A stretch of DNA of 20,814 nt from a virus. The position numbers were made by a program, and so were the translations under genes. Positions 1-20,814 of the stretch are shown here, one piece after another. The stretch is taken from positions 1 to 20,814 of IMG/VR virus record IMGVR_UViG_3300011116_000790. One strand, given 5' to 3'. The number at the start of each line of letters is the position of its first letter. Position 1 is the stretch's first letter. The notes below the pieces were generated by a model. The model was not told where the DNA came from, ran no database searches, and saw nothing but the letters and a program-made list of their open reading frames with translations.

Positions 1-305
1 TAAAATCCGGAAAACTCACACTTAACATCTATCATTCCAATCTGCTCCATGTTTTTTTCGAATTCTTCGATGATAGAATCCCACCAATCAAAGTCTAGAT
101 CATGGTCTCGGTGGTTGTCAATTGCATTTTTTTTGGCTTCTGGAGAGAGCTCGTTGAAGGTATAAGTTTTCTCGTCTGATTCCCGAATCTGAACGCAGTT
201 TGGAACCATTTTGTTGTTTTTCTTTTTCAGACCAACCTGACGATAACCGGACCAGCACGGATTCTTAGCTTCCTGGATAAATTGAGAGAAATTATAAAGC
301 TTCAT
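1..305 (-). CDS. Phage protein with CTS-like N-terminus, partial (C-terminus beyond window)
   Basis: The reading frame starts at an ATG at 303-305 and stays open for 101 codons to the window edge, so only the N-terminal part is visible. The first 13 residues (MKLYNFSQFIQEA) look like the T4 capsid-targeting sequence of internal head proteins, with an I-Q-E motif where a gp21-type prohead protease would cut. Residues 15-38 carry the N-P-C-W-x-G-Y ... K-x-x-x-x-M-V-P-N-C pattern that recurs in T4-like phage proteins. A third block, about residues 50-75, has F-N-E-L-S-P-E-A-K-K-x-A-I followed by D-F-D-W-W-D, also recurrent in phage hypothetical proteins. I infer a virion-associated or injected protein; its activity is unknown. 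It lies 15 bases downstream of the aminotransferase stop, in the same direction. Confidence 0.75.
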   Translation of the reverse strand, partial: MKLYNFSQFIQEAKNPCWSGYRQVGLKKKNNKMVPNCVQIRESDEKTYTFNELSPEAKKNAIDNHRDHDLDFDWWDSIIEEFEKNMEQIGMIDVKCEFSGF

Positions 306-319
306 AGCTCTATATATTT

Positions 320-1582
320 CTAATTGGATAATCTTTCTAGAGCTAATTTGAGATTTGTAATGATGTCAGGAATTTGATCCACCTTCATAGTACCGATACT
401 CAATCTCCACCAAGGAGATTGTTTATCCGCTCCGAATGACGAAAATGGAACCAGTGCTAATCTGGCCTCACTGAGTATGTATTGCCAAGCATCATATTGT
501 GTTTCTATTCGATTTCCTGACTGTGTGATCTTATCTATAATGTCGATCTTAACCGTTAAATAGATAGCCGCTTCTGGATCTATGACATCCACAGGCAAAC
601 CAGACTTTTTCATGAGATCAAAACCTTGAAAAAGTCCCTGAAGCCTTTCCTCTGCCAGACTGTTGATGTCTTTCATATATCCATCGAAAGCATCTTTGTT
701 GTTAAGAAATTTTGTGGTAGCAACTTGTTCGGCCATCGGAGCCCAAGCACCAATGTGAGAAAGAATAGCCTTAACCTTAGAAATCACAATTTCAGGACCC
801 ATACTCCATCCAACTCTTAAGCCTGTAGAAGCTAAAGATTTACTAATACCATCCACGAAGATCGTGTACTCTTTCATATCTGATCTCAAACTAACCGGAT
901 CATAGTGCACAACACCTGGTTGTTTTAAAGTCCAATAAATTTGATCATAGAAAAGATAAAGCTTTTTTTCATGTTCTCCTCTCTTAGAATTTTCTTCCAG
1001 AACGAGATCACATATCTTGGTTAATTCGGTTTTGGAAATTGTGGTTCCTGTTGGATTCAAAGGCGAACACAGAGCAATCAAAGTTGCTCCTGATAAATGC
1101 GGAGCTATTTCTTCTGCTGTGGGCATGAATTTGTTTTCGGGTGTCGTTGTTATCTGAATGTGAATGCCCTCGTTGAAATGAGTGTAGTGGTTATTATTCC
1201 AAGATGGAACAGGGTAGATCACCTTGTCACCCTTGTCAACTATCGCTCTAAAGATTGCATAGATCAAAGGTCTTCCCCCTGAAGCCACCTGTATTTCTTT
1301 TACTGAGTAATCTAGTCCTTGGTAATGTCTGAGAAAATCACCTATCGCTTGTCTAAAATCTAAATTACCTTCTCCTGGAGGATATGTGGTGTAACCTTGA
1401 TCATAAGCCTCTTTAATATATTCCTTTAGTTCTTCAGGAATTCTAAAAACCGAAGAATCGAAATCTCCAATCGTGCAATTATAAATTTGGTGGCCGTTTC
1501 TGATTAGTTCACTGATTTCATTTCCCAGTTTAACAATCTCGCTACCTATTAATGTTTCCGATAGTTGTGAAAGTCTTGTCAT
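320..1582 (-). CDS. PLP-dependent aminotransferase, class I/II (fold type I)
   Basis: This 420-residue protein has the normal full length of an aspartate-aminotransferase-type enzyme, which transfers an amino group between an amino acid and a 2-oxo acid using pyridoxal phosphate. Visible family residues are S-P-L-N-P-T-G (173-179), the cofactor Asp in F-Y-D-Q-I-Y (D213), the Schiff-base Lys in S-K-S-L-A-S-T-G-L-R-V-G-W (K248), and an Arg in R-L-S-I-G-T near the C-terminus that would bind the substrate carboxylate. The N-terminus (SETLIGSEIVKLGNEI ... YNCTIGDFD) resembles chromosomal Bacteroidota aminotransferases, which suggests capture from a host. The substrate cannot be told from sequence. 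All core residues are present and the ATG is clear, so it is probably active. An aminotransferase is unusual cargo for a phage. It lies 8 bases downstream of a small unknown gene. Confidence 0.93.
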   Translation of the reverse strand: MTRLSQLSETLIGSEIVKLGNEISELIRNGHQIYNCTIGDFDSSVFRIPEELKEYIKEAYDQGYTTYPPGEGNLDFRQAIGDFLRHYQGLDYSVKEIQVASGGRPLIYAIFRAIVDKGDKVIYPVPSWNNNHYTHFNEGIHIQITTTPENKFMPTAEEIAPHLSGATLIALCSPLNPTGTTISKTELTKICDLVLEENSKRGEHEKKLYLFYDQIYWTLKQPGVVHYDPVSLRSDMKEYTIFVDGISKSLASTGLRVGWSMGPEIVISKVKAILSHIGAWAPMAEQVATTKFLNNKDAFDGYMKDINSLAEERLQGLFQGFDLMKKSGLPVDVIDPEAAIYLTVKIDIIDKITQSGNRIETQYDAWQYILSEARLALVPFSSFGADKQSPWWRLSIGTMKVDQIPDIITNLKLALERLSN

Positions 1583-1590
1583 TTTAATTA

Positions 1591-1902
1591 TTAAAAGCGT
1601 TTAGCGAGCTCGTTTATTCTATCTATATCTTCATTAGACAGACGGAAATAGGCCTGGCCAAGTTTTTCTAAAGATGAGTGAAATTCTTCAAGCATAATCG
1701 AGCTGTAGCCTCCTTTTATGTTTTGAAGAATATCTTTTTTTGTATCCGGAAAGTGAGTACCTATAGCATTTATCAGAGTTTCTTTAGTATCTTTTTTCTT
1801 CGAAGCTTCTTTCACAATAAGATTGACTAATTCTTTCTTTTCCCATTTGGTGCAGGAATCCCAGAATTCATCTGGTTCTATTTCCGTGTCGAAGTTTGCC
1901 AT
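1591..1902 (-). CDS. Hypothetical protein, 103 aa
   Basis: Family not recognised. It is a soluble, strongly charged, helix-rich protein: an acidic N-terminus with D-E-F-W-D-S-C (about 11-17), a Lys-rich middle (W-E-K-K-E-L, then S-K-K-K-D-T-K), and a C-terminal helix with L-S-N-E-D-I-D-R-I-N. No signal peptide or membrane segment is visible. The ATG at 1900-1902 is preceded by an A-rich leader without a Shine-Dalgarno. It lies between the tRNA, 17 bases upstream, and the aminotransferase, 8 bases downstream, so it may be cotranscribed with both. Confidence 0.75.
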   Translation of the reverse strand: MANFDTEIEPDEFWDSCTKWEKKELVNLIVKEASKKKDTKETLINAIGTHFPDTKKDILQNIKGGYSSIMLEEFHSSLEKLGQAYFRLSNEDIDRINELAKRF

Positions 1903-1919
1903 TTTTATTTTTTTTAGTG

Positions 1920-1992
1920 TGGGCCTTGAGGGATTCGAACCCCCGACCTGTTCATTATGAGTGAAATGCTCTACCGACTGAGCTAAAGGCCC
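1920..1992 (-). tRNA. trnM: tRNA with CAU anticodon (elongator Met, or Ile2 if lysidine-modified)
   Basis: A complete 73-base cloverleaf reads on the minus strand: acceptor GGGCCTT/AAGGCCC, D-stem GCTC/GAGC with loop AGTCGGTA, anticodon loop CTCATAA (anticodon CAT), a 5-base variable loop, T-stem GGGGG/CCCTC with one G-T pair, and T-loop TTCGAAT. The discriminator base is A and CCA is not encoded, so the host CCA-adding enzyme would be needed. The outermost anticodon-stem pair (27-43) is a T-C mismatch. The first acceptor pair is G-C, which argues against initiator tRNA. Telling elongator Met from tRNA-Ile2, whose C34 becomes lysidine to read AUA, needs comparative scoring. Confidence 0.95.
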
Positions 1993-2151
1993 TAATTCTT
2001 AAATTTATATGCAAGAATAATATATGGTTCCGTGAAAATAAAATTTTTTCCAATATATACACTGAATAACTCGAATTCCTCTAATTTTTTCCACTAAGGA
2101 GCTAATTAGTGCAAAAATTTTCCATTATGGACATATTACCCAAACGAAATA

Positions 2152-2355
2152 ATGACATTAAAAAGAATCAAGACTATAGCCCTGATACTGGCAACCTTTT
2201 TCAATCCCTTGGGATTCGATGCACTTTTTGCTGTCGTTACCAAGTGGACGGGATCGTATTTAACCACCGACATCTTATTTTATTTGGCTTCTGCTTTATT
2301 CTTTTCCGTCTATTTTTGGATATCAAATCTTGAAAAAAAAAGATCGGCTGAATAA
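2152..2355 (+). CDS. Small two-helix membrane protein, 67 aa
   Basis: Two hydrophobic stretches (about 7-29 and 40-58) are joined by a short loop (K-W-T-G-S-Y-L-T-T-D) and followed by a Lys/Arg-rich tail, giving a helical hairpin in the inner membrane. The F-N-P-L-G-F-D-A-L-F stretch recalls small membrane proteins seen in Bacteroidota phages, but no function is known to me; a holin-like role is possible on size alone. I chose this frame over an overlapping plus-strand frame (2109-2333), which starts at GTG and has poor composition, because the hydropathy pattern is coherent and the TAA lies inside the loop of a terminator hairpin. It is an isolated plus-strand gene converging on the minus-strand gene that ends at 2397. 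Confidence 0.7.
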   Translation: MTLKRIKTIALILATFFNPLGFDALFAVVTKWTGSYLTTDILFYLASALFFSVYFWISNLEKKRSAE

Positions 2356-2370
2356 ACAACCGATCTTTAT
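2332..2370. terminator. Bidirectional rho-independent terminator
   Basis: An 8-bp perfect stem, AAGATCGG (2340-2347) with CCGATCTT (2360-2367), has a 12-base loop. Read on the minus strand the stem is followed by a run of nine T, a strong terminator for the gene ending at 2397. Read on the plus strand it is followed only by TTAT-type sequence, weaker but usable. The hairpin overlaps the last codons and stop (2353-2355) of the plus-strand gene. Confidence 0.85.
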
Positions 2371-2396
2371 AGTCTAAGAATTTGTTTTGGTTGGTT

Positions 2397-2783
2397 TTAT
2401 TCTCTTTCGGACCATTTTTCAATGAGAATCTCTTCTATTTCTTTGGTTGAATCTTTATCAACACTTAAAAAATTCTGTATTTCTTCAAAAATTTCTTGGT
2501 TTTCATCAGATCCTGTGATAGTGACTGTTTTTCCCATCAACTCTATTTGTAAAGAATCCAATTTAATCTCCACATCTTCTACTTGTGGACCTCCACCAAT
2601 CATGTGAACCCCGTGTCCTTCTTCTCTAGTGGGCTGTTCGTATGAAACATTTCCACTTACCTCAAAATTTGCAGTGAAATCTGTTCCTTTATATGTAAAT
2701 TCATAATCTTCAACAGTAGCTGTTACATAAGCACCCTGTGCTTCATTTAAATGGCTTTCGTAATTTATAATGTTTTTCATCAT
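2397..2783 (-). CDS. Hypothetical protein with CTS-like N-terminus, 128 aa
   Basis: The function is not recognised. The N-terminus (MMKNIINYESHLNEA) matches the pattern of T4-like capsid-targeting sequences: a short amphipathic helix ending in L-N-E-A, where a prohead protease would cut after Glu. That suggests a protein packed into the head, but the assignment rests on about 15 residues. The remainder looks beta-rich at first (V-T-A-T-V-E-D-Y-E-F-T-Y, then F-E-V-S-G-N-V-S-Y), passes through a Gly/His-rich loop (G-H-G-V-H-M-I-G-G-G-P), and ends in an acidic helical tail. Two adjacent ATGs (2781-2783 and 2778-2780) are possible starts; the second gives the more typical M-K-N-I start. It has its own terminator downstream, and another terminator lies upstream, so it is probably monocistronic. 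Confidence 0.72.
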   Translation of the reverse strand: MMKNIINYESHLNEAQGAYVTATVEDYEFTYKGTDFTANFEVSGNVSYEQPTREEGHGVHMIGGGPQVEDVEIKLDSLQIELMGKTVTITGSDENQEIFEEIQNFLSVDKDSTKEIEEILIEKWSERE

Positions 2784-2794
2784 ATTTATATATC

Positions 2795-2827
2795 AAAAAA
2801 AACCCGGAAATTTTAAAAATTTCCGGG
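2795..2827 (-). terminator. Rho-independent terminator downstream of the smpB cluster
   Basis: CCCGGAAAT (2803-2811) pairs with ATTTCCGGG (2819-2827) through an AT-rich apex that can pair further. On the minus strand the stem is followed by a run of eight T. It would end the transcript carrying clpP, smpB and the 61-residue gene. Confidence 0.85.
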
Positions 2828-2906
2828 GTGAACCAAAACAAACTCCTAGAAAATTTCTTTCCGAGGCGTTATGTGTATTTTATGAAAAGTTATTCAAAAA
2901 GTTTCG

Positions 2907-3092
2907 TTAGATTTCATAATCTGGAAACAAATATGTAAAACATTTTTTCAATTCATCATCCTCTAAATCAGAAATAGCCAAAGAAGGATCTTTCTTCTCC
3001 ATCAATTTAAAAACAAGAGCAACTTTTTCTTCGCCGAATATTCTTTTTGCTTCATCAACAGTTTTTGATTTAATTACGGTCATTTTAATCAT
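2907..3092 (-). CDS. Hypothetical protein, 61 aa
   Basis: The family is not recognised. It is a small acidic helical protein (D-E-A-K-R-I-F-G-E-E-K, then S-D-L-E-D-D-E-L-K-K-C) with no membrane segment. The first ATG (3090-3092) overlaps the smpB stop by 8 bases; a second ATG at 3081-3083 lies one base after that stop and gives a 58-residue protein, and either could be used by coupling. Its place directly after smpB and before the terminator makes it the last gene of the clpP-smpB transcript, so an accessory role there is possible but not shown. Confidence 0.65.
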   Translation of the reverse strand: MIKMTVIKSKTVDEAKRIFGEEKVALVFKLMEKKDPSLAISDLEDDELKKCFTYLFPDYEI

Positions 3093-3507
3093 ATTTCTTC
3101 ATTTCTCTTGATAAATCCCTCTCCTTAATCGCTTCTCTTTTATCCCAATTTTTCTTTCCTTTTGCTAAAGCTATCTCGACCTTAATCTTGCCCTTCTCGT
3201 TCTGGTAGATCCTAATTGGGATGATGGTTGTTCCTTTATCTGAAGAGCTTTGGATCTTTTGAATTTCTTTCTTTTTTAATAGAAGTTTTTTATCTCTTTT
3301 TGGATCGTGCTGAAAAGAACCAGGCCTTATTGAAATCTCAAGTGATTTAATCCATATCTCTCCCTTACTGATGTAACAGAAGCTATCCACAAGATTGACT
3401 TTCAGCTCTTTGATTGATTTCACTTCTGATCCAAGAAGTGAAATCCCGGCACTAAATTTCTCAATGAAAAAATAGTCAAATTTGGCTTTTCTGTTTATAA
3501 TCTGCAC
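3085..3507 (-). CDS. smpB: SsrA-binding protein SmpB
   Basis: SmpB binds tmRNA and brings it to stalled ribosomes, where a degradation tag is added to the nascent chain. Conserved blocks run through the whole protein: N-R-K-A (5-8) with D-Y-F-F-I-E, A-G-I-S-L-L-G-S-E-V-K-S (20-31), H-D-P-K-R-D-K-K-L-L-L (67-77), E-I-Q-K-I, K-G-T-T-I-I-P (91-97), and A-K-G-K-K-x-W-D-K-R-E (115-125). The 140 residues cover the OB-fold core; the tail after D-K-R is short (about 17 residues) and lacks the longer basic helix of E. coli SmpB, so tmRNA accommodation might differ. The start is GTG (3505-3507), 5 bases after the clpP stop, indicating coupled translation. A perfect 12-bp inverted repeat lies inside codons 21-31. 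Phage-borne SmpB is uncommon. Confidence 0.95.
   Translation of the reverse strand: MQIINRKAKFDYFFIEKFSAGISLLGSEVKSIKELKVNLVDSFCYISKGEIWIKSLEISIRPGSFQHDPKRDKKLLLKKKEIQKIQSSSDKGTTIIPIRIYQNEKGKIKVEIALAKGKKNWDKREAIKERDLSREMKKYD
3416..3445 (-). repeat. Perfect 12-bp inverted repeat inside smpB
   Basis: GATTTCACTTCT (3416-3427) and AGAAGTGAAATC (3434-3445) are exact reverse complements separated by six bases. They lie 62-92 bases into the smpB reading frame and would form a stable mRNA hairpin. No T-run follows on the minus strand, so it is not a standard terminator. Confidence 0.85.
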
Positions 3508-3512
3508 TATTT

Positions 3513-4196
3513 CTATTTCTTCTTAGATTTCTTCTTAATTATAACTTCGTCAATGATTCCGTATTTAACTGCATCGTTTGCATTTAACCAGAAATCTCTT
3601 GTTGCATCCTTCATAACTTGTTCTGAAGTTTTGTCGCAGTAACCTCCCAATAGATCGAAAAGGATCTGGTTGACCTCTTTCCATTCTTTCATGTCAATCT
3701 CTGCGTCCTGAATATTTCCTCTGAAACCTCCGCTTGATTGGTGGAGCATCACTTTACTGAATCTCAAAGAGCTTCTTTTTCCTTTGGTTCCAGCTCCCAA
3801 TAAAACTGATCCCATTGAAGCTGCCATTCCAGTATTTACTGTCCTAATATCTGCTGTGATGTACTCCATGACATCTATCATAGATAAACCCGATTTAACG
3901 GATCCTCCGGGGGAATCGATGTGCATAGTTATATCTCTATCATCAACAGAATCTAAAAACATTAGTTGAGCCTGAACCACTGTTGACATGTTGTCGTTAA
4001 CCTCACCTGCAACCCAAATTATCCTGTCCATTAGCATTCTTGAGAAGATATCAATTTGTGTTGCTCTTAATTCTCTTTCTTCCAAGATATAAGGAGTCAT
4101 TGAAGACTGAATTTTCTTGTCGAAATAATCTAATTTAAGTGAAGATATACCATGTTCACTTAAAGCGAATTTTTCGAATTCTGATTTTTGATTCAT
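3513..4196 (-). CDS. clpP: ATP-dependent Clp protease proteolytic subunit ClpP
   Basis: ClpP is the barrel-shaped serine protease that degrades substrates fed by ClpX or ClpA, including SsrA-tagged proteins. The catalytic triad is visible and correctly spaced: S127 in G-M-A-A-S-M-G-S, H152 in M-L-H-Q-S-S-G-G, and D201 in A-T-R-D-F-W-L. Oxyanion-loop residues D-S-P-G-G-S-V (94-100) and the C-terminal N-A-N-D-A-V-K-Y-G-I-I-D (205-216) also fit. The 227-residue length, with an N-terminal extension of about 35 residues that may be a propeptide, and a Lys-rich C-terminus (KKKSKKK) are acceptable. No ClpX or ClpA partner is in the window; it may use the host unfoldase. As a phage gene it could serve as a prohead protease, but a typical ClpP beside smpB points to turnover of tagged proteins. 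Confidence 0.96.
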   Translation of the reverse strand: MNQKSEFEKFALSEHGISSLKLDYFDKKIQSSMTPYILEERELRATQIDIFSRMLMDRIIWVAGEVNDNMSTVVQAQLMFLDSVDDRDITMHIDSPGGSVKSGLSMIDVMEYITADIRTVNTGMAASMGSVLLGAGTKGKRSSLRFSKVMLHQSSGGFRGNIQDAEIDMKEWKEVNQILFDLLGGYCDKTSEQVMKDATRDFWLNANDAVKYGIIDEVIIKKKSKKK

Positions 4197-4209
4197 ATTT
4201 TTATAATTT

Positions 4210-4905
4210 TTACGTTTTGTACCACTTTTCCCATTTTTTACTTTTTAACCTTCCTCTTATAGTAGCCTTAGTTATTCCTAATGTTTCAGATGCTATTGCT
4301 ATAGATGGGTAGACAATTCCATCTATTGATATTTTTACCTGATTCCAGACATTCCCCTTCATTTTGTCCGAAAGTTTTTTATTCTTCTTACCTTTTTTAG
4401 ATTCGCTTATTTTGTCCTTTGTTTCTTCTGAATGTTTCCTACCGTACCATGGGTGATTCTCACCGGCCTGAGATTTCTTCATATTTTCTTTATGTGTTTC
4501 AGATAGCTTAATTCCTTTCTTTGCGATTGACATTTTTTCCTTGGTCTCCTCTGAAAATATTCTATTTTTCATTTTCAAACTTTTTTGTTCAGCTATTTTT
4601 TCTATTTCTAGATTGTCTTTCTTGTATATCCAATCCCCACCACCATCTCCACCTAAAGTTAGATTATACCCTTCGTGATAACTGTTGAATTTTTCTATAT
4701 AAAGTTTTTCTAGTCTATTAAGTTCTTCGACATCTTTTATATTATCATGAAGAATAATTCTTTCGAATATCTCCTTTCCGTGTTTTTTAATTATTTTATT
4801 TGGTATAAGACCTCCTGTAAAATAATTCTTTTTACCTCCGTTATGTTTACCGATATATTTCTTCCCATTCCTGGTATCTATTAAAAGATAAATCTGGCCT
4901 CTCAT
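4210..4905 (-). CDS. GIY-YIG homing endonuclease with NUMOD3 repeats
   Basis: The N-terminal catalytic domain (about 1-95) has the two signature elements, Q-I-Y-L-L (4-8) and K-Y-I-G-K (16-20), an E-K-L-Y-I-E-K-F helix (66-73) with the metal-binding Glu, and the closing G-Y-N-L-T-L-G-G-D-G-G. Three NUMOD3-type DNA-binding repeats follow (about 115-131, 132-150, 155-173; S-E-E-T-K-E/D-K-x-S pattern), then a NUMOD1/helix-turn-helix-like end (187-222). This is a free-standing endonuclease that cuts an allele lacking it and spreads by repair. It lies between clpP and an unknown gene with no sign of an intron in either. Composition is Lys-rich and more AT-rich than its neighbours, fitting a recent arrival. 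Confidence 0.94.
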   Translation of the reverse strand: MRGQIYLLIDTRNGKKYIGKHNGGKKNYFTGGLIPNKIIKKHGKEIFERIILHDNIKDVEELNRLEKLYIEKFNSYHEGYNLTLGGDGGGDWIYKKDNLEIEKIAEQKSLKMKNRIFSEETKEKMSIAKKGIKLSETHKENMKKSQAGENHPWYGRKHSEETKDKISESKKGKKNKKLSDKMKGNVWNQVKISIDGIVYPSIAIASETLGITKATIRGRLKSKKWEKWYKT

Positions 4906-4928
4906 CGTGATTTTTGTTTTATGTGAAT

Positions 4929-4938
4929 ATTATATATC
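4929..4938 (-). promoter_or_regulatory. GATATATAAT element upstream of the endonuclease gene
   Basis: On the minus strand GATATATAAT lies 23 bases before the endonuclease ATG. Near-identical GATATATAAA lies just before the ATGs at 2783 and 8269, and GATATATATT before the plus-strand ATG at 8318. It could be a promoter core or simply an AT-rich leader; spacing differs between copies. Confidence 0.25.
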
Positions 4939-4997
4939 ACTCAAAAGTCACGAAAATGTATTTTTACTTCATTTTAATAAATTTTAGTACGTTAGAT

Positions 4998-5342
4998 TTA
5001 ATTTTTTAATTTTATTTCTTTCCATTCAATTGGTTTCGTGTATTTGCAAGTTAGAGTGATTTTATCAATAACTGGGTGATTGAATCTTATTTTCTCTATA
5101 ACTAAATATTTCCAATCGCTATCATAGTGACCCAGATCTGTACCTCTGAAGCCTCCGGCTTCACATGTTGTGTAAGGTCCGCCAACAGGATCAAACATAA
5201 GAATATTTCCATCGTCATCCTTTGTTATCCTCATGAAGGAAGTATCCATCCCCTCCATCTCGAATTCCAGCTCAGATTTTCTGACTATTAGTATAGAAAC
5301 ACCAGAACGGTTGATGTATGTTATTGCTTTACCAATTCCCAT
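4998..5342 (-). CDS. Hypothetical protein, 114 aa
   Basis: The family is not recognised. It appears soluble and beta-rich, with alternating hydrophobic strands (G-V-S-I-L-I-V, E-L-E-F-E-M-E, N-I-L-M-F) and a central Gly-rich segment (P-V-G-G-P-Y-T-T-C-E-A-G-G-F-R-G, about 52-67). No signal peptide or membrane helix is visible. Its ATG (5340-5342) lies inside the last codons of the upstream membrane-protein gene, a 14-base overlap that implies coupled translation and perhaps a shared role at the membrane. Confidence 0.72.
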   Translation of the reverse strand: MGIGKAITYINRSGVSILIVRKSELEFEMEGMDTSFMRITKDDDGNILMFDPVGGPYTTCEAGGFRGTDLGHYDSDWKYLVIEKIRFNHPVIDKITLTCKYTKPIEWKEIKLKN

Positions 5343-6549
5343 ATTTTTTCTTTCTTTTACCTGAGAAAAGATCTTTCAGAGGATCATACTCTGAATCTAT
5401 CTCATTGTTGATTGCCCACCAGCAAACTCCAAAACTAATTCCTATTGTTACGAAGAAAGTTACCCAGATAGACCAGGCTGGAGGTTCGACCGTAACATAT
5501 GAGAATTCTTTGAAGTCTTTTCTTTGATAGTATTTTTCTGTTTTATTCCAAACTGAGTGGGCTATGTTTTCAACATTAAATACCTTATGAGCCATGATCT
5601 GTTCTCTGACCTCCGGAATTATTTTTCTTTCCGGTGACCAACTGAACGGTCTGACCCATTGTAATTCTTTTGTTTTTTGGTTCACCCCGATACAAATGAC
5701 TAATTCATTATCATTTCCTCCGTCCCAGTAGGCTTCCTGCATATTTGCTGCCAGAGCCGACTTGTCAACAAAGAACAAGAAATAGATTCTAGCGTGTTTT
5801 CTAGGACCAAGATATCCATTCAGGAACTTAGACCATTGCTTCATTAGATCGATTTCCTTATTAGTAACCCATTTCACGCTATCTAAACCCAGAACGTTTT
5901 CTTGACTGATCCCTTTTAAATCTGGATAGTCGTACAATCCGTAAGTTTTTTTATCGCTATCAGTTACGTCTGGAAAATCAAAAGCGGTATGAGCAGCTTG
6001 AACACGATTCTCGTAAGAATGATCTGTTGTTGTGGCTTCTGATGTTAAAGGATCATTATTCCAAATGATTTTATACATATTTCCATCTTGTCCGCAACCC
6101 CAACCTCCGTGGTTGATTCTTCGATTCAGTTCGACAAACTGAGGTTGAGCACTCCATTTCTTCATTAAGAAATTATAGTACTCTTTGGAAACTCCAAATT
6201 CCTCTCCTAAAGAATTAACCACCGTCCAATGTTCTGGATTCTTATCACAATATGAACAATCGTACGGAACACTTCTTGTACAATTCTTTCCACAACTAAC
6301 TGTTCTGTAACAGGTTCTGTGAACATAGGATTCCCAGTATTCGTAATATCTGGCTTCAACGATCAATGCACCGTGGTACTCTGTGTCTGAAGTTTGAATT
6401 TTCTCAACCGTGAATTTGAAAATAACTATGAATAAAAAGCAGACAGCTAAAGGAATTACTCCTTCCCACCATGCCATATATTTCGGGAACCATTTCAACA
6501 TCACTAATGCTGAAATGATTGGTATTAATAAACAAAACCAGATGCTCAT
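5329..6549 (-). CDS. Cys-rich membrane protein, 406 aa
   Basis: The family is not recognised. Two N-terminal hydrophobic helices (about 3-19 and 30-47) and one near the C-terminus (about 357-380, W-S-I-W-V-T-F-F-V-T-I-G-I-S-F-G-V) bracket a large polar region of about 310 residues. That region opens with a Cys cluster (C80, C86, C90, C98, C101, ending C-S-Y-C), which could bind zinc or form disulphides depending on topology. The C-terminal tail is basic (G-K-R-K-K-K). The ATG at 6547-6549 follows the terminator of the LemA-like gene, so this gene probably starts its own unit with the 114-residue gene. A role in envelope remodelling or superinfection exclusion would be speculation. Confidence 0.85.
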   Translation of the reverse strand: MSIWFCLLIPIISALVMLKWFPKYMAWWEGVIPLAVCFLFIVIFKFTVEKIQTSDTEYHGALIVEARYYEYWESYVHRTCYRTVSCGKNCTRSVPYDCSYCDKNPEHWTVVNSLGEEFGVSKEYYNFLMKKWSAQPQFVELNRRINHGGWGCGQDGNMYKIIWNNDPLTSEATTTDHSYENRVQAAHTAFDFPDVTDSDKKTYGLYDYPDLKGISQENVLGLDSVKWVTNKEIDLMKQWSKFLNGYLGPRKHARIYFLFFVDKSALAANMQEAYWDGGNDNELVICIGVNQKTKELQWVRPFSWSPERKIIPEVREQIMAHKVFNVENIAHSVWNKTEKYYQRKDFKEFSYVTVEPPAWSIWVTFFVTIGISFGVCWWAINNEIDSEYDPLKDLFSGKRKKKYGNW

Positions 6550-6556
6550 TTTTAAA

Positions 6557-6590
6557 GAATTAAAAAACCCAGCTTAAAAACTGGGTTTTT
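6557..6590 (-). terminator. Rho-independent terminator after the LemA-like gene
   Basis: AAAAACCCAG (6563-6572) pairs with CTGGGTTTTT (6581-6590) around an 8-base loop. On the minus strand the G-C part of the stem is followed by a run of six T. It separates the LemA-like gene from the membrane-protein gene that starts at 6549. Confidence 0.85.
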
Positions 6591-6601
6591 GTTGTGATTT
6601 A

Positions 6602-7159
6602 TTAGAATAAATTTACATCGTTATCTTTACCAGTCTCGATGACATTATCGGTTCGATCCGATGTGATTGGCTTATAAGTCAATCGGGTTCTTCCCATGAA
6701 GTTGGATAGAATAAATCCAGATGGAAAGCGGGTCATAATGTTATCATGTTCTAGAACTATACCTTGAATCATTTTCTCTTGCATGAAAAATCCATCACGT
6801 TGACCTTCGACTGAACGACTTAAATCCGCATATAGAGCTGAAACTTCTTGATAATTAGCGTTAGGATTGCTCTCTTGAACCCACTTCATAAACAGTTGTC
6901 CAGCATCTTTACGTCCTGCCATGATTGCATTTACGTTTCTTGCGAAAGAGCTATCATTCTTAACTGCGATCTGTGACTTCTGAGAAAGAGTCTTCCACAT
7001 TTTGTCGTAGAAAGCTGTTCTCTCGTCCATTTTTTGTTTGAATCGATTTTTTAACTCAACCTCTTGGTTGGATGTTGAAATCACGCTACCAATTAATCCG
7101 ATAAAGATTAAAACCACCATACCTAGGATGGCATACCTGATAATTCTTTTTGTCTCCAT
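6602..7159 (-). CDS. LemA-like membrane-anchored protein, 185 aa
   Basis: One N-terminal membrane helix (about 6-26, I-R-Y-A-I-L-G-M-V-V-L-I-F-I-G-L-I-G) is followed by a helical region resembling the LemA family: a long first helix with K-M-D-E-R-T-A-F-Y-D-K-M-W-K-T-L-S-Q-K-S, then an Y-A-D-L-S-R-S-V-E-G-Q-R-D segment, then L-E-H-D-N-I-M-T-R-F-P-S-G matching the family's final helix and loop. The usual N-terminal Y-N-x-L of LemA is not seen, so this is a divergent member. LemA proteins are envelope proteins of unclear biochemical role. I use the ATG at 7157-7159, because the open frame before it starts only with TTG and a promoter-like TAnnTTTG lies 25 bases upstream. Confidence 0.72.
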   Translation of the reverse strand: METKRIIRYAILGMVVLIFIGLIGSVISTSNQEVELKNRFKQKMDERTAFYDKMWKTLSQKSQIAVKNDSSFARNVNAIMAGRKDAGQLFMKWVQESNPNANYQEVSALYADLSRSVEGQRDGFFMQEKMIQGIVLEHDNIMTRFPSGFILSNFMGRTRLTYKPITSDRTDNVIETGKDNDVNLF

Positions 7160-7183
7160 TTTATATTTTTTATTATTGTACCA

Positions 7184-7191
7184 CAAATATA
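7184..7191 (-). promoter_or_regulatory. Bacteroidota-type -7 element TATATTTG
   Basis: TATATTTG on the minus strand matches TAnnTTTG, the -7 box of the Bacteroidota primary sigma factor, and lies 25 bases upstream of the LemA-like ATG. A TTT occurs at the -33 spacing instead of the consensus TTG. It sits in the divergent gap shared with the plus-strand kinase gene. Confidence 0.42.
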
Positions 7192-7254
7192 AGATTTGAA
7201 TCCGGGAAAAAAACTGGATTGAAAACTTTTATCATCTGAATAATACAAATAGAT

Positions 7255-7836
7255 ATGTCAGAAGTTAAAAAATCACACCTTGTATCAATCATGGGTGCAC
7301 CTTCGAGCGGTAAGAGCACACTAGCTGCTTCAGTTCACCATCAGTTAAAAATAGCTAAGAAGAATTCAATTTTCGTCGGGGAAGCAGCTACTGACTATAT
7401 TGCAGAGTGGGGAATACCAGACACACCAACTGATCAGATTGTTATATTCTATAAACAGCTGGGACGTGAAAGAATGTACTTAGGATCAAAGGAGTGGATT
7501 ATTTGTGATTCGAGTTCTTTGTTAAATTACTTTTACTTCAGAAGCCTATTCGATTCGAAATTATCCCTAAAGGATATTGCGACTATCAACCACATTCAAA
7601 AAGAAATTCTCAAATCTCTAAATCAATGGCACAAAATCTACTATGTGCCACCATTTCTTGAAGGCGATGAGAATGACGGGATAAGATACCATAACAAAGA
7701 ACAGATTCTAAGATTGGATGGTATTATTAAAAACTATTTGGAGTTAGAAAAAATTCCTTATGTCGATCTTTCTAAAATACACATCTCTGAAAGAGATGAA
7801 TGGGTAGTAAATGATTTGGTTGGGACTAAGGGTTAA
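7255..7836 (+). CDS. NadR-like P-loop kinase/ATPase (AAA_28 type)
   Basis: The Walker A motif is G-A-P-S-S-G-K-S-T (14-22), as in the ribosylnicotinamide-kinase domain of NadR. W-I-I-C-D-S-S-S (81-88) fits the Walker B/substrate Asp region, and Y-Y-V-P-P (129-133) followed by D-G-I-R (141-144) matches the lid region of the NadR/AAA_28 group; a C-terminal I-P-Y-V-D-L-S strand completes the fold. At 193 residues it is a stand-alone kinase domain without the NadR nucleotidyltransferase or HTH. A role in phosphorylating a nicotinamide nucleoside would fit the NAMPT gene in this window, but the family is broad and the substrate is inferred. It is a lone plus-strand gene whose last 11 bases overlap the convergent gene ending at 7826. 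Confidence 0.8.
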   Translation: MSEVKKSHLVSIMGAPSSGKSTLAASVHHQLKIAKKNSIFVGEAATDYIAEWGIPDTPTDQIVIFYKQLGRERMYLGSKEWIICDSSSLLNYFYFRSLFDSKLSLKDIATINHIQKEILKSLNQWHKIYYVPPFLEGDENDGIRYHNKEQILRLDGIIKNYLELEKIPYVDLSKIHISERDEWVVNDLVGTKG

Positions 7837-8269
7837 ATACTGGGATCTCTGCCCAATCTTCAAGCTGTATCCAAGTCTCTGCAGAAACAAGAACTTTTCT
7901 TAATATATTTTCGTTGATCGTATTTCTCCAATTAGGAGTTTTGTTTTGGTTCAATCCAATTTTGAAATCATTTATACCTACAAATCTTTGTAAGTAAGCT
8001 ACTGTTGGCATAACCTTTCTTGCAGTCATTTTTCTATCTAAGGTGTATCCCACCTTGTAAACCTCTGGATATAGAATAGCCATATATACAGGGACACCTG
8101 ATTCACCTCCTTTTTTCTTTCTGGTTAGATTTTGAATGTTTTTAATCCTGAAAAGGAAAAGATTATTTTTACCATTCTCTAGGACTTCTCCTTTTACAAA
8201 AAGCCATCCATTTTGGGTCCAGCTTAAATTCTCGTTCATCCAATTTTGATATTCTAATAGGTTTTCCAT
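7826..8269 (-). CDS. Hypothetical protein, 147 aa, possible CTS-like N-terminus
   Basis: The family is not recognised. The N-terminus (MENLLEYQNWMNEN) loosely fits the T4-like capsid-targeting pattern, with M-N-E in place of the usual I/L-x-E, so head packaging is only a weak suggestion. The body appears to be a compact mixed fold: aromatic and beta-rich at the start (W-T-Q-N-G-W-L-F-V-K-G-E-V), a basic R-K-K-K-G-G loop, then Y-K-V-G-Y-T-L-D-R-K, and a Trp-rich end (W-I-Q-L-E-D-W-A-E). It overlaps the convergent kinase gene by 11 bases at the 3' ends. Its ATG at 8267-8269 lies in a short divergent gap with the plus-strand gene at 8318. Confidence 0.72.
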   Translation of the reverse strand: MENLLEYQNWMNENLSWTQNGWLFVKGEVLENGKNNLFLFRIKNIQNLTRKKKGGESGVPVYMAILYPEVYKVGYTLDRKMTARKVMPTVAYLQRFVGINDFKIGLNQNKTPNWRNTINENILRKVLVSAETWIQLEDWAEIPVFNP

Positions 8270-8317
8270 GGTTTATATATCGGATTTTTTGGGATATATA
8301 TTTTAAAAATAAATCAT

Positions 8318-8584
8318 ATGAAGAAGTTCATTCAAAATCTGCTTTCTAGTGAAAGTGATCAAAGCAGCAAAAGATTTGCTTCTCTTTTTACTCTTTTAAA
8401 TTTAATTGCAATTACTTGGGTTGCTACTTTGAAAGATGATAAATTTATCACCCCCGAGTTCATGTACGATGCTTTAGCTTTGATTGCCGGTGGTGGTTTA
8501 GGACTTACTGTTATCGAAAAGATATTCACAAAGAAGGGCAAAGCTCCAGAGACCAAAGATTCTTCTGAAACTCCAACCCCTTAA
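8318..8584 (+). CDS. Small membrane protein, holin-like size, 88 aa
   Basis: A polar N-terminus (S-S-E-S-D-Q-S-S-K-R-F) precedes two hydrophobic segments (about 21-37 and 51-67, the second containing I-A-G-G-G-L-G-L-T-V-I-E-K-I-F), then a basic and Pro/Thr-rich tail. The S-K-R-F start with a G-G-G-L-G-x-T-x-I-E-K second helix resembles small phage membrane proteins often labelled putative holins. Topology and length (88 residues) fit a class II-type holin, but no endolysin gene is nearby, so the role is unproven. The ATG at 8318-8320 follows an AT-rich leader. It is expressed from plus while the next gene converges on it. Confidence 0.7.
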   Translation: MKKFIQNLLSSESDQSSKRFASLFTLLNLIAITWVATLKDDKFITPEFMYDALALIAGGGLGLTVIEKIFTKKGKAPETKDSSETPTP

Positions 8585-8589
8585 ACAGT

Positions 8590-8829
8590 TTACAAAGGTT
8601 GATCCAAAGCCACTGCCATTAAATGCGTCTTTCTGGCACCCCATTGCTCTAAAATCTCGGCAAATTTACCTCTGCTTAGACCGTTGATGAAATATGATTT
8701 ACTTTCGATTAGATGATCTTTCGAATCATCAGGTTCGTTTAGATCTGTTATGTCGTAAAAGTACCCCAAGACGTGATCGAAACCGTAAGCTAATTGCTTA
8801 TCGTCTTTTTTTATAATGTATCTGCTCAT
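8590..8829 (-). CDS. Hypothetical protein, 79 aa
   Basis: The family is not recognised. It is a small soluble protein with a basic start (S-R-Y-I-I-K-K-D-D-K-Q), an aromatic strand (F-D-H-V-L-G-Y-F-Y-D-I-T), an acidic loop (N-E-P-D-D-S-K-D), and a helix (G-K-F-A-E-I-L-E-Q-W-G). It follows the MGLDI-family gene by 8 bases and ends 5 bases from the stop of the convergent membrane-protein gene. No terminator hairpin separates the two convergent genes. Confidence 0.7.
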   Translation of the reverse strand: MSRYIIKKDDKQLAYGFDHVLGYFYDITDLNEPDDSKDHLIESKSYFINGLSRGKFAEILEQWGARKTHLMAVALDQPL

Positions 8830-8837
8830 ATTTTGTA

Positions 8838-9323
8838 TTAATGAAAAATTAGTACTCCTCCTTTGGATGCTATTTCAAATCCCAACATGAAGTCGTCATA
8901 AACTCGAGTATAATAACCTTCATAGGGCTCTTTGTTCTCTACACCTCTCACAAATTTCTCTCTATACTTGACGAAATCTTCATGAAGCTTTTTAGCCGAT
9001 GCTGGACCGAAATGACCCTCGCAGTCGGAGAAGTTGATTAGATTATAAAACTCCTTGCTCTTGAAGACTTGTGGTTTTGACCAAAGTTCTTTCGCTGGAA
9101 TACCGTGCATAATTTCACAGAGTAAATTCCTGAAATCATTGTATCCTGAATAACTTCCAGCCCTGAAATGGTGTGACTCACAGACGTGAGAGTCTGTGAA
9201 CATTCCCTCTTCTATATCTTGGGCCTGATCATTTTCAGGCATGCCTCTTCTAATAAAGACCCTAGCCTCGTCCTCGTCTTCTACCCTTTCAATTTTACTG
9301 TAAGCTGAAATGTCTAATCCCAT
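8838..9323 (-). CDS. MGLDI-family phage protein, 161 aa (copy 1)
   Basis: The protein begins M-G-L-D-I-S-A-Y, a start shared by a widespread family of phage hypothetical proteins. Further features are H-F-R-A-G-S-Y-S-G-Y-N-D-F-R (53-66), a Cys/His-containing stretch (S-H-V-C-E-S-H-H, 45-52), D-C-E-G-H-F-G-P (99-106), and a C-terminal strand (K-G-G-V-L-I-F-H). The conserved Cys, His and Asp could bind a metal, but no activity is known to me. A second, longer member lies at 17854-18642. A TAnnTTTG promoter-like element sits 23 bases before its ATG, so it may begin a transcript with the 79-residue gene. Confidence 0.8.
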   Translation of the reverse strand: MGLDISAYSKIERVEDEDEARVFIRRGMPENDQAQDIEEGMFTDSHVCESHHFRAGSYSGYNDFRNLLCEIMHGIPAKELWSKPQVFKSKEFYNLINFSDCEGHFGPASAKKLHEDFVKYREKFVRGVENKEPYEGYYTRVYDDFMLGFEIASKGGVLIFH

Positions 9324-9345
9324 AATTTTTAATTGTAAATTTCCT

Positions 9346-9353
9346 CAAATGTA
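9346..9353 (-). promoter_or_regulatory. Bacteroidota-type -7 element TACATTTG
   Basis: TACATTTG on the minus strand matches TAnnTTTG and lies 23 bases before the ATG at 9321-9323, in the 38-base gap after the SLOG gene. No TTG occurs at the expected -33 position, so only half of the consensus is present. Confidence 0.4.
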
Positions 9354-9361
9354 AAAAGGAG

Positions 9362-9718
9362 TTACGAGAGATTAGTGTTAATGACGTGAATCTTTAAACC
9401 TTTAGTCTGTGCTAGGTCTATCATATGTTTGGTCCCTTTAGATTCGCCGTCCCAAAAGGCTATCAAAGCATCGGAGTACTCTGCCATTTCTTTGTTTCTA
9501 ACATATCCTGCTGCTTTACCATGTTTATCCCAGTCCGCCGGGAATCTAGCTACACTATAGCCTTTTAAACTGGCGTAGTGCTCACCTAGCTTGTCAGCTC
9601 CCTTGGCAGTGCCACTAACAATCTCTATGTCAATTTGGTTTTCTAATATTTCCTCGCATTTAGAAAATAGTAAGGAAAAATCTGAAAATCCTCTGCTACC
9701 CGCAATAATTACTTTCAT
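9362..9718 (-). CDS. SLOG-domain protein (DUF2493/YspA-like), 118 aa
   Basis: The Rossmann-like SLOG fold is shown by G-S-R-G-F (7-11), S-G-T-A-K-G-A-D (35-42) with K-L-G-E-H-Y-A, the P-A-D-W-x-x-x-G-K-x-A-G-x-x-R-N-x-E-M block (60-78), and F-W-D-G-x-S-K-G-T (88-96). SLOG proteins bind nucleotides or nucleotide-derived ligands; small DUF2493 members are common in phages, with unproven roles. The single domain is complete, with no fused effector. Its ATG overlaps the stop of the upstream phosphoesterase gene (ATGA), so it is the last gene of a coupled run of four. Confidence 0.9.
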   Translation of the reverse strand: MKVIIAGSRGFSDFSLLFSKCEEILENQIDIEIVSGTAKGADKLGEHYASLKGYSVARFPADWDKHGKAAGYVRNKEMAEYSDALIAFWDGESKGTKHMIDLAQTKGLKIHVINTNLS

Positions 9719-10440
9719 TTCTTTGATTTTTCGTGATAATTAATGATGAGCCATTCTCCATCCTTTAATTCTACTAATGCAGTACAATTCTCACACCAAT
9801 CTCCAGAATTCATATAATCCTGGTTCATGGCCGGCTGGTGGATATGTCCGCACACTGCTACATCACATCCTTTTTGTTTAGCTAATCTTATAGCATTCTC
9901 CTCGAAGTCATTTATAAAGTTTGTGGCTTTCTTGATACCATTCTTAATGTCCTTTGATATTGAATAGTAGGGTAAGCCTTTCCAAGCTCTCCATCTATTA
10001 TACCAACGATTGATCCAAAGTGCAATATCATATCCAACACTTCCAATATAGGCAAGCCATTTGATTTTCGTAATAAAGACGTCTAACACGTCCCCGTGAA
10101 AAATGTAGTAACGAGTCCGTCCATATTGGTGGATCCAATCCTCTACAATCTTAATGTTCCCTAAATCAAATGGAAGAAAGTCTTTTAAGAATTCATCATG
10201 ATTACCCCTTACCCAAATAACTTCAGTATCTGTTTCTGATATTTTAAGAATCTTTCTAACAATCTTAGTGTCTTTTTTAGTCCATTTAGATCCTCTTTTA
10301 AGAGCCCATCCGTCTATTATATCACCATTCAGTACTAAAGTGTCTGTTTGGATATTCTCTAAGAAGTTAAGAATGTCATCTCTTCTAGCAGCCTTACTTC
10401 CTAAATGTAAGTCCGATATAATTACTGTTTTATATTTCAT
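9715..10440 (-). CDS. LpxH-like metallophosphoesterase (UDP-2,3-diacylglucosamine diphosphatase family)
   Basis: The calcineurin-like metal site is complete: D10 and H12 in S-D-L-H-L-G, D40 in N-G-D-I-I-D-G-W, N80-H81 in R-G-N-H-D-E, H115 in F-H-G-D, and H199/H201 in C-G-H-I-H-Q-P. The insertion between H115 and H199, rich in Trp and Tyr (W-I-N-R-W-Y-N-R-W-R-A-W), fits the LpxH-type membrane-associated lid. LpxH family enzymes cleave UDP-diacylglucosamine to lipid X in lipid A synthesis; Bacteroidota carry related enzymes. The adjacent GT2 gene overlaps it by four bases, suggesting they act together on an envelope or lipid-linked sugar. The substrate is not determined by sequence. Confidence 0.88.
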   Translation of the reverse strand: MKYKTVIISDLHLGSKAARRDDILNFLENIQTDTLVLNGDIIDGWALKRGSKWTKKDTKIVRKILKISETDTEVIWVRGNHDEFLKDFLPFDLGNIKIVEDWIHQYGRTRYYIFHGDVLDVFITKIKWLAYIGSVGYDIALWINRWYNRWRAWKGLPYYSISKDIKNGIKKATNFINDFEENAIRLAKQKGCDVAVCGHIHQPAMNQDYMNSGDWCENCTALVELKDGEWLIINYHEKSKK

Positions 10441-11138
10441 GTCCAGTAGCTATAATCTTGTTTATAAAATTCGTCATTATGTCTGTTAATCCAGCACTTT
10501 ATCATCAGCTTACACATGTACCAGAATCCTTTATTTCTAAATCTTCTGTCTGAGGTATAAGCATAAAAGTTAAATATTTTAAAGCTTTTTGGTTTCACCT
10601 TCATCGATAAATGATAATCTTCGGCAAACTTATCTTCTTCGTTAAATTTACCCAATTCTTTAAAGTGTTCTGTATTAAACAACATAAATCCACCAACAGC
10701 AAATGGTGTTCTGAATGATACGATCCATTGAACAAGATCGAAGACTTTATAGAAAAAAGCATATCTCAGATTCCAGGTAGTGATATTGCATGTGGATAAT
10801 TTAATATCATCGAGAATCATTTTTCCGACAAGATATTTCAATGGAACCTTAGAAATATCCATATCAGCATCTAAAAAAAGTACGTAAGGTGTTTTAACCT
10901 CGTAAAATCCATTATTACGAGCAACTGCCGGAAGACCACCTTCAACTATTTGAATATTTTCATCGTTCAGAAAATTGAATTTATCTAAGTATTGAAGGGT
11001 TTTATCAGTAGACGAATCAGCAATGATTATTTTACACTCGTCATGATATCCCAATATTTGGGTTAATGTTGCAGCTAACCCCAATCCTTCATTTTTACAA
11101 GGAATGACTATGGTTAAATTATTTTTCAAAAAACTCAT
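10437..11138 (-). CDS. Glycosyltransferase family 2
   Basis: A GT-A fold transferase that moves a sugar from a nucleotide donor. L-T-I-V-I-P-C-K-N-E-G (8-18) is the donor-binding first strand, I-I-I-A-D-S-S-T-D-K-T (37-47) the second, and F-L-D-A-D-M-D (88-94) holds the D-x-D metal motif. F-A-E-D-Y-H-L, near residue 180, provides the usual E-D catalytic-base region. At 233 residues it is a single catalytic domain; hydrophobic stretches near the C-terminus (G-F-W-Y-M-C-K-L-M-I-K-C-W-I) may associate with membrane. Coupled by ATGA overlaps to the gene before it and to the LpxH-like gene after it, it probably modifies a surface or lipid-linked glycan, or DNA if hypermodified bases are present. 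Confidence 0.92.
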   Translation of the reverse strand: MSFLKNNLTIVIPCKNEGLGLAATLTQILGYHDECKIIIADSSTDKTLQYLDKFNFLNDENIQIVEGGLPAVARNNGFYEVKTPYVLFLDADMDISKVPLKYLVGKMILDDIKLSTCNITTWNLRYAFFYKVFDLVQWIVSFRTPFAVGGFMLFNTEHFKELGKFNEEDKFAEDYHLSMKVKPKSFKIFNFYAYTSDRRFRNKGFWYMCKLMIKCWINRHNDEFYKQDYSYWT

Positions 11139-11329
11139 TTTATCATCTCCTTAAATATTCTTTTTATTTCCTTATCGAGATAATTCCAATCATCCAATGT
11201 GAAAGTTATTTGATCCTCTTTAGAGTCATTAATAGAAACTTCTATGTATCCCTCACATACTTTTACATCTAAGTAAGTACCTCCCTCATCTCGAAATGAT
11301 ATTTCCTCTATCTTTCTGGTTAGTGGCAT
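11135..11329 (-). CDS. Hypothetical protein, 64 aa
   Basis: The family is not recognised. A small acidic beta-rich protein (I-S-F-R-D-E-G-G-T-Y-L-D-V-K-V, then Y-I-E-V-S-I-N-D) ends in a helix (W-N-Y-L-D-K-E-I-K-R-I-F-K-E-M). The frame is open further upstream to 11440, but that part overlaps the capsid-like gene and reads unlike protein, so I take the ATG at 11327-11329 (M-P-L-T-R-K). That still leaves a 44-base overlap with the capsid-like gene. Its stop overlaps the glycosyltransferase ATG (ATGA). Confidence 0.6.
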   Translation of the reverse strand: MPLTRKIEEISFRDEGGTYLDVKVCEGYIEVSINDSKEDQITFTLDDWNYLDKEIKRIFKEMIK

Positions 11330-12230
11330 AGTCTTTCTTTTTAAATAACTTATTCCAAAGATGTGTGAAAACGTTGTGGACTTTGTCTGTGAATTCAAAA
11401 CCGAAATATTGTAGGTGCACGTTTTCTGTCGGATGAACAACCATTCTTTTTCTGAGAACAGTCAGATTGTAAGGCATTAGAGTTTTTTCGTCAACGATTT
11501 CAGTGTTCAGAATTTCTGGATCCATGTGAACATAAAAAATTGCTTCTGATGATTCCTGAGAATTTTTACCTAGAATGACCGACATGTCATCATATCTTAA
11601 ATTTGGATCAATTAAAACCTCAAGTGAAGTTCCAATTTGACCAACCCTATAAACAAATCCAGAAGCTTGTTCTAATTGTGGCTGATTTGGATCGTTGTAT
11701 ACGAATTGGGGTAGATCCATAATTCTTGTTGCCAACCCAGCTGAAACAATAACGTAATTAGCTGGACCAAGTCTAGAATCTTTAGCTATCATGTTGGAAT
11801 AAAACATCAGATATCTGATGATATCTGATTCCTCTTTTATTCTTTTTTTAGGAACAAAAGAAAACCAATCATCCATCAGGGTTTGGAATTTGCTGAATGT
11901 CATTTTGTAATGCTGTTCTCCAGCATATCTCATGATGTCCTTGATAAGTTTTTCGGTTTGCATTTCAGATTCATTTTCCAAAGTTGATTGTAACATTCCT
12001 TGAAAATCAAATTCAACCCCATGGAGATGTGATAAATCAGCGATTTGCTCTTTTGGGACTTTCGATTTAACCTGAAAGGTTTCTAATGTAAGTGCTTTTC
12101 TTTTAGTTGCTAATTTCAGTTGTTCAAATCCATCTTCATCCTTGCCATCTGATTCAGGAGTGAGGTAAAATATATCTACTACTCCTGCTTCAGCCTTACG
12201 GCTTAAGATTCTTTTTTTAATTTCTTTCAT
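11286..12230 (-). CDS. T4 gp23-like capsid protein paralogue, 314 aa
   Basis: Several blocks match the T4 gp23/gp24 fold pattern: A-T-K-R-K-A-L-T-L-E (41-50) leading to P-K-E-Q-I-A-D-L-S-H-L-H-G-V-E (59-73), then E-S-E-M-Q-T-E-K-L-I (87-96), corresponding to the gp23 helix region T-L-E-M-A-Q-D-L-K-A-M-H-G-I-D; G-P-A-N-Y-V-I-V-S (155-163); V-G-Q-I-G-T-S-L-E-V-L-I-D-P (196-209); and A-I-F-Y-V-H-M-D-P (230-238) with a C-terminal L-R-K-R-M-V-V. At 314 residues it is far shorter than gp23 (521) or gp24 (427) and lacks a typical prohead N-terminus. It could be a minor or vertex capsid protein. It is embedded among nucleotide and glycan genes rather than head genes. The ATG overlaps the upstream gene by 14 bases. 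Confidence 0.65.
   Translation of the reverse strand: MKEIKKRILSRKAEAGVVDIFYLTPESDGKDEDGFEQLKLATKRKALTLETFQVKSKVPKEQIADLSHLHGVEFDFQGMLQSTLENESEMQTEKLIKDIMRYAGEQHYKMTFSKFQTLMDDWFSFVPKKRIKEESDIIRYLMFYSNMIAKDSRLGPANYVIVSAGLATRIMDLPQFVYNDPNQPQLEQASGFVYRVGQIGTSLEVLIDPNLRYDDMSVILGKNSQESSEAIFYVHMDPEILNTEIVDEKTLMPYNLTVLRKRMVVHPTENVHLQYFGFEFTDKVHNVFTHLWNKLFKKKDYATNQKDRGNIISR
11806..11829. repeat. 14-bp palindrome with 10-bp tandem copy in the capsid-like gene
   Basis: ATCAGATATCTGAT (11806-11819) is a perfect palindrome, and its last ten bases, GATATCTGAT, are repeated directly at 11820-11829. It lies inside coding sequence (around residues 134-142), so it may be chance; a DNA-binding site is possible. 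Confidence 0.7.
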
Positions 12231-12729
12231 TTTCGTATTGATTGATTTTAGTAATTAAAGCTCCAACTGCAGAATCAAAATCCTCGAAGAACATAGTGCC
12301 TGTTCGAGTGCAGATAATTTCAACATTTCCCTTTCTCCAGAATCCATTAGGACAACAAACTACCATATCTTTGTTACCTGCGTATCTTCCTAACTCCAGA
12401 AGTGAGATTGGACTCTGAGTCTCTGGTGAGAAGTACATAAAGATGATGTCGCATTGATCTAGCTTGTTAAGTTCCCAATTGACTTGGTGATTGAATTGTA
12501 GATTGGATTGTTCTTGTGTCCAAGATGAATCCCAATCGTCTCTGCGGGGATTATAAACGGTAAGGTCCTTACCCAAAGCTTCTAACTTTGACGTAAGGAC
12601 CTTTTGCCAATCTTCGGCTTTACCCATTTCGATTGAACCAGCCGCAAAAAGGCTGATTTTACCAAGCTCTATTTGTGTGTCTGAATTAGGCTTTATTACT
12701 TGAATTTTTGTTATTTCCGGTTGTGACAT
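12217..12729 (-). CDS. Nucleoside 2-deoxyribosyltransferase-like protein
   Basis: The motifs are those of the short phage/bacterial nucleoside 2-deoxyribosyltransferase-like family: F-A-A-G-S-I-E-M-G-K-A-E-D-W-Q (28-42), Y-N-P-R-R-D-D-W-D-S-S-W (59-70), H-Q-V-N-W-E-L (81-87), and S-P-I-S-L-L-E-L-G (106-114), where E112 would be the nucleophile that attacks the N-glycosidic bond. These enzymes exchange or hydrolyse bases on deoxyribonucleosides or nucleotides. The N-terminal 23 residues are outside the fold. The ATG (12727-12729) gives a 44-base overlap with the SPFH gene. A strong inverted repeat lies in codons 43-56. The exact substrate, salvage or removal of a base, is unknown. Confidence 0.87.
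   Translation of the reverse strand: MSQPEITKIQVIKPNSDTQIELGKISLFAAGSIEMGKAEDWQKVLTSKLEALGKDLTVYNPRRDDWDSSWTQEQSNLQFNHQVNWELNKLDQCDIIFMYFSPETQSPISLLELGRYAGNKDMVVCCPNGFWRKGNVEIICTRTGTMFFEDFDSAVGALITKINQYENERN
12562..12603 (-). repeat. Long stem-loop inside the deoxyribosyltransferase-like gene
   Basis: AAGGTCCTTAC (12562-12572) and GTAAGGACCTT (12593-12603) are exact reverse complements. Inside them CAAAG (12574-12578) pairs with CTTTG (12586-12590) around a 7-base loop, giving 16 pairs interrupted by a small internal loop. It lies wholly in coding sequence. Confidence 0.85.
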
Positions 12730-14575
12730 CTCTTGAAGTATTTACTTCTTTTTTAGTGTCCTTATCCTGGATTTGTTTCAATAATTCTAGACCTAAAAGT
12801 CCGTTGATAGATCCGTTACCTCCGTCATTTCCTGAGATAAGAATTTCAGGAATGATCTTAATACCGTTCTTACCGATTTCCTCTGTGATCTTGAATTTAG
12901 CGAAGTTGTCATTGCCCATCGCATCAACTTGAAGTTTGTAAGCTTCGGCAGTGGATTTACCGATTGCTTCAATTTTAGATGCTTCTGCCTTACCAGTTAA
13001 TTCAATCTGTGCTGCATCGGCTTCTGCCATTAGCTTCTTAGCTTTCGCATCAGCAGCAGCTTTCAATTCAATTGCTTTTGCCTGACCTTCTGATTTCTTT
13101 ACAGCAGCCTCTGCTTCACGTTGTGATATTTCTACTGATTGCTGTGCAGATACCATTTGTCCTTGCATATCGGCTAAAGCCTTGGCTGATTCTAAAGTTT
13201 TACGTTGATCCTGCGCCTTTCTTTGGGTTTCGAAAGTAACCTCTTCCTCTTGAGCGATCTTACGATCAGTTAAGGTTTTCATTAAAGATTCTGGTGGTGT
13301 AATGTCACCGATAAGCGTATCAACAGCATGTACATTATACTCGTCTAACACTGACGATATAGCTGTTTTAGCAGCATTCTGTCTTGCCTGACGGGTAGAT
13401 AAGAATGAAATAACATCTGAGTCTTGAGCAGAGTTACGGAAATAGTTACCGATTGTTGGCTCGAGAACTTGTGATACAAGGTTTTGCATTGAACCGAATC
13501 GAGCAATTACTTTAGGAGCTTCTGGAGCAGGAATATGAATGATTTGAGATACGTCCAAGTTGAATGGGAAACCATCTTTTGAACGAACAGTGATTGTACT
13601 TAAACCTTTATCTAAGTTGTGCGATTCTGTTCGAGCATTTGCCCAGTTAAGAACCAAGTTAGTGGTTGGTACGGTTTCAATCTTATGAGTATAAGGATTG
13701 ATTGCATATTTTCCTGGATCAAGCGGAGTGATACAAACCCCTTTCTGACCTTTCTTAACGATGTTACCGTGTTTGAATCCAGCACCCGTCATATCTTCAC
13801 CTTCATCACCAACATATGAGATGATAACACCAACATGGCCGATTGGAATCTGAGTCATAGCTACTTTTTCAACTTCTACTGCCCAAGGATTAAGTGAGTA
13901 ATTACCTGCTTGAATTACCTGAGTTTGTAAACCTCTTTGTCCACCGTGAGATAAGAACTTATCGAAATCTTGATAGTTATTATGGTCAGGTGTAACTTTA
14001 CCTGCAATGTTACCTGCATCTAACGGGACGCCATCAAGTGCTGTAATAACCCCTACCTGACCGTCTTCAATATATGTGATATCAGCAACTGATAAGTCGA
14101 ATAAGAAAGGGTTGATACGGTAAACACCATTGTTTAGATAACCGACTTGTTTACCTCTTTGACCTCCGTTGATTAAAAAAGCTCTTGTATCTTGAAAGTT
14201 ATCTGATTCTACATGTCTGGCAAGAATAGCCCCAGTTGGTAATTGACCACCATCTTTTGCTGAAAGTAAACCTATCTTACCTTTAGGTATCATAGTCAAA
14301 TCTGCTTGGTCGATAGAGAATTGCCAAACCCAATAGCCCCAATATAAACCAGGAGCAAGTGTATCTGCTTGATAACCAGGTTCACCATTTAGGGCAATGA
14401 TTTTTCCATCGGGTAACGATTTATTGGCACCTACTAAAACGAATTTTTTAGTCACTAGACCAATTTTGTTTTCTGGTATGATTACCATACCGAAAAAGAA
14501 TCTAAGTATGAATTTATAGAAGATGATTGCTAATAGTGGAATAAGTATCCACCAAAATTGTAATATTGTTTGCAT
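12686..14575 (-). CDS. SPFH/flotillin-like membrane protein, 629 aa
   Basis: An N-terminal membrane helix (about 7-30) is followed by four tandem repeats of roughly 60-75 residues (about 33-92, 96-160, 168-235, 243-300). Each begins I-P-x-G-x-V/I-G-x-I/L and ends G-x-Y-x-I/L-N-P; two carry G-G-Q-R-G. The SPFH/Band 7 core spans about 303-432 (T-V-R-S-K-D-G-F-P-F-N-L-D-V at 329-341), then comes an Ala/Glu/Lys-rich coiled coil (about 433-552) typical of flotillins, and a Gly/Asn-rich end. SPFH proteins form ring or cage scaffolds on membranes. The repeats and length fit flotillin-like bacterial proteins, so host capture is likely. It overlaps the downstream gene by 44 bases and is preceded by a small membrane-protein gene. 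Confidence 0.9.
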   Translation of the reverse strand: MQTILQFWWILIPLLAIIFYKFILRFFFGMVIIPENKIGLVTKKFVLVGANKSLPDGKIIALNGEPGYQADTLAPGLYWGYWVWQFSIDQADLTMIPKGKIGLLSAKDGGQLPTGAILARHVESDNFQDTRAFLINGGQRGKQVGYLNNGVYRINPFLFDLSVADITYIEDGQVGVITALDGVPLDAGNIAGKVTPDHNNYQDFDKFLSHGGQRGLQTQVIQAGNYSLNPWAVEVEKVAMTQIPIGHVGVIISYVGDEGEDMTGAGFKHGNIVKKGQKGVCITPLDPGKYAINPYTHKIETVPTTNLVLNWANARTESHNLDKGLSTITVRSKDGFPFNLDVSQIIHIPAPEAPKVIARFGSMQNLVSQVLEPTIGNYFRNSAQDSDVISFLSTRQARQNAAKTAISSVLDEYNVHAVDTLIGDITPPESLMKTLTDRKIAQEEEVTFETQRKAQDQRKTLESAKALADMQGQMVSAQQSVEISQREAEAAVKKSEGQAKAIELKAAADAKAKKLMAEADAAQIELTGKAEASKIEAIGKSTAEAYKLQVDAMGNDNFAKFKITEEIGKNGIKIIPEILISGNDGGNGSINGLLGLELLKQIQDKDTKKEVNTSRDVTTGNNKNSSNKA

Positions 14576-14597
14576 TTTTGTTTTTTTGTTTTTTAAA

Positions 14598-14858
14598 TTA
14601 TTGAATTGAATTTTTCTTAAGATTGATGTTCAAAGAATCCACTATGATGATTGCTCTGCCCCAGTTAATATCTGGTGACAGAGCTATAATGTCATCTGGT
14701 CCGTTGTCAATATTAACCCTGATTTTAGGAACTCCTTGACTGTACTCACCAGAGAGTTGATATTCGATAACTCTCTTCGGTGCTGTAGCGTAGTAAATAC
14801 CTAATCCCAAAAGGGTCGAGATGACTAGCATCAAAAAATATTGCCAAACTTTTTCCAT
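14598..14858 (-). CDS. Small single-pass membrane protein, 86 aa
   Basis: The family is not recognised. One N-terminal hydrophobic helix (about 6-24, F-L-M-L-V-I-S-T-L-L-G-L-G-I-Y-Y) acts as anchor or uncleaved signal; about 60 residues that are probably periplasmic follow, beta-rich with P-K-I-R-V-N-I-D-N-G-P-D-D. No lipobox Cys is seen. The ATG overlaps the stop of the NAMPT gene by one base (TAATG), indicating coupled translation, and the SPFH gene follows 22 bases later. A partnership with the SPFH protein is plausible from position alone. Confidence 0.75.
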   Translation of the reverse strand: MEKVWQYFLMLVISTLLGLGIYYATAPKRVIEYQLSGEYSQGVPKIRVNIDNGPDDIIALSPDINWGRAIIIVDSLNINLKKNSIQ

Positions 14859-16414
14859 TAGATTATTGAATTAATGCGGTTACGAATTTCTGTTAATGTT
14901 GCCTGATTATGGAAGTGTCCATCTTCGTAAATCGTTTGAAGAATTCCTCCAGCTTCTTCTTCTGGAGTACATTGGGTCTTAACCTCGTACTTCGTGTAGG
15001 TCTTGCCGGTTTCTTCAGATGTTGCTGTGATTTCATCCACTCTAATAAGACCTTTCAAAGATTTTTTAGTACCATCATCGGTTACTGGATCTTTGTAGAT
15101 GTCGTAACAAACTTTTTTGTAGACAGGAGTTCCTTCAGGTGTTATCCAATCAATTTCTTCTACCTCAAACCAAGCTCCCTTAGCTGCAAACCCTAATGTG
15201 TCTCGTGTGTTCATTTGGTATGTGAAAGAACCTACACCCAATACAATGTTAGTTGCAGCAAATCCTTTTGCTTCCAATCTTTCGTAGATTTGGATTTGAC
15301 GATCCAATGTGATTGAATCTCCGTAGATGGCTCCGATGTGCGGGTCAAGAACTTTATAACCTTGTTCGTTAACTGTACCTCCGAAAATATCCCAAAGAAG
15401 TTCAATAACGCCTTTGTAAGATGGATGGTTCGCTTGTTCTGCCGAAAACATTTCTGGACGAGTGTTTAATCCGCAGATAATATCTACTGGATCACCTGAA
15501 TCAGGTCTAATTACCAATTTACCATCTCTAGCCATAATAGCTTCTTTATTAGCTGGTAAATATTCAGTGATTAATTTCCAAAGGTCGAACGTGTCGCTAA
15601 CAATACTCAAAATTCCTTTAGGGAAATCTGTTAGCCAATCAGCGATCATTTGTTGTTCACCAACGGTAAAGATCTTAGTGGTTGATACAGAGTGCTCTGA
15701 TGCGTTCACCGAGTATATCGCAACCTGATCTTTAGGCTCATCGTAGAAGTAACGTGCTCCAGGGATACAGATAATTGTATCCGATCCTAAGAATGATGAT
15801 GCGTGTCCTAATCCACTTGATAACATATCCCAAGGACTTAGACCTCGTGCTGAGAAGTCGTGACAAAGGAAAGGAATCAGGAAAGCGTTAGATGGATCTG
15901 TTTTCATAACCCATTTCACAACGTTTCTCTTGTATTGAAGAGCGATGGTTGCAGAGGTTGAAGGCTTCCATGCTAATGAAGAAATGATGGTTTCCAAATA
16001 AAGTGTTAACCAAGCAAATCCATCCACGGTGTTAATAAAGGTCATATGAGGCACGTTAGGCTGTGTCTCGATTCCTTCCGGTAAAGCTTTTACCCTGATT
16101 GGTAGATAACCCAAATCATACAAAGCTTCGAAGTGAGAGGCATCGTAATTCATACCCAAATACATAGACATATCCTTTCCGAATTGCATAGCTTCTGCTT
16201 TTGGAATGCTGAAGAAGTTTTCTGCGAATTCGTCATGGAGCCATCTCATGGCCAATTGCTGGCCAAATGATAAAATTCTTTGCACTCCTTTAGGTGCGTG
16301 TTTGATGCTGCGGGGAATCCAAGTTCCGTAAAGACGGGTGGTTCCTTTAGCCAACATCCTCTTATGGCCAATCTTGTAACCATCGGTGTAAAATAAAGTT
16401 GAAGGTTTGAACAT
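14858..16414 (-). CDS. nadV: Nicotinamide phosphoribosyltransferase-like enzyme (NAMPT/NadV; candidate Namat of NARP1)
   Basis: The enzyme joins nicotinamide to a pyrophosphorylated ribose. With PRPP the product is NMN; in the NARP1 pathway NAMPT-like Namat uses ADP-ribose-pyrophosphate and makes NAD+ directly. Visible sites (numbered from the ATG at 16412-16414) are F-Y-T-D-G-Y-K-I-G-H (8-17, with the substrate-binding D11), H-D-F-S-A-R-G (185-191), the catalytic His in S-E-H-S-V-S-T (H241), R-P-D-S-G-D-P (303-309), G-D-S-I-T (365-369) and G-S-F-T-Y-Q-x-N-T-R-D (395-405). The 518 residues are slightly longer than human NAMPT (491) and look complete. The frame opens earlier at a TTG (16447), but the ATG fits the family start and a TAnnTTTG element 31 bases upstream. 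Sequence alone does not separate NMN-forming from NAD+-forming members. Confidence 0.95.
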   Translation of the reverse strand: MFKPSTLFYTDGYKIGHKRMLAKGTTRLYGTWIPRSIKHAPKGVQRILSFGQQLAMRWLHDEFAENFFSIPKAEAMQFGKDMSMYLGMNYDASHFEALYDLGYLPIRVKALPEGIETQPNVPHMTFINTVDGFAWLTLYLETIISSLAWKPSTSATIALQYKRNVVKWVMKTDPSNAFLIPFLCHDFSARGLSPWDMLSSGLGHASSFLGSDTIICIPGARYFYDEPKDQVAIYSVNASEHSVSTTKIFTVGEQQMIADWLTDFPKGILSIVSDTFDLWKLITEYLPANKEAIMARDGKLVIRPDSGDPVDIICGLNTRPEMFSAEQANHPSYKGVIELLWDIFGGTVNEQGYKVLDPHIGAIYGDSITLDRQIQIYERLEAKGFAATNIVLGVGSFTYQMNTRDTLGFAAKGAWFEVEEIDWITPEGTPVYKKVCYDIYKDPVTDDGTKKSLKGLIRVDEITATSEETGKTYTKYEVKTQCTPEEEAGGILQTIYEDGHFHNQATLTEIRNRINSII

Positions 16415-16444
16415 ACTATTAATATTTTTTATAATATTGAACTG

Positions 16445-16452
16445 CAAAGATA
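16445..16452 (-). promoter_or_regulatory. Bacteroidota-type -7 element TATCTTTG before the NAMPT gene
   Basis: TATCTTTG on the minus strand matches TAnnTTTG and lies 31 bases before the ATG at 16414, in the 63-base gap after the HAD gene. No TTG is seen at the -33 spacing. It would give NAMPT and the downstream genes expression independent of the genes before them. Confidence 0.4.
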
Positions 16453-16477
16453 TTTGAATTTTCCGGGAGATTCCTGT

Positions 16478-16921
16478 TTAGAAATCAAAAAAAACTGTTC
16501 CTCTGCTTCCTCTGATCCTGTACATTGCAAACTCCAATATATTTAAAGATTCGTTTAGCCCTGCTCTGTCGTCAATGAAAATATTGGCGTAAATCTTTTT
16601 GTCCTTTCCGTATGGTAGATCGATTGGAGTCTCGTTAATTGAATCAATTTCAAGACCGATTGAAGCACAGTAGCTTTTAATCTCTTCGTATCGAAGTGGA
16701 TTACATGCAGTAAAGATAACGATGTAAGCCCCAGTAGCCTTAGCCTGCTTAAGAACCTCAATGGTTCTTTTTGGATCATAGTCTCTTAGCTTCCAAGGTG
16801 AAATGGTATCATCGTAATCACAGGCGATAATAATTTTACCGTGCTGTCTCCATTCGTTCTCAAGTCTTTCTAAATAAGGAACTGACTCTGGATTTTTTTC
16901 GAAATATTCTTTCATTCTCAT
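16478..16921 (-). CDS. HAD-family phosphatase, 147 aa
   Basis: The HAD signature is A-C-D-Y-D-D-T-I (33-40; nucleophile D35 and acid/base D37), motif II is I-F-T-A-C-N (69-74; T71), and motif IV is F-I-D-D-R-A (115-120; D117, D118). Y-G-K-D-K-K (104-109) supplies the motif III Lys. These are small phage HAD proteins, usually thought to dephosphorylate nucleotides or nucleic-acid 3'/5' phosphates; the substrate is unknown here. The cap domain is minimal. The ATG overlaps the stop of the 59-residue gene (ATGA). Placed before NAMPT and after the DUF1937 gene, it fits nucleotide metabolism. A promoter-like element separates it from NAMPT. Confidence 0.85.
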   Translation of the reverse strand: MRMKEYFEKNPESVPYLERLENEWRQHGKIIIACDYDDTISPWKLRDYDPKRTIEVLKQAKATGAYIVIFTACNPLRYEEIKSYCASIGLEIDSINETPIDLPYGKDKKIYANIFIDDRAGLNESLNILEFAMYRIRGSRGTVFFDF

Positions 16922-17097
16922 AATTCTTTTATTATTGTAATGTTTATAGGATAATATGTTGACTTCCCATTGATTTTGAAATAGTAATAACCCCTTTCCG
17001 AGGAATGAAAGCTTTCAGCTTCAATCTCTTCCTGCATCCATTGTTGACTTGTGCCTGATTGCATCAGTATTCTGATTAGAAATTTTTTAGTCTCCAT
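16918..17097 (-). CDS. Small hypothetical protein, 59 aa
   Basis: This short frame fills the gap between two coupled genes. It starts at the ATG at 17095-17097, inside the last codons of the DUF1937 gene (11-base overlap), and ends with a TGA that overlaps the HAD ATG (ATGA). The protein has an N-terminal basic helix (K-K-F-L-I-R-I-L-M-Q), a Q-Q-W-M-Q-E-E-I segment and a Tyr-rich strand (R-G-Y-Y-Y-F-K-I-N-G-K-S-T-Y-Y). The overlaps at both ends, and codon use like its neighbours, support a real gene. The family is not recognised. Confidence 0.72.
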   Translation of the reverse strand: METKKFLIRILMQSGTSQQWMQEEIEAESFHSSERGYYYFKINGKSTYYPINITIIKEL

Positions 17098-17599
17098 CTT
17101 TTTTTCTCATTAGATTATTATAAAGTACATCTGTCTGTAATCCAGTTACAGCTTCTTTATCTTGTGAATCAGATTCCACCCAGTTATCTTCGTGCCAAGA
17201 TTGTTCCCACCCTTGTGTTTTTAGAAATTCTCTTTTAATCTCAGCCGGAACGTTTTCATAAGGATCAAATTCAATCCATCTAACTGGAATGTTTTTTTCT
17301 AATGCGTACTCTATCTCGGCAGCCAATCCTTTTGAATTTTCCCAGCCTTCCATTTTATAAACTAGAAGCTCGTCGGATTTTTCCAAAAAGGATAAGCAGA
17401 AAGATTTCCAGAATTCCCAATCTCCGGGCATATTTTGAAATCCTAATAAAGTGTGTCCGTAAGTTATCGGAGAAAAAGCCACATGACCTTTTGAACAAAG
17501 TCTGGCCGCTAATCTTGAAACCTTTTTATAATTCTCTTCGACCACTTCCGGGTCGGTATGAGAATATGGTGAGCCGACGTAAATTAATCTTTTTTCCAT
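17087..17599 (-). CDS. DUF1937 protein (deoxyribosyltransferase-like fold), 170 aa
   Basis: From the ATG at 17597-17599 the protein begins M-E-K-R-L-I-Y-V-G-S-P-Y-S-H, the usual DUF1937 start. Further family marks are H-V-A-F-S-P-I-T-Y-G-H (39-49), P-G-D-W-E-F-W (58-64), Y-K-M-E-G-W-E-N-S-K-G (81-91), and the catalytic-type Glu in A-A-E-I-E (E95). The fold is that of nucleoside 2-deoxyribosyltransferases and related N-glycosidases, so it may act on nucleotides, but no reaction is established. The open frame extends 19 codons upstream into the previous gene; I reject that start because the family begins at M-E-K and this ATG lies one base after the upstream stop. The C-terminal tail of about 50 residues is polar and poorly conserved. 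Confidence 0.87.
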   Translation of the reverse strand: MEKRLIYVGSPYSHTDPEVVEENYKKVSRLAARLCSKGHVAFSPITYGHTLLGFQNMPGDWEFWKSFCLSFLEKSDELLVYKMEGWENSKGLAAEIEYALEKNIPVRWIEFDPYENVPAEIKREFLKTQGWEQSWHEDNWVESDSQDKEAVTGLQTDVLYNNLMRKKDGD

Positions 17600-17600
17600 A

Positions 17601-17849
17601 TTAGTATTTAAAAGATAGCCAAGACCCTTCTCTTTGTTCAGATTCCCATTTGACATCAGACCATCCGGCCGAGATATACCTAGTTTTTAAAATCTCGAAG
17701 TGTTTGTATGACATTCCAGAGGGAACATCTAAAGAAAGACTGCTTCCCTTTGAAATGCTTCTCGAACTCAAAGCCTTATCAATTCTATCTTCGAAATCCT
17801 TAACCTCTTTAAGGAAAGCTTCATTTAGTTGCTGTGGTGATATTGCCAT
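17601..17849 (-). CDS. Hypothetical protein, 82 aa
   Basis: The family is not recognised. The N-terminal half is a charged helix (P-Q-Q-L-N-E-A-F-L-K-E-V-K-D-F-E-D-R-I-D-K-A-L), a Ser-rich linker follows (S-S-R-S-I-S-K-G-S-S), and the end is a small alpha-beta segment (F-E-I-L-K-T-R-Y, then W-S-D-V-K-W-E-S-E). The arrangement recalls small phage proteins with a C-terminal nucleic-acid-binding unit, which is only a guess. It starts 4 bases after the MGLDI-family stop and ends one base before the DUF1937 start. Confidence 0.72.
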   Translation of the reverse strand: MAISPQQLNEAFLKEVKDFEDRIDKALSSRSISKGSSLSLDVPSGMSYKHFEILKTRYISAGWSDVKWESEQREGSWLSFKY

Positions 17850-17853
17850 GTTT

Positions 17854-18642
17854 TTATCCGCTCCAATGTAAATAATATTTCTCTTTGTCCTCTTTAGCTA
17901 GAACGAATTTGCACGTTTCTCTTACAATCTCCAAAGACTGAAGATACCAACTGTTGTCAGATTCTGTTACGACAAAAGTGCAAGGACGATCGTTGAAGAT
18001 GTAACGATTCTGTCCAGGAATCATGGCTAAAACTTTTTGAGGACTGTGGTATGAAAATTCTCCTTTCGCACTGCTGTAATTGTAATCACATTTTCCTTCG
18101 TGCTTATCAATCTCTTCTTGGAATATCTTCAGTGCTTCCGCTTCAGATCCCGGAACCTCACCTCCAAATTTGTCAGGATATACCGCTCTGACCCTGTAAT
18201 TTCCCTTCTCTTTAAACCTTAAGATGAGTGATTCAACATTTTCTAAAGCTTTCTCCCAATCAGGTTTAACATGATATTCATTATCATTTACATTAAAGAC
18301 ATCATTTAATGTTGGAAGATCCATGTTTTTTAGAATTCTCTGAATTCCTGATTCATTATAAGAACTTCTGAAGTACCCTATTTTGAAATAGTGATCTGGA
18401 TAATCTGGATGATCCATTTCAACTTTTTCGTACATGCTTCGATCTGACCCGTCTTCTTCAAGTCCAATTGATAGTGCATACTGGTTGATCTTGTCTCTAA
18501 TTGCATCTTTCTCTTCCTCGGATAGAGAATCATAATCGGCTACCTCTTCCCAGGCCTTATCATAGAATTCTGAGTGGAGATCCTCTTTCCTTCGAGTCTC
18601 CTCGAAGTTTTCGTATCTGTAAAGATAAATGTCTAATCCCAT
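17854..18642 (-). CDS. MGLDI-family phage protein, 262 aa (copy 2)
   Basis: It begins M-G-L-D-I-Y-L-Y, as does the 161-residue protein at 8838-9323, and shares the Y-F-K-I-G-Y-F-R-S-S-Y-N block (about 104-115), equivalent to H-F-R-A-G-S-Y-S-G-Y-N in the shorter copy. It adds an acidic, helical N-terminal insertion (S-L-S-E-E-E-K-D-A-I) and a C-terminal part of about 100 residues with no match in copy 1 (F-V-V-T-E-S-D-N-S-W-Y-L-Q-S-L-E-I-V, then K-Y-Y-L-H-W). No catalytic motif is recognised. It lies directly after the NADAR gene, within the ADP-ribose cluster, with one base between them. Confidence 0.78.
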   Translation of the reverse strand: MGLDIYLYRYENFEETRRKEDLHSEFYDKAWEEVADYDSLSEEEKDAIRDKINQYALSIGLEEDGSDRSMYEKVEMDHPDYPDHYFKIGYFRSSYNESGIQRILKNMDLPTLNDVFNVNDNEYHVKPDWEKALENVESLILRFKEKGNYRVRAVYPDKFGGEVPGSEAEALKIFQEEIDKHEGKCDYNYSSAKGEFSYHSPQKVLAMIPGQNRYIFNDRPCTFVVTESDNSWYLQSLEIVRETCKFVLAKEDKEKYYLHWSG

Positions 18643-18643
18643 A

Positions 18644-19123
18644 TTATGAGTTTTTTATCTGTTGTTTAACTAAAGTAATTGACCATCCTAAAAGATTTAG
18701 TCCTTTCCAATTTGCTGGATCGTCTACTCCCGGATCTTGCTCCGACATTCCAATTCCCCAAATTTTATCCAAAGGTGAAGCTTCAACGAGAAGTCTGTCA
18801 CCAGTAGAGAGAAGCTCTTCCATCAAATCTGGATTTTGTGAGAACTTAGCAAAGTTTCCTCTATAAACTATGCCTAAGCAAACTGAATCCCATTTATCCT
18901 TATCGAATCCTTTGATTTGTCTTCCTAGTCCTTTCTGATCTTTTGGATTTGAGGTCTGTAGAACTTTTTCGGCAATCTCAGAATCACCAAAGGTTAAAGC
19001 CTTTTGGTGCATCATGTACTGCTCACAGCAGTTATATTGAACACCGTCTATTGTCATTGGGGCTTTGTGCCATTGTGAGTATATTCCATTCCAGAAAAAT
19101 ACGTGTTTGTTAGTTGATATCAT
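18644..19123 (-). CDS. NADAR-domain protein (YbiA-like ADP-ribosyl glycohydrolase)
   Basis: The domain spans the whole protein: F-F-W-N-G-I-Y-S-Q-W-H (9-19), Y-N-C-C-E-Q-Y-M-M-H-Q-K-A (30-42), F-G-D, K-G-L-G-R (64-68), A-K-F-S-Q-N-P (92-98) and the signature V-E-A-S-P-L-D-K-I-W-G-I-G (113-125). Characterised NADAR proteins remove ADP-ribose from guanine bases, reversing DarT-type DNA modification, and related members process NAD-derived or riboflavin-pathway intermediates. In a phage this would undo toxin-driven ADP-ribosylation and release ADP-ribose, which the PRPP-synthetase-like gene of this cluster could recycle if it is an Adps. The 159-residue length is normal. It is separated by 6 bases from the gene before it. 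Confidence 0.9.
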   Translation of the reverse strand: MISTNKHVFFWNGIYSQWHKAPMTIDGVQYNCCEQYMMHQKALTFGDSEIAEKVLQTSNPKDQKGLGRQIKGFDKDKWDSVCLGIVYRGNFAKFSQNPDLMEELLSTGDRLLVEASPLDKIWGIGMSEQDPGVDDPANWKGLNLLGWSITLVKQQIKNS

Positions 19124-19129
19124 ATTTTA

Positions 19130-19411
19130 TTATTGTTCTTTTGAAATTTTTAACATCTCTTCTAATCCTAGCTCCTGAATCGATATCACCAAATCTGCTA
19201 TTCTGATATCCATATCAAGTTCTTTACAGCAGACTAAAGCAAACTCTTCGCTTATTGTAAATCCAGAATCAACCAAATCAACAGCAAGATCGAATCCTTC
19301 CACAGTAATAACAGGCCCACCCTCTAAAAATCCACCTTCTCTGAGTTTGTTGCAGTAGTAGATGAAAACTATTGCACCGTTTCTATTAATTTCTTCTTTC
19401 CAGTCTATCAT
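19130..19411 (-). CDS. Hypothetical protein, 93 aa
   Basis: The family is not recognised. It is an acidic alpha-beta protein: W-K-E-E-I-N-R-N-G-A-I-V-F-I-Y-Y-C (4-20), a Gly-rich turn (E-G-G-F-L-E-G-G-P), then two similar acidic helices containing F-D-L-A-V-D-L-V-D-S and I-R-I-A-D-L-V-I-S. Three Cys residues have no obvious metal pattern. The ATG overlaps the macrodomain stop (ATGA), and the NADAR gene starts 6 bases later. Its place between two ADP-ribose-processing genes makes it a candidate accessory factor. Confidence 0.72.
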   Translation of the reverse strand: MIDWKEEINRNGAIVFIYYCNKLREGGFLEGGPVITVEGFDLAVDLVDSGFTISEEFALVCCKELDMDIRIADLVISIQELGLEEMLKISKEQ

Positions 19412-19938
19412 GATTTCTTGTATATTACGACCGTGACATCACAGTCTCTAAGTTCCTGTTGAATGATGGCTTTGATTCTGTTCCAATTTCCTCCTGCCAA
19501 GCCTGAACCTATGGCCGGTAGACCTATTCTTTTACCCCTGAATGTGTGATTCATTTTTCTCAGACAAAGAGTCAAAGCTTCGTAATCCAAAGGTCTCGCT
19601 ACACCATCGGAGTGATTTGCTCCGTAGTTGTATTGGCTGTATGAGTTCACCACATACATCTTATGAAGTATCTCATCGCCTTCATCCGGATACCTCTCGT
19701 ACTTCTGATCCCAGCTAGAAAAGAACAAAAGCTCGTAATCAATTGTGCCTAATTTATTAATGTCACCTTTATATTCCTCGCTCTCCATTTTAAAGATATC
19801 ACATCCAAAAGCTTTAGCCATCTGTGGTGCTATTCCAGCTCCCATTGTGCAGTGACAGTTACATCCGTGTGTGATGACGTCGAATTCGAATTGATGAGCT
19901 ATCTGAATTAAATCTCCGTGGATTTCTTTATAAGACAT
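19408..19938 (-). CDS. Macrodomain protein (Appr-1''-p-processing/ADP-ribose hydrolase type)
   Basis: The macrodomain ADP-ribose pocket is visible: G-D-L (8-10), D20 with V-I-T-H-G-C-N-C (21-28), the Gly-rich loop M-G-A-G-I-A (32-37), and the second loop P-A-I-G-S-G-L-A-G-G-N-W (141-152). Family members bind ADP-ribose and hydrolyse ADP-ribose-1''-phosphate, O-acetyl-ADP-ribose or ADP-ribosyl groups on protein or DNA (as DarG does for thymidine). The G-C-N-C-x-x-x-M-G-A-G-I-A version is common in phage and Poa1-type proteins. At 176 residues it is a single complete domain. The start lies one base after the stop of the PRPP-synthetase-like gene, and the next gene overlaps its stop, so the three are translationally linked. 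Confidence 0.92.
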   Translation of the reverse strand: MSYKEIHGDLIQIAHQFEFDVITHGCNCHCTMGAGIAPQMAKAFGCDIFKMESEEYKGDINKLGTIDYELLFFSSWDQKYERYPDEGDEILHKMYVVNSYSQYNYGANHSDGVARPLDYEALTLCLRKMNHTFRGKRIGLPAIGSGLAGGNWNRIKAIIQQELRDCDVTVVIYKKS

Positions 19939-19939
19939 A

Positions 19940-20719
19940 CTAAAATACGTTAAGTTGTTTTAAGTTGATTGGTTTCATGCTTTTAGATGTTCCGACACTA
20001 CCTTCAGGAAGATCCTTAATTGAATTTGTGCAGTATATTCCATCGAAGTGCTCTCCAAGTTCTTCGAATCCTGCACTGAAGATACCATGAGTAACAATTA
20101 GAAATATTTTACCATGTTGATCCGGGTGAACTGCTGAACTTAAACTTCTGGTAATTTTGATGGCTTTAGCAATCTCAATGAATGTGCGTCCACCGTCACA
20201 GATGTCATCGATGATAAAAAGATCCTTGTCAGCATCATGAACTGAAAGAGGAACTGAAGTGTGTGTGATTTGTCCACTCACAGGATCACGATGTTTGGCT
20301 GCAATAACAATTTCATGTTTTAGACCAAATTTTTCTGAAATATGATAGACCTTTTTCAAAGCACCAGCATCAGGAGAAACCAATCTAACATTTGTGAAAT
20401 CATAATAAATATCTAGATCATCGAAATAATCATTAAATGCGAAGTCAACAACTTCCGAGTTGTCGATTTTTTTGAAGTGATCTATGCATGCCTCAAGAAC
20501 ATCAGAATGTGGATCCACGATTTCAACCTGACTGAATTTTTGAAGATTGATGATAGGTGCAATAACATTCTTGATGTAGTTGAAACCTCCATCTGAAAAC
20601 TTCCTGTCTGATCTTCCGCCAATACAATATGGAATGTAAAGATCAATATTCTCAACACCAAGTTCTCTTAGTGCGTGGGTTGCTCCAATGATTAATTCCA
20701 AATCCTTGAAGCTATTCAA
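19940..20719 (-). CDS. prs: PRPP-synthetase-like enzyme (candidate Adps of NARP1), C-terminal part after an in-frame stop
   Basis: Family marks include I-P-Y-C-I-G-G-R-S-D-R-K-F (29-41, equivalent to I-P-Y-x-x-Y-A-R-Q-D-R), V-D-P-H-S-D (83-88), V-S-P-D-A-G-A-L-K-K, K-H-R-D and the PRPP-loop motif D-D-I-C-D-G-G-R-T (about 191-199). PRPP synthetases move pyrophosphate from ATP to ribose 5-phosphate; the related NARP1 enzyme Adps does so to ADP-ribose. The usable start here is a TTG (20717-20719), but the same frame upstream reads R-V-K-I-K-S-R-L into it, which belongs to the family fold, and is cut off by TAA at 20750-20752. Beyond that stop the frame again carries family sequence. A protein begun at TTG would lack part of the N-terminal ATP-binding half, so activity is doubtful unless the stop is bypassed or is an error. 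Confidence 0.85.
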   Translation of the reverse strand: MNSFKDLELIIGATHALRELGVENIDLYIPYCIGGRSDRKFSDGGFNYIKNVIAPIINLQKFSQVEIVDPHSDVLEACIDHFKKIDNSEVVDFAFNDYFDDLDIYYDFTNVRLVSPDAGALKKVYHISEKFGLKHEIVIAAKHRDPVSGQITHTSVPLSVHDADKDLFIIDDICDGGRTFIEIAKAIKITRSLSSAVHPDQHGKIFLIVTHGIFSAGFEELGEHFDGIYCTNSIKDLPEGSVGTSKSMKPINLKQLNVF

Positions 20720-20749
20720 TCTTGATTTAATTTTAACTCTTTTGATTGT

Positions 20750-20814
20750 TTAAAAGTCCTGATAGCCGATTGCTGGGCTTTCCAAAATTTGGATTGATTG
20801 TTGTCCATCTGGAA
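20750..20814 (-). pseudogene. prs: N-terminal fragment of the PRPP-synthetase-like gene, ending at in-frame TAA, partial
   Basis: In the frame of the downstream enzyme, the last 21 codons of the window read P-D-G-Q-Q-S-I-Q-I-L at their start, matching the F-x-D-G-E/Q-x-x-V-x-I strand that opens the ATP-binding half of PRPP synthetases, and then end at TAA (20750-20752). The spacing from P-D-G to the downstream N-S-F-K-D-L-E block, about 33 residues including the stop codon, is plausible for phage members. Both parts are in the same frame, so a single substitution (for example AAA to TAA) explains the break, with no need for a frameshift. The 5' end is outside the window. Confidence 0.6.

Follow-up and report, generated by a model that had tools for sequence, protein, structure and literature searches.

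The window analysed here, a virus-derived stretch of 20,814 bases (the whole of IMG/VR record IMGVR_UViG_3300011116_000790) that is a fragment of a larger phage genome, encodes on its minus strand the ClpP protease subunit and, immediately behind it, the tmRNA-binding protein SmpB. From these two genes and from the tmRNA genes of related phages, we consider that they probably belong to a ribosome-rescue and Clp proteolysis set of huge phages, in which SmpB would serve a phage tmRNA whose tag has been re-designed. An earlier note on this DNA had read the pair as a trans-translation and proteolysis module; this reading stands for the pair, conserved in the clade, and for the tmRNA, found in relatives, but not for clpX and a short SmpB tail, which were also part of it. 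The source is probably a very large phage of Bacteroidota bacteria. The bacterial SmpB proteins nearest to that of the window came mostly from Bacteroidota (best 80 of at least 586 relatives). The window also encodes a gp23-type capsid protein, a nicotinamide phosphoribosyltransferase and an SPFH/Band 7 protein, genes that fit a large myovirus-like phage.

The smpB gene (3085..3507, minus strand) starts with GTG and codes for a protein of 140 aa, which matched PF01668 with 165.4 bits (cut-off 27; E 9.9e-49), the TIGR00086 equivalog with 166.9 bits (curated cut-off 119.1) and NF003843 with 164.4 bits (cut-off 130). For SmpB, as for ClpP, the family matches far exceeded chance. The core motifs were complete, as had been claimed: the full C-terminal tail, AKGKKNWDKREAIKERDLSREMKKYD, has the arrangement KGKK-N-W-DKR, with KGKK and DKR intact and Trp121 between them. 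The same tail had been described as short and as a hint of tmRNA binding without normal accommodation. A short tail was ruled out by tail counts across phage and bacterial proteins. The window SmpB has 19 residues after Trp121, the equivalent of E. coli His136, compared with 16-28 (median 21) in bacteria (motif readable in 74 of 80 rows, the best 80 of at least 586) and 18-32 (median 20) in phages (motif readable in 106 of 110 rows, which include the window and repeated contigs, distinct sequences being recounted separately). Residue 136 of the window protein aligned to residue 141 of the 144-aa Thermus chain 1j1h, with four and three residues remaining, respectively, which gives the window protein a tail with one residue more than that of Thermus. 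A tail of ordinary length lends no support to altered accommodation. According to the section of a review that deals with the tail (PMC4151336), truncation abolishes tmRNA activity.

A phage SmpB might also act as a decoy, tying up the tmRNA or ribosomes of the host and thereby blocking its rescue pathway. Two features could be read in this way: in one alignment the loops of all nine phage rows lacked three residues relative to three Bacteroidota SmpBs, and Trp was present at the decoding position in 12 of 71 distinct phage SmpBs and in none of 78 distinct bacterial ones, among the matches listed. We consider a decoy very improbable, given that the parts needed for accommodation (KGKK, DKR and the full tail) are intact and that the phage tmRNAs described below retain their G3-U70 pair and reading frames. 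An aromatic residue at position 136 is a minor change in E. coli, where the same part of the review reports only a minor effect of His136Tyr (PMC4151336). The clade-mate SmpBs have Tyr at this position, which makes Trp121 a small curiosity.

The clpP gene (3513..4196, minus strand) starts with ATG and codes for a protein of 227 aa, which matched PF00574 with 193.1 bits (E 5.3e-57). We found MAASM from residue 124 within a GMAASM stretch, HQ from 152, and DATRDF from 197 in the TRDFW stretch; all three stretches aligned with solved ClpPs, and we take the catalytic Ser, His and Asp to lie within them, which agrees with the triad reported before. The protein matched 110 PDB sequences, and the 60 among the matches listed were all named Clp protease subunits. 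The best NCBIfam model, NF011091 (221 positions), gave 240.2 bits without reaching its cut-off of 361, and TIGR00493 gave 192.3 bits, the cut-off of 308.6 again not being reached; a ClpP below these cellular-equivalog cut-offs is a divergent ClpP. The best PHROG matches were head maturation proteases. Despite this naming, a head-maturation role was disfavoured, since the head-maturation models NF045542 (66.8 bits, cut-off 120) and NF045540 (68.3 bits, cut-off 475) scored far below the ClpP model.

The ORF coordinates agree with the adjacency first noticed: only 5 bases (3508..3512, minus strand) separate the clpP stop from the smpB start, and the gap is 6 bases in the relative L059. We surveyed 191 fetched loci together with the window, among which 100 hold smpB and 95 clpP; the relatives had been taken from listings of the best 80 of 455, the best 80 of 579 and the best 80 of at least 586. 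The two genes were directly adjacent, in the same order and on the same strand, in nine distinct contigs besides the window (among the matches listed), and in a tenth contig, L118 (348 kb), they were separated by a 283-aa ORF that by eye resembles a UDP-sugar dehydrogenase. Around the pair, the relatives largely shared the gene order of the window (capsid gene, orf118, orf79 and orf161, orf88, orf147, kinase, orf114, clpP, smpB, orf61, orf128, orf103), with orf79 and orf161 swapped and some genes missing in single relatives. In the SmpB tree, the window fell within a nine-row phage clade (support 95/90) made up of the window, seven of the nine adjacent contigs and L118. For the remaining two adjacent contigs, SmpB was identical to that of L056 and was not repeated in the tree. 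This grouping points to one old arrangement, and the adjacency probably arose in a single evolutionary event, as far as a tree with few columns can suggest. Within the clade, identity to the window was 54-60% for SmpB and 79-91% for ClpP; the other neighbouring genes ranged from 31% to 87%, several of them lower than SmpB. No clpP was found near smpB in 80 bacterial loci with flanks of up to 6 kb (best 80 of at least 586).

Outside this clade the two genes were further apart: about 9.4 kb in L139-L141, about 10 kb in G010 and G011, about 20-22 kb in G012, G013 and G026, about 34 kb in G019, farther in G014-G017, and more than 100 kb in the Lak phages, LR756504 and LR745206. LR756502 has two strong clpP genes more than 200 kb from smpB and a weak ClpP-family match (94 bits) 2.6 kb away, and LR756501 gave no clpP match. 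The earlier note had raised the case that related phages carry the two genes only far apart; this does not describe the window clade, where they are adjacent, and it does describe the cousins (9-35 kb or more) and the three kinds of huge phage with more than 100 kb between them. Alternatively, clpP could serve another purpose, such as the removal of a host or phage regulator or capsid processing, with smpB simply parked beside it. Adjacency in one clade only, the ORF that splits the pair in L118, the PHROG naming and a gp23-like capsid gene 7 kb away would all fit such an incidental pairing. We nevertheless hold it to be unlikely: the ClpP models outscored the head-maturation models (240 versus 67-68 bits), the pair was retained while SmpB diverged to 54-60% identity, and a ClpC-like unfoldase gene lies on the same strand at most 2.3 kb from clpP in G020 and G022-G025.

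Two further ORFs flank the pair. A 61-aa ORF (2907..3092, minus strand) overlaps the end of smpB by 8 bases and is kept nearby in several relatives; as a third operon gene it was ruled out, since an opposite-strand ORF separates it from smpB in L118 and L059, which speaks against conserved operon membership. Directly upstream of clpP lies a gene for a GIY-YIG-type homing endonuclease (4210..4905, minus strand) with NUMOD3 and an I-TevI DNA-binding domain. This is a separate selfish element, and an endonuclease of the same type also adjoins clpP in L137.

The earlier note had suggested that a phage tmRNA could be encoded elsewhere in the genome. In the 20.8-kb window itself no tmRNA was found, ARAGORN detecting only a tRNA-Met. 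We therefore turn to 25 IMG/VR records hand-picked from 158 loci for length and closeness, a non-random set that is not dereplicated, may contain fragments and has some redundancy (one tag and tmRNA common to G007-G009; G014-G017 closely related). A tmRNA scored over the Rfam cut-off in 16 of these 25, and G012, G013 and G015 had a full-length match below it. All four clade contigs longer than 100 kb (G002-G005) carry a tmRNA gene, 77.8-80.2 kb from smpB and on the same strand as clpP-smpB, with scores of 48.1-70.9 bits against RF00023 (gathering score 47). None was found in the fifth clade record, G006 (65 kb), or in G018 (175 kb), which both bear smpB. The four long clade contigs thus support the suggestion. 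Among the smpB-bearing records, 17 of 19 have a tmRNA gene (14 over the cut-off, three full-length below it), compared with two of the six records without smpB (G021 and G024); smpB and tmRNA occur together. A tmRNA over the cut-off was also present in four (LR756504 and three Lak phages) of another eight records, which comprise seven huge phages and the 12-kb L002 contig. The tmRNA DNA of G002 matched nothing in public phage records (E 1e-4) apart from some 60 bases in LR745206, where we found a related RNA gene with a 29-aa frame ending in EEPATV and a T-loop lacking the usual TTCGA; the Rfam search did not report this gene. A complete 7-bp acceptor with G3-U70 was present in all 22 phage tmRNAs read, built from different base pairs. 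The G3-U70 pair is the identity mark for alanine.

The tags of these tmRNAs differ from those of Bacteroidota. For comparison, 30 Bacteroidota tmRNA loci from the 33 genomes behind the smpB loci were used. ARAGORN called a tmRNA in 26 of them, with 24 tags of 9 aa (for example GENNYALAA); reading by script gave 9-10 aa for two loci with implausible calls and for one without a call, and with L388, L395 and L404 unread, 27 of 30 have tags of 9-10 aa. The resume codon was GGC at position 93-105 in Bacteroidota and GGC or GGA at position 91-97, in a similar A/T-rich context, in the phages. Among the 22 phage tmRNAs, 11 have a tag of 25 aa (for example GKKSVWDAINSFGTPVTEVEYAYAA in G002), two a tag of 24 aa and four a tag of 22 aa (GNVLNKMALVGLVRQDELVNVA type); the tag of LR756504 is about 24 aa by eye, and three Lak phages and L195 have short tags. 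The G026 tmRNA (L205) stands outside these 22, its tag being read from L350. The 25-aa tags are conserved, with a GKxN start and an xAxAA end, both like Bacteroidota tags, and a conserved 16-aa insert of the VWDxINxFGxPVxEVE type. In nine distinct 25-aa tags the tag frame was open in all nine, and the other two frames were stopped in nine and eight of the nine.

On phage tmRNAs, ARAGORN reported only the last 8 aa for three 25-aa tags, read the two 24-aa tags completely and left the other 25-aa tags and the 22-aa tags uncalled. The short tags that it gave (EVEYAYAA, EVEYAVAA) were rejected because the resume codon has its usual position and the frame continues for 25 codons with no stop. Variable columns in the 25-codon tag numbered 13, 9 and 17 of 25 at codon positions 1-3, a mild third-position excess, and a count of synonymous and non-synonymous changes gave no distinction between frames 0 and 1; we give evidential weight to neither. 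Patterns of the three long-tag types (22, 24 and 25 aa) matched 23, 27 and 40 viral contigs, 90 IMG/VR contigs that were not dereplicated; the patterns derive from tags already known, so they retrieve only similar tags. A full acceptor with G3-U70 stood at the right distance in 78 of 80 evaluable matches.

These tmRNAs bear on a simpler explanation, in which phage SmpB works with host tmRNA and ClpXP to sustain rescue in a long infection and clpP is unrelated. The general SmpB motifs are kept, and a window free of a tmRNA, like the smpB-bearing records G006 and G018, would agree with such a help in dosage. A tmRNA in 17 of 19 smpB-bearing records, the four clade contigs longer than 100 kb included, argues against it, as does a phage tag that is conserved and unlike the host kind, and we judge it improbable.

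As for the unfoldase, the clpX partner expected by the earlier note did not appear: no clpX scored over the cut-off in the 25 chosen records, clade mates G002-G006 included, some of which may be fragments, and the unfoldase present instead is of the ClpA/B/C type. In the window clade clpX was not found, and the weak clpX matches led to a ClpC-like gene. Two of the eight further records have clpX (Lak-B5 and LR756504), and an insert splits it in Lak-A2 and Lak-C1. A protein of the ClpA/B/C type (open frames of 659-721 aa) was present in 15 of the 25 records, among them G024, the source of the query, and was strong in four of seven huge-phage records. It was not found in 10 of the 25, including G003-G006, G008 (344 kb), G010 (271 kb) and G011 (319 kb). 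The two ClpC-like proteins tested each contain two AAA+ domains and a D2-small domain. That of G002 matched PF00004, PF07724 and PF10431 and has a docking-type GGMGF (in L370). A Clp_N domain was absent among the 23 families of one protein and among 25 of 27 listed for the other (G002). The G002 protein fell below the ClpA and ClpB equivalog cut-offs and is named here no more closely than ClpC/ClpA-type. Of 17 proteins parsed, 15 have an [IVM]GF tripeptide where docking on ClpP would be expected, two more being unparsed; tripeptides of this type dock on ClpP.

The ClpC-like gene overlaps clpP by one base in G024 and lies 1.3-2.3 kb from clpP, on the same strand, in G020, G022, G023 and G025; no smpB was found in these five records. 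In one lineage (G014, G016 and G015), the ClpC-like gene, tmRNA and smpB fall within 6.0, 6.3 and 9.4 kb, respectively, with other genes intervening and smpB encoded on the opposite strand. A distance of 2.5 kb separates the ClpC-like gene from the tmRNA in G017, where smpB is far away, and one of 3.7 kb separates the ClpC-like gene from smpB in LR756504. Across separate lineages, clpP, smpB, tmRNA and the ClpC-like gene are thus neighbours two or three at a time, and the whole set, with a long-tag tmRNA, is present in G002. The co-occurrence of long tag and ClpC-like gene was weak. The gene is present in 10 of the 18 long-tag records (G002-G005, G007-G017, G019, G021 and G026) and missing from G003-G005, G008-G011 and G026; perhaps some absences are due to fragmentary records, G008 sharing its tmRNA with the gene-bearing G007. 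Conversely, the 15 records with the gene comprise 10 with a long tag, one with a short tag (G024) and four where no tmRNA was found. The Lak phages have ClpX, no strong ClpC-like match and short tags.

Taken as a rescue and proteolysis set, the genes could act as follows. We infer that the window phage has its own tmRNA gene outside the fragment, predicted about 80 kb away, and that its SmpB, once expressed, would bind this tmRNA and deliver it to ribosomes that have stalled, in the course of infection, on broken or non-stop mRNA. The stalled ribosomes would finish on the tmRNA reading frame, adding a tag of about 25 aa with the GKxN start, the 16-aa insert and the xAxAA end. Tagged products would then pass to phage ClpP, probably with a phage ClpC-like unfoldase or a host one. 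Counting against this set are the window devoid of tmRNA, an adjacency that probably goes back to one event, the separation of clpP and smpB in other huge phages, the records with tmRNA but no smpB (two) or with smpB but no tmRNA found (G006 and G018), the lack of smpB in the five records where clpP neighbours the ClpC-like gene, and the incomplete distribution of the latter. More tentatively, the phage might run its own tag-and-destroy line beside that of the host, the tag having grown from 9 to about 25 aa; the insert would be a degron for the ClpC-like unfoldase lacking an N domain together with phage ClpP, or would protect against host ClpXP. This further step we put forward as a possibility that is rather doubtful.

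The reason why phages carry tmRNA is unsettled in the literature surveyed, as far as the texts available to us go. With a conserved, re-coded tag, an SmpB of its own and a Clp protease from the phage, the identity of the tag-reading protease becomes a simple matter to test. If the proposal is true, it would be the second re-coding of a tmRNA tag for a protease switch, after mycoplasmas, and the first viral one. Should there be an orthogonal tag and protease, they could be developed into a means of controlling protein turnover in Bacteroidota. Automatic tag calls can shorten or miss long tags.

SmpB and tmRNA in huge phages are already published: Al-Shayeb et al. 2020 (PMC7162821) describe huge phages that encode both, with ARAGORN, in a main text that holds neither Clp nor, in the portion available, tag sequences. 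The accessible part of Iyer et al. 2021 (PMC7824862) notes ClpP, ClpA and ClpX in jumbo phages, which resembles the present association of ClpP with AAA+ unfoldases, but draws no link to tmRNA, SmpB or tagging. Mycobacteriophages and phage G (PMC4131195) and Melnitz (PMC9004378) also have phage-borne tmRNAs, and the excerpts of these reports describe neither a clpP-smpB pair nor a long-tag family. In the literature searched, as available in part and with supplements outside its scope, no account of long phage tmRNA tags or of the clpP-smpB pair was found. A parallel is the ssrA tag of Mesoplasma florum, which according to a review section (PMC8138137) differs in length as well as sequence and is matched to another protease, Lon; this case is bacterial and uses Lon rather than Clp. 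Compared with bacterial SmpB-tmRNA trans-translation, the phage system shares the SmpB family and tail motifs and, in the relatives' tmRNAs, the G3-U70 acceptor and the usual place of the resume codon, and it differs in being phage-borne, in the relatives' tags of 22-25 aa versus 9-10 aa in Bacteroidota, and in the position of smpB beside clpP.

A tmRNA-like gene was found in the huge phage LR745206.1 at about 204891-205275 (positions 392-776 of the fetched locus L405), and the Rfam search of this genome did not report it. Its tag frame is of 29 residues and terminates in EEPATV, not in AA, and its T-loop reads GGCGGTA in place of TTCGAAT, with the T arm and the acceptor still pairing. In the 735-kb phage LR756501.1, which also carries smpB, a full-length tmRNA match with a low score of 21.1 bits lies at 718388-718731 (minus strand) and is possibly another divergent tmRNA. 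Three of the chosen IMG/VR records, G014-G016 (loci L473, L475 and L474), gather the gene for a ClpC-like unfoldase, the tmRNA and smpB within one neighbourhood of 6-10 kb, the tmRNA and smpB being convergent and 0.45-0.9 kb apart; their 22-residue tag ends in VNVA, not in AA.

The clpX gene of Prevotella phage Lak-C1 (L021 1459-3654, minus strand; 60423-62618 of the record) is split at the Walker B motif region by an in-frame insert of about 300 residues, with the junctions FLDE/CFDGNTEV...VTVTGN/CDK; the insert looks intein-like. The clpX of Lak-A2 showed the same split at the level of profile matches.

Directly upstream of clpP, a GIY-YIG/I-TevI-like homing endonuclease is encoded both in the window (4210-4905) and in the relative's contig L137 (9290-9979), the two proteins being 66% identical; this shared position suggests that the clpP flank is a target of homing.

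The gp23-like capsid protein of the window (11286-12230) is short (314 residues), and its identity among clade mates reaches only 42-45%, compared to 68-80% for the neighbouring orf118 and 87% for the Band 7 gene. We observed also in the window a set of NAD/ADP-ribose genes (14858-16447, 18644-19123, 19408-19938, 19940-20719 and 7255-7836), comprising a nicotinamide phosphoribosyltransferase (phrog_448, 5e-153), a NADAR-domain protein, a weak macro-domain/DarG-like match, a PRPP-synthetase-like protein and an AAA_28 protein. This set resembles the gene sets for NAD+ rebuilding and ADP-ribosylation that phages use as counter-defence.

Follow-up and report, generated by a model that had tools for sequence, protein, structure and literature searches.

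The window, the whole stretch of DNA analysed here, is the 20.8-kb virus fragment that forms the source record of the locus. In the order of transcription on its minus strand, it encodes Adps/Prs-like, macrodomain, NADAR, DUF1937, HAD phosphatase and Namat/NAMPT-like proteins, with four small ORFs of no assigned function interspersed (Table 1). From the Prs-like ORF through the NAMPT-like gene, neighbours overlap or are separated by at most ~65 bases. The original prediction had placed genes of these six families here on one strand, and the Pfam and PHROGs matches bear this out. A search for RNA elements returned a single tRNA and nothing else. Between 9000 and 20814, promoter-like matches are not above those in shuffles (40 against a mean of 36.6, sd 6.5). 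Terminator-like matches in the same region exceed the shuffles (14 against a mean of 6.8, sd 2.8); nine of the 14 are on the opposite strand, and the sole minus-strand match within 14858-20814 sits inside the DUF1937 gene.

Table 1. Genes and ORFs of the cassette and its surroundings in the window
Feature	Position	Strand	Matches and remarks
Adps/Prs-like gene (ADP-ribose pyrophosphate synthetase candidate)	19940..20814	-	PF00156 3e-9; phrog_619 7e-51; downstream ORF 19940-20719
Macrodomain, TARG1/DarG/Poa1p class	19408..19938	-	PF01661 5.6e-5; phrog_335 3e-46; AlphaFold2 model
93-aa ORF	19130..19411	-	without Pfam or PHROGs match
NADAR-family gene	18644..19123	-	PF08719 1.4e-50; TIGR02464 151 bits; E34 and K41
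262-aa ORF	17854..18642	-	family between both enzymes in 6/111 cassettes (among loci listed)
82-aa ORF	17601..17849	-	family inside the interval of 6 cassettes (among loci listed)
DUF1937 protein, nucleoside deoxyribosyltransferase-like	17087..17599	-	PF09152 1.5e-17; phrog_355; ORF opens 17656, likely start 17599
59-aa ORF	16918..17097	-	without assigned family
HAD-type phosphatase, BT0820-like	16478..16921	-	phrog_1238 1.5e-20; Pfam weak, 0.05; motifs; model
Namat/NAMPT-like gene (nicotinamide ADP-ribose transferase candidate)	14858..16447	-	PF04095 1.9e-32; phrog_448 5e-153; likely start ATG 16414
SPFH/Band 7 protein	12686..14575	-	PF01145; recurs downstream of Namat
Nuc_deoxyri_tr2 protein	12217..12729	-	PF15891
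NadR-kinase-like AAA_28 gene	7255-7836		profile match

The candidate Adps and Namat

NARP1, the combination of Adps and Namat, reportedly has its founding paper in Osterman 2024. In the NAMPT-like protein of the window, 17 of the 20 residues that contact NAD+ in the solved SpbL1 Namat are identical, the substitutions being R40 to K, A362 to S and Y396 to M. Y396 is the second of the clamp aromatics that stack on adenine, and Met in its place counts against a NARP1 reading. The SCH motif, GSFTYQMNTRD, has an aromatic residue at position 3 and Met at position 7, the latter being common among related ORFs. In the SCL motif, PRSIKH, Lys is followed by His, in keeping with the Namat rule (Arg, Lys or Tyr as third residue, and a stacking fourth residue when it is Lys or Tyr). 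Both motifs resemble those of the Bas63 clamp (GSYTYQYMTRD and PRSDKW) and are unlike those of Haemophilus ducreyi NadV (GAQTYQRNTRD and PRSNEQ, the latter departing from the SCL rule). KVP40, 44RR2, GAP32 and D485 have no such clamp motif; the motif and a long starred tree branch rule out a plain T4/KVP40-type Nampt.

Two other features of the NAMPT-like protein also count against NARP1. Its score is above the threshold set for an NCBIfam equivalog called nicotinate phosphoribosyltransferase, and H. ducreyi NadV branches among the Namat-like sequences of the tree, which means that clade membership cannot by itself separate Namat from Nampt. We also rejected the overall PDB score as proof of a Namat, because 9ke8, the letters of which agree by eye with H. 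ducreyi NadV, comes close, with 336.7 bits against 365.9 bits for 9w5w.

By sequence score, the Prs-like protein is closer to the Adps of ICP1 (88.8 bits) and Bas63 (74.0) than to E. coli Prs (27.4). The corresponding scores for the full-length relative L005 are 95.3, 89.6 and 32.2. Among putative Adps proteins, a B. subtilis plasmid synthetase scores 49.9 with the Prs-like ORF; the A5W synthetase, which adjoins a Namat-like gene, scores 26.2, no higher than E. coli Prs, and this counts against NARP1. Alignment A4, which was used for the scans, includes a Bas63 row, and the A4 profile score for Bas63 is therefore no evidence. A different route could be that the Prs-like protein makes PRPP and the NAMPT-like protein NMN, with a NadR-like or host enzyme finishing NAD+. 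Such a route fits the family names of both proteins, the NadR-kinase-like AAA_28 gene in the window and the capability of Namat for NMN synthesis in vitro (PMC12774641). It is highly improbable, however: the clamp residues of the NAMPT-like protein are mostly Namat-like, the Pfam scan of 30 window ORFs reveals no full NMN adenylyltransferase, and the truncated Prs-like protein falls below the cut-off of all 10 ribose-phosphate diphosphokinase models that it matched.

The Prs-like gene had been predicted correctly as to its presence, but it is not complete. The 259-aa ORF lacks the N-terminal FPDGQ strand, which is encoded at the extreme end of the fragment. Between the two is an in-frame TAA at 20750-20752 (minus strand), ~60 bases from the fragment end, which counts against a NARP1 reading. 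In aligned relatives the frame is open at this position, and the FPDGQ N-terminus is in a single frame. The window thus holds no intact Adps ORF, with the 5' end off the fragment and the frame interrupted; the stop may be an assembly error. Alternatively, this copy may be decaying, with an Adps inactivated by the stop and a cassette that here no longer rebuilds NAD+, an explanation compatible with the one that we favour for the family. In favour of decay, the stop separates the FPDGQ strand from the remainder at a place where the aligned relatives are open. However, assembly errors are common near the ends of metagenome fragments, the stop lies close to such an end and the remaining cassette ORFs are open, and we regard decay as decidedly unlikely.

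Residues and kinship support reading the Prs-like and NAMPT-like proteins as a NARP1 pair, as had been predicted, notwithstanding a divergent residue in the clamp and a Prs-like frame that is both interrupted and truncated. The Adps-type and Namat-type proteins are encoded on one strand, like those of Bas63, ICP1 and SpbL1. The pair is adjacent in Bas63 and ICP1, whereas here its members are ~3.5 kb apart, with macrodomain, NADAR, DUF1937, HAD and small genes between them. According to PMC11559045, the ICP1 pair gets around the NADase system Nezha, and NAD+ is then higher.

The enzymes encoded between the pair

The AlphaFold2 model of the macrodomain (pLDDT 91.8) aligns with BT1257 (Z 19.3, rmsd 3.0, 149 residues aligned), TARG1 (Z 18.0, rmsd 2.1, 135 aligned), DarG (Z 17.3, rmsd 2.4, 143 aligned) and Poa1p (Z 16.6, rmsd 2.6, 148 aligned). 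The predicted fold is thus shared with the ADP-ribose 1''-phosphate phosphatase Poa1p, but its Z score is equalled or exceeded by those of TARG1, DarG and BT1257. Hydrolases of the TARG1/DarG type have a catalytic Lys. When TARG1 is placed on the macrodomain by a weak profile alignment, its Lys-Lys-Arg stretch falls on S110-D111-G112, a column at which 3 of 7 rows of the family alignment A2 have Lys. The macrodomain and NADAR folds, which remove ADP-ribose, are also those of the DarTG and DarT-NADAR antitoxins. Matches to DarG profiles are weak (34.8 bits against a cut-off of 250; 35.2 with PADLOC), and, unlike in DarTG, a DarT is missing from the Pfam matches of the 30 window ORFs that were scanned.

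In the NADAR protein, E34 and K41 match the catalytic Glu/Lys pair, with the same spacing of 7; they are invariant in 5 alignment rows and correspond to E88 and K95 of E. coli C7 and to E43 and K50 of 8BAU. NADARs that serve as DarT1 antitoxins are further characterised by an Asp equivalent to D171. The best-fitting model for this protein is a riboflavin-intermediate N-glycosidase, which counts against the interpretation favoured below. The HAD protein contains the DxDxT, Thr/Ser, Lys and DD motifs, with D35, D37, T39, T71 and K109 invariant and D117 and D118 near-invariant, and its model (pLDDT 91.0) aligns with BT0820 (Z 10.9, rmsd 4.5, 110 aligned). The searched locus sets contain no fusion ORF with two separate profiles among nine families.

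Linkage across phages

Gene positions were compared in 68 dereplicated cassettes seeded with Prs or NAMPT, the Prs-seeded loci being those among the matches listed; each seed scan covered the nearest loci, at most 80. The Prs-to-NAMPT interval makes up 9% of the cassette length. Among the loci listed, the macrodomain is inside the interval 20 times and outside it twice (binomial p 2e-19), HAD 15 and 7 times (p 2e-11) and NADAR 10 and 3 times (p 8e-9), where the p values take loci as independent though the phages are related. In the same cassettes among the loci listed, DUF1937 is inside 5 times and outside once, the PF15891 family inside 10 and outside 19 times, and SPFH/Band 7 inside 0 and outside 10 times; the last is present in 8 of 22 NAMPT-seeded loci. 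Prs occurs in 42 of 59 macrodomain-seeded loci, always on the same strand, upstream and within 3 kb, and NAMPT in 32 of 60 NADAR-seeded and 34 of 48 HAD-seeded loci. In controls, the count is 0/21 for ClpP-seeded loci, and 2 of 75 bacterial macrodomain homologues carry Prs and NAMPT. The counts for the separate seeds, together with the ClpP control, rule out chance or a neighbourhood artefact. The family HMMs were built on proteins of the window itself and may undercount far relatives; the ranking of interval genes was repeated by all-against-all clustering, which is independent of these HMMs. In a macrodomain tree of 39 sampled rows, the starred branches require at least 5 linkage changes.

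Cultured phages also carry the linkage. The order is Adps-macrodomain-Namat in Vibrio phage Kronos and Adps-Namat-macrodomain in Pseudomonas phage EM, where the macrodomain is annotated Macro_Poa1p_like. The co-occurrence on which the original prediction had staked itself is strongly present in the seeded counts, in Kronos and in the Vibrio records that match it. The linkage of the inserted enzymes with the Prs/NAMPT pair is real, conserved and repeated in several unrelated phage groups.

Several observations count against the explanation favoured below. Under a looser place rule, the macrodomain or NADAR is inside the interval in 23 of the 68 cassettes among the loci listed, both are inside in 9, and neither is in 45. 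PTm1, the NAMPT of which is 59.5% identical, has no Adps or macrodomain match; Lbo-JY46 (66.6%) has an Adps match and no macrodomain match; and in JohannJBalmer the macrodomain is ~80 kb from Prs within the record. A macrodomain match is present in 2,193 phage records, many of which are probably unlinked to NARP1. Apart from these, KVP40 has no Adps match, and of the five phages inspected around NADAR or macrodomain genes, the three other than Kronos and EM, namely SRILMA, PWH3a-P1 and Cellulophaga phi17:2, have no annotated Prs or NAMPT nearby.

The locus could instead be a plain NARP1 in an anti-defence or accessory island, with the macrodomain, NADAR, HAD and deoxyribosyltransferase-like genes each having a function of its own and being co-inherited without a metabolic tie to Adps and Namat. 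This would suit the Bas63 macrodomain, which is ~8 kb from NARP1, the SRILMA NADAR and Cellulophaga macrodomain, which are in records without an Adps match, the more frequent placement of the PF15891 family outside the interval, and the Sir2-like, Thg1-like and other ORFs seen by eye within some intervals. However, macrodomain, HAD and NADAR genes are far commoner in the short interval than in tenfold longer flanking DNA, their nearest copies are on the same strand, and a tight Adps-macrodomain-Namat trio is also found in an unrelated phage group. We consider simple co-inheritance unlikely.

Among 111 cassettes in the loci listed, the macrodomain and HAD occur together in 11, the macrodomain alone in 42, HAD alone in 32 and neither in 26; this co-occurrence was set aside because the seeds bias it.

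A proposed route from ADP-ribose conjugates to NAD+

The locus is probably an expanded NARP1 operon, with inserted enzymes that free ADP-ribose and a candidate Adps and Namat that rebuild it to NAD+. By the chemistry established for their homologues, Adps would convert free ADP-ribose and ATP to ADP-ribose pyrophosphate, and Namat would combine this product with nicotinamide to form NAD+. The macrodomain and NADAR proteins, and probably the HAD and deoxyribosyltransferase-like proteins, would release free ADP-ribose from conjugates that Adps cannot use. Candidate conjugates may include ADP-ribosylated bases, ADP-ribose 1''-phosphate, and amino-acid or cyclic ADP-ribose signals. A single operon would thus neutralise the damage or signal and also replenish NAD+.

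Recycling of the released ADP-ribose to NAD+ is plausible by analogy with RyDEP, which is inserted in the NARP1 operon of mycobacteriophage DyoEdafos and reported in vitro to supply ADP-ribose to NARP1 (PMC13232231, a 2026 preprint, as far as its available text goes). Both operons have an extra enzyme gene within NARP1, and that of RyDEP makes ADP-ribose. RyDEP has a ryanodine-receptor-type domain, whereas the families here are macrodomain, NADAR and HAD; the main text of PMC13232231 contains no word starting with 'macro'. The arrangement had been suggested to be possibly undescribed, which holds in part. Phage NADAR genes adjoining NadV and NadM, and thus a NAMPT-like gene as here, were already described by Iyer 2022 (PMC9503650), but that study predates NARP1, and the available portion of its text (figures aside) gives no Adps-macrodomain-NADAR-HAD-Namat order. 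The expanded arrangement with both enzymes and the inserts is not described in the open-access literature (founding NARP1 paper and figures aside).

The recurrence of the arrangement in several unrelated phage groups suggests that phages reconvert bacterial immune products into fuel. More tentatively, modular ADP-ribose salvage islands may have been built repeatedly around NARP1. Their lineage-specific hydrolases (macrodomain, NADAR, HAD, deoxyribosyltransferase-like, sometimes Sir2-like) might gather ADP-ribose from a number of immune products, among them signals and conjugates of DNA or small molecules that phages are not yet known to target, and deliver it to Adps and Namat; each insert could then reveal the NAD+-derived weapon of the host. 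If the proposed route is true, NARP1 is more than a two-enzyme NAD+ repair and forms the centre of an operon for mining ADP-ribose out of host-immunity products, and the inserted enzymes are candidates for new counter-defence activities. The three-gene version in cultured Kronos and its close relatives is immediately testable; the Kronos stretch is matched by 49 Vibrio records, 48 of them over at least 80%, with RefSeq duplicates and Kronos itself counted.

Layout of the locus

The 20.8-kb virus fragment from IMG/VR encodes the Prs-like and NAMPT-like proteins on its minus strand with the macrodomain and NADAR genes between them, as the original prediction had placed them. Neighbouring genes in the cassette overlap or almost abut in an operon-like manner. 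Elsewhere in the window, SmpB is a ribosome-rescue protein that seems unusual in a phage, and the family of the SLOG protein is also tied to NAD+/ADP-ribose signals. The AAA_28 gene, on the strand opposite to the cassette, has weak similarity to NadR and may be a further NAD-salvage gene.

Features of the window, with the cassette and downstream genes in transcription order
Feature	Position	Strand	Remark
Prs-like gene		minus	Extreme edge of window; first in transcription order
Macrodomain	19408-19938	minus	After Prs-like gene
93-aa ORF		minus	Between macrodomain and NADAR
NADAR	18644-19123	minus	
262-aa and 82-aa ORFs		minus	Between NADAR and DUF1937
DUF1937	17087-17656	minus	Probable start 17599
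59-aa ORF		minus	Between DUF1937 and HAD gene
HAD protein	16478-16921	minus	
NAMPT-like gene	14858-16447	minus	Last enzyme of the pair
86-aa ORF		minus	Downstream of NAMPT-like gene
SPFH/Band 7 (flotillin-like)	12686-14575	minus	After 86-aa ORF
Nucleoside deoxyribosyltransferase-like protein		minus	After SPFH/Band 7
Gp23-like capsid protein, 314 aa	11286-12230		Pfam model positions 126-354 covered; adjoins accessory genes
YAcAr-family SLOG protein (PF10686)	9362-9718		
AAA_28 kinase-like gene	7255-7836	plus	
I-TevI/NUMOD3-type homing endonuclease	4210-4905		Next to ClpP-like gene
ClpP-like protease	3513-4196		
SmpB (PF01668 1e-48)	3085-3507		Adjoins ClpP-like gene

Probable assignment of the enzyme pair to NARP1

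The Prs-like frame extends past the fragment edge. Near the fragment end, an in-frame TAA (20750-20752) separates its FPDGQ strand from the remainder; the frame is open at this site in aligned relatives. The protein scores 88.8 bits with the ICP1 synthetase, 74.0 with the Bas63 Adps, 27.4 with E. coli Prs, and 26.2 with A5W, a putative synthetase encoded beside a Namat-like gene. Inspection of this alignment by eye revealed a loop, K.R[DN]..[TS]G.I, common to the window and five others, shortened in Lbo-JY46 and absent from E. coli Prs. The ICP1 pair is reported in PMC11559045 to circumvent an NADase defence.

The NAMPT-like protein was aligned with the SpbL1 Namat structure (PDB 9w5x), using residue numbering from PMC12774641, which fits the PDB letters at 20/20 positions. 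Seventeen of the 20 NAD+-contacting residues are identical. The clamp helix is GSFTYQMNTRD, and the clamp loop, PRSIKH, fits the Lys-then-stacking-residue pattern given for Namat in that paper. The Bas63 counterparts are GSYTYQYMTRD and PRSDKW, while of the sequences used as yardsticks, H. ducreyi NadV has GAQTYQRNTRD and PRSNEQ, and KVP40, 44RR2, GAP32 and D485 lack the clamp motif. The motif occurs in 205 of 220 NAMPT-like ORFs longer than 350 aa from fetched loci that also contain a Prs-like ORF (not dereplicated). However, three observations count against a Namat: the second stacking position is occupied by Met, the protein matches an NCBIfam equivalog named nicotinate phosphoribosyltransferase, and NadV is placed within the Namat-like part of the tree. 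Judged from sequence, the pair very probably belongs to NARP1. In another locus (L032:1873-4679), two ORFs ~1 kb apart make up a split NAMPT-like gene, possibly due to an intron or an inserted gene.

Linkage of the inserted genes

Five IMG/VR scans, each seeded with one family, provided the best 80 matching loci (31 for NAMPT), therefore favouring near relatives, and were dereplicated at 90% seed identity. Among 59 macrodomain-seeded loci, Prs and NAMPT were each present in 42 and NADAR in 18; in all 42, Prs lies upstream on the same strand within 3 kb of the macrodomain gene. NADAR-seeded loci (60) contained NAMPT in 32, macrodomain in 26 and Prs in 25; HAD-seeded loci (48), NAMPT and Prs in 34 each, macrodomain in 4 and NADAR in 3; Prs-seeded loci (60), NAMPT in 55, macrodomain in 23, HAD in 13 and NADAR in 12; NAMPT-seeded loci (22), Prs in 20, HAD in 15, macrodomain in 6 and NADAR in 4. 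SPFH recurs downstream of Namat in 8 of these 22. None of the five families was found in 21 dereplicated ClpP-seeded control loci (best 80 matches), and 2 of 75 bacterial macrodomain homologues had Prs and NAMPT nearby. The predicted co-occurrence in other phage genomes is thus strongly present.

Enrichment between Prs and NAMPT was assessed in Prs- and NAMPT-seeded loci only (111 loci, 97 with both genes, 68 dereplicated, 62 of them in the order Prs then NAMPT). The interval comprises 9% of the length. Inside against outside counts were 20 and 2 for macrodomain (binomial p 2e-19), 15 and 7 for HAD (2e-11), 10 and 3 for NADAR (8e-9), 5 and 1 for DUF1937 (3e-5), 10 and 19 for PF15891-type (1e-4) and 0 and 10 for SPFH. 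The top interval ORF groups from all-against-all clustering are macrodomain, HAD, NADAR and PF15891-type. With all seeds pooled, 23 of 111 cassettes have both macrodomain and NADAR inside. Neither is inside 45 of the 68 dereplicated cassettes, so these additions are common and not universal. A Sir2-looking ORF, noted by eye, lies between Adps and Namat in five cassettes, including one at L153:13408-14160.

Inserted enzymes, precedents and cultured phages

The macrodomain model (pLDDT 91.8) resembles BT1257 (Z 19.3, rmsd 3.0, 149 aligned), TARG1 (18.0, 2.1, 135), DarG (17.3, 2.4, 143), Poa1p (16.6, 2.6, 148) and Streptomyces coelicolor 5e3b, presumably SCO6735 (16.6, 2.7, 138). Enzymes resembling TARG1 and DarG remove ADP-ribose that is attached to protein or thymidine, and Poa1p releases it from ADP-ribose 1''-phosphate. 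In a weak profile alignment, the TARG1 Lys stretch falls on Ser-Asp-Gly of the window's protein; Lys is present in 3 of 7 relatives. The NADAR retains Glu34 and Lys41; among curated models, that of a riboflavin-intermediate N-glycosidase fits it best. According to PMC11125620, NADARs including T4's act on guanosine-ADP-ribose in vitro, and those from outside DarT1 loci did not efficiently rescue cells. The HAD protein keeps the HAD motifs and aligns with BT0820 (Z 10.9, rmsd 4.5, 110 aligned) and weakly with T4 Pnkp phosphatase (8.0, 3.3, 88) and phage D-arabinose 1,5-diphosphate phosphatase (6.6, 8.3, 98). We propose that the three enzymes would yield free ADP-ribose, or products that could be converted to it, and would feed Adps, which requires free ADP-ribose.

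NARP1 itself is already described, and a precedent exists for an inserted gene. As reported in PMC13232231, RyDEP, encoded inside the NARP1 operon of phage DyoEdafos, converts 2' and 3' cADP-ribose to ADP-ribose, and Adps and Namat turn its product from 2'cADPR into NAD+ in vitro. The original prediction was that the arrangement may be undescribed. Our search of open papers found none joining macrodomain or NADAR to NARP1, but NADAR genes adjoining NadV and NadM, and macrodomain-NADAR co-occurrence, are noted in Iyer 2022 (PMC9503650). The comparative basis for linking macrodomain and NADAR to NARP1, drawn from gene neighbourhoods, is strong.

Vibrio phage Kronos encodes Adps (KIRDVLTGDI), macrodomain and Namat (GSFTYQYVTRD) consecutively; this 3-kb stretch matches 49 Vibrio records, 48 at ≥80% coverage, counting Kronos and RefSeq duplicates. 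Seven named records were searched: Adps was found in five, and the window's macrodomain family in Bas63, ~8 kb from NARP1, and in Cellulophaga phi17:2, where this search did not find Adps. A 39-row macrodomain tree was built from random samples of macrodomain-seeded loci (14 of 62 linked, 10 of 18 unlinked) plus named and bacterial rows. Its starred branches imply that linkage with Prs or NAMPT changed at least 5 times, and Kronos lies apart from the window group, suggesting that macrodomain and NARP1 were joined more than once or often parted. In Pseudomonas phage EM (locus L530), Adps and Namat are followed by a Macro_Poa1p_like gene; the Adps homologue (L530:3132-3989) is annotated as a baseplate protein.

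Follow-up and report, generated by a model that had tools for sequence, protein, structure and literature searches.

Does the TAA codon that interrupts a PRPP-synthetase-like gene at the very end of a metagenomic phage contig exist in the phage itself, and, if so, could the phage still obtain a useful product from the gene? The window, i.e., the whole stretch of DNA that we analyzed, is a complete virus record of 20,814 bases, such that position 20814 is the contig end. The gene in question (Adps/Prs family, phrog_619; 19940 to 20812, minus strand) is cut at its 5' end by this contig end and contains one internal stop, at 20750-20752. Weighing the evidence below, we come down by a little on the side of an error at the contig end, either in a base or in the assembly, over a true, recent loss-of-function allele as a close competitor.

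A single TAA codon interrupts one continuous frame

Reading the minus strand from 20812, the position at which the frame of the 19940-20719 ORF has its first full codon, we found PDGQQSIQILESPAIGYQDF (20753 to 20812), then TAA (20752-20750), and then TIKRVKIKSRL leading into the 19940-20719 ORF, all in the same frame. The result is a single continuous minus-strand frame, PDGQQSIQILESPAIGYQDF-*-TIKRVKIKSRLNSF, which downstream of the TAA (TIKRVKIKSRLNSFKDLEL) stays open as far as the normal TAA at 19942-19940. This minus-strand reading confirmed the position and frame of the stop given in the initial annotation, as well as the residues R-V-K-I-K-S-R-L that it had listed after the stop, though it had omitted the T-I-K that precedes them. 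Its proposal that a phage Prs/Adps-family gene contains a single nonsense codon, or a single erroneous base, is likewise supported, as both sides lie in one frame, which also rules out a frameshift as the cause of the break. The TAA sits within a variable loop that connects the FPDGQQ and IKSRL strands, and the codons upstream of the stop carry the conserved (F)PDGQQ motif. Judged from the sequence, a conserved protein motif that lies in frame and with the spacing of the family is more than chance would be expected to produce.

The gene family starts upstream of the contig end

The 19940-20719 ORF matched phrog_619, ribose-phosphate pyrophosphokinase (E 7e-51), and contains a Pribosyltran domain. 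In tblastn searches, the joined frame aligned from residue 1 in relatives, with 47% identity to PrsA of Leptolyngbya phage Lbo-JY46 (XAI97306.1) and up to 62% identity to viral contigs, the best relative (L013) matching over the whole visible length. Homologous ORF alignments that read across the stop position numbered 111, and all 117 homologous loci that we examined were open there, with an aligned residue that varied widely among relatives, whereas PDGQQ was invariant or nearly so within the family pattern FPDGQQ...IKSRL. Lbo-JY46 PrsA and the uncultured viral relatives (L013-L092) belong to the same gene family, sharing this pattern and 46-62% identity over the visible length, but, unlike the window gene, they have intact frames that start upstream of FPDGQQ.

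The joined-frame alignment and the near-invariance of the motif establish that PDGQQ is homologous to the N-terminal region of the Prs/Adps family. It is not, however, the opening motif that it had been taken for: most of the 117 loci have a start codon ~18-30 residues upstream of it, and by comparison with these relatives PDGQQ is placed at about residue 24 of a protein of ~280-320 aa, with the true start predicted ~23 codons upstream, off the contig. Because most relatives start this far upstream and all 117 loci are open across the stop position, the TTG at 20717 to 20719 (minus strand), a start that a gene caller would choose, is not the family start; in the alignment it falls on the Leu of the family's IKSRL, immediately ahead of helix 59-75 in the L013 model. 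A family start near the TTG, which the initial annotation had named as an outcome that would overturn its reading, was thus not found, with nearly all loci starting upstream of PDGQQ.

Our searches of viral contigs found no close relatives of the 259-aa ORF or of the adjoining macro protein, and no second contig carrying the stop allele. The exact local pattern, with any codon allowed at the stop, likewise matched nothing in these contigs, and a degenerate version of it matched two records, both of them already-known relatives at ~60% identity.

The remainder of the gene is undecayed

We scored the window protein at near-invariant positions, defined as those with a conservation of 95% or more across the family. 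It deviated at 0 of the 62 such positions downstream of the TTG (other members, 0-8) and at 0 of the 6 upstream (other members, 0-5), and no further stop or frameshift was found in the gene. The lack of a second lesion and the unchanged 62 positions speak against a decayed pseudogene. With no decay on either side, the stop must be either very recent or absent from the phage; a very recent nonsense allele would still be compatible with such an undecayed gene. Upon screening the window for breaks with a query set of 2,450 ORFs taken from relatives, we found that no homologous minus-strand gene is broken except by the stop at 20752; the remaining stops mark gene ends, lie in another frame, or are antisense.

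The gene heads a putative NAD/ADP-ribose cassette

The cassette in the window comprises the Adps/Prs-like gene, an adjoining macro-domain-like gene (19408 to 19938; Pfam Macro, 5.6e-5), a NADAR-domain gene assigned to the same cassette by synteny (18644 to 19123; Pfam NADAR, 1.4e-50), a DUF1937 gene, and an intact Namat/Nampt-family gene (14858 to 16447), with the Adps, macro, NADAR, and Namat genes all on the minus strand. The order Adps-macro-NADAR-Namat recurs in two other large uncultured phages (G013 and G010). The Adps and Namat genes lie 3.5 kb apart on the same strand with the macro and NADAR genes between them, an operon-like arrangement.

A PRPP-synthetase-family first enzyme, as expected of NARP1, is found here both by the phrog_619 match and by the fold match of L013 to Prs. 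The NARP1 Adps proteins of SPbetaL1 and Bas63 (PMC12774641) resemble the window gene product in that they, too, are first enzymes of the Prs family and their phages also encode a Namat-family protein. In NARP1, ADPR is converted to ADPR-PP, which together with nicotinamide yields NAD+; the window enzyme may act on ADPR in this way or, as an ordinary PRPP synthetase, on ribose-5-phosphate. Namat proteins carry an ADPR-PP clamp motif, GSX-phi-X-phi-X-phi-TRD, with aromatic residues at positions 3 and 7 (PMC12774641). The window sequence, GSFTYQMNTRD, fits the motif and position 3 but has Met instead of an aromatic residue at position 7, as do 29 of 101 Namat relatives, and substrate preference in this clade may differ. 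The label NARP1 (Adps + Namat) is hence reasonable but unproven for the window pair, with PRPP-dependent salvage as an alternative.

Two relatives differed from the usual Namat layout. In IMGVR_UViG_3300032295_002777 (L101/L032, 5750-5870), a broken, partial second Namat C-terminus follows the intact Namat at ~85% identity and with two stops; it is a remnant of a tandem duplication. In L118 (10001-11863), the Namat homolog match spans ~1.86 kb compared to ~1.55 kb, which suggests an in-frame insertion, possibly an intein or an extra domain.

An error at the contig end is the favored source of the stop

If the stop is an error, the locus would be an ordinary phage Adps/Prs-family gene in a NAD-rebuilding cassette, and its TAA would stem from one incorrect base, or from a join between mixed strains, where the metagenomic contig runs out and is poorly supported; in the phage itself, the frame would be open and the full enzyme would be made from the upstream start. 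We consider this reading just better than an even bet. That a base at the stop is wrong we infer. Only 62 bases separate the stop from the end of the complete record, which the initial annotation could not take into account. Were a real stop placed at random, the chance of its landing no more than 65 bases from one end or the other would be only ~0.6%; the position favors an error because end-of-contig errors by definition lie there. In the same direction point the standing of the stop as the sole broken frame among window genes with homologs, the lack of decay on both sides, and the absence of a stop from all 117 homologous loci. Against it, the remainder of the terminal 62 bases looks error-free, and natural inactivation of pathway genes in phages is documented (PMC11559045).

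As a base-rate control, we searched the homologous genes in the relatives' loci for internal in-frame stops. The interior scan returned 62 raw stops in ~768 kb of homologous coding sequence, of which we inspected 15, mostly the best supported. Most of these were gene ends or wrong-frame ORFs, and one, nrsB of phage ICP1, was a clear mid-gene nonsense; the L032/L101 case proved to be the Namat remnant described above. Genuine mid-gene nonsense is hence rare in this sequence set, which speaks for an error. The corresponding control covered the outermost 150 bases of 85 contig ends, where 5.7 kb was homologous and held 0 stops. This is too little to gauge the end-error rate, for which our literature search gave no usable figure, and so to prove or exclude an excess of errors there.

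A real nonsense allele has a precedent in ICP1

The alternative that we rate next, at somewhat under even, is a real and recent nonsense allele, through which the first enzyme of a NARP1-like pathway disappeared from the phage, or from some of its population, with Namat intact. Such a loss would be tolerated or favored where hosts lack NAD+-depleting defenses and the pathway is then costly. The strongest argument for it is the direct precedent of ICP1, in which the homologous pair nrsAB counters the NADase defense Nezha, the Namat-like nrsB carries Y29* in 60 of 75 genomes, and nrsAB is absent in five (PMC11559045). In a host without Nezha, the nrsB stop allele outcompeted the functional allele (PMC11559045). 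Our scan for in-frame stops picked up this nrsB stop independently of that work (L008), and we recovered it again in ICP1 2019_Mat_D (MW794191.1; L136), where a one-base insertion additionally frameshifts nrsA, the Adps homolog (467-1320). This frameshifted nrsA is annotated only as a hypothetical protein.

The window resembles ICP1 in having a nonsense codon near the N-terminus of one NAD+-rebuilding gene with an intact partner, as in most ICP1 isolates, and the truncation of the protein near its N-terminus is in favor of a real allele. The two cases differ in that in ICP1 the second gene is hit, in an allele studied by experiment and seen in many isolates with complete genomes, whereas in the window it is the first gene, in one metagenomic fragment and at its very end; furthermore, ICP1 nrsA and nrsB are adjacent, while the window Adps and Namat genes are not. 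A real allele must also accommodate the short distance to the contig end, the full conservation without a second lesion, which would require it to be very recent, and the lack of a second contig with the allele among the viral contigs searched.

The more specific notion that a wild phage lineage switched off Adps by one nonsense codon, keeping the Namat gene and the macro/NADAR cassette intact, we regard as possible but doubtful. If true, such an Adps-off lineage would mirror the nrsB allele of ICP1, suggesting that on/off alleles of NARP1 arise repeatedly, driven by host defenses. A real stop would be the second natural nonsense allele in a phage pathway that rebuilds NAD+, and it would lend support to the view that such genes are costly to phages where hosts lack NADase defenses. 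Natural on/off alleles in this pathway are, however, an already known kind, and no new mechanism is at work at this TAA. Should the stop instead be the error that we favor, the gene is an ordinary uncharacterized member of a widespread phage family, and a warning against over-reading the last bases of a metagenomic contig.

Chimerism, restart, and recoding are improbable

Sequence shared by related strains often causes assemblies to break, and the last ~60 bases could in principle derive from the gene of a different but related phage, with the stop at the junction. The ESPAIGY segment, which has a three-residue insertion compared to the aligned relatives, would fit such a chimeric end. We nevertheless hold it to be very improbable, given that frame and spacing across the junction match the family and that no match to the exact local pattern turned up in any other viral contig.

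Equally slim is the chance that the phage obtains a useful product despite a real stop, either because the TAA is read through or because translation restarts at the TTG, 30 bases further downstream. The fully conserved frame downstream of the stop would agree with this, and the leader before the TTG is A-rich, resembling those of other window genes, such that a weak restart is compatible with the sequence; as window genes generally lack clear Shine-Dalgarno sites, we dropped the lack of one as an argument against the TTG. The predicted fold argues against it. Modeled with AlphaFold2 (mean pLDDT 88), the full-length relative L013 matched PRPP synthetases, with a TM score of 0.70 for the E. coli enzyme (7xmu). 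Cellular PRPP synthetases (E. coli Prs, human PRPS1) have the loop F-S-D-G-E; the intact relative matches their fold at a TM of about 0.7, but identity is 16-20%, and FPDGQQ replaces the Prs loop. The TTG corresponds to Leu56 in the L013 model, and a product started there would miss strands 4-6, 18-22, 28-32, and 50-53 as well as the FPDGQQ motif. Lacking four core strands of the Prs-like fold, a TTG-started protein is unlikely, on this model, to be functional, which also speaks against the two-piece protein that had been suggested.

Readthrough fares no better. TAA is the main stop of the window, terminating 23 of its 31 genes, the only tRNA found in the fragment is a tRNA-Met, with no suppressor tRNA in the window, and no relative has a stop at this site. 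The earlier exclusion of a general TAA reassignment hence stands, suppression of the TAA appears unlikely, and programmed readthrough or another recoding event, which had also been offered, appears very unlikely and was rejected.

Other features of the window

Elsewhere in the window, phage-encoded SmpB (3085-3507) adjoins a ClpP-like protease (3513-4196), with both genes intact. Between the ClpP-like gene and the gene at 4998-5342 lies an ORF resembling NUMOD3/I-TevI-type homing endonucleases (4210-4905).
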